From Flammulina velutipes (Eukaryota > Basidiomycota > Agaricomycetes > Agaricales > Physalacriaceae), in NCBI GenBank assembly GCA_011800155.1, contig CM022375.1, forward strand, positions 496,001 through 560,000: a stretch of 64,000 nt of DNA. The letters are read 5' to 3'. The position numbers and the translations under genes were made by a program. Below, piece by piece: positions 1 to 64,000 of this stretch (its first letter is position 1; the number at the start of each line of letters is the position of its first letter). A model generated the notes under the pieces. The model was not told where the DNA came from. It did not search any database and was given only the letters and a program-made list of their open reading frames with translations.

Positions 1-2
1 CT

Positions 3-461
3 TTGGTGAAGAGACGTTTTGCGACATCGAGCCTTTGCCGCTTAGGTTGCGCAGAAACTGAAGACCCACATCATATCTTTTCCCAATGCTCAGAGTTCAA
101 AGATCTCCGCCGGGACACAAAATTGGAGATTATGCGCCTTACGGAAAGAGCCCTTCAGATTGCCGACAAGGACACGACTCTGGATCAATTCCCTCTATTG
201 AAAACTGCCGCTGAGTCCTTTCTTACTGATTCGATGACTCTGTGGCCTCTTTCACGAACACAATTCTATTTAGGTCATATTCCGCCTCTAGGAAAACTCT
301 TGCCGCTGGACTCATTCAACAGTTCTATCCTCCGGGAACGAGTTTTGCGAAATCTCCACTCATCATGGCACATAGCGGCTGTTCGTTTAACGGGGCGTAT
401 TTGGGGAGAACTTATCGGCCGTGTTGCTAGATCTAATGGTATCACGGCACGCAAGTTCTGA
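3..461 (+). pseudogene. LINE reverse transcriptase, C-terminal fragment
   Basis: Open frame of 152 codons that enters from the left window edge. It carries CRLGCAETEDPHHIFSQC, the zinc-binding cluster found downstream of the polymerase domain in non-LTR (LINE) reverse transcriptases, followed by a helical tail. Catalytic palm motifs are not in the window, so the element is at best seen by its last ~150 residues. No poly(A) or A-rich tail is obvious just after the stop. A LINE endonuclease piece lies at 4,790-5,662 on the same strand, but in the wrong order to be the same copy. Recognition of the zinc cluster is from family knowledge; whether the upstream part is intact cannot be seen. Confidence 0.65.
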
Positions 462-874
462 TCCCACATTTATACTTACTCTTCTAACCGACAACCCGGT
501 AGCTTTCCTGAATGTGGGTTTTGTCCTCAAGGAGGTTTTCCCACTACAGGTTTTGATGCACCCGTGGTCCGCGTCGTCATTATTTGCTTTATCATCTATT
601 TACATACATTGTATGGTCCGTCGGGGGCTTGCCCTTAGCCTTCGAGGCGCAGGCGGATTTAGAATAGTAACATAGTAACATCAACATCATCAACATCGAG
701 TTGGCAAAATTGGGACGGTTCGAGTCTAGTGCAGATCTCCCTTTCAACAATGTAACTATAATTAATATTCTATATATGGACATCCTGCACTCTATTTGGT
801 GCCTTTGAGCTTCGACCATAGCATCGTGCTACCTCACAAGTGACACAGTCGCGGCAGGGATGCTCACACAATCT
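462..874. other. No gene recognised
   Basis: Short overlapping frames only, none with a recognisable domain. The stretch contains small repeats such as catcaacatcatcaacatc near 680. Confidence 0.5.
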
Positions 875-1237
875 TCATCCCTTCCGGCCTCTGCATCTCC
901 CTTCTTCACGCCCGCAACGGACACAACTTCGTTCCTTCCGTGCACGCTTCGACGCGGGTTCCGGTTGTGAGTCCAAGACCCGTTTCTTGCTAAGCGCCTC
1001 GATAGTTGTTGATGATCTACCAGCTGGGAGCAATGGCAATGGCAATCTGAGCTGCGAGGGTGTACCAATAGATGGCAATTCAATAGGCAATGCATCCGTG
1101 CTAGGGTTTGGATTTGTGATAGTGCGATTGGAGACGGTGATTGAATCCGCCGTGCCAGCGCTTGGCTCTAGCGAGAGGAAGCCTTTCGTTGGTGGACAGT
1201 GACGTTGAAGAGGTGCCTTAGAGGCAGTTCCTGGCAT
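875..1237 (-). CDS. Hypothetical protein with C-terminal Cys cluster, possibly transposon-derived
   Basis: A 120-codon reverse frame. Its last third is basic (SKKRVLDSQPEPASKRARKE) and ends in CVRCGREEGRCRGRKG, a small zinc-knuckle-like cluster of a kind often seen at the C-terminus of fungal DNA-transposon proteins. A forward frame of equal length overlaps it (840-1,202), so coding is uncertain. No partner exon was found upstream. Inference: relic of a transposase or DNA-binding protein tail. Confidence 0.25.
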   Translation of the reverse strand: MPGTASKAPLQRHCPPTKGFLSLEPSAGTADSITVSNRTITNPNPSTDALPIELPSIGTPSQLRLPLPLLPAGRSSTTIEALSKKRVLDSQPEPASKRARKERSCVRCGREEGRCRGRKG

Positions 1238-2124
1238 GTACGCTTAGGATCCTGTAGGCGCTCATCAGGAAAAACGGGCAGCCCAGGAAAAGGCATATAT
1301 ATGCGAATAACAAGAGGGAGGCCCGATTCGATCTTTTCAAATGTCCCACGACCCCCCCCCCCTCCGTGGGAATGCTCCTTATATGGAGCGCGGCAATTGA
1401 GCGGCAATCACCTCGAGGCTGAATACTTGTACTGCGAATTGCTCTACTAACCTCTGAAGGTTATATGGCGGGATACACTGAAGCGAATCAATTCATGGAT
1501 GAAGCCACCAGTGGTAGCAGTAGAGAATTTCGCACTTTAGAAGACATTACTTGCCATCTTTCAGCAATGTCACCTCAATTGGGCGTGTGCTTGGCCAGTT
1601 ACATATCTAGATTCAATCCAATGCATATCAAGTTCAAGTTACAACTGTGGAGGTGTTTGGAATATGAGTAGTATTACCGCCACACTGTAGCGGCAACATC
1701 CCGGCCACTGGCGGAAATCACCGTAAGGGCTCTCGCGTGGCCACATCAAAACGAGAGATCTGAATCGGGCCTACCTCTTGGCGAATAAGATCATTTTCTG
1801 CCGGATATGACCTTTTACGACATTTTATGGTGCTTTACGCAAATTTTCAAAAAAAGTCGGAAAACGTCGGAATCATCTAGCCCAGCACTTTGAAGGTCCT
1901 TAATATGACTGTAAATCATGGTAATTTGCTAGAAAATGGTGTAATACACCCTAATACACCTCAATAAGACTTTTCCTGCTCGTGATTCTGAATGAAATGA
2001 TAAAGAGACACAACAGTAGGAGCGCAAAAAGGATTGATTGGACTACATAGGCAACATGATCTCTAGCTCTAGGACATCCCTCCCGGACCCACCCATGTCT
2101 TCCCAATCAAATATCAACCTTTCA
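1238..2124. other. No gene recognised
   Basis: Contains a run of 11 C at about 1,352-1,362 and AT-rich non-coding sequence from 1,680 on. No domain was recognised in any frame. Confidence 0.5.
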
Positions 2125-2910
2125 CTACGAAGCGCCCAGAGCACATCGAACGGGCAGAGACGTCCAGATACTCTGATCGGCTAGGTTACTTATACACTCG
2201 ATATACGAGAGCGCAGTGCTGAAGACATCGTTAAGGATGTCGATACGCGCCCCGCCGGAGAGTTTCTTCGTGGAGACGTCGATGTCCGGCCCTTCTATGA
2301 TTGATACGAACTCGCGAGCGGACTGGATTATCAAGCGGAGGACGAGCGCGCTCTTCTGGTTGGGATCGCCATAGAGAACGGAGTCACCAAAGGAGTTGAG
2401 TTCTTGTTGCGCCTGGCCTCTGACGACCTTTACCCGCGCCATTATGGTTAAGTAGAACCTAGAAAAAACTTGATTTGAGGGAAACAGAAATGGAAAGGAA
2501 AGCGGGACGCACCTGGTTCAGAGCTTTGGTGAGATAACGGGTTCCGTTCTTACGCGCGATATTCCTGTACGCTGCATGGGTCCAGAAGAATTCTCCGAAC
2601 TGATGCTGGCTACAGTTGACGACACCGATGAAGCCAAGCTTAGACCTGCTTAGTCAGGATATCAAGTGCGTTGGTGTCGAGAATATCAACGGTACGCCGA
2701 CCTTGGGGATCCACCCTACGCACGAGCTTTAGGAATTCAGAGTTGGCGAGATTAATGTTCGCAGGAGAGACTGCGAGACGACACTGTTGGCGTTGGAAAT
2801 GTAGTCGAGGACGAGGGAGCTGATTCGGCGTTCGATACCACTTGGCTGGTCGCCTACAGGGATCTGTCTCGAGTAAACGCGCATTATTCTGTCTCATAAG
2901 TCGAAAACAT
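2125..2910 (-). pseudogene. VPS1/DNM1-like dynamin GTPase, broken fragment
   Basis: Read on the reverse strand, pieces of a dynamin G domain and middle domain appear in order: IPVGDQPSGIERRISSL (about 2,860), then in another frame SPANINLANSEFLKLVRRVD (about 2,740), then FIGVVNCSQHQ (about 2,620), and after a ~50-nt intron-like gap QQELNSFGDSVLYGDPNQKS and STKKLSGGARI (2,180-2,420). These match the classical dynamin switch-II to stalk region. At least two frame changes and a stop after DILTKQV break the frame. The P-loop, the rest of the stalk and the GED are absent. The best match by eye is the vacuolar-sorting dynamin VPS1. This is a dead partial copy. Confidence 0.85.
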
Positions 2911-3838
2911 GCGCACCTTGGCTTGAAACGCTGCCAAAGCCTGTCAAAGTACATACCCATTAGAGCAGAAACAGCAACGAGGGGCCACGCACCAAAAAAC
3001 ATCAGCTACCGCACCATGTACCGTCACATCCATCCAGTGACCTGGCTGACGCTCGAGTCATCCATCACGGTGGGGGTGGGGAAAGAAGTTAAGGTCGTGG
3101 AGGCCTGGACCACAAAACCAACATTCACGTGGTTTTTGCCGCCGGCAGACGTACGTTCACACAGAACTGAATACCGCAGGATATCCTCATACCGGCACCG
3201 CTGCATCGCGATTACTTGTAACGACCTCCCAAACGGTCAGAGGAGCCTTTCGCCAGATGTCCCAGTGTGTCTATTTTTTGTTTTCTATTAATTTGATCCC
3301 CTCCGGTGTCTCGAAGCCTCAGCTTCGGATTACACGACGAGCCTCACACACCAAAGTGTACAACCATAGCGAAAACACTGCCATCTACGTTCCCGCACCT
3401 GCATCCCAACGAACCGCCATATCCAAGGTAATGGCCAGTCCGACCTCAATGATCGTGGCAATGTAGGAGGTCCATGGGATGAGCGACGTCCATCCTCAAA
3501 TGATGACGAGTCACTCTCCGTCAAGACCTCTCATCGTCTCTGGCATCACCCATATTCTGGTCCTCTATTCGAAAATTCATTGCCAACCGTTGGTATTATG
3601 CGCCGACGTCAAGATGGGCTCTCGGGGACCCGGATGTCGCCATCGCTAAGAGGGGTATTACCAGTACGTCTTGCCTCCTTTAACCAGTTCTAAGTGCTCA
3701 ACACCACTGTAATAGATACCGTACACTGCTTGGGTAACGGAGTCGAGGGTTTCCCACTGAGAGAGGTGACGAAAGTATCAGGCCGGGGTGCTAAGAGTAA
3801 TAACATTCACAGTATCTTTGAATCCATATCATAGAATA
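2911..3838. other. No gene recognised
   Basis: Short frames on both strands (for example 3,024-3,206 reverse) without recognisable domains. The stretch ends at the MITE border at 3,839. Confidence 0.45.
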
Positions 3839-4277
3839 CTGTACTATTCCGACCTTAGGTTCACGCTATGTGACGCGTTATGGTAGATGTTCATTCTTAC
3901 ACCGGTTCATTCAAGCCTGTGACGTGTTATGACAGTTCATTTGACCCAAGTTCACAGCTGGAATTGAACCCATGGCACGCTGGTGTGAAAAAGTTTGTGC
4001 CAAATGATGTGCTTTGCCAATTAACCACCGTCAATCATAACATTGAGATAATGTTTGGTCCTTCCACATGTATTATGGGGTAGGGAGATAAAGAAGTCAG
4101 CAAAATTTTTGGCGGCCTGGGAATGTTATTGAGCTCTATAGCATGCGAAAAATTTGCTTTTCAAAGTACAAAATACATGATGGTTCATTGACCTTTGTGA
4201 CGTGTTATGAGATATCATTTAGGTTCATTTTAGGCCCCCGTTACGCGTTATGTGAATATAAGGTCGGAATAGTACAG
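3839..4277. mobile_element. Non-autonomous MITE with TA target duplication
   Basis: The sequence ctgtactattccgacctta at 3,839-3,857 is repeated in inverted orientation at 4,259-4,277 (taaggtcggaatagtacag), and both ends are flanked by TA (3,837-3,838 and 4,278-4,279). The 439-bp interior has no coding frame. It contains short repeated words such as gttcatt and gtgacgtgttatga, some near the ends. Inverted ends plus a TA duplication are the hallmark of Tc1/mariner-type MITEs. The autonomous partner is not in this window. Confidence 0.8.
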
Positions 4278-4279
4278 TA

Positions 4280-4789
4280 CACATAATTCGCCCAATTATC
4301 AAATTACATAGAATGAGGAACCATCCATTATGATTTACAGAATACAACAGTGATATACTGTAATACCACAAAAATTGACGGTATACATCATAATACGCAC
4401 CTAAGGTTCGATCCGCCGTGAAACGGATGCAAACACCGTGTTATGAACCCGTTACGGGCTTTCCGTCGGAATACGGTGATCTACGCGGACCCCGTTTTTC
4501 CTGATGCTTCTCGAGTGTCTTGTGGAATACCATCAAGAATATTGATGGTCGAATATTGAATTTCTCCTTCCACTTTCCATTGTAGTAAACTGAAAGGTGT
4601 TCAAGGAGCTGCATGAAGTATGATCAGTATCGACACTGGCAGGTCAAAGAAATTTATACGTGAAGTGCACACCTTATAATAAACATCCTTTTCGGGTTTC
4701 CGCACGATGATTGTCACCGCGTCCACTTCTGTGGCTATCGTGGAGACTCTGTTGAAGGAACGACGGCGGGACGCTTCGTCGCACCATCG
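4280..4789. other. No gene recognised
   Basis: Non-coding sequence between the MITE and the LINE fragment. A tRNA-B-box-like word (ggttcgatcc, about 4,404) occurs without a matching A box or cloverleaf. Confidence 0.45.
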
Positions 4790-5662
4790 GTGGAATGTGC
4801 TCAGTGGTTCCGTGAGGCATGGTTTATCGCGGTTGCCGGTACACCATGGTCTGATAGTACTGCAATTTACGAGACCGTTCCTTTAAACAGGCTAGCCCAG
4901 GCAGTCCTCTCCTCCAGAATGTCGTCCGCTGAGGTATCCCTACATTGTATGCCTACTATATGCCATGTACTATCACCTTTGCCCGCCGATATCAGTAAGA
5001 CTTCACAATGTCCTACTCTCCCCATGTTGGATTTATCTTTGCGTGATATCAGAATAAGGAGCCAAAACATCACTGGGGATTTCATTCTGAAGCTCGACTG
5101 CCCCGATTTCGAAAAAATTATGCAAAATTATGATGTCTCGTTTTTTCAAGAGACTCATCTACGACCAGACCAACATACTACAGCTAATATCCCTGATGGA
5201 TATACCATGTTTTCACAACCTCGGCCCCCAAATCACACTTTCGATAACTTGGTATGGGGAGGGGTTTGTGCTATTGCTGATAGATGTCTTGGCGCCAAAC
5301 TGTGGGAAGCTGGAGTGGATTTTATGGTGCTTCAGATTGGGGATGTTGCGTCATACAACGTCTACATACTTCCCGAAACAAGCTCATGGTTCCTATACAT
5401 GGATTCCGACCCGGAACAAGCTCTTACCTCATCACTTGTATCCGCGGTGGAATCTGGATTGAAGATTGTGTTCACAGGAGATCCCAATACTCACACTGCC
5501 GACCTCGTGGCACATACTACTACATACTACACACCCCCAGCGAACATCCCCCGATATGGTAATCTCACGTCCCCGGGGATGTCCCAAATTCGCCTCGATG
5601 AAAGAGATGCGAGGTCGAGGGGAAGCTATGTCGTCTGGAGTTTCTTCCAGACGAGCGCGTAG
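4790..5662 (+). pseudogene. LINE endonuclease (EEP/APE-type) N-terminal fragment
   Basis: A 290-codon frame resembling the exonuclease-endonuclease-phosphatase domain at the N-terminus of LINE ORF2. Recognisable blocks in order: DIRIRSQNITGDFILKL (strand with catalytic Asn), SFFQETHL (catalytic Glu), VWGGVCAIAD, and VFTGDPNTHTADL, which corresponds to the GDFN catalytic motif with Pro in place of Phe. After about residue 260 the similarity fades and no reverse transcriptase follows, so this is a truncated copy. It may not start at this ATG, because the first ~75 residues are not typical. Confidence 0.7.
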
Positions 5663-5709
5663 GGATTGGAAAAAACGAGTAATATCATTCGAGTCAATGA
5701 TGACAAAGT

Positions 5710-6540
5710 CTAGTTGGAATCGAATTGAAGTAAGATGAGAGGAATAGAACCGTTACAGTCAGCGCCCATCTCGTATCGCCCAACACCAGAGGTCGAGTGA
5801 AATGCCTCCTTCCTTGTCATCGCCGTCGACAACCAACCAGCCCAGTCGTCCCGGAGCGCTCGATCCGACAGATGATTGGAGATTTGGCACGATTCGAGTA
5901 GTCTCTCGGTTCGTACCACATAATCCATTGACGTCATCCCATCGCGATAGAAAACGCGCAGGCAGTCGCTAGTCATGGCTGGAACGGAAGTCCTGATACC
6001 GCGCGCAGCTCATTCTTCCATTAATCCTCGTTTTTCCTCGAGTGCTCGAAAGGCCAGACTGCCAAAACGGGTTTCTCCCAGATGACGCTCCGGTCCGTAT
6101 CCTTGCTGGTATCCGCAATAACGAAGTGGGGTGACGAAAACGGGGCGGTATACGTGAAGCAAAAAGCTGTGACATCAGAGGGCACAGAGTTCTCGGGAAA
6201 CGCGAGACGAACAAGGTAGTCCTCCTCCAAACGACACTGGATATATTGGACATGAGAGTAGGCCAAACGGGAGGATAGAAGACGGACCTGATCAGTGCCC
6301 ATAGTCTGCTCATTTTAGTACCCATTCCCTCAGTTCTCCCTCTTACTCTGCGAAGCGAGTAATTTCGATGCGCGAAATGATCGGCATATCCAGCTGCACA
6401 CAATAGATATGGGCACCAGAAGGGAAGATGTTAACGCACCTAGGCCTATCCTGAAAAACGAACGGCATCTCGCTCGTCGACGTCGGTTGGGCGGATGACC
6501 AGTCGTGGGAACCAATGCCCAAACTCAGATCAAGCACCAA
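5710..6540 (-). CDS. Hypothetical spliced protein
   Basis: A reverse-strand frame begins MVLDLSLGIGSHDWSSAQ and runs to ITRFAE, where a 41-nt candidate intron (gtaaga...gagcag, near 6,302-6,345) joins it to a frame containing VQYIQCRLEEDYLVRLAF and VIWEKPVLAVWPFEH. A further frame at 5,710-5,976 may be a last exon. Composition is that of a globular beta-rich protein; the style resembles C-terminal halves of agaricomycete F-box proteins, but no F-box is seen. Phase at the first junction does not fit perfectly, so it may already be broken. Function unknown. Confidence 0.35.
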
Positions 6541-8146
6541 AGTATTGCTTTATTCTCTCTCATCCAACTCCCACCAACTCTGATTCAAACTGACAAGCCA
6601 AAGACTTTGCTGAGCCTACGAACGTCAACGCCGAACAGCCTACGCGCACCTCAACGATTCGAATTTCCCCAAAACACGATGCTATTTTTAGTCTATCTCC
6701 TACATTCGTCTCATCACCCCTTCCTCGTTCTCGCACCTCCTTCGAACAAAACCGGACGGGAGCTGATTCCCAGAGACAAGAATCAATGAAAACGGAAGCA
6801 CCAACACACCAGAGACGCACACGGAGTATATTCAACGGCGCTGCGTCCAAGCTTGATATCATATATTCCTCTTCATCCTCCAAGGTGTGTTTCCCTCCCC
6901 AACCCTCCTCCCTTCAATACTGATTAGTTACAGCCTTCCTCCTCGTTCATCCAAAAAGCGCTCTCGTGGCTGGACACAAACACTTTCCATCCATGCCGTC
7001 CCACCCCAGATCAGTGGATACGAATCCCTATCGTAGTAAAAAAGGGAAGAAGAGCGCGTCAATGAGCCATCCGATGTTATCCTTCACGATAGCAAGAGGG
7101 GAGGGAGGTGAGAGCAGCACCGTGATTGTGGGTGGGCTACCAGCTGACGCTGCGAAGCCAGTCGTACCGGAAGAACGAGAGAGAGAGAGAGAGAGAGTCG
7201 GACGACGGCAACCAGATTCTTGCCCTCAAGAACATAGGTAAGTATTCTCCTCTTTGGTTACCAAACCTACGCATGCTAACCCTTTACTAAACAGACAACT
7301 ACGTGCCCGTGCGCGGCTCCGTCAGACGGGACGACTTATAACTCGTCGCGTTGACAGCCCTAGACTAGGGTCCCGGTACGTCTTTTCCTTTTGTATTTGG
7401 TGCGCGTTTGACGAAGGCACACAGCTGCGACTATCACAATTCTCCAACATATCTTCTTACCCATGCTCCATCGTATTCCGTCACTCCTCGGCTCTCACCA
7501 GGTGGACAAGAGCCGAAATCATTGCAGAGGGTGATGAATCTACGATGAAGACGCCCTCGTCCGCAGCGTAATAGGAAAACGAACCCATTCGAATTTACTC
7601 TGGTATGTTCATCCTCGTTCATATCAGCCTGCATACCAACTTTTCCATCTTCAGAACTCGACGGAATTGTACCAAGACTATTACGATTTACAGGATACAT
7701 ACGTGCAGACCAGACGAGAGGCGCGCGCAGCAGAATACGGGCATGGCACGCGGGATGTATGTGAGCTCGAGGTATGTCTTCTCACGTACTTAGTTAAAGA
7801 CCGTACTAGCATCTGGACGCTAGATTTATGAAATCATATTACTCTATCCTAAAAAGAATCCTATTTGGCTCTTGTCCCAAATGAAACCTTGAACGCCGTC
7901 GCTCATTCATGGTCATGGCTGGCAACGGGATGTTCAGTCTTTGGGCTGTCTCGGCATCCTGGATTGCTTGCTTGCGTTCAGCTCGTGATTCTCCTAACGA
8001 CCGAGAGCGGATGCTTGGGGCTATTGTCTCTCCTCCAACGAGTCCTCATCTCTCTACAGCTCCCGGAAACAGAGATATAGCTGTCGACCTCAAAATGATT
8101 TGTACGCATCTTTCACTCATCCCGCCTCATCCTTATTTGGAGCAGC
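6541..8146. other. Possible exon relics, no gene recognised; (GA)n microsatellite
   Basis: Several short forward blocks bounded by good splice signals occur (for example gtaagt at about 7,220 and ...aaacag at about 7,294), which suggests a decayed multi-exon gene, but stops interrupt it and no domain is recognisable. A GA microsatellite spans about 7,177-7,197. Confidence 0.4.
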
Positions 8147-9640
8147 TTGTATGCTGGTCATACACACTTGCCATGCCATGAACGTGTGAGTGATGACCCG
8201 GAAGTGGAACTGAAGGGCCTGCTAGAACTAACCGTCAAAGGTGAGTTTAGCCAGCTACAAGATATTCTCGGTATTTCACCATCTACAGCCCCAAAAGCCA
8301 TTACCGACGCGTTCGTGATCGAGCTGTCACTCACAAACAACGGCAAAGACACCCTCAGCGTCGTCACAGACCCCGAAGGCCCGCTTTTTGACACTTTACC
8401 TATCGACGCATGGGACTGGCAGCTGGAGAGCCCGTCTCAAAAGAAGACGTCAGCAACTGAGCCAATCGTCTTCGGAGCTACCGTCGGACCGACCTTTATC
8501 GGAGCGTTCGTTGACTGGACTATCGATTTCTACCTTTCGAAGCCTGGACCATCGCTTACCAAGGAGGATATTACGGCTGCAAGCAAGAAGCCACCACCGG
8601 GTAGTCCTCCAGCCAAGGACGATCGTGCAGGCGCACCCGCTGGGACATTGCTTGGTTTGAAGAAACGAGAAACGAGACCATCAAGTATGCAGGTATGTTC
8701 AAGCACTTACTCCACCCGCACACAACAGTTAAGTAATCGACTTATAGTTGGCGATGCATACAACTTTAGTACATCCGGCGCGGCAACATACAGCGTCAAG
8801 CTGTCGCGGGGCTCACTTTGGATCTCGACCGACGGAGGAAAGACGTCAAGATAGTCGTTGAGAAGAGCACAGCCTCGATTAGCGGAAAGCTCTCTGCTGA
8901 GGAGAAAGCTACTCCAAAACAGGATCAGTAAACGTAGGGAAGCGCGTGCTCAGAGTCAACGCGTGCAGCGAGATGGAGATCGGCGCGATCAAGCTAAGGG
9001 CTACATACGCAGACCAATATGTTGGGGATTTTGTTCGGTGAGCTTGGAATGTCATTAGTCATAGCCAGTGCTCACCTTCACGCAGATATCTGAGAGAGAG
9101 TACCGGGGCTCGATGCTGGTTCGGACCATGGGATTATTATATTATAGGGCTCCACCCAATAACGCGCATATGCCCGGAGATTCCGTCATCCACGCATATA
9201 CAATGAAGCACAGACAGTCATTCTTGAGCGCATACGAGTATGACCGTGGCTGCGATGACATGTTCGATAGTGTCTTCGCCTATGTCATCTCAGCTTGGTA
9301 CGTGTGCTATTCTCTATCCGCCAATAATGATGGATTTTTGCGTTACAGGACCCAAGAACCCCGTCATCAACCTATGTCCGCGATTTTGGGACAAGGCATT
9401 GAAGTTATTTGATCGCCAGTCGCGGGCTAGCATCCTTGTTCATGAGGGTTCGCATTTCCCAACGTAGGGTGGACGAAGGATCACACATACAATTTTAAGA
9501 CCGCTCGTGGGCTGGCTAAGAATAATCCTGAGCTGGCGGTTGGGAATGGGAACAACTTTATGCTCTTCTCGGTAAACGAAGAAGAACTTGATACATATTG
9601 CACTTGTATGGAATGTAATAAACACGTTTCGGGTTTATTC
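8147..9640 (+). pseudogene. M35-type (deuterolysin/peptidyl-Lys) metalloprotease, decayed
   Basis: Forward pieces follow the order of the M35 family. A beta-sandwich propeptide-like region has LSLTNNGKDTLSVVTD (8,318 on). VNACSEMEIGAIKLRATYAD (about 8,960) is like the start of the mature helical domain. STGARCWFG (about 9,100) matches the TxRYxxWFG block. SILVHEGSHF (about 9,430) is the HExxH zinc site. WTKDHTYN and FKTARGLAKNN (9,470-9,520) match the GTxDxxYG aspzincin motif region, with Trp where Gly is expected. Stops and frame changes occur at about 8,930 and 9,466, and no signal peptide is visible. Family knowledge: secreted zinc endopeptidase. This copy looks inactive. Confidence 0.7.
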
Positions 9641-9779
9641 TGCTAGCTCGAGAGTATTATCCTCAGTATAAAAGGTGCGGTTAGCAAGTTAGAGACCAGA
9701 AGTGATAGAACTTGGACAGAGCTAAATGCTGGTCAATTTGCACAAATATTCGAATCTGTGTATTTAGGATTTGTAATTC

Positions 9780-11335
9780 GTGAATACCATGCATATGACA
9801 TTTAACTCGCCCAACATAAGATCACGCTCAGTCAGTTGTACGACTCGGACCATGTCTTCGGCGCCGAGTGCATCGTCGAGTTGCAATTTGAGGTCTTCGA
9901 TTTGGATTTCTGCATTGGCCAACTTGATTACAGCATTGTCGAGTTGAGCTGGACGCTCTGCGGCATCAAAAGATCGTACATTGAAGCTCGTCGATTCCGG
10001 TCATATCTCTTTCCATGTCAGAGACCTTGCGACGTTGCTCCATGCCCTTCTCTTGTTCTATCGCGAAGTCTAAGGAACTAGTTAATTGTTCGCATAATAC
10101 GGAGCCGTCACCTTATGAGAGCTTCCTTGAGAAGTTCGTCCTGTTTCTCCAGTTGTGTATAGGCGAAAGAATCCTTCGCGACATTGGAGGAACCACCCTC
10201 ATCTTGTGTGACTTCTGTACGTGTTTCAATACAATCGGATTATGAGGACAAAAATGATACAAACCTTCACTCTCTCTGTAAACCTCGAGTTCAACCTCAG
10301 CAATGGCCAACCGTTCGTTGACGTCCTCCAATTCAACCTCTGCCAGCTCCGCGCGTTCTTCTGTCATCTCCTTATCCAACATGGTCATCTCCAATGAATC
10401 TTGATTTTCCAAAAATCGATGTTCGGAGGCTTGAGCGATCTGTTGAGCTCGCGTTTTGTCGTGCTGATTTCTGTCTGTAGTGGACTGAGCTGGGCTTGCA
10501 GTTTGGGACGGAGTGCGACGAATTGCTCTGCATCAGCGAGGCGGGCTTCGAGTTCACGTACATGTCGAGCATCGTCTGCACGTTTGACTTCGCGGACTTT
10601 GGCGCGCAACTCTTGGAGTTCCTGATCATCAATTGGCCGCGTCAACGACAACAATGGCGAAACGGCTCTGATTTGCAATGGCGGTGACGGAGGAGAGGCT
10701 GGTATGGATGGGGGACGTGATAAAGAAGATGATACATGGGGAGGACGAACACCGTTAGGTGGGGATGCCGGTTTCCGCGTGGGGGATACTGCGTTGCGTG
10801 GGGAGTCGTTTTGGTGGCTGTGGATGAGCTGGAATCAGATGAAGGGCTCTGACGGAGCGGGAACGACTTTGGCGGCTGGAGACCATTGGATTAAGGTGCC
10901 TTTTTCGTAGCAGAACCTTGACCGAGACGACTGCGGGGTAGGTTAGGTGTTAACGGGACTGTTTGAACGAGAGGATGGCGATGTTGTTCTGAAGGAGTTT
11001 GAGCGCGACAATCCAGTGCTAGACGTTCGTCGATGGCCAATAGATGGTCTTTGAGTCAGTGCTGGGCGAGGCTGTATGGATATGAATAGATGTCCTTATG
11101 GGTGGCTACGAGACAGACCTTTGGTGGTTCTGATAGTGGAGGAGCGGACAAAGAGACCATAGTTGGGTCGAAGCGAAAGAAATAGTGTCATTCTTGCCGT
11201 TGGTTCATAGAGCTCGACACCAAAGAGTTTGCCTGGTTTTGTTCCCAGCTGTCCTGACCAGCGAACGACGCCTCGCCCGACTGGAATGTTAAGGGAGCTC
11301 ATCGACGAGGACGTTGCCGACGGCGGTTGTTGCAC
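9780..11335 (-). pseudogene. Dynactin p150-Glued-like large subunit, broken
   Basis: The reverse strand begins with a CAP-Gly domain: MSSLNIPVGRGVVRWSGQ, GKLFGVELYEP, then RPNYGLFVRSS (11,120-11,300). The conserved GKNDGS block between them is missing, so the microtubule/EB1-binding groove would not form. Further on, coiled-coil pieces appear: QELQELRAKVREVKRADDAR (about 10,610), EELL-type heptads near 10,130, LRDFAIEQEKGMEQRRKVSD (about 10,060) and IQIEDLKLQLDDALGAEDMV (about 9,860), a well-conserved dynactin block. Frames change several times. In intact fungi this protein activates cytoplasmic dynein. The 5' part is duplicated at 56.8 kb. Confidence 0.8.
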
Positions 11336-11410
11336 ATTGGAATGGTGTCACGCCCGATGTGACCAACGGAGCATACTCGCATACCTCGAACAGCGCATGA
11401 GAATCGTCGT
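11180..11410 (-). repeat. Dynactin 5' fragment, copy A of an inverted duplicate
   Basis: Reverse complement of this stretch matches 56,813-57,040 over more than 200 bp, including ctccgttggtcacatcgggc and aacaaaaccaggcaaa. The shared part covers upstream sequence and the start of the CAP-Gly exon. Copy A keeps the VGRGVVRW coding better; copy B has lost it. Confidence 0.8.
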
Positions 11411-11411
11411 C

Positions 11412-12469
11412 CAAGGAGGGTATGGCAGTTTGCCGGGACGAGCTGACAACTGCGTAAGATTGCCTCTCGTAGAAGGGATGGTTGGCGAAGGTGAGAAATT
11501 TTAGGAAGATGTAGTCCAGCGGACGTGTCCCGTTGATCTCTACGTCAATAATCTCATCGCATGCTCTGAGTCAAAACGGCCTGGACTTGATGTTAGAACC
11601 AAAGTGGGAGATGGGGGGAACATACAAATGTGTCGCTTACCTCCTGCTGTCGAACCTGATCCGTATCCAACGCCGTCACCAGTTGCTGAAGGCACTCAGA
11701 CCAGTTCTTCGGCGGACGACGTCAGCATGAGAGAACGAGTGGAGAGATCTGGAGGAGATGGCCTGCGATGAGACGACTTTCCTACTCATCCCTCATCCAG
11801 CACAGGACATATGCATTGCGTTTCTGGTGAAGCGAGAGCAGGGTGAGCAGGTAATCGGTATACAGGACATGCTACGTACTTGGGTTGCATTTTTTGGGCG
11901 ACCATCCGCGTCCATTCACGTATTGTTAATCTGCGTGAGACTGCTGGGTGTTTGCGATGCCTTGATTCCACAAGAAAAAGCACTCAGAAATCGATAACGT
12001 CGAGGATGGAGGCTAAGGTCAACGTCCTGGAAGACTGGGAAGTCGGGAAGAATAAGAGTGTTGTCCGGAATCGGGACGAACTTGTCTGGCAGTTCCGGAT
12101 TTTGCTTGCTTCCCAGTCGGATGGCAGCGAGGACTAAGAAAGGACATCAGTTAACGCCATCCCCACACAAAAAATGGACTTACTTTCCCTGCTCTTGATC
12201 CTTCACCTACGCTTTGAAGTCCTTGCGATCCCAGACCAGCGGATTGGTAGTATTTCTTCACTTTAGGGATGAAGGCCTTCCGGTACCAGTTTTCATCGGC
12301 GAGCCTGTTTTCAGGATATGAGTGATAGTTTCGGAGGTGAAGGTTTTTGGGGAGGAGCTCGTCCTGCTCTGATCCGTCAAGACCGTTGTCTCGACTTGGA
12401 CGTCGGCAGCGGTAGCGCCGGAGGATATCATCATGGGCACGACGTCATGACCCTCGCCCTCATGCTCTT
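11412..12469. other. No gene recognised
   Basis: Short frames on both strands. A reverse-strand block near 12,250-12,310 (DENWYRKAFIPKVKKYYQ) looks coding but was not recognised and is not extended by neighbouring frames. Confidence 0.4.
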
Positions 12470-12770
12470 CATCCATCGCCGTCAACTCCACTGCCTTCGA
12501 GGATGCCGATCCTGAAACTGGCGAAGGAGTCTTTGTTGGTAGCAAGACCCGCCAAACAGAACAACTGGAAGAGCCTCAAAGAAATCCGTGACGCTGCCGA
12601 GGCGACTGTCGTCCAGATGATCCCCTTCTCCAGTGAACGCAAATCGATGGATGTCGTCAAGCTCGCTGACAACAAATGGAGGCTCTACGCCAATCGTTTT
12701 CCTCTGGACGCGAAATCTGCACACGACCAGCGCATGATCTCTGTCTCGTGTCGGTGCACCCCGCTATCGA
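12470..12770 (+). pseudogene. Calcium P-type ATPase (PMC1-like) nucleotide-binding domain fragment
   Basis: Forward sequence encodes NSTAFEDADPETGEGVFVGS (about 12,486-12,545), then after a small frame change EIRDAAEATVVQMIPFSSER and VVKLADNKWRLYAN (12,580-12,700). These are the conserved N-domain blocks of plasma-membrane/vacuolar type P-type calcium pumps; the ATP-adenine pocket KGAS motif that should follow RLY is lost. Neither the phosphorylation site DKTGT nor the transmembrane segments are found nearby. A small dead fragment. Confidence 0.75.
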
Positions 12771-14253
12771 TGCCGCGCTTCTGACTTTTCTGTCACTAAC
12801 GGATGAATTTCTCGCCATAGTCATCCCTTACGCCCAGCCTGACTTGTTCTGGCGTCTCTACGAGCCCTCAAATCAAGTATGACTGTCGACGAGCTCATTA
12901 ACATTCACCGACGTACGTTCGCGTTCGCTACTACAGCGGCACGTATCGTTTATGCGACCTCGGTCTCATCCCAGTGCGTATAGTTCCATGGGGTCTCCAT
13001 CGCTAACCATTGTCAGTCTGGAACACGTCAAATCATCCAGCACGCCGACTGACACTTAGGTAACACCACTCGCTGCACATGGCACACATATACACACATT
13101 TCAACGAGCCCGCTACGATATTTACCCGTAACAATCCCGATTTTCGAGCCATTGGAGGACATCTTGGCGCCCGACACCTAATTTCGAGTCTCGCGTACAT
13201 TGTGTTATGGCTCCGATCCGCTACACCGTGCTCGACTTATCACATATCCTCGCAGACATCAACTCCTTCCGCCGTTGACGCATGGTTACCCGCCGAATAA
13301 TCATTTCCAACATCATCGCTGTGTGGCGCACGCATGTGGAACGACCTCCGCAGAATCGACTCTCGACCCTCGCAGTCGTCGCACTGGATGTACCACTCAC
13401 TGAAATACTTTCTTCCAGCTTCCCAGAATAGATATCACGTTCTTACATTTCCGTCCAATATGCTTACTCCACTCCAGGTAACTCTGTTCTGACCCCTTTG
13501 GATGCATTCTGGGCGCGTTGGAAAGCGATTCGTAACCCCCTGGTAGTGACTGTGTTCAATCTCCGCCTCGATATCTTACTCATAATACTTGTTCTTGGCA
13601 TTCCTGCTAAATCCATCATCATAGTCAATCCATTGGGGAAGATCAAAACCGATTTCTCACTGTTCCATCTCATTTGAATCTCATCCAGGAGCTGTCATTC
13701 GTCTCGCCAGGCTCCCTCGACGGCATCCTATGTCGGTGGTCTCCCCGAAAATCATCGGATATAATCCATACACCTTGGTCTTGAACGTTGAACGATGTTG
13801 TGTCCAACTGTACGTTCAGTCAGCATATAAACTAATGTTCACACGAATTTTCGACACGCTTATCTGGGACCATGGACCCACGGCAAAAATCTCCACCTAC
13901 ATCCTACACGAACAATGTCAACGAGGACGGGATTCGCGTAATCGACGAAGACACCGGAGCAGACTATACCATAAGTGCATGCTATCGCATAGCACATTGT
14001 GAAACGCCCCGTCATACCCCCCAGAATCAGCTACCGGCTGTACGCTGACTGTGCTCATCCCGATGTGTGTTATGGATTTATCTTGTCCACCTATGATCAT
14101 CTCGCTGACGTCTCCTTGTAGCTTTTCTTCGCTTGCAAAGGATGTGCCAGGATGCGGGTGTGGACTAGATGACATAGGGTTTCGAGCGCAGTCAAGAGTA
14201 GAGCAGGCCGTCCCCGCCAGGCAATAGCACCGTTGTCGACATTTTTTGGAATA
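12771..14253. other. No gene recognised
   Basis: Forward and reverse short frames only. A hydrophobic forward segment (NLRLDILLIILVLGIP, about 13,590) could be one membrane helix of a relic. No family was recognised. Confidence 0.4.
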
Positions 14254-14532
14254 GAGCGTATTTGCGCGAATATATACTCGAAACCGTCAGTATATCCTAA
14301 GAGATATATAGTACTTCACTAATTACATACAAGGCTGGATGAATATATACTTAGCGCCACTTAGTATTTTATACTCGTGTTTTGGTGACTTATGAAGCCT
14401 CTTACAGTGTTATTAATATGTATTAGCAGATGCTCAGTACTTCATTATGATTCTTAATAGAGTTCTCAGTGTTTCAGTGCCATTTCTTAATGAAGAACAT
14501 AATCGATCTATACTGGCGCAAATAGTACGCTC
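14254..14532. mobile_element. Short MITE with TA flanks
   Basis: Ends are inverted: gagcgtatttgcgc at 14,254 and gcgcaaatagtacgctc ending at 14,532, with a three-base gap between the arms. TA flanks both sides (14,252-14,253 and 14,533-14,534). The interior is AT-rich and non-coding. It is different in sequence from the MITE at 3,839. Confidence 0.55.
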
Positions 14533-14608
14533 TAATATGGGCTAACTAATTCCTAGGCTGGTCTTTTCTTGGCTGTCCTGGCGACGTTTGTCGCTCAGAC
14601 CTCGCTAT

Positions 14609-14851
14609 GGGTGTCCTTATTGGACAAAAATAAAACTCGTTTTGATAGGTGAAAAAACTCACATTGGGTGGCCTCAAGAACAAACTCAAGTCGTATTGAT
14701 CCAGATTCGGTAAGCGAAAGTGAAAATTCGGTTTCGTTTCAAGGTTCGGTTGCGGCTGTGCACCTACTAAATATGGGGAAGTCCCCCATATGGCAATCGC
14801 GCTGAGCGGGAGAGGCGCGCGTTGATTGCCGGACCAAAGGAGTGTGGCGCC
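14609..14851 (+). repeat. Inverted repeat arm, left
   Basis: Matches the reverse complement of 16,056-16,278 over nearly its whole length, from gggtgtccttattggacaaa to ggagtgtggcgcc. It contains an internal palindrome around atatggggaagtcccccata. The pair could be long terminal inverted repeats of a ~1.67-kb non-autonomous element, or two copies of a short repeat in opposite orientation. Confidence 0.75.
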
Positions 14852-16055
14852 TGGTTTCAATACCTGTTCATGCTTGTCCTAGTTATTCTGAACAGTATCA
14901 CGAACAAATCCATGCTCATAATGCTTCACGTGCATTATGAAACCAAAGAAGAAGAAGAATGTATGATGTCTTAATGTAAATGGGTGAAACTTAGTATGTC
15001 CCGCTAATGATAGGCTTGTGGCGCGTTTCTGTGCTATGATACGGCAGTACAGAGCCACTAGCTACTGTGAATAACAGTCGTCTACTGTGCATAGGGCGAC
15101 GGACCACTAGTAGGTCATATAATCCACTACTTAGTAAGTAACAGACAACGACATAGACTGTCCCGAACGAAATGGTATGTGCTCGGCCATGGGATATCTG
15201 TATAAAACATCAGCTAGACTTGCTATAACAATTTATGGAACACTCGCAACGATCTAAGCTGATTCCATCCTGTCCGAACACAAATCCTCAGAGTGTGGCG
15301 CACCTGCACAATGAAATCAGTGATACAGGCATGGATGAGGCCCGGTGGGATGAGTTCTATTCAACTGGTATTGTATATAAAACACTTTTTCCACTCATTG
15401 TATCTGCGCGGGACATTAGAATGAAGACGTAGATCAAATGCAATTGCTGAGACAAAGTTACCGGTGAGGTGACTTGCTCGCACGGCACCGATGCAGCATG
15501 TACACGATCTAATGCAACAAACTGATGACCATAGTGTAAAATAAGCAATACAAGTCGATACATGCCACGGCGACCCGTCGCGAGCAAGAGCTCATCCCGG
15601 CAATAAGCTAGACTACGATGAATTGAAACAAGGACTGGTACCGTAACAATGTCTGGACACAAAGTAAACATTAGCACAATTCTTAGTGTAACATTGAGCA
15701 AGTAAGTATATACCTTTCGCGAGATAGTTCCCTTTGAGCTTCCATATCTAGCTAGGGAAGAGAAATGGTCGATACAAGCATTGGAGATAGATGACAAACA
15801 TACCTTCGCGAGCGTTGCCATGCAAGAGTATGCCGTGATATATCTAACACGATGGCTGCCCAAGACAACATCTCAAACGAAATTACACTGGCAGGATCTG
15901 TGTTAAATGTTAGCAAAGCCCAATGCATGGATATTACAGGTGGTCACGCTGTTGAATAACTTTCGTGAATACATATATATGGACCGGTGGGAGCCCACTG
16001 GATATCAATACATTAGATTTGACAGACGGGCCAGGATGAGAGCGAACAGACATGA
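14852..16055. other. Spacer between inverted arms
   Basis: Contains a reverse frame of 168 codons (15,357-15,863) with hydrophobic segments but no recognised family. AT-rich elsewhere. No transposase motif seen. Confidence 0.4.
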
Positions 16056-16278
16056 GGCGCCACACTCCTTTGGTCCGGCAATCAATGCGCGCCTCTCCCG
16101 CTCAGCGCGGTTGCCATATGGGGGACATCCCCATATTTAGTAGGGTCGGCGGACCCTGAAGCGAAACCGAATTCTCACTTTCACTTGCCGAATCTGGACT
16201 TGAGTTCGAGTTTGAGGCACCCAATGTGAGTTTCTTCACTATCAAGACGAGTTTTATTTTTGTCCTACAAGGACACCC
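16056..16278 (-). repeat. Inverted repeat arm, right
   Basis: Inverted partner of 14,609-14,851, about 85-90 percent identical by eye. It runs from ggcgccacactcctttggtc to ctacaaggacaccc. No matching direct duplication was found outside the two arms. Confidence 0.75.
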
Positions 16279-16859
16279 AAATCTCTCTCTAGTCGTTCAT
16301 ACTGCACATTGTATCGGGGCGTATAGTATACGGTGTTAGTACGGTTTGGTTTGGATGTTTCTCTAAAAGGCGCAGAGGAGGAGAAGGAGAGAGTTCGAAC
16401 TGCATTCCCAGTGTTCGATAAGCTAGGTTTGCTGTTCGTTGGCAACGATCTGTAGTATGAGCAATTGGAGGCACAAGTCAAAATAACGGCATGGAAAAAA
16501 GTAATACATAAGTGAACGCGAGTTTGTCGAATGCCTAACGTCGACCACCCCGTTATCCCACGAGCTCGAGGAATCCACGCATCCTCAAACTTGCTGCATC
16601 CCCGAAAATCCGAGGGCTGAGCAGACCTGGAATGACGAACGAGGCGAACTGTCGAACTGTCGCGATCGAACTGGGCGAACCGGATGATTCGGGCCGTTGT
16701 CGGGATACTGTACGCCGCAACCATGTGTTCCCGCCCAACAGCGCCCATTCGCTACCTTTGTGTTAGTCTCCCTAAGGCGTACTCTATAGAGTCTGCCAAC
16801 TACTCTTGAACACTTGGTGAGATTCAGAAGCTACTCTCTATTCAATCTAACAAATACCA

Positions 16860-19800
16860 GGTCGCTGCAGCCCCGGTACTGCCGAACTTCGCCTGAGGAC
16901 GGCCAGGACAGCGGCGTCGGCGATTGCAGAGTCGATACAGTCCGAGCAGCGCGCAAATACGAGAAGAGGCCGAGGTTCTTCAGGAAGAGCACGGAGAAGA
17001 AACGGACGTCGTCGGCCAGTGTGCCTGCAGACGGTTCTATGTACACCATCGCAAGAAGTCCCAGGCGAGTGACGGAATGTTCATATCAATTATCCGCTCG
17101 CTGCCGACTAGGTAGACAGCCACGGAGAGCCCATCGTGAGATACGAAAGGAACAAAGTCCGGGCTACCAGTGAGTGATCTTCAATGTTCTTGACGACGAT
17201 AGCTGACGGCGTTCAGAATATACTACCCTTACCTTTGTCCCAAAGAATCTCAACGAACAATTCAGGCGGTGAGTCTGACATATCTATTACTGTCCTACTC
17301 CTAACGTGTCGTAGTGTCGCCAATCTCTTCTTCCTTATCCTCTTCGTACTTCAACGTCAGTATCCATCCATCCATCTCTAACGGCCGGCAGTATTCCCCG
17401 TCTCTGGTGCTGCGTCCGGCGCTATTGCTGCGTTCCCCCTCGCCTTTATTCTTACCGTCACCGCCCTCAAGGACGCTGTTGAGGACTATCGTCGAGCCAC
17501 ATTAGACGAAGAAGTCAACACCGCGGCTGCAATCAAGCTCGGCTCATGGAGAAATGTTAACCAGTCCACCGACCCGCGTTTCTGGTTCGAAAAAATTACT
17601 TGGCCTCAACGCTCCGGGCAAAGTTACCAAGGGTGTCCGTAAATTACGCGACAAGGAAGCCAATGCCGCTGGACACAACGTGCGCATCCTGCTCAACAAG
17701 AATCTCGACACCTCAACATTCCAGGATGACTATACCACCAGTTTTGACCTCCACGAAATCCGCAATCCCAACAATCCCCGCCATTTAGACGACATTCAAA
17801 GCGTCAATTCGTATAACTACCCCCCTTCCATGAATCAACCGTCTAGGACGGTGTATTCGGAAACTCCCACCCAGGTATCTAGCTCTCAAGTGGATCTTCG
17901 ACAATCCCAGTCAGGCTGTGACAAGCCATCCTCTCCACCGTCCGGTGTCATCGGCTGGCGCAAGAAGACGAGTGGGTCCGCAAGGCGGGAGCGCACGCTA
18001 TGGAAGAAGCTGGAAATTGGCGACATTGTTCTCTTGAGGGACAACGACCAGGTCCTGGCCGACGTTGTCGTCCTTTCGACTTCGGATCCTGACGGCAAGT
18101 CTTACCTGGAAACGAAGAACGTGGACGGAGAGAAGAAAAGTACCACGAACAAGACTTCGGAAGATGACGTAGAACATTCGTCGTTTCATCTTGACTCGGA
18201 ACCTCCCCATCAGAATCTCTACCTTTACCACGGTGTCCTACATTTCAAAGATCTGACGCCTGGGGAGAGGCGTCAAGAGGCAGTCTCGTTCAACGAGCTC
18301 CTGCTTCGTGGATGTTCGCTTCGCAATACACAATGGGTCATTGTCTTGGTTGTCTTCATCGGCGCGGATACCATGATCATGCTGAACGGTGGCGCGACTC
18401 CTTCGAAGCGTTCCAAGATCGAAAGGGAGACCAACTCCAATGTTATCGTGAATGTTGTCGTCCTCGTCATCATGTGTACAATTGCGGCTATCTTCAACTG
18501 TTTGGAGGAATCGAAAACTGGCACCAGCTCACAGTTCTTCGATATCAATTCCGACGCCACGGGTAGGTTCCTCATTCTGTGGATTTTAAAATGTTTTTTT
18601 GATTTTCTTTGCAGACTACGTCCCATCGCTTGCCAAAACGTCGTTCCCATCTCGCCCTACATCTCCATCACCGGTCAAGACCATCCCGGCTTACTGCATA
18701 TCTCAAGATGTTGACACGTACTACGAATCTTTTGACACCGCCTGTGTACCCAAGACATGGAACGTCTCCGACGATTTGGGACAGATCGAATATGTCTTCT
18801 CCGACAAGACGGGTACGCTCACGCAGAACGTCATGGAATTCCAACGATGCTCCGTCGCTGGTATAGCTTACGGCGAGGGTGTGACGGAGCCGCAGAAGGG
18901 AGTCGCAACGAGGCAAGGCAACACCGATTTCATCGATCGGCAGGACCTTGCTGAGAAGCTCGCTGCTCTGAAATAACAGATGCTGTTCATCGCCCTCAAG
19001 AATCGGTACCTAAAGCACGACCAACTCACCCTCATCGCGCCCAAGCTCACTCAAAATCTCGCTGAGCGTGAGGGCAAGCAGCGGGGCCACCTCATTGCGT
19101 TCTTCCGGGCGCTCGCTCTCTGTCATACTGTTCTGTCGGACAAACCTGATCCGGCCAAAAACCCGCAATGTTGGATGCGGTCTGTTCGGATTGGAAGGTT
19201 CGCAGGCTGCGATGTCTGCGGATTATGCGTTCGGGCAGTTTAGGTTCCTGGCGAAGTTGCTAATTGTTCACGGTCGCTGGTTGTGTCAACGTGTTGCTGA
19301 TATACATAGTAGCTTCTTTTTACAAGGTGAAGTGTTCTTTCGATATGCGAAGTTCGCTGCCAACACTTCTATAGGATGTTATTTGGACGTTTGGCTTGTT
19401 CTAGCACTTGCCATTCAACAAGTATGTCGTTCGCCTCTGGCTTGCGACTTCGCTGATTGTTTCGCTTTAGTTTCGACGTTGCATATTTGTATCAGTACAC
19501 TTTCATTCTGTTGTACAACCTTCACGTCGCTGCCTGTTATTGTTTCCGGAGGTACGCTGGCCCTTCCACTACTGGCTTGTTCTCACGCTGATGTCTATCA
19601 TCGTCAGCCTTCGACCGGGACATCAACGCAAAAGCTGCCCTCGCCTCCCCACAGCTCTACGTCTGCGTTAGCCGAGGCCTGGAGTATACTCGCACAAAGT
19701 TCTGGCTGTACGCGGGCGACGGATTGTATCAGTCAGCTGTTGTCTTCTTCATGTCGTACCTCCTTTGGTACGCCGGTATCAATGCTTCGTGGAACGGGAA

Positions 19801-20957
19801 GACTATCGACTCGCTAGATGACTTTGGAACGACCGTGTCTGTTGCCGCCATCTTGGCAGCGAATACATATGTTGGCATGAACACTTGCTAGTATGTTGCC
19901 CCATCTATATAAGTTATGCTTTGCTGACTGCTTTACAGCTGGGCTGATATGACGTGGATCAACCATTGTAATGATGGGCTGGATCGTCGTGTATTCGTTC
20001 TTCTTCAGCAGCGATTTCATCGATGAGGCTCAGATACTCTTTGGCAACGATCTTCTTCTCAGCGACTGTTGCTCTATGTGTGCTCTTCCACCTTTTAAAT
20101 TGGATTTTGCCCTAACCATGTTTCATAGCTTCTCGGTTCTTCTGCAAGTTCGTAACAGCAGCATATGCACCACTCGACAAGGAGATTGTTCGAGAGATGT
20201 GGGTCAAGGGCGATCTGAAAGACCAACTGGGAATCATCCGTCGGAATGGCAAGAATCGCGAGTTAGTCCGGGGCGATGTCGAAGCTGCGCCTACGTTCAA
20301 TCACGCTTGCAATGCCTCCGACATCTCGCTTCATCAAGTAAAGCCTGGCTACGAACCCGTGCTCGCCGCTTCTCTGTCTGCAAACTCGCCTTCACCATGC
20401 CTTGATAACCCACCCATTGACAGTCCGTACGCCTACGATGCCATCAGATGGCCCCGACCCCTCAGTCCTACCACTCCGCCTCTGATATACCCCCCCATCT
20501 TCACCTTCACCATCTCCAAAGTATATGTATTCTGATGGCCAAGTCACCAGCACCCCGCCGAGTAGACGGACAAGCGTGGCTACAGCTCAAACACTCAGAC
20601 ATGACGACTACGCGCGTTCAATGTCACCACCCATGCAGTCGTTACAGATACCTAGTAGCCGTGGTCATGGACATGGGCGGCACAGCCCTGGCCCTGCGAA
20701 AGTACATCGAGATGGACCAGCGAGGTGGAGGGAGCTACAGTCCGACGTCTCCGAGCTACCAATCGTCCCACCACGCTTTTAAGTGTTCTGCAAGCGACCC
20801 GTCGTTCGCTACCGCAAGGGATGATTTTGTGCACGCCGAGAGTGATATCGGAGTGCAGCCGCTAGGACACCTTGCGGTGGGTGATCCTGGGTATGGCGCG
20901 CCTTACGATGACCGGCGAGCGAGTGCCATGTCATGGCAAGGAGGACGAGCGTTATAG
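16860..20957 (+). pseudogene. P4-type ATPase (DNF-like phospholipid flippase), inactivated
   Basis: Exons follow the order of a fungal DNF-type flippase: VDSHGEPIVRYERNKV (17,112), VANLFFLILFVLQ (17,318), LDEEVNTAAAIKLGSWRNVN, GDIVLLRDNDQVLADVVVLS (actuator region), GADTMIMLNGG, then DLGQIEYVFSDKTGTLTQN with the phosphorylated Asp (18,775-18,835). Three lesions are clear. A run of six A at 17,590-17,595 shifts the frame. LAALK is followed by TAA at 18,974 where a Gln codon is expected. After about 19,165 most of the P and N domains are missing, and the text resumes at GLEGSQAAMSADYAFGQF. C-terminal membrane segments and the Pro/Ser-rich tail continue in changing frames to GRAL at 20,957. Cannot be functional. 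Confidence 0.9.
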
Positions 20958-21512
20958 TACTTCTCCACCCATTCTTCTTTTCCTCGGGCTGTATTTTACC
21001 CCGCTGCTTGTTTGTTTTTTGTATTCCTTTGGAATTGGACGTTATAATTATCTATCAATGATCATGAACATACCTATACCCCCGCTGAGTGGCGCAGTTT
21101 TTACGAAAATCTCTTCCTTTAAACGAGTGGCTGCTCTGTATCGTGCAAAGTAACTTACGAATATCTATAACGACTTTATTTGCGATGCATGAGGCGGTGA
21201 TGTTTGATCACTGAGTACTGCTGAAATCTAGCGCGGTACATGTGACGGGTGAACACTTATTTCTTACCACTGCCAGGACCTTCAACGCAGAGGATCATGT
21301 ATCCGTTAGCGGACGTGTCCATTGGCGACCCCTCACGTGAACGTCTTGCAGTGCTCTGTCTATGTTGGGTTCAATGAAACCCCACAGTTCGTTCGCTGCC
21401 AATGCGGCTCAGGGTTGTTTAGACAGTTTAGGGTTGGGTCTAAACACATCTCGTCCTTCTACCATTCTCAATCTTGACCTGTTTCTCTTCTTCTCTTATA
21501 TTTTGCCCTCAA
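20958..21512. promoter_or_regulatory. Upstream region of RNA14
   Basis: About 550 bp between the flippase relic and the RNA14 start, without coding frames. CT-rich sequence (gtttctcttcttctcttata, about 21,481) lies just before the ATG, a common core-promoter/5'UTR feature in basidiomycetes. No clear TATA box. Confidence 0.35.
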
Positions 21513-24500
21513 ATGTCACAGGATGGCTCTCTCACCGAGCAGTCGCAACCCAACGAAATGAACGTTGAAATGACCGAAACCCAAACTCCCGCGCCACAGG
21601 AATCGCCGTTCGACACACTGCTTGCTGACCTCAAGCGAAATGGCCATCAACCAGAAAAGTGGCGAGAATTGCTCAGTCTCGCTGAAAGAATAGGCGAAAA
21701 TGATACCATTCAACGAGCGTATGAAAGTCTGCTCGAGCAGTACCCCACCACGGTGCGTTTGTCGAGCGACGCCGATGGCCCTCTTTAACTGGTTCCTTGA
21801 ACAGTCCGCGGCGCAAATAGCTTATCTTGAACATTGCTTGGGCTCTCCCCACCGCTTCCAACCAGCGCAAGCCCTCTTTACGCGATTTATCAAAAACGCC
21901 CCGACGGTTGAACTCTTTCGGTTTTACCTCACCTACATCCGGTACGCGACTTTTTGTGCTGTTTTCGCAGGAATATATCTCGGCTTTACTTTTTGCGTGT
22001 GTGAACTGAGTACATTCAGTGGCGGTTTGGCCTACTTGACAGCTGATTTTCTCTTCTATCTTCTGCGTGCCGGAATATGTTTCTGCGAAACTAATCGACG
22101 AACCATTCCGTTTTATTGACATTCATTCTCAGCCGTATACATCCGGATCCTACCAAGAAAGATTTTGCGACGCGCGACATCATTCGGAAAGCCTACGAGT
22201 ACGCGCTTAACTCTGCTTCAGGTATTGGTCAGGACAAGGATAGCGGTGACATTTGGCTCGACTACATTCAATTCTTGAGCGAAGCAGAGGTGTGTTGTAT
22301 CACAGTGCATATCGACTCGTTCACCATCATCAGACAACCACCACGTTTGACCAACAGCAAACTAAGGAAGCTCTCCGTAAAGTGTACCACCGTGCCGTGC
22401 AAATTCCTCTTGACAATGTTGAACGCATCTGGCAAGATCTCGAAGCTTTCGAGACCAAGCTCAACAAGCTCACTGCGAAAAAGTTCATGTCCGATCTTTC
22501 TCCTGCCCACATGCAAGCACGGACTGTGTATCGTCAACTCGAGAGACACGTCAAAGACCTGTATCCTCCTGCCATTGGCCGTCCTGACCTCTACCTGCCT
22601 AATCTTCCAACATTTGGACAAGAAGATCGACAACTGGTCGGCAAATGGAAAGCTTACCTGAAATGGGAAGAAAGCAACCCGCTCGAGCTTGAAGAGAAAG
22701 ACAAGCCGGTCTTGACACAACGTTTACAGACAGTGTACCGCAAGGCTGTTATCAGAATGCGTTACTTCCCTGAAATATGGTTTGCATTCAGTCGAGTCCT
22801 GTTTGGCGTGAAATTCATGAATGATGGTAGGTTCATGGCGTACACTTGGACCAAGAGCATCGGCAAAACCGAAGAGGCAATTTCAATCGTAAAGAATGGA
22901 CGAGACGCGAATCCTATGAGGTGCGGTTACCCCACTGTTGCTTTCTGAAACGTCACTCATGTTGCTTCAGCCATCTCCTTACTTTTGCTTACATCGAGGC
23001 ACTCGAACTACAGAAAAAGTTCGACGACGTGAAAACTGTGTTCGACGCCTTTCTCGAGCTTCACAAGGTGGAGCTTGTTGCGACTGAGGAACGTATCAAA
23101 TCATCGTCGTCAACTTCGAGCATCAAGACGGAAGATGATGTAACAGAACAGTCAAGCACTCGTGACGACAAGGCCACACTCAAGGACGATGAACTGGAAG
23201 ACAAAAAGAACGAATATGGTCTGGTCTATATTATGTACTTGCGATTTGTTAGGCGTACCGAGAATGTGGCTGCTGCGAGGGCCATTTTCAAGAGGGCAAG
23301 ATTTGACAAATGGGTAACTTGGCACGTCTATGAAGCTTCTGGTGTGTGCTATTCCGTTTGTATTTCAACCATTGTTTTCTGATTAGAATTTATAGCTATG
23401 TTGGAGTACCACTGTTTAGAGGACAAGACAGTCCCCACCAGGATCTTCGCAAATGCTTACTCTAGGTTTCCGAACGGCGTTGATTTCATCGTTCGATATC
23501 TTACTTACCTTTTCTCTGTCAACGATGAGACCAGTGCGTCCAAATACATTATTTGTGTCGATCCCTTCTCACATTACGATAGATGCCCGAGCCATCTTCG
23601 AGGCTTCTACGAAACAATTTCCCCCAGATGTAGCTCGCCCTATCTGGGAACACTGGGCGCGATACGAATATCAATATGGCGATTTGGAAGGAGCACTCAA
23701 GCTGGAAAAACGGATGGCCGAAGTGTTCCCTGGTATGGCTTTCTTTGAAATTTTTCGACAGGCATTCATCTTGGGCACAGATCCTCCAATCAAACGATTT
23801 GCTCAGCGCCACATGTATAGCTCCATCGACGCAATCGCGTCGCGCGACCTCGGCGCAGCCGTTGCACGCAAGAGCGTCAAGAATTCTTCTTTTGGGCGTC
23901 AGGACACCGTGTCGGGTATACAGAATACATCTTCGACGAACGGTCATGGGGGTGCTGTCAAGCGTCCCGGGTCGCCCGATTATAGGAAGAGGGAAGAACA
24001 TAAACGTCCACGGGCCAATTCACCTGTGCGGGATAGAGAACGATGGACTGACGGCAGGGAAGGTCCGTCGAGGAGGAGGTACAGTCCTCCTCCCAAAGTG
24101 AGTGAACGTGAACGTCCTCCGCCGCCTAGGCGTGAAATCAAGGAGGAGGAAAAGCCTGTTACTTTGCCTCATGTGTTACATTGGTTCCATAGTCAACTTC
24201 CACCTGCTTCGGGTTTCGACGGTGCACTGCCTTTTGTTCTATGTCTAATGCTTAGGCTGACCTGTGTTGTAGGTCCCATCTTTCGTACGGATGACTTGGT
24301 GAACGTGTTTAGGAATGCAGTAATCCCCAGCTCTAATCAGACTCAGTCGAGGGCACGGTCTCCACCTGCTCCACCCAGAGGAGGAGCGCCAGGACCAGGA
24401 CCAGGCGAGTAGCTACTTTCGTCAACACAATGTTTTATCGACACTGACTGGGGCTTTAGGTGGACGTCCTCCGCCCGACTATAGCCCGTACACTGGACCG

Positions 24501-24533
24501 AGCGGGGGGCCTCCCAGGGGAAGGAGATATTGA
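21513..24533 (+). CDS. RNA14: mRNA 3'-end processing protein Rna14 (CstF77-like)
   Basis: Subunit of the nuclear cleavage factor that cuts and polyadenylates pre-mRNA. Exons join in phase through about ten short introns, for example 21,753-21,804 and the one ending ...ctcag before RIHPDPTKKDF. The protein starts MSQDGSLTEQ, then HAT/TPR-like helical repeats follow (PEKWRELLSLAERIGE, SGDIWLDYIQFL, NVERIWQDLEAFE, YFPEIWFMAYTWTKSIGK, YGLVYIMYLRFVRRTENV, VARPIWEHWARYEYQYGDL, DPPIKRFAQRHMY). A charged linker follows, then PIFRTDDLVNVFRNAVI near the end, corresponding to the C-terminal region that binds Rna15/CstF64 in relatives, and a Pro/Gly/Arg tail ending GRRY. No frameshift was found. It is flanked on both sides by pseudogenes. 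Confidence 0.9.
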
Positions 24534-24690
24534 ACATTGAATGACTAGCGATATAAATATAATTACATATTTACGGAATGCTCTCTTTTTATCGCACAAT
24601 TGCATGTGTTAGTGACAACTTCCATTTTGGGACGGCTGTGGGGATTCCTTCTTATGCTGCAACCACCAACTTGCGTCAGTCACACTGGCA

Positions 24691-25838
24691 GTGCTGACGA
24701 GCCTTGTCTTTTATCTACTTGGCCTGCTCTCGCCGCCGCTGCCACTGGACATTAGTCCGCCCCGGGACCACCTCCAGTTCGAACTACGCCATCTTCACGC
24801 CGTTTCGCCATCGTCTCGGGTCGTTTTCTCAAATGTGAATCCTGTCCTATGGAGAAGCCTTAGCGAGGACTATAGTGTTGCGACACGACAGCTATCGACG
24901 CACAGACCTCCGTCTTTTGATGTGTTTTCGGCGGCGCGCAGTCGATCCATGCGGCTCGGTCAGAGCGAGAGTTTGAGCTGGGAGCAGGATGAGGTCGCTG
25001 GCCCGGACGTGGAGACTAGAGAAGCGCTACTTATGCTTGCGAAGATGGCGAATAACGCGTATCTGCCGGACCAACAGTGAAGAAGGACAAACTCAACGAC
25101 AACCTACTGTTCAGCTGTTGCTGCGCGCGTGTCGACTGGACTTGGACCACTGTCTGCGGATGTTGCAGAGGAGGATGGAAATGCGACCAGACATGCCTAG
25201 AGGACGCTTTGAAGACAGCTTATTTTATCCTATCGGAACGGTGCGCAGGCAAATCGTCATTCATACCATTTGAAGTGACATATCCAACAGAACTTATACA
25301 ATAATCTGACATACATGTATCCTGAATCCAATATTTGGGTCATCGGTCACTCGTTGGGTGGCGCGTTGGCCAGTCTGATAGGTGTTACGTTCGGAGCTCC
25401 TGTAGTGGCGTTTGAGTCTCCCGGGGAGAAGATGGCCGCTGGACGTCTGCATTTACCATCCCCGCCATCGACGCGGCATATCATGCATGTATACCACACC
25501 GCGGATCCCATTGCCATGGGTACTTGCAACGGTGTTGTGTCGTCGTGTTCGTTGGGTGGATATGCCATGGAATCTAAGTGAGTTAAATTTATTCAATGCC
25601 GGAGAAAGAGGTCTAACCTTCGCAGATGCCATCTAGGCAAGTCCATCGTCTACGACACCGTCTCCAACCTGTCTTGGTCGGTATATGTACGGACGCATCC
25701 TATTGTGACGGTAATAGAGAAAGTGCTATCGGATCCGTGGCCGCCAATCTAGAGGTAGGTAGAGAAGTACCGGAAGCAGTGCATGAAGAGGATTGTGTGG
25801 TAGGTCAGACTCTCTTGGATGTGTTGAACGCGATATGC
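24691..25838 (+). pseudogene. ATG15-like autophagic lipase, inactivated
   Basis: Begins with a hydrophobic segment (MLTSLVFYLLGLLSPPLPL) and LQFELRHLHAVSPSSRVVFS, then STHRPPSFDVFSAARSRSMR and [14 protein letters not shown], all typical of the fungal lumenal lipase ATG15. A stop follows NAYLPDQQ at 25,078, and about 70-80 residues expected here are missing. The frame resumes at [20 protein letters not shown], then needs a shift before EDSLFYPIG. After an intron, YPESNIWVIGHSLGGALASL carries the catalytic Ser (GHSLGG), followed by THRMGTC-like and CHLGKSIVYDTVSNLSW blocks. A further frame break precedes EVGREVPEAVHEEDCV. The normal role is breakdown of autophagic bodies in the vacuole. Confidence 0.88.
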
Positions 25839-25841
25839 TGA

Positions 25842-26590
25842 CACGGAGTTCGCAACTAGGAATGTTATAGTTGGGAGTTTGGGGAGTATGATAAGCAATA
25901 ATACCTTACCTTTCGAGGGCAGAGCGTAATGAGCGTGTCATTCCTGTCCCGCCTGAATATCTTGTCGACTTGTCTATCGTGATGTCAGATGTTTCGTAAG
26001 TCTTAGCGGTGCAAACTGTAATACCTCGGAAAAGTTAAGGGACTACCAGGATAAAACTTGCATCCGAGTTGCATCCAGTGGGAGATATCACGGTTCATCG
26101 ACGTTGTCAAAGCAGTCAAAGTCCAGGCTACGAACAATGGTAAGCCGTTTTCCATGGCGACCTTCGCACTTCCTCTGGAAGCCTAGTGGTAGTGGTAGTC
26201 ATGCAAGTCATTTGGCACACTGCTTAGAAAATGAATGGTATGTTGGACGATAAATGGTATTACGTACAAGGAATGTTCAAGCGCTCTGACGCTGACTGGT
26301 AACTGCGAGATGGGGCTACTAATGTGACGACGACTAGACGAGGGTGCCTCAGAGGTAGAACAAAACAGGCATAGACTGAACATACCTCGACCGCACAAAG
26401 TCCACTCCTTTCTCGTACCCAGCCGAACCGGGATGCGCTGGTGTAAACTAGGGATGCCGATGACTCGTAGGTCGTAGACGATAGCGCCAAAATCTAGACA
26501 AATCGTCAGCCTCTCTTCCCTTCCATTGAACATGGGGCGCACATAGGCTGGTAAACTGTCAACTGGAGTGTTTATGTTGCCGCCTTGAGG
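25842..26590. other. No gene recognised
   Basis: Contains a reverse frame (26,183-26,542) related in its start (MRPMF...) to one at 28,264-28,449, part of the diverged tandem unit described next. Function unknown. Confidence 0.4.
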
Positions 26591-28720
26591 CTATTGGTAG
26601 TCCAGTTCAAAAGTAAGCTCGTCGATACGACCCTCTAGCTTCCGCCGTTCAAGTACCATCGGTATGATACGCGCGCCAGTGGGCAAGTTGAAGGCCTTGA
26701 GACAATCGAGACATGCAAAGTCGGGATCGTTGTATCGGTAGCAAATCAACACGGGCAACGATGTCACAAATACATAGAATAACGAAACGAGGCCAGCTTG
26801 CAGTTTCTCCACCGGGGCCCCAGCGACACTCGACCTTCCTTTGTTAATGTAGCTCATCGATGCTCCGGTTTCGTGTACAAGATCATCAGCAGCGTCTACT
26901 CCGTCTACGATCTGTCCGGTGAAATACAACCACGGGCGAATGGTAGTCCCCAAGACGTGAAGATTGTTCCTGAACCTCGGCAGAACATCTTGGCCCGGGC
27001 AGCTGAGGGTAATCTGCAGGATGGATAACTACGACAACGTTGGGAAACGATTCGAAGAGCTGCAAGAGCTGATGATCTAGCGTTCGGATAGCTACAGGCT
27101 GGGGCGCAATGAGCAAAATGCTCGTCATGGCTGAAAGACGACATATTGTTCGAAGGATATCCGGAGGATTTAGAGATTCACAAGTGTCTCGACGACAGCC
27201 AGACGGCAAGGTTCCCAGCTGGTGAAAGGATGGAATAGGCATGGTCATTCGCATCTCCTCTTGTGATCCGCGCCGAGATGGAAGGTTCATCCCTGGGGTG
27301 TGGCATCTTCGCTGGCATCGAAAGGCAACTCGCATATAGTATCGTCGATGGAGACGTAAAGGAAACACCCGGGCCGTCGATTCAGAAACGAACTTGACCG
27401 CCAAAGCCTGGACGAACGTTAACCTCTGTTCCGTTCGCTTAAACATGGGATGTACCTAGAGTCCCGCGGATAGTAGAAGAGAGATGGACGTTGCGGACGG
27501 CAGCCGCCAAAGGAGTCTGACAAGACCCGTTGCGAATTTCTCACGACACGTATCCTGTTGCGGCCTCTAGTCCTACCAGTCCATTAGTCGAGTCCCTCGA
27601 GCGCGTTAGATTTTCAGTGATCCATTACAAGATCGTGCATGCGGACGCAAGTTAGTACGTTTGACCTCGACTTCCTCCACCACAACCTCGGCGCCATGCA
27701 AATGGCGGTCGCATAGGTTCTCGAGGCGGTTCATCACCACTAACTTCCATCTATCCCCTCCGACTTCTTGACCTCTCCGTCCCCCGCAGCTGCTCCTCGA
27801 GGCTCGCAGCCTCATTTGGTGGGAGTGGATAGCATGCGAGATCGAGGTTCGACCCATCTATCGTTCGAATATCTAGAGGTGTATCGCATGTATTTGCGTC
27901 CATCGAGATGTGAGCTGGTCGCCCGAGTTGGCGGACTGGCTGATTGGCGGAGGACGCGTCCACAAGACGATGTCTGTTTCACCGAGGAGGAAAGACAAAG
28001 GAGAAGAGAATGCCGTCTGCTGACGGGTAAGAGCAGCAGCACGTAGCGCGGACGGAGTGACGAGGGACAAAATCGCGCCCGTATTCTGTTCCAAGATTGA
28101 TATGGGTAGATTGATCACTTTTTGAAACCCAATCCTTTTGGTCGCTGCAGGAAGTGAGTGGTACGTTTGAAAGAGGAAGGCTGTCGCGTACTTCACTTGA
28201 CTGGATGCGGCTGACATCCAATTAACGGTTCCTCCTGAAGGACGACGGGAGTCTAGTCGGAGGTTAGTCAGCCCTATACCATAGCGTCGGCGTAGACGGA
28301 CTATATTCGTTCCTCGAGCTTTGCAGATCATTGTTACTGGTAGGCGAAGATGCCCCAGTGTAGTAGAAGATAGTTGAATGGCCGCTAAATGAGTCTGGAA
28401 CAATGTCAGCTTCTCGAGTCTCCTCCGTCAGCCTGAACATGGGACGCACCTAGAGACGACCACATCGACCGCTGCCGCTGGCTCTCCCATGATGCGTATC
28501 CTGTTACAGCCACGGAGACGAGTCATAGTCGAGTCCCTCAAGCACGCTAGATTTCCGGTGCTCCGTTGATATTCTGCAAGCCGGAACATCGTCCAATACA
28601 AGGAGCATTCCATCGTGTTCCTTCGTTTGCAGGCAAATAAGGACGCCAATATGGTAATGCATCGAAGAGACAAGGCCAGTATGAGCGTTGGAGATGGTAG
28701 ACGGAAGGAAGGATCAATAC
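26500..28720 (-). repeat. Diverged tandem units of an unrecognised reverse-strand gene
   Basis: Three similar junctions recur at about 26,535, 27,445 and 28,440 (catggggcgcacatagg, catgggatgtacctagag, catgggacgcacctagag). Around the last two, words such as cgtatcctgttacagcc / cgtatcctgttgcggcc and gtcgagtccctcaagcacgc / gtcgagtccctcgagcgcgt show the same order. The units are ~1 kb and have drifted strongly. Probably a small local gene family, mostly decayed. Confidence 0.55.
26591..27446 (-). CDS. Hypothetical protein with one membrane segment, unit of a tandem family
   Basis: Two overlapping reverse frames: MFKRTEQRLTFVQALAVKFV (27,446 on) and, in another frame, MGTTIRPWLYFTGQIVDGVD leading to LQAGLVSLFYVFVTSLPVLI, a likely membrane helix, and a charged end (RKLEGRIDELTFELDYQ). 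A splice joining the frames near 27,020-26,960 is plausible but not certain. The start resembles the starts of neighbouring units at 26,542 and 28,449. No family recognised. Confidence 0.3.
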
Positions 28721-28730
28721 CGCCACGTGG

Positions 28731-29956
28731 GTGGCGTCATTCCGTATTTCTTACCACCAAGTCAACATGATGTCCTCTTGTTCGTATTTGGTTCACTCAA
28801 TATCCAAAGGTGCACCGTGTTTCTTTTCATCTTCGCTCATATGTTCTATAGCTGATGGCATTTCTGTTACTATCAATCTCGCTACGTACTCTTGTTGTCT
28901 TCGCATACTTCAATTGATGTGCTAAGCCTTGCAAATCTCACATGCATTGCTGTGTTTCCCATGCCGTGCTGTCAGCCGCCTCGTGTTCGCTCTGCTCTTC
29001 CTTGACAACTACCATGTCTTCAGCAAGCAAGCCTTCATTTCGATCGAAAACCTCCAGACTTTTCAAACGTGTCTTCCACCCATTGCGAAATTCTTTTTGA
29101 TTGGGCACTGCTTCCACGCCGACAACGAACCTCTGCCCGACAATGAAAACATCGCAGGACCGCAGGGCGGTTCTCTTCCAGCCCCGGACGTCTTAGCCCT
29201 TCCCCAATCCCTGGACGGTCAACCAGCAACGTCCAGAACGAAGGTAAACAAATTCGCCTGACGACATCTTTCTCAGGGCGCTAATCTACTTCATATGACG
29301 CGATTCTACCACCGTCTCGGGGCATCTTGACCCTCTGCCAATTACTGGACCGTCAATAAGCGACATCCAAGGTCAGCAAACTCGTTTCGCAAGGCATCTA
29401 TCAGCGTGTTAATATAATTTCTAGGACAAGACTCAAATACGTTCCAATCTGAGGCCGCCAATGGTAAGACCATTCGCAATACCGACGGCTGCAATCCTAA
29501 TCTACAACCAAGTCGCTCCCGATAACGTTCAGCAGGCTACGTCTCAGACGCCAGAGGGTTCCAGCACCGTTCAAGGTAGGACATTACCTTTAAATCGATA
29601 TCAGTCTGCTAATACACTCAACAGGACAGGAATCGACCATCGTCCCGGCCTTGCGCCGATCCCGTCAACTAGCAACCTCCAGACCGAAGGTAAGGAAACT
29701 CGCTTCGTAACATTTTTATCAGGGCGCTAATCTACTTTGTAGGACAAATTGCAGCTACAGCCTCATCGGAGGCCGTCAATCGTACGACCAGCCGCAATAC
29801 CGATGATACGATCTTAATCTACAAACCAGCTGCTCCCGATCTTGTTCATCCTTCTCCCCTGGCGCCGGAAGGTTCCAATACCGTTCAAGGTAGGATATCG
29901 CGCTCCATTCTGGATAACATGTTGAATTCACAAGCAAGAACCTCTGACTTTGCACG
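28731..29956 (+). pseudogene. Gene fragment built of duplicated exon-intron cassettes, cut by the transposon
   Basis: Two exons of nearly the same sequence occur 318 bp apart: 29,425-29,575 and 29,743-29,889. Both start after ...tag with GACAA and end GGTTCCA(G/A)(C/T)ACCGTTCAAG before gtagg. The exon between them (29,625-29,689) resembles the end of an earlier one near 29,160-29,240. They encode low-complexity Pro/Ser/Thr/Gln-rich text without a domain. The last donor (gtaggata, 29,890) faces the transposon end, so the downstream part of this gene has been separated or lost. Function unknown. Confidence 0.45.
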
Positions 29957-30315
29957 TACCATGTCAGGACAAATCGAGGTGGCCACGTCCGTCCGGACGG
30001 CCCCCGTCCTGACGTGTCCGGACGCCAACCCATTGTTTAATTGACTTCAATGTAGACGTAGCAGTAGAAATTCAATGCAACTTTATATTTGATATCTAAT
30101 GGGAACAAATTATAACTAAGATGACGTCCGGACACCTCTACGTCCAGACGTCAAGACATGCAGCAATAGAACACGTCAAGACATATGCCACTCATCAGCA
30201 TGACGACGTCTGGACGCCCGCCACTCCAGACGTCCGGACATGCTACAATGAGGACGCGTCAAGACACGGTCAATCCTAATTGCTGTCAAGACCCGTCACG
30301 ACGTCATAACGTCCA
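29957..30315 (+). repeat. KDZ left terminal inverted repeat with subterminal motifs
   Basis: Pairs with the reverse complement of 46,345-46,698. Conserved blocks include cgaggtggccacgtccgtcc, ccaacccattgtttaatt and gggaacaaattataactaag. It holds about a dozen copies of an 8-bp near-palindrome gtcNNgac (gtccggac, gtccagac, gtctggac, gtcaagac, gtcaggac), likely transposase-binding sites. Confidence 0.88.
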
Positions 30316-30654
30316 GACACGTCCAGAAGAGAGCGGGACGCCCGTGCATGAATGGATCACGAGTAAGTATTTATGGCCTGCGCCACTGACTGGCCAAACA
30401 CCCTTGCTCTGTTCCGATCTGTGCACCCTTACCAGTGTCTGAGTTCCTAGTCTCCAGACGAGTGATGGGCAGCATGAGAGGTGATTGGGACGCCACCTGA
30501 ATGTAGTGCTGGCGGGGAAGGTCGTGGTTGAAGGGAAAGGGAAAGGAAATCACGTGATAGCAGTGCTTTGCCTTTGAGGGGCCTCAAAGATCACACTCCG
30601 AGTAAACCGGACAGACAATGACCATAAGACAACGTAGCCTTACTACAATTGTAA
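30316..30654. other. Between left end and transposase stop
   Basis: No gene. Probably the 3' untranslated and terminator region of the transposase gene. No clear AATAAA signal was identified. Confidence 0.4.
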
Positions 30655-33600
30655 CTAATTTACTTCTTTGTCAATCTCATGTCCGCCGTGAAATGACTGC
30701 ATGATATCCCTTTCCAGCTGCGCCCTCTGCTCCTCTGTAGGGCTATCCGCCGCCTCAGCTGCCCAATCCAACACACATATTGGTCGTTTCCGCTCTAGAT
30801 ATGCTCCAAGGCTCTCTGTCTCCCGTGGCCATTCCCCACCACAAGAGGCAAAGGTTTCGCGAGCCCTCTGCGCCATTGTACTGAACATTGATGCCTTTTG
30901 CTTGGCGTACGCCACATAGCCTGATTTATCTCCTGAGGTAACCGATAACTTCAACGGGGTATCCCGCGGGATCGTGGATGCCATAGATGTCCAGTTGTCG
31001 CGCATTTTCTCGCATGCACGAACGTAGCAACGCGACTCTTGTTCTAAGATTTCCACTTCCTCGATTGCTCGATACATCTCTGCGCGCGCCCTGAACCATC
31101 GTACCCTTTTAACTGTTTACGAATGTCAGCTGAAGTTGACGTTCAAATCGTGTGTTTGACTGACCTTCAGTTACGAATTCGTTTTTCTGCTCATCCGCCA
31201 AATCTTTCAACGCGCCATATGTCCATATCCAGCTGTCTGTTTTGGAGCTATCGCCCAGGCTGAGGAATGTCGAAGCGTTCTTTGCCTGCAAGTCCTCCGG
31301 AGCCAACTTCGGATACACGACATCTTCTGAGTTGTCGGCGCGCCCCTGTAGAAGCATAAGACATCGACGAGCATGCTTATACGCAGACGCATGGGTATTC
31401 TTCTTGGCCACAACAGTGTTGATGTATTTCATTGAGCGAAGGTTCAACACCACACCCTGTGCGTTGCGGTTCTTGTTGTCGCGAAGAACCATTCCGTGGA
31501 TGATGACAATACAAAGCAACGCCACTGCTTCGTTTGCTTGCCCATCGCGTAAGCGCCTTTCAATTTCCCCGCAAGTCTTCAACCGAAGAGCCATCGTGAA
31601 CGGGTCTGGCGCTTCGCCCGCTGTCGTAGGGATCAACTTGAATTTGTATTTGCGCTGATACGAGGGCTTCATGAGGTCGGATGGCAACCATAGAACCTCC
31701 TTCTCGATGTCGTTGGTGTTTTCCGCCACATGAGTTGCCAGATCTTCGAGGGCAGGAATGTCGGCCAACTGAAGTTTGCGAAAGCGTATAAAGTCATTCC
31801 TAAGTGCCTGGCGCGCGGTCTCGATTTCTGGGGAGTGTCGATTCCCTCGCTTTTGTCGAGAAATTTGATGTCTGGGAACGTTGTAGATTACGCCAAAGAA
31901 TCAAAGCCATTGACTCACTGTTTCTCCTGGAGTTCGATGCCTAAATTGATCCACTCCAACGTTGGATTAGTACGTTTCCTCCACTGAGCCATTTTGCTGT
32001 TGTTCGAGGCAAGCTCCTCGGCTTCCAAGCTCCTGACGACCTCTTCTCGGCTGGGCACTATTGTGGCGTCAGTCTAAGAACTCAACCGCTCAGAAAGGGT
32101 TCACGTTTTTTCAAGGATAATTTATACGGGCTCGTCCACTTGCTCAGCGGTGTCTGATCTTCTGCACCCTCCAAAGACTTCTGCAACATTACCCAGTGGA
32201 CATCTTCCATTTTACTCCACTTTTCCACGCACACCTTGCCCATCGTTCGAGACGAATCCAGGAAAAAGTCGACCTTCTCTTGCTGCTGCTCCTGGGCCTT
32301 CAAAAGGTGTTTCTTTAGGTACCGTGCTAAGGGAGGTATCATGTTAGAACACCCCATCCGCGATAGAGCAAACCGACTTACCCTGTCCCTCTACTTTCCG
32401 CCAATTCCAAAAGATATGAAAGTCATTGAGCTTGTCATGGCGATGGCCATGATTCATCTGTCGCGTACTGCCACCCGATTGCTTCGTTTCCGCCCATGAA
32501 GGCTCTATTCCTTCTCCGTGGGTACGACCCGCTCCAGGGAAGAAGTTTAAAGCATAGGCGTATTGACAATCGACGATGTGCGCGTTGAGATGCATTTTCG
32601 GAATGAGCCAATAGACAAAGTCGACAGCGTCGGCGAATGGCCTCATTTCCTCCACATCTTCCGCCTTGAGCCTGAATCGCTTCGCAAAGTTGACCTGGAA
32701 CTGACAAGCAATGTCGTATGTGATGAGTACGCGGCGGAAATATTTTGCTGCACCCAACGACGATTTGACGGAAAGTGTCGCACCCAGTGCCCGTGCCACT
32801 GCGTAGTCTGCCAGGGCAAATCTGTAACGGGTGTCAGAGATGTCGAAGCAGGCGATAGTAACATTTCCCCTTACCTTTCCCCTTTAAATAAATCAACCAT
32901 CGATAGAAAAAGACTGTGGCGTCCACATTCGACCCCAATTACTCCCGTTATCACACACCCTTTGAACTTGAGTTTATTCTGCATCTCAACCGCATTGAAC
33001 GACGAGCACGATGATTTCTTTTGCGTTGGTCAGACCACTGCTAGGTATCAAATAATGACACGTACCTCTTCGGCTGTCTTGCCGTACTTGTTAATGTACG
33101 GTTGATAGTCGTCGTCCTTCGGGAAGAAGCCTTGGCCTGGTAGTAGAGAGACATCGTCCGGATCATCTACTTTAGCAAAACGCGAAAGCCCAAAGTGTCC
33201 ATCGAGCTGCTTAGTGGCTTGGACGACATGGCTGAAAAGATATCAGACCAGAAATGTGCAAAACTATACCACTCCTACATGAACTTTTCGGGAACACCGT
33301 CTATCTCCTCATCAGGCATATTGAATCCTCGTTGCGGGCATGCAAAGCATGGAACAACCACACTTTGGGGGCGACGGTAGGGGAAGATATCATCGATACC
33401 ATGTAATAGTCCTGCCCGTTTTTTTGCGAGAGCTGCGATCCAGATTCTATGCGCTCGAGCGAATTGCCTATAGATGTCCTATTCCACGAAATTAGAGAAG
33501 GCGCAATATGTTACGAAGTGCCACTCACCTTAGCGTCGTCAGGAAACCCGTTGTCAGTCTTTCTCTCCAATGCTGCGATGTAGTCGTAAGCTGATTTCTT

Positions 33601-34554
33601 GGATGTCAAAGTATGCAAATGGAAGTCCTTCATCACCTCCCAAGTGAAGCCTGTCTTCGGCCTCGCCACCGACGATGGTAGGATACTCGACTGCAAGCAC
33701 ATCTGGAAATGGTCTAGAGAGTTTCCATGCCAGCATTTGCACCAAAAGACTTGGAGCTCGTGGATACCATTGGTGTGCGTGAGGGTAAAGTTGCTTGTCC
33801 CTTCCCGACCACCCTCCCCCTCCCCCTCCATTTCCCCTTCCTTGTCGTTGCAGGTGGACTGGTACCCCACACAGGAAGCGAACTCGCTCGTTCGCGGGTG
33901 TCCGATGGTAACGATACGCCCTAGCTTGCACTGATCTTTCTTCTCTAGGAAGTCGCCGTTCCAAACGTATGCCCAGTGGAATTGTTGAGCACGGTGAGCC
34001 TCGAGAAAACACGGCTCGCAGCATGGCACCATGTAGTCGCATTCGTAACAGATGCACGATCGTATGCCATCCTCGCATTGGCATGGCTCTCCCAAAGTAT
34101 TATCGCTTTCGTGGACAAGCATCCAGTCGACGATGACATCCAGGCGACGTTCCAGTTCCAAGATCTTCATATGTGCTCCCTTCGACGTATGAGCATTATT
34201 TCTCCGAGTGAGCGTAGTATTTACCTGTGGCTTTGGGGCATTTACAATTTCAGGAGGCCCGGTGTCCTCGTCAACAGTCTCTGGAAACTGTGAAGTGGCC
34301 TCCGAATCGATTCTCTGGCGCTTCGCTTCGTGGTGCTTCATGGCGGCAAGGAAAGGCGACTGGTATTTGGATGGCGCAGCGGCTGTGGGTTGGATAGAAG
34401 GGTATTGATGGGTTACCACATTGGCTTCCTGTGGCGGGTCTTTCCTCTTGCGACTGCTGGCGTCGAAAATACCTTTCAATGATGCTGGTGGGGCCATAGC
34501 TAATAGTGTTAGTAGCCCCGGATCGTCTTGTATATAAGACGTCGTATTAGACAA
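30655..34554 (-). CDS. KDZ transposase with CxC2 domain
   Basis: Exons join in phase through eight introns (first one 33,479-33,528) into roughly 1,000 residues with no stop. Exon 1 has a disordered basic start (SLKGIFDASSRKRKDPP), a helix, then the CxC2 zinc cluster: PCQCEDGIRSCICYECDYMV, CCEPCFLEAH, FHWAYVWNGDF, LGRIVTIGH. Later exons give QLDGHFGLSR, MQNKLKFKGCVITGVIGVE, LITYDIACQFQVNFAKRFRL, KMHLNAHIVDCQYAYALNFF and RTHGEGIEPSWAE. These match the RNase H-like core of KDZ transposases, including the aspartates in LDGHF and YDIACQ and the acidic GEGIE motif. The C-terminal third is helical (REEVVRSLEAEELASNN, SLSWIW-like SDSWIWTYG). It should cut and join the element ends in the nucleus. 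Start at 34,554 chosen as the first ATG; a second Met follows 19 residues on. Confidence 0.92.
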
Positions 34555-34690
34555 TAAAGCTCATATTTCATTTGTAAGCAAGGGAGACAACAATAGAGAC
34601 GAGGAAATACGGATACGGATGGTGATCGTGATAAATGCATATGTAGCGAGGGATACTATAAATAAAATACACTGAGAGGAAAAAAAATAT

Positions 34691-35937
34691 CTAGACGACG
34701 ACAATGGCCTTGGAGGCAGAGCTGCCATCACCACCGAGGAATACAATATCGGATTCGTCGTCGGATATATCTAGCACTTCGTCGTCGGATATATCTAGCA
34801 CTTCGTCGTCGGATATATCTAGCACTTCGTCCTCGGATATATCTAACGCTTCGATAGGATCAGAGGTTGGTGGTGGGGTAAGCAGATATCTGGTAGCTGA
34901 GTGCGATGGGGATGGCGACCGAGCCCGCTTTCTGCCAGAGGGACCAGCGGTTGCGTTGATGGCAGCTGGAAAGCCCTATCAGTCATAGAAATTGTAGAAG
35001 AAAGTGGACTTACCAGGCTTGTCGACGGTACTATGAGGTCCAGCCACTGGGTAAAACAGCGGCGACAAGAGGGGAAAAGGAGCTGCGACTGGGACTGGCG
35101 AAGTCATTGGTCAATATGTCTTCAAGGGCATGTCGACATACCAGTCGCATCCACGCGTAGATGTTTCTTGGGCAAGTTGGTAGCTGCAGCGATCATTAGC
35201 AGCAAGTCGTGATTCTCCCCCAACAAAGACTGACCGTTCGCAGATCTCTTGCGCTTCTTCGACAGTGAACCGTCATTGTAGGCCTCGTCCAATAGCTGAG
35301 CCAGTGTCTTCTCGGGGGGTTCTGCTGCTGTCAGGCGAACGACGTCCGGCAGTCTGGTTGCATCCGTCCACTGTCTCTGGATCTTCAAGGGCGCCTGGAA
35401 GCCATTGTATCGCTCATAGAGGAGCATGACATCAGGAAGGGCATCGGCCCACGCCTGCTCCCATGCTGCGACTGAACGCTCGTAGACAGCCTTTTTCTTG
35501 CGAAACGCTGGCCAGTCGCCTCCTACTCCATCGACGTTCATGACAGCGACTTGTCCATTCCACTTTATCGTAGCATGCCTAGCCACTTTGAACGCGCGGA
35601 CGACGCCATCGACTAGCTCGCTGGCTGCAATATCGGGGGGTTCGTAGAGGACGACGCGATCACATTTATTTTGGATGCACTGCGGGTCTTGATTGAGCGA
35701 GCTCGGGGAAAGAAGGTGGAATGTGTATACCTGAATCGTCTGCATTCCCGCCTTGTCTCTCTGTTGCCCGCCTGTCACTGTGTGCAAGACATGTCTGCCC
35801 AATGCCGACCAAGGGCATGACTTATCAAAAGTTTTGGCGTTGGGGAATCGATAGGGCGAAAGAACACGGGCGATGTAGGTGTAGTCGTAGCTCTTCGAGT
35901 AGGGGTTGCGAGCGGGTGTGTAGAAGGGAGGCGCCAT
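34691..35937 (-). CDS. KDZ cargo protein with four tandem SUMO-interacting-like motifs
   Basis: First exon MAPPFYTPARNPYSKSYDYT to KKRKRSANG (a nuclear localisation signal), then short introns near 35,230-35,180 and 35,140-35,090 and one at ~35,015, ending SKAIVVV. The middle has a predicted globular part (DRVVLYEPPDIAASELVDGV, NGFQAPLKIQRQW) not matching a known family. The C-terminal tail is Pro/Ser-rich and then carries four units LDISEDEV/LDISDDEV, each a hydrophobic core followed by Ser-Asp-Asp-Glu, the pattern of a SUMO-interacting motif, and a final DIVFLGG. Start at 35,937 rather than 36,216 because a TATA-like box lies just upstream and the earlier 93 residues look non-coding. Likely a nuclear protein that contacts sumoylated partners; function inferred only from motifs. 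Confidence 0.7.
34755..34850 (-). repeat. Four 24-bp units encoding the SIM-like repeats
   Basis: Unit tcgtcgtcggatatatctag + cact, four copies in tandem, the last diverged (tcctcgg, aacgct). On the reverse strand each encodes eight residues VLDISDDE. Confidence 0.9.
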
Positions 35938-35970
35938 TGGATAGGATGACCCCCTCCCGCTGGAGGATCC

Positions 35971-35980
35971 TCTTTTATAG
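35971..35980 (-). promoter_or_regulatory. TATA-like box of the SIM-repeat gene
   Basis: ctataaaaga on the reverse strand, 34-43 bp before the chosen ATG at 35,937. The spacing to the start codon is short, so the leader would be only a few bases long or the box may be chance. Confidence 0.3.
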
Positions 35981-36313
35981 TCGGAGGATACATCCTGTTT
36001 GAACGTCAATTGTTGCTCATTGGAATCAATGCGAGTGCTTACCGTGTGGATAGTAAACTTAGCAGACGAGGAATGACCAGATATTTGACCGTAATTGCGG
36101 TATCTCGCTGATTGAACATGATGGTGCAAAAAGAAATCAATAACGTGGCAAAGAGCAATCACGTGGCTGGAAGCGTCAGCCGAATCTTGCAAATCCGAGA
36201 TGCCCGGACTCCTCATTTTAGAGATGCATTATAGAAATATCGTGACCAGGATATACATACGATGGAGAGTCATCAAAGGCTGTATATAGGCTAGGCATAG
36301 GTAGTCTTCTAGT

Positions 36314-37027
36314 CTAATAAATACCATAAAAATCTCCGTATATATCATGCTGATATCTACCCCAATCTTCAACGTCTGTGATACGTAGCTCATCGATGGC
36401 TAGTCCCAGCCACCCATCTCCCCCGGGGAGTTCGAATGGTACGTTATAAAAGCACTTCTCCCACCGACAATCCTCCTCACTTTCACTCGAAGGAACAAAC
36501 CGCCACAACGTAGCGCCCGCGGTCACAGGTAGAGCCAGCAGCTTCGAACGATTGTCTAGCAGGCACAGTTTCCCATCGGAAGTCAGGTCGAGATCGATCT
36601 CCACTGGATTCATTGGCTCCTGAGCGTGTTCAGTATCGAGCAAGAGCGACACATTAGAAAAACTTACATAGCACAAAAAGACACATTTGTGAGAAGCACG
36701 AATGTGCCTCTCTTCACCACGGGGTACAGCCCTAGAAAAGCTGGGTCGAGCAGGGGTTTCTTCAGCGACAGTGGCGTGAAACTGTCCGCAAACTGAGCGT
36801 TTCCATCGCCCCCAACGAACACCGAAGCGACCTTCGTCTGTCGCAAGGACTAGAGTAGAGCCTCTTCCAAGGGGAAGTGCGAAGGGTTGTCCATACCTAA
36901 TGCACTCTATCCATCGTTCTTCGTCGGGAAGGAAACGCCAGAGCGTAGCGCCAGCGGACAACGGAGTATCGCGCAGCGTTTGACAATTCTCGGAAAGGTT
37001 GACAGTCGCTTCGTCTATATCCGACAT
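36314..37027 (-). CDS. KDZ cargo protein with an internally duplicated domain
   Basis: Starts MSDIDEATVNLSENC. Two halves repeat the same layout: LSAGATLWRFLPDEERWIEC ... YGQPFALPLGRGSTLVLATD, and TAGATLWRFVPSSE ... CFYNVPFELPGGDGWLGLAI. A likely intron (gtaagttttt...gctcag, about 36,615-36,665) lies between them and keeps the frame either way or shortens the linker. The protein is small, acidic and beta-rich. The repeated core GATLWRF-x-P is not one I recognise. Lies between the SIM gene and the next reverse gene, so it could share their regulation. Function unknown. Confidence 0.6.
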   Translation of the reverse strand: MSDIDEATVNLSENCQTLRDTPLSAGATLWRFLPDEERWIECIRYGQPFALPLGRGSTLVLATDEGRFGVRWGRWKRSVCGQFHATVAEETPARPSFSRAVPRGEERHIRASHKCVFLCYVSFSNVSLLLDTEHAQEPMNPVEIDLDLTSDGKLCLLDNRSKLLALPVTAGATLWRFVPSSESEEDCRWEKCFYNVPFELPGGDGWLGLAIDELRITDVEDWGRYQHDIYGDFYGIY

Positions 37028-37342
37028 CTTTAAGGTGAGTTGAATGGGTTCGTTATTGGGCTGTGAACAGGTTAATTGTGCGTGACACTACTGACGAGGG
37101 ACTCACCATGCCACAGAAAACCAAAGTATGCACATTCCACATCAAAGGCGAAAGAGGTTGCCAATCCGACATCTCGTACCAACGGAAGGGGAAAGCAAGG
37201 AAGCTAAAGGACTGGGTATTGGTTCAAGGTACACCTTTATATCGACAAGCTAACTACAATAGGTCTACAATCAATATAACTATCTGTATCTACTACTTCT
37301 GACTGTTTTCTCGTTCGTCGATAACAGCGCCTGCCGGACTGA

Positions 37343-38286
37343 CTACCAGACGACCTGATAGCAGAAGATCAGTGGTGTTGTGCTGCTGCTGAGGAAGACT
37401 ATACCTGAACAATTTCCTCGGCAGCCAACATCGTAACTCATTGCCACGGCTTTTGGTCTAGTCGAGGTCTCGAAGTTAGTGTATGCTGAGTCGTGCGCTG
37501 GGGTAATCATAGGATCGATTTTGGCCGATACGAGGTCTTCAAGAGGAGGCATGTCCTGGTCAACCTCCAAAGTTTCATCTTCGACAAGGTTCGTGCTAGA
37601 GGAAGGTCAAAACAATGGTGCAGCAATCGGTACAAGCACGCACCCAAGACTAATTGTCCTGTCGCGAGCATTGGCCAACCCGCTCCACGCGTCCTCGACG
37701 CCTTCCCCGTTGTGAGAGCGGGGAAAGTCAGGATCCGAACATGACAATGCATGGCTATTGTATGAGCACTGCCGGCTGAGTGCGTACGAGAGCGCCGAAG
37801 GCGAGTGCTCTCTGGCTTTGCCAAATATATCACTGATTGCCTGACAATGAGTTAAGTGGAATGGATACAGGATTATGCACGCACCAGGATTTGTCGTTGT
37901 CGGCGGGCATTGTCGAGTTTCACGAATTGCGAGTGTCCTTGATTCAAATAATAAATGGTAAGATCCAGCCGAACAATAAAAACGTACGGCAGGAGAGAAC
38001 AATACGAGCCCGCCAGGACATTGCCCTCGTGAAATGGCCCCGAACAATAGCGCACTGAGTCGTCGTGATTTTGTTCGTGATTGTCAGAAGGGAAATAGGA
38101 GGCGTCGATTCTGAAAGGGAAATACTGCCCCAAAACGGCAAGTCCGAGCAGCTCGGAGCAGCCAGATCGAGGGGCTTCAGGTACTTGCGGGAACTGGTTC
38201 CCACGATTTTTCTTTTTGTCTTCAGTCTTCCATCTCGGTAAGTCTTTCGTAGACAAAGGGCCAGTTAGCGCGAGAATAAACATCAT
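37343..38286 (-). CDS. KDZ cargo protein, unknown
   Basis: Starts MMFILALTGPLSTKDLPRWK, with PFRIDASYFPSDNHEQNHDD in the first exon; several introns follow (gtacgttttt... near 38,000-37,950; gtgcgtgctt... near 37,665-37,620). A later exon has FPRSHNGEGVEDAWSGLAN, which recalls the GEGVE-x-W motif of KDZ transposases but alone is weak evidence, and the last exons give VEDETLEVDQDMPPLEDLVS. Phase of the second exon is uncertain, so the full protein cannot be given. Its start codon lies 75 bp from that of the divergent Spt5-like gene. Confidence 0.45.
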
Positions 38287-38361
38287 TTCAAATTCCCCGC
38301 ACCCCTAAGGCTCGAGACTGCATCCTTGGTATACAGTTGCGCTGAGAATTTGACACAAGTT
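38287..38361. promoter_or_regulatory. Short divergent promoter region
   Basis: Only 75 bp separate the start codons of the reverse unknown gene (38,286) and the forward Spt5-like gene (38,362). Both must be driven from this stretch or from within each other's 5' exon. It splits the cargo into a reverse and a forward half. Confidence 0.5.
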
Positions 38362-41028
38362 ATGTTCAAGCATCCAGTAAGTGCATGAATGAGGGTCGCG
38401 AAAGAATGAGTCTCAGTACGTTCTCTTCAGCGAGTCTTATCGTTCCTGGACCTGGAGGCGACGCGCCATGATGCCGAGAGTGACGAAGAAGGAGACCAGA
38501 CTGAGGAGGATGGTACGTGGATGAGGCTCGACGTGATCTTACCCCAACATACATCCAGATTTCCTTGACGACGACGCTACCACCGATACCGACAGTCTCC
38601 TCCAGGATAGCACTATTCCACAGAGCCCTAGCATCCCGGATGACTTTGAGCAATGGACCAATGAATTACTGCAGCGCCACGCGCCCTTCGCCATTTCAGC
38701 GTCTACTTCTCAGTCCTCATCCCAAGTTGCTGAAGCCACTGCTACATATGCCAACAACATCAACGTCAATCTTCCTATTTGGCGAATTCAGTGTCTGGTA
38801 CGTCGCGGTATTGCCGATCATTCTCATCCTAACTTCATCCAGCGAGGCTGGGAGGACATATTGTGCAACAAGATCAAAGCATGGTTCCCCTCCGCAAGCC
38901 AGGAAAATACGGTATTCACGCTTTCTAGGGTGCCGGGCTGGGTATACTGGTCGTGCACACAAGCCTCAATGTCTCGATACCGCGTCGAACCCTTTGACGC
39001 AAAGTGTATAATCAGGAAAGGCAACGAGCGCGTCATGTACGAAGTTCCGGAGCAAGAGAAGACTTCTGTCTTGTCGTGGTTGCAAGCCGAGGGACCACTC
39101 TGGGTGAAGGGAAAGTGGGTACGAATCTCTAAAGGCAAATTTCGCGACGTAGTGGGTGTAGTCGCCATGCCGTCTAACGTCTATACATCCGTTCTCGTGG
39201 TACCATTGACTGATTGGACCGCGCCAAATATGTCAGTGAATAATTCGATCTGCAGGCGGACATGCTCATAGTTCGTTCAGCCATTCACATTCCAAGAAGA
39301 GGACACGAGAACAACCATGGGTCGAACCCCGTCTCTTTGATCACTCTGAGGCCCAAGCGAGGGAGAGGATAGGATCGGAACGCCTCATAGACCGTGTTCG
39401 AGACGGAGAGACTCATCTGCCTTCAGACGTTGTCGTTATTGACGGAGGAAATGAGAAGTTCAAGTATAGAGGGGTAACTTATTGGCATGGTCTGGCTGTC
39501 ATCCGAGTTCCTTCTAATTCCCTCTCCGGCGTTGTAGGCGCCATCGATTCTCGCACAGCGACGCTCTTCAAGGACAGCCACCATCCTCTAGTCAATGCTC
39601 AGACTATGCCCCGCTGTATCGGCTGGGTATTCGACTTCGGGGAGCACGTTAAATCCAAGGCGTCCGGCATCGAGGCCATCGTTAACGAAATCCATGATCG
39701 CGGTCTTCTGGCGACAACGACGACTGATAGCAAGGTCGTGACCATCGCTTGGCACGATGTTGTCAAAGTATTTTACCTGGGAGATTTCGTTCGAATCCTC
39801 GACGGCTCGTCAGTGGGGAAGGAATACATAGGAGAGCATGTCCGAGTTCTGGAGGGGTCGTCATTGGGGAAGGACGGATGGGTGCATCACATACAGAACG
39901 AGGATGCACACATTCTTCGGTTAGTGAGAGGATCGGATGCAATGCAGACTATAGTTCGCATGGAGGTAAGCTTCGTGCTTTTGTTGTCAGCCTATCTCAC
40001 GTATTGTATGCAGCACTATGTCAGTCATGTCAATTTCTTGACCTTGACCGCAAATACAGATATCTCTGGGGACACTCAACCGTCTGAAGTTGTTTGGAAG
40101 AGGGCGATGGCCACAGGTCCCACTCCTTGGCTCAACGTCGCCGCCACGATCATCCAACCAGGTCACCCGCTCCGAACTTATCCTGCTGTCGTAAAGGATG
40201 TCTTGATAAACCAAGATACCCCGAGCGGCCTGAAAGTCCTTTTGGAAATCACAACTTACAATGCGGCCATCCCTCGTCGAACACAGACGATCGACTTTGA
40301 CTGTGTGGTCGATCCAGAGTAGTTATCTTTCTTTTGAAACTCGGAAATCCCTCTGATACATAGGCAGGACTCAGTGGCATCTTCAGCTTCGTCATCCACT
40401 TCGCGCCAGCCAACGCGCATACTTTCCACGATCGGACTACACCTGGGATAAAATTGCTCTTCCAATCCCGCCCCCTAAGCCTCTGGCCATCCTCGATCGC
40501 CCATCGACACCTGTTCCTGATAGAACAGAATCCTCCACGCCTGCTTGGGATCCACGCATTCACGAACCCCCTTCACCTCTGCCATGGGTTTTGGATAAGG
40601 CTTTTGTTGGTTGTTCTCTGCGCCTGAGCAACGGAAGCGCCAAAAAGGCTATCGTAGGCATACCGACCATAGTTGGAGAGGCAATCATCCTGTACACGGT
40701 CTACAGGAACAAGCTGAAGGAAACGGAAGCATCTGGGATGGTGGCTAGGCATCCTGGCGCACGCTGGATGGGTCCCCTAATGATCATTGCGGGTTCTGAT
40801 AAGGGAAAGTACGTTCGTCCAGTACGACAAAGGACGGTCAACAATGTCGTACAATGGACGGTACGTGTCTGTGATCGTAAAGAGGCTGGGCCCGATGCTT
40901 TCCTAGACGAGGAATTAGATATACCAAGTAGCTGGCTGTGTGAAGTGCACGAGGATGATGAAGGGAGAGCGCGTAACGACGCGCAGGCACGTCAGTTGAA
41001 AGAGCCAGCAGCCGGGCACGGGTTTTAG
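38362..41028 (+). CDS. Spt5-like protein with NGN and KOW features, KDZ cargo
   Basis: A mini-exon MFKHP joins through a canonical gtaagt...cttcag intron to RVLSFLDLEATRHDAESDEE and an acidic stretch (DDDFLDDDATTDTDSLLQDS), as in the N-terminus of Spt5 proteins. Then comes an NGN-like part (LPIWRIQCL, then after an intron WEDILCNKIKAWFP and FTLSRVPGWVYWSCTQASM). KOW-like modules follow (PLWVKGKWVRISKGKFRDVV; FYLGDFVRILDGSSVGKEYI; EHVRVLEGSSLGKDGWVHHI), and another near the end (ARWMGPLMIIAGSDKGKYVR). Exons join in phase over about five introns. There is no clear C-terminal repeat region. Spt5 family proteins bind RNA polymerase II and control elongation. As a transposon gene it could act on transcription or silencing of the element; this is inference. 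Confidence 0.75.
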
Positions 41029-41101
41029 TAGCAGTACCATTGTATTCCACTCACATGATTTTGACTCCAATTGAACTTCGCCTTGACAAAAAGAATGTAC
41101 A

Positions 41102-41635
41102 ATGTTGGATTCGTCCTCTAACCCATACCACCTTCTCCTTAACCCGCACTCAAAGGATCGTTCTCCCAGCAGGATGCGCTTAAACTCCAATCGACTTGTA
41201 CAGGATCCTTTTCAACAAAGGATCACCAAGCACTTCAAACCTACAATCAAAGAACGTCGTCAGCCGCGAGCGGGTAAGAGGACTGTTATTCTAATCTTCT
41301 ATCGAGCAGTATGTCGTGATACAAGTCTTTCTTTCTCTTTGAATGATGTCACATTAGGGGGGACGCAAAATTACTGTCGTACTTCGAAATGTGGCGTCAA
41401 GGATTCGCCTGTCCGATCACGCGTGGGCCCTTGCTTCATCGGGAGTGGGTCAACGTCCCCAATTCCGCATCCTCAATATTTCGGAGAATTCTTTCTGGTG
41501 GTCAGGACTCGGGTGGCGTTCCTTTTTTGATGTTCCCAACGATGCTCATATTCCGGTGTTCATTCACGCCACAAACGAATCCCTGCCGTCCTCGTGGGTC
41601 GGAGATATTAGCTCTTACATTACATCTTTGTAGTG
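41102..41635 (+). CDS. Small KDZ cargo protein
   Basis: Two exons: MLDSSSNPYHLLLNPHSKDR ... ITKHFKPTIKERRQPRAG, then after an in-phase intron (gtaaga...cattag, about 41,275-41,358) GRKITVVLRNVASRIRLSDH and WSGLGWRSFFDVPNDAHIPV, ending SSYITSL. About 150 residues, basic at the start, aromatic-rich later. It begins 73 bp after the stop of the Spt5-like gene. No family recognised. Confidence 0.5.
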
Positions 41636-41897
41636 CATTTGCATAGTGATATTTTGTACCTCGCTAATAGAAATGAATGTATCCGATGAACTCGGAATGT
41701 CAAGATCAGAGGCGGACAGAATACGGGCCGAGCGCTTTCCCACGGCCCTTTTTCTGCTTCGAGACCATCATGGTCAAAGCTTGGTCAAAGCTTGGTCAAA
41801 GCTCAAGGACCTGTCAATTCGCCCATCGTAACAATCAATCGCGAAGGATGGGTTTAAAAGGGTGAGTGGGAGACTCTGGTGGCGTCCATCCACAACC

Positions 41898-43092
41898 ATG
41901 CCTCCCTCATCGTCTAATATCAAGACAGACACACTGTTTATTACTCTTCCTGCCAAGGTCACGATTGAGCAGAAGTTTCTGGCGACCATCTGCGTTCTAC
42001 TCGACATATCACAGGAGGAATACTATGCAGCGATGAATTGTGACAAGCCCCAGCGCTATCACGAACACAACATCGAGCAGGCCGGGCTAACCATTGGCGA
42101 TCATACTATTATAGTGCGCCCATTTTCCTTGCTACCCTGCCTTTAACTGACTCAATTATCCAGTGCTCAGCCCCTCGTAATCAGATTAACGTCGAGCCGT
42201 GCAAACCGCGCAAGCTAGTCGCAAGGCTCACTCCGGAGCAACGTGCTTTGCTAGAGCAGAAGCTACAGGAATACGTAGCGCTGGTGGACTTGGTCATGGA
42301 AAACGGCGCATCCTTGGCTGCCACTGACAGGGATTATACCGCTTTGAGTCGCGCCACACGGAAACTGGATTTCGATTTGACACTGGCGCAGACATTATCA
42401 TGCAAGCGGCAAACCATTTTACTTTCGAGTACCACCTTGGCTGACTACATTCACAGCTCCCCCTCACACGATTCGTGCACTAGGAGAAAGTCTAGCAGCG
42501 AAGAACGCAGAATTGAATTCGACCTACCAGCAGGTAGCACGACTCACCGAACGACGCAAGGAATGGCTCAAAGGTATATTTTCTTCATTCGTCAGGGGCT
42601 GTAAGGGCTGACTAGCCTATAGCCATGAAGGACATCGTGAAGGAGCTGAAGTTGGGGAGACCGGACCTCAAGGCAAGGCAGGATCCATCGGGTGCGTATA
42701 TCGCATCTGACGTTTATGCGCTTCTGACTTTTAGAACCAGGTGGTGCCAACCAAGTAGTCATCGCCACTGGAAACGTTTCCAGCTTCCGCGCTGAAGGTG
42801 TGTCTACAATGTCGTATTGGTTGTCAACCGTTCTGATCGACGCATAGGAAAACGAGTCGAATTGAACACCGGCCCAAGTTCTAGGAGCGCTACTTCTTGT
42901 TCTTCTACTTCGGCGCCATCTACGAAGCCCCGCGAGCGCTCCCCTTCGGTAGTTGTACTGCCTGAGATCGAGGCTAGGAAAGTCGAGGCCCGGGCATCGG
43001 CAAAGCGCGCTGCCAAGCTGAAGAGAGAGGCGGAGAGTATTACGGTTCAACAACCAGTTCAGAAGAAGAGGCGCCAGCACCGCCCGCGGTAA
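41898..43092 (+). CDS. KDZ cargo protein with coiled coil and basic tail
   Basis: Start MPPSSSNIKTDTLFITLPAK, an N-terminal globular part (FLATICVLLDISQEEYYAAM), then after an in-phase intron at about 42,115-42,163 a helical part (LTPEQRALLEQKLQEYVALV), then TPPHTIRALGESLAAKNAEL and ARLTERRKEWLKAMKDIVKE, a heptad-rich coiled coil. Several short introns follow. The end is strongly basic (AKRAAKLKREAESI, QKKRRQHRPR), suggesting nuclear localisation or nucleic-acid contact. Function unknown. Confidence 0.6.
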
Positions 43093-43648
43093 CTTCATCG
43101 TATGTGTAGCGATGGACTTGGTATACTGTAGCTTAATGTAGTGAAATTTGACTGTCATTGGCCTCATATCTTCTTTCGAAATGAGTAACTGGTCATTACC
43201 TTTTACTGACTGATGAGTTCTCCTGACGCAAGTACGCATGTTCTGAAAAGTGGCGTACATATGTCCGGGCATCTCGGAATGAAGAAATTGACAGGGCACT
43301 TATCCTAAGCGTAAGCCGTTCCCACGCTCCCTTTTATGATTTGTCCTACCACGATATACGAGGCACCAACGCTAAACAACGATCTGGTGAGTCTGCGAGA
43401 GCACGAAGAACACTGATTCGGATGGCATGTTCGAAATGCTGAAGCAATTTCATTTTTGGCCACACAGGCACACAGATTGATCGAGGTTGACAATATCAGC
43501 AACAAAAGACCTCGTACAATCCATGAAATGGGCCATACGCCGGTACTCAGAACAAAGACGCTCTAGTCAAAGCAGAATCAAAGCCTTCAATGTTCATTGT
43601 TAAAACCGCGCGGGAGGTGGCGCTCTGGCAAGTTCTTCCCCGCTATCA
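43093..43648. promoter_or_regulatory. Intergenic region upstream of the HMG-like gene
   Basis: About 550 bp without a supported gene. It should hold the 3' end of the coiled-coil gene and the promoter of the HMG-like gene. No specific box was identified. Confidence 0.35.
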
Positions 43649-45960
43649 ATGCCTTCCAAAGAAGATTCACTGAAATGGTCTCCCGTTCAGAAGGTGTGGA
43701 TCGATGCTTACAAGGAGAATAACATGCTGCCTTTGCTAGCTGACTGGCGCTCCTGGAAGCCAGGCAACGCTGCACCGGTGACGACGCTGCCGGACGAATG
43801 GGGAGCAAGGATTGCCTGGCCAGCATTCGAGAAGCAGTTCACCATTGAAAAGGTATATTCGAGGTGGGATAAATAAACGAAGACCTGACCTAATGTTTAG
43901 GACACCAAATATCCTCTGTGGAAGAACGTAAGGCATCGCTGTTCGCAATTGACGTCCTGTCCTCATACTTCACAGAAATTTGCGACGGAACTTCGCCACT
44001 TCAAGGCCAACATCGTTGCACAGGGAGCGAAGCACGTCCTGAAGCTCATCGAGCTGGGAAACATACCACTGCCTGGAACCAACATTGCGCCGATGGTAGC
44101 GCAGCAGACGACACCCGGCAAGAACTCGACCGAACATCTGTTCTCGTCTCCTGTTACTGGTCGCCACCTCTTTGAAGCAGAGACGAGGACCTCCCTCAGC
44201 GACGAACTTGGTCGCGAACGTGCAGAGGGTAGCATTCCTAGTAGTCAACACCCTGGTTTGCTGAAGCAGAAGGTGGCCGCCATGTGGAAGTCGCTCTCAG
44301 CTGGGGAGCAGGCAGATTGGGACCGGAAGGCGACAGAAATCAATGACAGTCCTCACAATATCTACCGGTAAGTCTCAAGACTCCTCGCATTCATGTCGAT
44401 ATTGACGTATTTCCATTCATTCTTAGTACACAGAAGTTGTTGGTACCTGCACTTCGTCAAGTCCTGTACACCTTGACTTCTGAGGGCCGTCATAGCGCAG
44501 GTACTGCTGCTTTTACTCTGTTTTACGGATATCGAGACGAGAATCGGATGGTCCAAGGCGGAAGGTAAGTGCACATATCTGCAGTTTTATTTCCCTTGCT
44601 GATTACTCTTTCAGTATTCATTTGAACCAAGCCAACGCAGCTTCTAGTTGGGGAGAGGTAGGCTCCAATGAATGCGAGTCCTGGACTCGATACTGTCTAG
44701 AGCATCTACATGGTAAGTAATCATCTCCAAGATCAGCGCCGTCATTGAACTCACCGCTGCACGTATAGCACCGCCGGACGAGACATCCGAAGTGAAGCCT
44801 CTCAAATGTGTCGTGTCGCCGGGTGGGGAGGTTACTTTTCCGACGCTTGATGTTGACCAAGTCACGCCGAAGGACCTTCGCTATCACGTCGAACAATTCC
44901 TTCAGCTGGATTGGCGTACGTAGATGTTATTATTATTGATCTCACATTGACCACTATTACAGAGTCTGTCCGCCAAACCGATATCCCTTTCATCGACGTC
45001 GTAGAGAGCCCCGACTCCTATCTAGCAGACGACATCGTGGAAGACTTTGCGCCCTGGCTGAAACGCTGGTCCAGCTCTGTCACTATGTACAACGCTGCCG
45101 AATTCCTACAATCGCACAAGTTCAAGCACTTGTTCAAGGAACCACCGCCGCTGCCGCCTGTAACGCCGAAGTCATCGAAGAAGAAAGCAAAAAGGTCCGA
45201 CGATGTTTTGAAGCACGCTAAAGGGGACACATCTCCTTCAAAGAGCAGTGACACGACAGTATCTCCTGCGGGTTCAGCGAAGAGCAGTCGACCTGAGGAA
45301 GGGCTGGGTATCTCTTTCAATGCATTTCCCAGTGATGATGAAACAGACCGGTTGGAGGCAGAGTATCCCGAATTTGCCGATCCCAAGGACTCAACCTCGA
45401 TGACGGTAGAAGGACATGAGGGGGAAACGCAGGTGAAGAAAAAGACCGAGCTGACCAAGTACGCTGTCCACCATGAGTTCGTTGATCAGCTCGCTGATGT
45501 GTGTTTCATAGGACGAAGCAGAAGAAAGTCATTAGGGACGATGACGTAGTCGAGAATGAGGACGATGATCCACCTAGGTGTGTTTTACTTTATCTATCAT
45601 CACTAACACTAACATCGTCTGTTCAGGGAGAAGCCGAAGACGAGCGCCAAAAAGCGATCAGGAAAGGGAGCGGGCAAGAAGTAAGTGCTACCTTCGGAAT
45701 GGAGAAAATGACTGACATGTGGAATTAGGCGCCCAGCTGATCCCTCTCCCGAAGACGATGTCGACCAACCGAAGCGAAAGAAGGCAAGATCGGGCGTCAA
45801 ACCCAAGACGAAAGTGTTGGATCAAGAACCACCAACGCCACCACCAGTTCGCGGGTACGGTTATGTACGTGCGGAGGCCCCCCAGCCAACTCCCCTCCTT
45901 GATCAGGAGGTTATCATCAAGGGGCCGAGGCAGACCCGCTCGGGGAGAGCGCGCAAGTGA
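43649..45960 (+). CDS. HMG-like DNA-binding protein, KDZ cargo
   Basis: Starts MPSKEDSLKWSPVQKVWIDA; about nine short introns, checked in phase at several joints. The first part has aromatic helices (LADWRSWKPGNAAP, DEWGARIAWPAFEKQFTIEK). The second contains RHLFEAETRTSLSDELGRER followed by LLKQKVAAMWKSLSAGEQAD and WDRKATEIND, the layout of an HMG-box-like domain (long helix, then W-x-x-L-S-x-x-E-x-x-x-W-x-x-K-A). Next comes ALRQVLYTLTSEGRHSAGTA with FYGYRDENRM, a region seen in related basidiomycete proteins. The tail is Ser/Lys/Glu-rich with basic clusters (KSSKKKAKR, KRSGKGAGKK, QPKRKKARSG) and ends QTRSGRARK. Probably nuclear; bends or packages DNA by analogy. Confidence 0.65.
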
Positions 45961-46344
45961 TCATTTATATCTTTTACAATAAGTAAATAAAGCGCTTTGT
46001 TCGGTCATCTCGGAAAGACCGATTTCAATAGCTTGAAATGAATGTTTGTTTTGGTCATGTGATTATTTGACTCTTGTCTTCAAACCACCATCACTCGATG
46101 CCAGAGCCACTGGTCAGCATTACCGTCGAGCTCCATTCACTGAATACGCCGGGTCCGTCGCGTGTAGTGTGGAATCGGAGACGGAGCTTCTTATCACAGG
46201 TGGCGTACTGACTTTGCTCATTGGTTTCCGCGGTCTGACGCGTTCTATTTTTGTGGTCTTTACATATCTCCCACTTGAGCATTTTGACGCGTCTTGACAC
46301 GCTGTACTTCGTGTCGTCTTGACATATCTCCCGCACCGAGTATT
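45961..46344. other. Between HMG-like gene and right end
   Basis: No gene. Probable 3' untranslated region, then the first gtcttgac-type motifs of the terminal region from about 46,285. Confidence 0.4.
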
Positions 46345-46698
46345 CATACGCGTCTGGATGTCCTGACGGGTCCTGACAGCCACAAGGATGTACCACGTCT
46401 TGACGCGTCCTCATTGTAGTACGTCCAGACGTCTGGACTGGCGGGCGTCCAGACGCAGCACTCTAATTGTCTGCCTTTGTCTTGTTGGGTTCTTACTACT
46501 TGATGTCCTGACGTCTAGGTGTCCAGACGTCATCTTAGTTATAATTTGTTCCCAGTAGATACCAAATATAGTGTTGCATTGAATTTCTACTGCTACGTCT
46601 ACATTGAAGTTAATTAAACAATGGGTTGGCGTCCGGACACGGTGAGACGTCGGGACGTCCGGACGGACGTGGCCACCTCGATTTGTCCTGACATGGTA
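46345..46698 (-). repeat. KDZ right terminal inverted repeat
   Basis: Inverted partner of 29,957-30,315. It keeps ctccagac/gtctggac, aatgaggacgcgtcaagac and the terminal cgatttgtcctgacatggta. The arms are about 85-90 percent identical by eye, with small indels near the end (tcccgacgtctcaccg versus gcccccgtcctgac). Confidence 0.88.
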
Positions 46699-49072
46699 GA
46701 TGAATTTTCTGAGAACCTAACGAAGCACTGCCAGGAGCGGCGTCTTCAAAGTTCCGTGGGAACTTACTGCCACTCGCTCTGGCATTCTTCTTGAAGGGAG
46801 CATTGGATAGTGGACATTCGTTGGATGTTGCGTCTTCCTGGCTGCCATGGCATCTTGGACTTATAACCGTTTTCTAGGACACTTATATGCGATAGTGATT
46901 CCTTTCGTAGCGACGATCTCGCTTGTCGTCCTGTTGTTTGGCATATGGAGCGCTGCTGGCGGACCTAGAGGACACATAGGGACAAATAAAAGCCAGTCGA
47001 AAGAGCGAACCTGGCTCGTTTGCGGAATTCCGTCTATGTTACAGGAAAAGTGCTCTCACTGCAATCTGTACTTGCGCACTCTTCTGATCGTCCGGTCTTG
47101 TCTGAACAACATCCAGAAAATTCCCGCTGCCATAGCTGTTTGTTGCCCAAAGCCAACTAGTAGTCACTGTTCCTCCCGGGACACTCGTCGTGCTCCAGGC
47201 TTCGAGTTTTGGCATGGGACCGCGTGGGGCCGTGGAGGGATGACCACACGGCGCTGCTGAGCTCGATGTGCGTCTCCGCGAAGATTTTTCCAAGATTTAC
47301 TTACTCATATCACACCTAGTCTTTTTATATGATTCCGTAGCGCTGCAGGAGACACGACCTCGCCTTCCATCGTGACGACGACAACGTACGCGCTCTCCTT
47401 GCTCCAGTCTGTTTCCACCCCTGTTTGTGCAAGACATGCCCGCGCCTCTTGTACCGAATGAGCAATCTTCTTACCTACCAGTATCCGCAATCCTACACTT
47501 GGCTGAATCCCTATTGCCCTAAGAAAATCGACTCCCATTTCGGCCCTTCCGAAGATTCTTCCAAGATTTACATGCTCATATCGCAGCCAGACTTTCTGTC
47601 TGAGTGTGTATCGCTGCAGGACAAACGACATCGACTTTCCTCACAACGACATACGCGCTCTTTTTAGTCCATTCTGCCTCCATCCCTGTTCGTACAAATC
47701 ATGCTCATCCATGCCTTCTTGGACCGAAGGAACAATCTACCCTGCCTGGTCGCTACCAGCATCCACCATCCCATACTTGGCCAAATCCCTACTGCCCGCA
47801 GAAAGCCAATTTTTATCTCGGTACTCCATCCTTCGGAGTGGACGTCGGCGTCACGTCGCGTTCCAAACTACGACTTTCGAACTGATGCTGAAGGAACGAT
47901 TACCCACTACCACGCTCGAAGCAACGGAGGGCCTTGGCCATATTGTCGTCATTCGTGAAGGTTATATCGCCCCATTCCCGACACGACGTACTTCCAGAAG
48001 ACGCATCATCTCCCAACTTGGCTGAGATGGAATTTCCGCGACGGAGGGAAAAGATACACTTAGTCGCAGCCACCCTCCCATCTCTAGAAGGCATGACCGC
48101 CAGGCTTCTGGACCCTGCTGTTGTCCGTACAAAGCGCCACAATTTATGTTCTGCTCATACAAATCCATGTCTAGACGTTTGCTCAGAATACCGAAACACT
48201 CATCCCTTTCATCGACCAAATGTGCACAGAACTGGAGGAGAATGGTCAAACTTTGAACCAGATCTGTTACCCGGAATCGCAACGACCTACGCAAGACGAA
48301 TGCATGCTAGACGCATACAGAACGGTGAGAAGTAGTGTTTGATTAGAGCAAGTACTAATCACTGACAGACATGATGATAGTGGTTAAATGAAAAGATCTA
48401 CTTCTACATCCGATAGACCATGAAGGCGCGCGCCACAGAGCCAGATGTTATCACAGCTTTCGAGAAGCTGAAAAGTGTGTGATTTTCATACTGGAAAACA
48501 GTACATCGTTACAGTCCAATTTAGAACACATCAATCGTTTCGACAAATTCGTCGCCAATGCTGTCCAGTCGGATGACTGGTACTGAGTGAACAGCCAGCG
48601 CCTCTTCTCTGTAAGGCTACTTGTATGTCTATGTAACAATACAATATGATCTAAAGACTGAAATGCCTATGGGAAAAAATGTGAGATTCCTCAACGAGAT
48701 GACCTTGACCCCGTGGTTCCGCTTCCTGGTAGACCCACTTCAGAAAGTGGCAACGCGACGATAAATGATTTTGCCATCCTTTCCATCATCATCCAAACCT
48801 TGTCTGTTTCCAAGCTCGGCGAACCCAACCATCAGTTGGCTGTCCTACAGATGACAGAAATTTTGCAGGCAAATGCTCAAGCGCTGGGTTGTAAACCCAG
48901 TTCGATACGGTCTTCTGCGTCTGCCCGTCCTCTGGGCGAAGATGTCCTGAAAGCTCCGACAACCGAAATGGCTTGTCTGACCCGCGACCATGAAGACACT
49001 CCGTTATTCTGCTGCACGAGTAGTGGACGAGGAACCGTTTCTACAAACGAAGGAGACACCTAGAAAAAAGTG
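46699..49072. other. Relics and a ~270-bp tandem duplication; no intact gene recognised
   Basis: A forward frame at 46,847-47,260 has one membrane-like helix (VIPFVATISLVVLLFGIW). From about 47,290 a ~270-bp unit occurs twice (caagatttac at 47,291 and 47,562; gcgctct at 47,390 and 47,655). On the reverse strand the first unit encodes VGKKIAHSVQEARACLAQTG. Forward blocks near 48,180-48,300 (NTETLIPFIDQMCTELEEN) and 48,435-48,580 look like helical adaptor-domain exons of the kind found at the N-terminus of agaricomycete STAND proteins, but stops break them. Confidence 0.4.
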
Positions 49073-50162
49073 TCAGATCTTAAGAATCCACAGAGTAGAG
49101 CAAAACAAACACACATCATCGAGTGAAGCAAAGAACTCATCCAGAACCCCAAGCCCGGTCTGAACTTTGGCCTTGATAGCGGAAAGGAGTTTTTGGTTAC
49201 TCAGCTCAGGCTCCTCGTCCAGTAGACGAAGGTAACGCCAGTCTCGAGGATCGGCACCCATGAACCGTGCACGATCCTTCCAGACTGGTCTGCTGGGATT
49301 AAGACGGGCGAAGACGACTAGTTTCTGCCTGCTGTGCTCTCCCAGGAAGAGATAACTTGGGCCTCTCAGAGCAAGGATCCGACAGATGGTATAGATGCGA
49401 TCCGGCTCGCTGCTGAGGTATTCCATACATGGGAGAACAATGTCCGGGGATAGAGTAGCGAGGCCAGTCACGAACGCGTCCGCGACACGGTAAAGGCTTT
49501 TCTGGCAAGCAGACGCTGAAACCTTCGTTCCGGTGGAAAAAAGCGAAGATTCGCAAAAGAAGGTATAGTAGATCGTCGGCTGGTCCGTATCACGGCCGGC
49601 ATGGAATGCTGCGGCCAAAACGAGGGAGGCAAATCGACCGAATCTGGACATAAGTAATCCTGAGCGACACATACAAGTCCGCGAGTAACTTGGTGAAGAG
49701 TTCCGGGCTGGGGGCGGAATGGTATCCGTTCACATGACGGGAGTAGGTTTCCTCCAAGACTACGGCATATGCTTCGCTCTGGTTAGGCGCGTCCATCCAC
49801 CCATCAGCAAAGACTTCCAGTGCGACACTTTCCGCGCGACGACGAAGGGCTTGGGAATCATTTGGAGAGCGAATGGTGATGCTTTGAATGTGTATCCACA
49901 CATCACGCAGGACGGACATGGCATCGACTGCCGTGGGTGCGTACGAACCACTCGAGGTTAGATACAAGGTGATAAAGTCGTTGATCGTGAGCAAGCGTTG
50001 GAGTGGCTCAGATTCGAGAGGCTGGTTTCGGCTCGTCGAATGGAGGACAATGTCACTGACGAGCTGTAGCAGCGGAACAGTGCCATGGGTGATGGATACC
50101 CCTCCGGAAAACGGTACCCATCTCCGGTGACGCGCGGGGAGTAGATATGGAGGAAGACTCAA
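49073..50162 (-). CDS. Hypothetical protein, unrecognised
   Basis: Two reverse frames, 50,162-49,590 (MSLPPYLLPARHRRWVPFSG ... RSPNDSQALRRRAESVALEV) and 49,672-49,073 (FASLVLAAAFHAGRDTDQPT ... LGVLDEFFASLDD). They can be joined in phase by a 31-nt gap (gtatgtgtcg...gtccag), which is shorter than other introns here, so a frameshift is an alternative. The joined protein would be ~330 residues, helical. No family recognised. It abuts a DUF3638/DUF3645 relic upstream. Confidence 0.45.
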
Positions 50163-50164
50163 GG

Positions 50165-51340
50165 TTTGGCCCGTTGGCAGCGCAGAATGAGAGCTTGTTC
50201 GCCTCGAACTGGCTGATCACGAGGAGGTCCCCTTTATTGTCTCGGAGAACCCATTGCATGTCCTTGACGAAATGAGTTCCATGGTCTGGTCCTTGGATAG
50301 TGACAGCGAAGTCGTGGGTAACGCGAAATTTCTTGGTAAAGGGGTCATTGCGGGGCAGATGACGATCGAGGATAGGCTTGACGACTACCAGCGGATCGCG
50401 AACACCTTCAGTTTTGGGTCAAAATGACGTTTCGCAATCTGTGGGGCCGCAAGTGCCAAGGTGCTCTCGCTGCTGTCCTACTTCCACCTCATGGCTAATC
50501 TCGCGCTCCTGCTCCTCCTCGACATTACGCGAATATACTGCCTTCCGTCCGAGTTTCTCGAGTCGTTCGACCAGCTCAAAGATGAGCGTCGACCGGGGTT
50601 GTAGATGTGTTGGCACCGTAGAGCTCAGTAAGAGTCAGGAACTGCGGGCATGAAAGTCAGCGCCCTGCCGAGCCTATTGAGGTGCGTGGTGGGCGATGTC
50701 GACACAGTTGTTGATCATTGTCCAGCGTACGATGTCAGCAGCTGAGATAGGGCTGTCCGATGGCAAAGGTCGTGAGTTCCGAATGAGAGTGTTGACATCG
50801 GGTGGGGCAAGGAACGAAAGTGATTGTCCTTTGCCAAGCTGGCGCATCCGATGCATATTGTTTACAATTGATGAGTGATTATGGGGTGGAGGAAATGACT
50901 CTTACCTTGGACTATGCTGTCCTTCGTAACTTTCTATCTAATCGTGACCGCTGCTCACCACTCCCTCACCATCTTCTTGAGATGCGCCCTTCGTGTGCGC
51001 GCATCACCCAGATATACGAGACATGATCCTAGGCGATCACGGTAGACAGACGACTGAAGGAGCTCGATGTCTCCATTCCGGCGTACAACCATGAGCTCGT
51101 CGTTATCGTCAAAATAGATGGCCGCCTGAACTGCTTCGAGATCTTCCCTCTCTGCTAGCCATTGCGTCGCGACATCGTGATTACTCAGATCGAGCATTTG
51201 CGCGCCGACGTCTAGGAAAGCACGGATGTCTGGTTACGCAGCGAGGAGACTGACTAGCTGCTGCGACGACATTGTTCGTCCCGATGTGGTGTTTCGAGTA
51301 CAGGTGTACTCAGCATTTTCTGGACGAAGGAGATAGGTTA
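50165..51340 (-). pseudogene. DUF3638/DUF3645 giant-protein fragment
   Basis: Reverse blocks in order: GRTMSSQQLVSLLAA, then after a stop LDVGAQMLDLSNHDVATQWL and VYLGDARTR (51,180-51,000), MHRMRQLGKGQSLSFLAPPD and NSRPLPSDSPISAADIVRW (50,850-50,720), EEEQEREISHEVEVGQQRE (about 50,500), VKDMQWVLRDNKGDLLVISQ with FEANKL (50,280-50,190). These are characteristic segments near the DUF3645 and later region of the ~3,000-residue fungal protein annotated as a putative ubiquitinyl hydrolase. Most of the protein is absent and at least two stops interrupt. The function of the family is not well established. Confidence 0.7.
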
Positions 51341-53111
51341 AGACGAGTGTATTTTGAGCTGGATTGGTCCACTGGGTCGACCTGCGTGATGGAGGTGAAA
51401 ACAAATGTTGTTGGAAGGAAATGGAATCACATTGTTGGTCGTTGTTTACCCGCTCTTCCTTTGACCTCTACCACGATGAAAAGCGAGCCCACAGTATGTT
51501 TCCCAGCTCCACAAATGCTAATTTCTGACCATGGAATATAGAAGACCTTTGACGACAATCTCCTTCACGAATATACAGATGATGAACGTTGAATCTCAAG
51601 TATCCAGATATCGTGCCACATGACTGTAGCGAGCTGCAAGCAGCTGCCTGGCGACTTCGGGAGAGCTCCACGTTGACTTTGATCGATGTCAAATCTCCAC
51701 CTCTCGACCCAAGAGAATCTCCCAAGTCGATGACGGGCGTGATGCTTGGACCTGGTCCAAGGAATATGCACCAAAACTATCGTCATGGAGAATATGGGTA
51801 TGACAGCGAAGAGAAAGACGGGTCTGATAGAGCCGAGGTGAAAATGGGACATGGGCGGGGAGAGAAACCCAATTGCGACGACGTTAGGTCCTTGGAGCCA
51901 GGCGAAGCTGCAGTCGCACTCTGAACGATGATAATGCCATGCGACCGCCTGCGGACCTTTCCGCGGTATTTGATACTGAATATCTAGCGGCTCCTTAGCA
52001 GTAGATCAAGGTGTGGAATAGAATGAACATACCTTCAAGTCATGGAATCTGTCTGAAGGTCGCCAACAGGAATGCGTTGGCGCAGATGGAGGCAGATGTA
52101 TGCGCGGTAGCGGCCTAGTGGACTGCATCCTGTGCGAGCGTCAGCTTCGCTTCCGTTCCTTTGAACAGCGTACGCACGGGGGTTCCAACATCGACGAGAG
52201 CTATCTTCGTCGCTCGCTTGCGGCTCAGCGCACTTGCGATACCTGACGCTCGGCTCCGTAGACCAATCTGGAATCTCAAGATCCTGCAATGTGACAGTGA
52301 GTGATATAATCCGAGAGCTGGCGAAGGATAGTTTCGTTACCAGATCCAACATGTGTGGCGCAAGTCAATGGGGAAACATATTTGAGAGTAAGTAGGTGAG
52401 TTCAATAGACCACATATATAATACTTAGAAAAAACAAAGGGGAAACATTGTTAGAGAAAATGGACAGGGTAACTTGAACACAGACTGCCTAAACATCTTT
52501 GGACTCGGACTTCCACGGGCACCGTCGTTCCACCGCCCGTCGTTGACTTAGGACTCTTGCGACGAATATCGTCTCCCTCATCCACGGCAGCAGACGCCTC
52601 CAACCCGATACTCCGCTCGAGATCGACATTATCCGTGACAGTGCCGGTAGCTGGCTGCGCAAAATGCAAGCTCTCCGCCGAAGACCGCATCGTCGATCCC
52701 ATTTGAGGAAGGGATGTACGAGTCTATGAATCATCGGGTCTTGCATAACCCGCTGCTATGCGAGCAATAATCAATGTCGGCACAAGTCCCTACACAGGCA
52801 ACCACCAACGTCGACAATTAGGTATGCAAATTGAAAAAACGGTGCATACTGTGATTGAATATGCCAGAGCTTAAGCAAAAATAGACCGCTCATGAAGTTC
52901 CTTGGTGAAGTACTTGGTGTGGACCTAAAGCTCAAGCCCGAACCTGATCATGTAGATGGTAGTGTACAAGACGGAAGACTCGATCAGAATCTCCATCAGT
53001 CCGTGGTAAGCTGAGTACGAAGAGGACCCTGATGACATATGAGCCCAAGTCGCGTGGAAATTCAAAGTTATGTAATCATTTGAGCACAGCAACTTGGACG
53101 CTACATTCATC
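51341..53111. other. Possible further relic, no gene recognised
   Basis: Reverse frames at 51,468-51,852 and 52,035-52,702 contain SKSTTGGGTTVPVEVRVQ and similar text but no domain. They may be upstream parts of the DUF3638 relic or an unrelated decayed gene. Confidence 0.35.
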
Positions 53112-54304
53112 ATGGCCCCAGCAGCATCGTCACTCAAGAAGCGTTCATCGTCGCACATTGATATCTCCATTGACGAGGAGTCATCCAACGCGAAGGATTT
53201 ACGCAAGAAGGTCAAGCGAACATACATTGACCTCACCAATATCGACGACGTGAAGAGAAACAATGTGGCGAAGGTGACAGCAGATCCAAAATCCCTCATC
53301 AAGCCTCTGAATGTGCGTGCAAAAAGACAGTGTCACGTTATTTGGCTCATTGTCTACAGTATAAGGAAACCCCGGCGAACGAGGCGCGACCTGACATGAA
53401 GGCTGTGTCCCAACCAGCTCAGGTAAGTAAACGGACATCGAAATATTCCTTTCCTTGCTAATCAACGCGTCATCACTGAAGATGAAGCTCGTGCGAAAGA
53501 AACAGCTCATGCTAAAGAAGGAGGTTGCGCGGAAGATGGAGGTTGCACAGAAAGAGCTCGAGCAGAAGAAGGAGCTCGCACAGAAGAAGGACGACACACA
53601 GAAGAAGGAGGTCCCGCAGACGAAGGTGGTCGTGCACAATCTGGGTGGCGCAGGAAATCTTTCGAAGTTGGAGACGGAGGTAGCCAAGACGTGGAAAGAC
53701 CTGGTTCATGCTCGTGCAGAGGTTGCAAAGGCCCAAGAAGGCTCTTTGCAAATGGAGGCAAGTGCTTCATTGACAAGTCTATCATTATGGCTAACACTGC
53801 CCCACAGAAAATACATGCCCTGGAGAAACAAGTGGCAAAGTTGGCGAATGATCTCGTCCAAATGCGTGTGACGGGAGAAAAGGCCCAGAAAATTGCTGGG
53901 CTCGAACGTGACGCGGCGAGTGCACTCACCGCGTCGAACCAACAAATTCTGACACACTTTGCAGATTTTGGCTGAGATTGGCGATGATTTGGAGTGCGCC
54001 ATGTGTTACGACATTTTCCGACAGCCCTCTCTGTACGCGACATCATAATTTTGTGGCATAAACTGACCCCGTCTGACACAGATTCACGGATTGTGGCCAT
54101 ATTTTCTGCGCGGGGTGCATAGAGCGGTACTTCGCCCAGAAGGATTTGGCAGCGCCTATAGGACAGCATCACGTTCCTCGAGGATACCCGTGCCCAACCT
54201 GTCAAGTCATATGCCCGAGAGGCTTCAAGCCGCAGCGCGTCTATGCTGTCCAACGGCTTGTCGACACCTGGCATAACTTGATGGGAGATGAGCATAATGA
54301 TTGA
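53112..54304 (+). CDS. RING E3-like protein with SUMO-interacting-like motifs (STUbL-like)
   Basis: Starts MAPAASSLKKRSSS, with two acidic-hydrophobic motifs HIDISIDEE and TYIDLTNIDD that fit SUMO-interacting motifs. A long charged coiled coil follows (MKLVRKKQLMLKKEVARKME ... KIHALEKQVAKLANDLVQMR). At the C-terminus is a full C3HC4 RING: CAMCYDIF, FTDCGHIFCAGCIERYF, YPCPTCQ. Exons join in phase; two introns (53,758-53,807 and 53,916-53,965) use GC instead of GT at the donor. SIMs plus a C-terminal RING is the layout of SUMO-targeted ubiquitin ligases; the role is inferred. The stop is at 54,302-54,304. An ATG 18 bp earlier is also in frame. Confidence 0.7.
53758..53965 (+). other. Two GC-AG introns in the RING gene
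   Basis: gcaagt at 53,758 with cccacag ending 53,807, and gcgagt at 53,916 with tttgcag ending 53,965. Each is 50 nt and phase 0. Without the second, the frame stops before the RING. Confidence 0.5.
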
Positions 54305-54439
54305 TTCTGGGAGAAGGAGGAAAGTATTCAGCATAGGAGCTGCACAGACTACAATATGATCTACGGCGGGTGAAACTCAGGAAATAGATGATTGTTGCAG
54401 ATTTTTTGCGGGGTGATTGCGAGCGCAGCGAGCAAATAA

Positions 54440-55060
54440 TAGGGTAACGCGTGAGGAGCAAATAATTTATGCATTGCACAAACTTGCACAAACATTGCAC
54501 AAACATGCACGAACATGTCTGAACACCATACAAACCCTGTAGGATGCTCCAACAATGTTAAGCACAAATATTAAATGCCCAATCCACAGTTAGATAGCTC
54601 GCTAGTGCTACGGTGACGCGTCAGTAACGGGAAATTCGGGAATAGAGGACTATCCGCAATATCTGAGCAATACAAGTGGCTGGATTTCCTTAGGTATCAC
54701 AATACATGGTTGCTACTAGATCAATGACCGCAATAGCTGAACAGCAACAGAAGCAACAAAAAGATAACTAAATAGTGTCTTGCACGTTGTTATAGAGTTA
54801 CGACGATGGCGACGCGACGCGACGTGAACCGTCATGTGATATTTCGAAGAAGGGTTCGATCATCGGCGACGGCGGCGGTCTGAGATATGTACAAGACGCG
54901 GTACACGATGCGACGGATAGAAACTGTACAAACAGTGCACGGACAGACTGCACGAACGATAATGATGTATTGCACATACATTGCACGGACCAGATTGAGC
55001 ATTGCACGAACATGCACATGCGGTTCGTGCACCATGTTCGTGCAAATAGCTATGCCCGTC
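54440..55060. repeat. Cluster of ttgcacgaac-type decamers
   Basis: ttgcacaaac occurs three times at 54,476-54,506. Variants (gtgcacggac, ctgcacgaac, ttgcacatac, ttgcacggac, ttgcacgaac) recur at 54,930-55,050. Such arrays often mark ends of DNA transposons, but no clean terminal repeats or transposase were found here. Confidence 0.5.
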
Positions 55061-55553
55061 CGGTACAATATTTAGAAAGCTACTAGTTGAAGGTTGGGTT
55101 AGTTGATGTAGGCAGGGGTTGCAGTATAATACGGGGGGTTAGTCCGGATTTCTACGCTTGACCCCCAGAAATTGGTAAGCTCTGGAGCCTGTCATAGGGG
55201 TCCGATCGTGCGTCTCGTTCCTAGAGAGAAACGGGATGGGGCTACAAGAACATCAGTTGTATATACAACGATTAGTCTTGTGTCATGTCTACGATAATCG
55301 GCATGTATGAACGCGTATCCCGTATTTTGAGAGGCATCTCCCTGGGCTCGAATGTTGGAACAGGGGTTTATCTCAAAGGTGGCGCAGGTTAGGAATAGCG
55401 CCACCTCTCCTCCGAAATACTCTGGTACATGACGCCCCGAGGGTCACTCCGGAAGCGACACTGGCCGAGTATTCGGAGTCGTGCCTAACGGCACGAGCGA
55501 GCGCCTGCACGAAGTAAGTGCTGGTCCTTGTGTACCTACCATCATCATCATCA
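55061..55553. other. No gene recognised
   Basis: Non-coding sequence downstream of the CFT1 relic. A (atc)n run lies at about 55,541-55,556. Confidence 0.4.
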
Positions 55554-56815
55554 TCACCAGCCACCGGTAGCCGTCGACCAATCACGTAGAACCAGCGTCC
55601 GCTCCGTCCCTATCTGTCTCATCATCTCAACCTGCCTCGTCGTAGGCAGAAAAGCGAACTGTGACAGCAGGTTACCGTCCAGAGTCCCTTTCGTCAACGG
55701 CTTCAAAACATAGTCATTTTGCACAAGTCTAAACAAATCGTTAGCAGCCTATCCTCCGACCAGTTACAAAAACCCACCGGAAAGCTTTCGGTAGCCGTGT
55801 CATATTCCTCGTCAGCTGCCGTTGAAGGAGCTCCAAACGCTTCGCGGCTGATTCTTGGAGCGGCACCAATCAACATATCGAGCCGTTCGTAGCACCTAAT
55901 ACGCGCAGGACTCAGTGCACGAGAACGGACAGCACGAAACCTACCAAAGAATATCCTCGTTTCCGGTATGACAACATCAGGCGTGCAGCGTGCAATCGTC
56001 GTAGACGCGCGATACTCCGCCTGGCTGAGATGTTCCGTTCGCAGCAGGAAGGACTGCCCATCCCGAGACTCGGGATCTGAATGAAATCGTTAATGTGCCG
56101 ACTGAGGTTGAATTGCAACTGAAGCATTACCTAGAGGGTTGTACTCGTAGAGTCTTATAGCCCCTTCCTCATCGCACGTCACAATACATAGGTCTTCTTG
56201 GCGGAAGAAGAAGTCGACGATGGTGGTGCAATGTGACGGAGGTCCTTGGCTAGCACAGCCAGCTTATACGGGTCTTCCTACAGACAATGAGAGAAAACGG
56301 AAGCAAAAAGAAGTGAACCGAACCTGAAATGCAACGAAACAGACACTCTTCAGAGCACCAACGAGCAACAGGTTGTTGACTGAGCGCATAGACGTGACAT
56401 ATACTCCTACATCGAGGAACGCGACTCCCACGAGGTGCTCATCCGAATCGAAAGCACAGACAAAGATCTACAGTTCATTAGTCTAACGCATGTTCCAAAC
56501 TCAGACCATCCCGTACCTTCTGCCCCATGGATAAAACCAAATACCCCTCGAACCTACACAGTGCAGTGATAGGCCCTTTAGCTTCGTCGCGACACAGTAA
56601 ACGAAGCCTGTATCGCCGTTTAGGTGCATCCACAGCCGACGCATCGGGCACCACTTCCGTCATTTCGAACATGTAGGTCTGCACAACAACAGTCAGCTCA
56701 ACACATTTGCCAACAAGAGGCAACTCACACAACCATTGGTCGCTAGGTACCGTAAAGCACCGTCAGCCCGACGAGACAGTCTCAAGCACTGCCGGCGGCT
56801 AGGTCCTCGCTCTTG
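55554..56815 (-). pseudogene. CFT1/CPSF160 C-terminal fragment
   Basis: Reverse exons: RKSEDLAAGSA (about 56,790), TYMFEMTEVVPDASAVDAPK and PITALCRFEGYLVLSMGQK (56,710-56,520), GVAFLDVGVYVTSMRSVNNL and EDPYKLAVLAKD (56,440-56,240), then DFFFRQEDLCIVTCDEEGAI, and at the end NDYVLKPLTKGTLDGNLLSQ and RQVEMMRQIGTERTLVLRDW, with the natural C-terminus. These match the last propeller and C-terminal domain of the cleavage-and-polyadenylation factor Cft1. A one-base indel near 56,230 shifts the frame, and everything before the GEDLA-like block is missing. The break coincides with the start of the dynactin fragment at 56,813. Confidence 0.85.
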
Positions 56816-57040
56816 CGCTGTTCATGGTATGCAAGTAGATGCAAGTATGCTCCGTTGGTCACATCGGGCGTGACACCATTCCTCTATGTGCAACCACCAC
56901 CGTCGGCAACGTCCTCGTCCATGAGCATGCTTAACATTCCCTCCGGGACCATTGTCGAGGTTCCAGTCGGGGACATCTCAGAACAAAACCAGGCAAATTC
57001 TTTAGTGTCGAGCTCTAGATACCCAACGGCAAGAATCCCC
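56813..57040 (+). repeat. Dynactin 5' fragment, copy B
   Basis: Inverted duplicate of 11,180-11,410. Keeps caaccaccaccgtcggcaac and aacaaaaccaggcaaa but has lost the bases that encode VVRWSGQ. Joined at one side to the CFT1 relic and at the other to sequence downstream of the DUF6532 gene. Confidence 0.8.
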
Positions 57041-57238
57041 ATTGCATCATCTCCGTCGCCGCCATCCATGCTGTCTTTGTCATCGTCATCGGATTCCTCC
57101 TCCTCCGTGTCCGTGTCTCCACTCTTCGCCTTCAGTTCTTCCGCAGCTCGTTCCTTATCCGATTTCTCCATGGTTCGTGAAGATGTGTTCAAGGTGTCGG
57201 GAGCCCCAACAGCGTGTCTACATGGAGATTCTCATAAG

Positions 57239-59092
57239 TCACGGCTCCAAAACGTAAAACCGCAGATTACCGCGATAGTAAGCCACACACCGAGCTCGCA
57301 GATACCAGCGCTGAAGTTTCTTCTTGACCTTGTCGGGGTCCAGCGCGATCCATTCCTCCACCTGCGGCAAGTAGAAATTTGCGTAAATCGGCCCCTCAAC
57401 TGACTCATCGAGCTTGCTATGTTGACAGCTGCCAGACGACCATTCCTTGAGACAAAATTCGATCTGTAGTGCATTGGTTAGCTGATGAGCATCAAATGAC
57501 GAGAGGTACACACAACGACGCAAACAAAAGTGAGGAATGAAGCCGGAATTGGACTGAAGTCGTGTACGAACTCAACTCCAATGCTCTTGCAGTTCGCAAA
57601 TGCAGAATCCTTGACGGCCTTGTAGATCAAGGCCGGCTCGTACAAGCCGGTGCGAGCCATTGGATCCTGACATGTCTTGAGTTATGTATCAAAGAGATCA
57701 AGAAGGTTCTTACCAGATAGCGAAACGCACCAGCCATCAGAAGGGCACTAACAAGCTCGATGTTCTTTTGTACCGAACGTTCCTTCGACGATGTCTTGAA
57801 GCCAAAATATTCAGAAATGCTTGGCCGTATCGCATCACGAACAGCACCACGGACACGGGCGCCACGGTAAGTCATCTAATAGCAAGTCAGACAACAGCAC
57901 AAGAAAATATAAGAGAACTTACGAGCTTGGACATGGCATGAGTCAACAGACGCCCCCCAGCATCCTGTTCCTCGCACACCAAAGCCCATATCTCTGTCGT
58001 CCATTCCGCTTGTTGAGCGTCAGTGGGATATGGTGTCCGAGTGAATAGGCGAACTTCATATCGCTTGATACTGTTAGCAAGGAGAACCTTTGTTGCGCCA
58101 GAGTAATCTGCAAGTTTGTCCCCTTTTGTCCCGTTGGCCTGCTCCGGGGCAATCATGTCGTCAGAGATGTTGTCTATGGCAGCAGCGTCGTCGTCGATGG
58201 AGTGTTCTACATCATTGACGTGGTCGGAGTTTTTGAATGGGTTTTCGTCGTCTTGTACCAAGTCCGTAGGCCCGGCTGCTGTCGGGGTATGACCTCTCTG
58301 CGTCAACGTAGCGCGAGAGATGGTTGCCGGTGTTGCAAACAAGGGGCTACTGGTCGGTATAGCTTGCGTGGTGGGCCTTGTACCTCCTCGGCGACCAGCT
58401 CACGGAGACGGACTGATGTCGCCGTTAGAATGGATCTAATAAGATTCTTAGCAAACTTGAAGATATGACCATTGGTTGGAAACATTACCGAATTGCTAAA
58501 GACGAGTCCAGAATCTTCTTCTTCCTCAGGTGATTCATAGGGACGGCTGTGCTCAGTATAGTATGTGTCGTATTGATTATCTTCGCGGCCTTCATTATCA
58601 CCTGGGTGAACTGCGTTAGTGAGAGACGCAAGAGATGGCTGGAAAGACTAACGTGTACTCTGACGCAACGCATAGGTGGTCTCAGCAACCTTCTTTTCTG
58701 CAGCGGCTAACTGGCGCTGCAGCGTTTCGTTTTTCCGTGCGAGTTCCGTATCTGCTATAGAATTAATCAGCTCCAACAAAGTGTACAAATTCAATTTACA
58801 TACCTTGCTGCGTTTCGGCTTGTTCGATCGTCTTCCGTCTTGGTCGTTTCGTAGCAGATTGAAGGTCAATGAGAGGCGGAGCATCATTCTGAAGCTCTTC
58901 CACCCTACGTTTGCTGCCAGCCAGCCCTGTCTTGTTGGCTGGGACGGAAGGTTTCGACTGTGTGTTGGTCACGGCAGTCTTGCAGTTAGTTTTCGTAGCT
59001 CCTTGCGTTGGCATTGTCGTAAGTGATACCAGAGTGCGCTTTGCGGCCACGGTCAATGTCGCCTGCTGGCGAGGCATAACTTTAGGAGCCAT
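57239..59092 (-). CDS. DUF6532-domain protein
   Basis: Seven to eight exons join in phase. The N-terminal half is disordered and basic (KRTLVSLTTMPTQ, ATKRPRRKTIEQAETQQ), then a short coiled coil (NETLQRQLAAAEKKVAETTY) and an acidic stretch (YESPEEEEDSG). The domain begins KVLLANSIKRYEVRLFTRTP and runs through MSKLMTYRGARVRGAVRDAI, QKNIELVSALLMAGAFRYL, GLYEPALIYKAVKDSAF, HDFSPIPASFLTFVCVVIEF and CLKEWSSGSCQ. The alpha-helical layout and the xPIPxxxLxFxxxxIEFCLxEWSSG block are those of DUF6532, a basidiomycete-specific family of unknown function often near repeats. No stop or shift was found. The stop is at 57,239-57,241; an acidic frame further down (56,884-57,192) seems separate. Confidence 0.75.
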
Positions 59093-60249
59093 GAGCGTAG
59101 GAGAATGAAAAGCCTAAAAAAAAACCAACCATGTTTGTCAGCACATTTGCCAGCCAAACAAAAACACATACCTGTGATCCTTCCGCTGTGGCGACGATGA
59201 CTCCAGCCAAAGCTCCTGCCTCTATGCGCAACCTGCAGTGCACAATATGCAAGAAGTCATTCAAAACACCTGGTGCAGTACACTGATACACCTTGTAATA
59301 TTTGGATGGGCAAAGACCCCATATTTTGCGATTTGGTACAAGGCAAACAAGGCAGAATAGACATAGGAAGAAGGCATTATGGACAGAATATACCACTCTA
59401 CACCAGGCTAGCAGTACGGAGAAGGTCCTTGTTACTGGGACTCATCCTTGGAACCTTGAAGTCATGCACTGGTTCAGCCAGGCAATCGACCCCGCTCTCG
59501 AAGCGGGAGGAACCTAAAACTACAATACAAGTAACTCGACTTAGGTCGATCAATAAAACCAGTACTCAGTCTTGCACCCGCCATCGTGTCGGGTACTTAG
59601 AAATAAGGATCCCACTCTTCCAAGGACAGTTCACGAACCACCCGCCACACTTGGACGGACTTAGCCACCAAAACGCAGAGGACGGAGATCGACCATCGAA
59701 TCCATCAAAGGCATGTTGTGTCATGAGTCATGATCTCAGGGGAAGTAAACCTTATTCCTGAATCACGCTCTGACTCCCTGGATCTCATCAATATAATCCA
59801 GATCGGGCAGATCTCCCAGATCGAGCACAGAAACCCAAGTCCCTCTGTTGGATAGCATTCGGGCTCTGCATAGGAAGCGCCAGAGGCACTGTAGGACCCA
59901 CCTAGGAGTTGAGCCGCCAACACGACGGGCCCGACTCCTGGGCGGGGCATTATTGGAAATAAGGCCTCTCTATCGAGAGAGGAAAAACACAAGGCAACAG
60001 GGACCATGCGGGTGCTAATTGAAGGCCTGCATGGATCACCTAAGAATGGAGAGATACACATGGAACAAGCATGCCAGCTGACCTTGGATCACTCAGGAGC
60101 TGTGTGCCCGCGCGGTACGCCACTCCTCATTGGGTGCATCCAGGACAAATACCTGGCTAAGAATGATGAAGGCCATATGGCCCAGGGCACAATGAGGTTC
60201 ACGGGGCCTGCCAACGTGGCGGCCGCTCCTGTGGCGGGTAAAATACAGT
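59093..60249. other. No intact gene; repeat-like sequence
   Basis: Short frames only (for example 60,006-60,251 forward, without a recognised domain). Palindromes such as cctctctatcgagagagg (about 59,965) suggest a repeat remnant. Confidence 0.4.
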
Positions 60250-60980
60250 AAACCAGCTTTAGTCACGCTCTTTAGAAATACCTATATAATACGCTCGTTA
60301 GCATACTGTAAATTAGCTTAGACCCCCAGTAGACGCAGCCCACAAAGCAGTATTTACCGTTGGGTAGCTCGATAGGATTGAATAGAAGTTCTGTCATATA
60401 GGTGACTTTGAATCTGAAAGCAAAAGGAACTTAGAGCCATTGGAGCTACTTTGAGCAATTGAAGTTTAGCCATTGCCTGTGCCATCGACGTTCCCGGCGC
60501 TGTCTCAGAACAGTCATCTAACCACTTGAAAGAATCTGATTGGAAGACCCAGTCCCCATTGAGTGTAGTTTAGACTGCAGCTAAGCTATTGTTTTGAGCC
60601 GCGGACAGAGTCCGTTGAGTCTTAGAGCACTAGATAGATACCAGGGTATCTGGACGCAGACCTCTTAGCGTGGTTGAAGATTGACGGACCGGTTGGAGCT
60701 TTATTAAGTCTGCCTCACGCATCCCAATCGGCCTGTGACTCTTGTTGGCCTCTAGTTTTCAACTAAAGATCAGATCCCTGTTACCCCTCGAACTTGTTAT
60801 ACATTTTGAACTGTTGCAATCGAACCCCCATACCTTCGAAACCCCAAAGACCAGTTTATCGAACTCTAAACAATTAAAAGCAGACCCGCTATCGAAGCGG
60901 ACTTGCATTTCCACGCCTACTTGTTAGTGTGTGTGTGTGTGATTTGGTGGTGTTCTTTTGCACTGCTCATCACCGCTTAG
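60250..60980 (+). repeat. Long inverted repeat arm, left
   Basis: Aligns by eye, with gaps, to the reverse complement of about 62,610-63,405. Shared blocks: catcccaatcggcctgtgac, agatcagatccctgttaccc, cattggagctactt, cgcagcccacaa, and a (gt)n tract followed by ttggtggtgttctt. Identity looks like 65-75 percent. No coding frame in either arm. Confidence 0.6.
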
Positions 60981-62609
60981 CTTAACTTAAGTTAAGTATA
61001 GTCATATGCAAATCTACTTGAGTTATCTCAAGTCATTAGTAATGGTGAACCTTGTCTCTGGTTATCTTTGAAATACCTGAAGAACGACTTTGTAGTAACT
61101 TATAATTGTCTCGATAATGCTTTAAGTAGACTTTAAGAAGCTTTCTAAGAGAGTTAAAAGTTTCAAATAGTTTCAAAAGATTGCAAAAAGAATATAATAT
61201 TCATTATACTATCAACCAACAAGTACATAATACTACAATCAATACAATAGTAATAGTTTCAAGAAATATCTAACAGTATCAAGTTAATCAAGAATTCAAG
61301 AGAAAAGTACAATACACATACCAGAACATTGAACACAGTCAAAAGAGAGCACCCTTAAACAAGAGACAATAATTAGCAAGCATAAGAAGAGAAGAAGCAA
61401 GTCCACATACCAAGAGAACATCCAAGACTTGAAGATTTAAAGAGAGAACATGGAGGAAGAAAGTCAAGAGAGGAATGATGGGATCAGAGCTCAGCTCTGG
61501 TTTAAATACCAACATGAAGTCACATGACCAGGGCAGAGGGTTTGGGTCTGGAGGTCCGGACCTAAATTGCCTGCCTGTTGGACTTGATCAATTTACCACT
61601 GTTCACTCAATAACTCTCTGGGACTTGCATGGAAGATAGCAGACCTATATATGGTTGGAAAGCGTTTAGCTAGGGCTACAAGACGAGCCTATAACCGAGG
61701 GAAAATAAGAGGTGCAGCTCCGGCCATAAGCCATTCAATCAATTCTCTGTTTCTTGTGTTCAAGCAATAGCACTACTATACTTGACTGGAAGGTACAAGT
61801 ATTATATACTGTCAGAAAGCGTTCAATTAGGCCTACAAAACGCTTATGTTATCGTAGGAATCGCAAACACGCATCCCAAGTTATAGCTAAAATACTGATT
61901 TGACTCAGATTTCTTAGAGATCTTGTTATCATAATCATGTTTCTGAGCTATTCTAATACAAGCTTTGCATACAGTTTATTAAAGGCATATAAAGATAACC
62001 CAAGATGACATCAGTCAGCTCCAAGACAGCTCAAGTTAGTATATATATCATCTCTAACTATGGATAACTTAAGTAACCTACGAATACATGTGATAACATA
62101 ATTGTCTTGGGATAACTTGATACAACTTTAGACAAGATATATATGTATTATATCTTGGCTGGCTTGAAGTTATCTCTATAGAACTTGCAGTTATATTAAG
62201 ACAGTTGTTAGAATACGAATATCCACAGGTGACTTTTTAGCTTGAAGATAACTCTCCAGATTTAAGTTGCATAGTTTGAAAATATTTAACTTGAGTTAAC
62301 CAAAGATTATAAGGCCTTTCCAGATGAAGTATTAGGGCGACTCTTGGTCGTAATAAGATTTAAGCTGGGGCACAAAAGATTAGTATCATCCACAATGTGT
62401 ATGGGGAAGTGAACTGTCCTTGCCAAATGGCAAGGGGGAGGTCCAACCTCACCAGCCCGACATTGGTACCACACCACCAGAGGGGCCACTCTGGGGCGGA
62501 GGTCGAGCTACATTGTGGGAAGATATGGGAGTATGATGTGGCATTATGAAAGGAAGTGCAGAAGGATTTAGGTGAAATGAGGGAAACAGGGAATCCAGCC
62601 GATCCGGTG
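60981..62609. other. AT-rich centre of the inverted repeats
   Basis: No coding frame of note. Contains many short words built on aagtta/taactt around 61,000-61,100 and 62,030-62,300, which could fold into local hairpins. Confidence 0.5.
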
Positions 62610-63405
62610 AGGCGCGCTGATGTGCAGTGTAGAAGAACGCCACAAAAACACACACAAAACACACACTAACAAGTCAATGGTGCGATGCGGGAAAGTCCGA
62701 TGTTTATAGCGGGATTTCACATTATAGTAGCAATCGTTCGTTTTGTAATAGGTGGTATGGGACGGGTTCTTGTTCTTTGTATCTTTGTTTTATGAGACTG
62801 TTTCTCTCTATCTTCTGCTCAAAATGCTTATACTAGTTCGACGGGGTAACAGGGATCTGATCTTAAACTGAGTTCTAGTTTGCCACTAAGTCACAGGCCG
62901 ATTGGGATGTGTGTAAAGAGACCTAATGAGGCTCTTCCCAGGCCAACAACCTTCAACCACACTAGGGAGCGGGAGCTCTGGTATCTATCTGTATAATCAG
63001 GACTCTCCAACAACTAGTCGGGGCCTGAATAGATAGCCTAGCACAGTCTGAACCACACTTGTATGGGACTTGGGACTCCAACCAGAGTTGGTAGGTTCTT
63101 TAGATGGAATTTCCCGCGGAAACTCGGATCGTTGGAATCGCAAAGGACTTGGCTTCAACTTCTTTAATATGGGAAGTAGCTCCAATGAGTTCTTAGATCT
63201 TTGGTTCTGTTTCTTATTTCCACCTATCTAAACAGTGGTTCTTTTTCTAACTAAATCTTAGAGTCTATTCCTCCAGTATATACGGCTTGTGGGCTGCGGA
63301 TACGGGGGGGGGCGTAAGCTACTGTAAATAGTACAAACGAGCTAGCTTTATAGTGTTTTCTATATACGTCTGAATAAGGATATAATACCGAGTCCGCTGG
63401 TTCGG
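62610..63405 (-). repeat. Long inverted repeat arm, right
   Basis: Inverted partner of 60,250-60,980, see there. Contains cacaggccgattgggatgtg and ggggtaacagggatctgatc. Confidence 0.6.
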
Positions 63406-64000
63406 GGGAATATTCCGATAGGATGTACGGAATATCCCTTTAATGGTGCCCTTGGCATTGCTGCCTATTCGTTCTGGCTTCTATTTGCTTTGAATCCAAC
63501 CAATGGTGGCGTCGTAACTGAGTTTTCAGCGGCGCCAGGTTGTTCCTTGTGCTTGGAAGCTCCACTATTTCATTGTTTCCACTATTATTAGCGGTCGAGT
63601 CCTGTCTAGCAGGAACTCTTAGCCTTTGTTCGTATTCTTATTTCATACTACGAGTCCGAGTAGTACCGACTAGGTTTGGTATACTGGACGCGCAAGTATG
63701 TTCTTAGTATCGTGTTCGGACTTTTCCGGTAGTACTCCGGAAAAGCTATCGTTGTATCTTTACGAGTTGTCGATAGTACTCGTATTGTAGGTCCTAGTAA
63801 TGATTTACTTGTGGATCCCGAGAATCGATCAGGAACAGTCCACCGGAGTAAGTCGATCGGTGACCGAGCAGTATCTTTTGAAAGCCTAAAAGGTTACCCT
63901 GACTCCTGAGTCTCCTATGTAACATCCCGACGTCTGAGTAGTACGAACATTTGGTTTGCTAGTCCAGCAAGCGTTTAACTGCTTGCTGGCGTTGCGTCTC
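63406..64000. other. Repeat-like window end, possible LTR start
   Basis: No gene. tgtaacatcccgac at about 63,919 resembles the start of many Ty3/gypsy LTRs, but the other end lies outside the window. Confidence 0.25.

Follow-up and report, generated by a model that had tools for sequence, protein, structure and literature searches.

The element E1 is very probably an intact cut-and-paste KDZ DNA transposon whose accessory genes serve the element itself, as judged from its sequence. At other, deeply diverged KDZ loci in this genome the accessory set is found again, in full or as a subset. KDZ elements with extra genes are already known; what is new here is a second element, E2, which is bounded by a target-site duplication (TSD) and carries much the same gene set. 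As that set is found in so distant an element, the extra genes look like working parts and not like accidental passengers.

Bounds, ends and gene content of E1

E1 spans positions 29944-46711 (16,768 bp) of the window, i.e. of the whole 64-kb stretch that was analyzed, with its ends set by comparison with other copies. Its features are:

29937..29943, no strand: left TSD, AGAACCT, the same 7-mer at both element ends
29944..30305, forward strand: left end, inverted repeat from about 29957, with seven GTCYRGAC sites in the first 450 bp of E1
30655..34497, reverse strand: KDZ transposase, 1137 aa, 9 exons, with PF18758 and CxC2 (PF18803) matches and D400, D529 and E596
34691..36216, reverse strand: gene B, 457 aa, tandem VLDISDDE repeats near the C-terminus (about 34750-34849)
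36314..37172, reverse strand: gene C, 254 aa, two copies of a GATLWRF-type domain, without Pfam match, counterpart in E2
37293..37910, reverse strand: gene D, 159 aa, without Pfam match, counterpart in E2
38362..41028, forward strand: gene E, 822 aa, Spt5-like with KOW motif (PF00467 over cut-off, profile match to SPT5)
41102..41633, forward strand: gene F, 160 aa (136 aa from the second ATG), small conserved protein
41898..43092, forward strand: gene G, 315 aa, one GC-AG intron, early model without Pfam match
43649..45960, forward strand: gene H, 633 aa, divergent HMG-box-like, basic C-terminus, counterpart in E2
46357..46711, reverse strand: right end, inverted repeat to about 46698, with six GTCYRGAC sites in the last 450 bp of E1
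46712..46718, no strand: right TSD, AGAACCT, 7-bp direct repeat of the left TSD

A first-pass annotation had proposed one complete element at 29957-46698. The element is real, with an identical 7-bp TSD on both sides and a short copy elsewhere (L002) in which both ends are joined within a TSD of its own, CTACCCT; those bounds, however, cover the inverted part only, and E1 is slightly wider. The inverted ends amount to about 340 bp within the terminal 450 bp, far above chance level, and comprise three arm pairs, 29942-30003/46652-46713 (87%), 30013-30155/46499-46641 (92%) and 30207-30305/46357-46455 (86%). The termini read CTG...CTG. GTCYRGAC, a short palindromic motif, is clustered at the ends: all 13 sites of E1 fall within 450 bp of one terminus or the other and none in the interior, with three more elsewhere in the window. 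TSDs of 7 bp in E1 and the short copies and of 8 bp in E2 fit the KDZ range of about 4-8 bp. Rfam gave no match within 29000-47700.

Besides E1, which is the one full-length copy of its exact family found in the genome, there are four short internally deleted copies that share its ends (about 93% identical at the left end) and have their own 7-bp TSDs, formed by three different 7-mers (two copies are alike). Judging by these copies, ends of the E1 type have been mobilized. Their existence would also be expected if the genes had been enclosed by chance between two independent short insertions carrying these ends, but this is exceedingly improbable: a single 7-bp TSD flanks the whole unit, the transposase lies inside and its 3' end is retained in L002, and E2 shows largely the same arrangement inside a TSD of its own. 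Two unrelated insertions were rejected for the first of these reasons, namely that one duplication encloses the whole of E1. The earlier suggestion that E1 is young and possibly active agrees with its open frames and intact TSD, but less well with the single full-length copy and the divergence of the short ones, so that it may stand in part only.

The joined flanks of E1 were compared with three right-flank paralogs and the E2 region as possible empty sites; none of the four spans the junction, and the paralogs become alignable no nearer than 22 bases outside the TSD. The left flank of E1 has a relative beside E2.

As the first-pass annotation had stated, a KDZ transposase and seven further spliced genes can be read without internal stop. 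Each of the eight predicted models runs from an ATG to a single stop, with 34 introns in all (33 GT-AG and one GC-AG), and coding sequence takes up 11,835 of the 16,768 bases; these structures are models, not transcripts, and those of the transposase, B, D, F and G were adjusted with homologs or conserved motifs. The accompanying claim that nearly all genes outside are broken is not established: 7 of the 16 window ORFs of at least 220 aa (stop-to-stop) lie outside E1 (nine inside), where genes may simply be spliced. Two Suf ORFs at 22250-24412, outside E1, may be parts of one gene.

The final transposase model matches the KDZ domain PF18758 with an E-value of 1.1e-49 (169.5 bits against a cut-off of 26.6) and, adjoining the core, the zinc-chelating CxC2 cluster PF18803 with 3.7e-21 (both Pfam). 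Within the RNase H-like core, D400 is found in 74, D529 in 76 and E596 in all of 79 aligned transposases, and we take these three to be the catalytic acidic residues. Marasmius, Paramarasmius and Armillaria supplied the closest transposases found, all CxC2-KDZ proteins (57-55% within residues 200-700). By its sequence, E1 belongs to the KDZ superfamily, with PF18758, CxC2, the predicted D-D-E residues and the TSD size all in agreement.

The accessory proteins other than E gave fewer matches. The SIM-repeat protein announced earlier is indeed encoded by gene B, in so far as tandem repeats of VLDISDDE, presumably a SIM-like motif, are present. The HMG-like protein can be kept in a weaker form: gene H matches HMG_box PF00505 with an E-value of 0.022, but its 15.6 bits are below the curated cut-off of 25.4, and it is therefore called HMG-like only. 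A match of H to the SSRP1 HMG had an E-value of 0.18; the H protein of C12, one of two further KDZ loci treated below, reached 18.3 bits for HMG_box, also under the cut-off, and those of E2 and of the other locus, C9, gave no Pfam HMG match at E <= 1. For one C domain with a predicted structure (pLDDT 69), no PDB match with E <= 0.001 was obtained. Gene F had no Pfam match in the eight-protein search; its last exon measures 276 nt in all four loci compared, the structure predicted for it was set aside (mean pLDDT 42.5), and an F-profile search retrieved two unnamed proteins (sources lgn and ena) at E <= 1. The GC-AG intron of gene G is possible at the same place in E2.

Recurrence of the accessory genes in the genome

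E2 is situated on the same contig as E1 (C8, about 1264956-1281836; 16.9 kb) and has 47-bp inverted ends (83%) and an 8-bp TSD, CTCGGCAC. It contains clear counterparts of the transposase, found by tblastn, and of six of the seven accessory genes at about 30-73% identity (D about 30%, H 34-37%, most other stretches 46-73%), with a probable counterpart of B. None of 200 shuffles reached the score of any of the six, the z-scores being 395 for E, 156 for C, 101 for G (computed with an early G model), 89 for F, 60 for H and 12 for D; the weak likeness of the two B proteins was reached by 2 of 200. The C-D-E-F block is inverted relative to the ends between the two elements. All eight genes show more change at synonymous than at nonsynonymous sites, as counted on pre-filtered columns. 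In detail, pN/pS was 0.25 for F, 0.27 for C, 0.32 for KDZ and 0.49 for H, and dN/dS was 0.12 for E, 0.18 for G, 0.32 for B (19 codons) and 0.47 for D (21 codons); the dN/dS values are biased low because only windows of at least 35% identity were used and synonymous changes are at or near saturation.

C9 and C12 are more distant from E1 and have kept E, which is Spt5-like, and the small F. Their z-scores against shuffles were 41 and 18 for E, 99 and 21 for F, and 104 and 79 for KDZ (0 of 40 shuffles for the latter). Other likenesses were not found: H of C9 does not rise above shuffles (11 of 200), H of E2 resembles neither that of C9 (130 of 200) nor that of C12 (170 of 200), B of E2 shows no likeness to B of C12 (108 of 200), and two further C9 genes match neither B nor D. 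No TSD could be fixed for the C9 element, and no inverted ends were found at the C12 locus.

Could the accessory genes be host genes captured by chance, either as passengers without a role or as cargo serving the host? KDZ elements with accessory genes are known from other work (described in part in PMC12477816), and several observations in this genome would fit such an origin. Spt5-like genes occupy 20 places, of which 8 are within 15 kb of a listed KDZ locus and 12 are not; one H-like place (C1:2432267-2433641) has no KDZ nearby among the loci listed; and a genome search with gene B gave no second copy at E <= 0.001. The Spt5-like and H-like places away from the listed loci indicate that these genes are not exclusive to KDZ elements. 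Cargo at sites without the transposase had been named by the first-pass annotation as evidence against its reading, and it does occur, in part, for these two genes, but mostly not for gene F, for which a KDZ locus lies no more than 13 kb from 7 of 8 places, while about 5.3% of the genome is that near (binomial 9e-9; without the four starting loci, 3 of 4, 6e-4). C and D were found in this genome in E1 and E2 only. Against chance capture stand the F places near KDZ loci, the presence of much the same set in E2 with more synonymous than nonsynonymous change, and the recurrence of E and F at C9 and C12. In addition, the gene of this genome that scores highest for Spt5-NGN, and is presumably that of the host, is located elsewhere, at C1:2523413. 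We consider it unlikely, and as the whole story it was rejected, since the gene set recurs in other elements.

The Spt5-like protein and the possible role of the gene set

Preferring the reading of E1 as a transposon with accessory genes of its own, we turn to gene E. Its KOW motif PF00467 scores 23.8 bits against a cut-off of 22.3 (Pfam). Searched alone, the E sequence hit no Spt5 structure in the PDB (E <= 1), and of the 7990 protein candidates scored none was a relative at E <= 0.001; a profile of four E proteins, however, matches solved SPT5 chains over the NGN-KOW region with a best E-value of 2.2e-19, which upholds the earlier designation as Spt5-like. An NGN domain was detected by Pfam in the C9 protein (23.7 bits, cut-off 22.4) and not in E of E1, E2 or C12.

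The following mechanism is inferred. The transposase would bind the GTCYRGAC sites at both ends, excise E1 and insert it with a 7-bp stagger, and the short copies may have been moved in trans. The accessory genes would serve the element, with the Spt5-like E helping RNA polymerase II through silenced chromatin or counteracting silencing, the HMG-like H possibly bending DNA or chromatin, and the SIM-like repeats of B possibly binding SUMO-marked host factors. The conserved accessory module probably serves E1's own expression or transposition in silenced chromatin.

A narrower form of this explanation sees the Spt5-like and SIM-repeat proteins specifically as anti-silencing factors, by analogy with TET/JBP in other KDZ elements, for which a role in countering methylation has been proposed in the part of the work on fungal transposons considered here (PMC12730594). 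Among the matches of the four-protein E profile is also the plant protein RNA-directed DNA methylation 3 (E 1.5e-4), and the Spt5-like place at C3:2267-2277 kb has a Tet_JBP-like ORF (E 0.019, below cut-off) and a SIM-repeat ORF close by. The former match is weaker than those to SPT5, however, and may reflect shared NGN/KOW similarity only, and Pfam found no TET/JBP family in the eight E1 proteins at E <= 1, so that this form is possible but somewhat short of an even prospect. It is suggested with similar reserve, as a tentative proposal, that E1 represents a KDZ lineage with a private transcription-and-chromatin kit, in which an elongation factor of the Spt5 type is joined by HMG-like and SIM-repeat proteins and by small conserved partners. 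The kit would be co-inherited inside the element and maintained by selection across synonymous saturation, and its own Spt5 might offer the element a route through silenced chromatin other than the demethylation that has been proposed for TET-bearing relatives.

With a recurring set that includes an Spt5-like protein, what has been called cargo becomes a machine that can be tested gene by gene. If E aids escape from silencing, transposons would have captured a core elongation factor, which would bear on the part of Spt5-like proteins in silencing generally. Some caution is also advisable, as a part of the Spt5-like genes of mushrooms may belong to transposons instead of being regulators of the host.

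Comparison with known systems

The Starship elements of Pezizomycotina are large, cargo-bearing fungal elements like E1, but are mobilized by a tyrosine recombinase, as stated in the part of PMC12134995 consulted, and no such family is among the Pfam matches of E1. The giant KDZ elements of Ectocarpus and Chlamydomonas, likened here by description, reach up to about 30 kb, and many giant Ectocarpus families have additional genes (excerpts of PMC12477816); they resemble E1 in large size and extra genes and differ in their hosts.

KDZ1-3 of Cryptococcus neoformans (9-11 kb) share with E1 a KDZ transposase, terminal inverted repeats (TIRs; 139-241 bp) and TSDs (4-8 bp), and their transposition has been shown. 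They are of the CxC1 type whereas E1 is CxC2, the comparison being one of transposase, ends and text terms; 'HMG' and 'KOW' do not occur in the main text of the source (PMC12810828), and in the literature searched no paper has both KDZ and Spt5. Kyakuja elements, the TET-bearing families of Laccaria and other Agaricomycetes, have a 7-bp TSD like E1 but, by the sections of PMC12730594 seen, 5'-CA..TG-3' termini without TIRs. E1, with CTG...CTG termini and TIRs of about 340 bp, does not fit and was rejected as a Kyakuja; it also differs from its TET-bearing relatives in lacking a Pfam match to TET/JBP.

No KDZ element with an Spt5-like gene was found in the literature searched, a search that did not extend to the founding KDZ paper. 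The latter (Iyer et al. 2014) reportedly describes additional proteins including a divergent HMG domain. With the KDZ (Kyakuja-Dileera-Zisupton) elements of basidiomycetes, E1 has in common PF18758 and CxC2, inverted ends, a short TSD and extra genes inside; it is set apart by gene E, which is Spt5-like, and by C, D, F and G, all four lacking a Pfam match, in a set which recurs in another element.

Limits and gene content of element E1

The first-pass annotation had described a complete KDZ transposon with seven extra genes at 29957-46698, which was right in substance. This KDZ element with cargo (E1) has inverted arms, the sequence AGAACCT on either side as target duplication and eight gene models running from ATG to stop. 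The inverted termini are real; the limits, however, had to be corrected to 29944-46711 (16,768 bp) by comparison with short copies in the same genome (38.1 Mb in 23 contigs, the window being C8:496001-560000).

Inverted arms of E1 (window positions)
29942-30305, inverted arm
46357-46713, inverted arm

Each of the eight models ends in a single stop, and their 34 introns measure 40-77 nt, 33 being GT-AG and one GC-AG. The transposase and genes B (SIM-like repeats), C and D lie on the left side and are read leftward, while E (Spt5-like), F, G and H (HMG-like) are read rightward on the right side. The transposase matched the Pfam models PF18758 (E 1.1e-49) and CxC2 PF18803 (E 3.7e-21). Among proteins B-H, searched at E <= 1 with early models for F and G, only E and H gave matches: E to KOW above the cut-off and to two SPT5 KOW models under it. 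H does match HMG_box (E 0.022), as the earlier reading of an HMG-like protein would have it, but under the cut-off.

All 78 relatives found for the transposase come from genera which we take to belong to the Agaricomycetes, which makes an agaricomycete the most likely host. The nearest one, at 57% within residues 200-700, is from Marasmius crinis-equi. An alignment of 79 sequences, four of this genome and 75 of the 78 relatives (P0076-P0078 omitted), showed D400 to be conserved in 74 sequences, D529 in 76 and E596 in every one. A quick tree of these 79 placed the transposases of E1 and of a second element, E2, as sisters (SH-aLRT 96, branches 0.60 and 0.55), nested in a clade that also holds five Marasmius/Paramarasmius sequences; long branches make the placement of those from two further loci, C9 and C12, uncertain.

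E1 contains 13 copies of the palindromic motif GTCYRGAC, seven in the first 450 bp, six in the last 450 bp and none between, whereas the remaining 47 kb of the window contains three. The motif is a candidate site for transposase binding, which would be family-specific at most because E2 contains a single match in 16.9 kb and no cluster.

Elsewhere in the window, two ORFs at 22250-24412 match Suf (suppressor of forked) and are possibly one spliced host gene, an ORF at 17506-18714 matches the E1-E2 ATPase family (24.0 bits, under the curated cut-off of 28.1), and the G+C content of 61001-62000 is 0.363, compared with 0.42-0.545 in the other 1-kb steps.

Element E2 and the C9 and C12 loci

Protein searches of the same genome located E2 at C8:1264-1284 kb. 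It ends in 47-bp inverted repeats (83%), is flanked by an 8-bp duplication, CTCGGCAC, and measures 16,881 bp from duplication to duplication. Its genes are ordered H, G, C, D leftward, then E, F, a B-like gene and the transposase rightward. Read in reverse, this gives transposase, B, F-E-D-C, G, H, so that the outer genes are ordered as in E1 and the C-D-E-F block is inverted.

Comparison of E1 and E2: local-alignment z; identity over matched stretches; substitution ratio. The z of genes C-H were reached by 0/200 shuffles. Ratios are biased low because only windows of at least 35% identity were used; synonymous sites are saturated where pN/pS is given.
E: z 395; 46-61%; dN/dS 0.12
C: z 156; 52-73%; pN/pS 0.27
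G: z 101; 46-52%; dN/dS 0.18 (early G model)
F: z 89; ~53% (tblastn, early model), 68% in a later alignment; pN/pS 0.25
H: z 60; 34-37%; pN/pS 0.49 (78 codons)
D: z 12; ~30%; dN/dS 0.47 (21 codons)
B: z 3.4; dN/dS 0.32 (19 codons)
KDZ: 43-73%; pN/pS 0.32

These ratios fit protein constraint, of which they are a poor measure. The B-like gene of E2 shares its place, the MAP start and the KAIV ending with B of E1, but is a probable counterpart only, because 2/200 shuffles reach the alignment score.

Further KDZ loci
C9:126-146 kb, KDZ transposase, F, G and E, enclosed by an inverted-repeat pair (86%, outer span 15.5 kb)
C12:1968-1988 kb, KDZ transposase, SIM-repeat gene (by eye), E, F and HMG-like gene

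No inverted ends were found at the C12 locus (1968-1988 kb). In C9, a 102-bp inverted pair, 99% identical, also lies around F, G and E (7831-7932 and 13928-14029 of joined pieces L057/L058).

Compared with E1, the C9 and C12 loci gave z of 104 and 79 for the transposase (40 shuffles), 41 and 18 for E, and 99 and 21 for F; G of C9 gave 18.5. The last exon of F has 276 nt in all four loci, and their alignment contains 32 invariant columns. H of C12 gave z 5.3 against E1 (0/200 shuffles) and H of C9 a non-significant 1.9 (11/200), while H of E2 showed no likeness above shuffles to that of C9 (z -0.4) or C12 (z -0.9). B of E1 reached z 5.3 with the C12 gene (0/200), but both contain acidic repeats; B of E2 gave -0.1 with the same gene, and B and D gave -0.2 to 1.3 with further C9 genes. 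By these scores, KDZ, E and F are common to all four loci and G to three; the remaining genes are clearly common to E1 and E2 only, with H probably in C12.

The E protein of E1 alone found no match in PDB at E <= 1. When the E proteins of all four loci were combined in a profile, 13 sequences matched at the same threshold. Twelve of them are Spt5 (best 2.2e-19), one aligning to positions 144-408 of the profile, which exclude the acidic N-terminus (4.5e-13); the remaining one is RNA-directed DNA methylation 3, a plant protein (1.5e-4). The E protein of C9 is above the Spt5-NGN Pfam cut-off and those of E2 and C12 have no match. At E <= 1, the E gene of C9 is the sole Spt5-NGN match in the genome (18.3 bits) other than the top gene at C1:2523413 (79.7 bits). 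Because of the Spt5 profile matches and this stronger gene elsewhere, E can be regarded as a divergent Spt5 relative, distinct from the presumed host Spt5.

Short copies and flanks

The first-pass annotation had proposed the terminal repeats as probes for further copies. The left end of E1 gave 11 matches in its own genome: the two E1 ends, two ends in each of four ~1.5-kb copies (L002-L005) and one lone place (C8:681795-682141, 67% to the left inverted repeat). L002 resembles an E1-like element that has lost its interior: 771 bp on its left align to E1 positions 1-761 at 93.0%, and 689 bp on its right to 16088-16768 at 93.6%. L003-L005 match E1 at 92.9-93.0% in the left part and at only ~75% in the right part, so that either their source is a related family whose right end differs or they arose by recombination.

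The 7-bp duplications are CTACCCT (L002), GGTGTTC (L003) and AGAGGGT (L004 and L005). The last two copies have the same length and lie close to opposite ends of contig C1 (C1:100870-102372 and C1:4459724-4461226); because of the identical duplication near both ends they may be one insertion, duplicated later, which suggests that a chromosome-end segment was duplicated there.

The left flank of E1 (28582-29933) and the flank past the right end of E2 (L056 8363-9586) belong to one sequence family, in or beside which both elements lie; the aligned pieces match at 73-95%, and the longest two at 79-80%.

Accessory genes across the genome and known systems

Of 166 PF18758 matches in the genome, the 150 listed define at least 89 KDZ loci. 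F has eight places (E <= 0.1). For seven of them the closest KDZ locus among those listed is 3.0-12.1 kb away, and for the eighth 17.4 kb; of the genome, about 5.3% lies within 13 kb of such a locus (binomial 9e-9 for seven of eight). Leaving out the four starting loci, three of four F places are within 13 kb (6e-4). Spt5-like places number 20, of which eight, including the starting loci, have a listed KDZ locus within 15 kb and one further place has one at 15.5 kb. An H-like place (C1:2432267-2433641, 34%) has no KDZ nearby among the matches listed. The accessory genes are therefore enriched near KDZ and not exclusive to it. At C3:2262-2283 kb (L068, L065, L067), an Spt5-like gene accompanies two ORFs, one with SIM repeats and the other Tet_JBP-like (E 0.019, under the cut-off), and tblastn with 78 KDZ proteins (1e-4) gave no match; at C8:330-344 kb, an Spt5-like place without KDZ, the Spt5-like gene is the only nameable one.

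In the literature on KDZ, cargo genes, KOW and Spt5 that was partly accessible to us, including PMC12730594 and PMC8290104, we found no KDZ element described as carrying an Spt5-like gene; Iyer et al. 2014 may show parts of the gene set. A term search of PMC12730594 gives no HMG, KOW or Spt5. None of the literature searched linked KDZ with Spt5, or Spt5 and HMG with basidiomycete transposons, and the two HMG papers retrieved deal with subjects other than fungal transposons.

Judged by sequence likeness, much of the E1 cargo recurs at other KDZ loci of the same genome, which extends beyond what the reading of a single sequence could show. The accessory genes likely serve the element, in a manner that we can but infer. 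Among known systems, a 31.7-kb KDZ element of Chlamydomonas has been shown to be mobile, according to PMC12477816.
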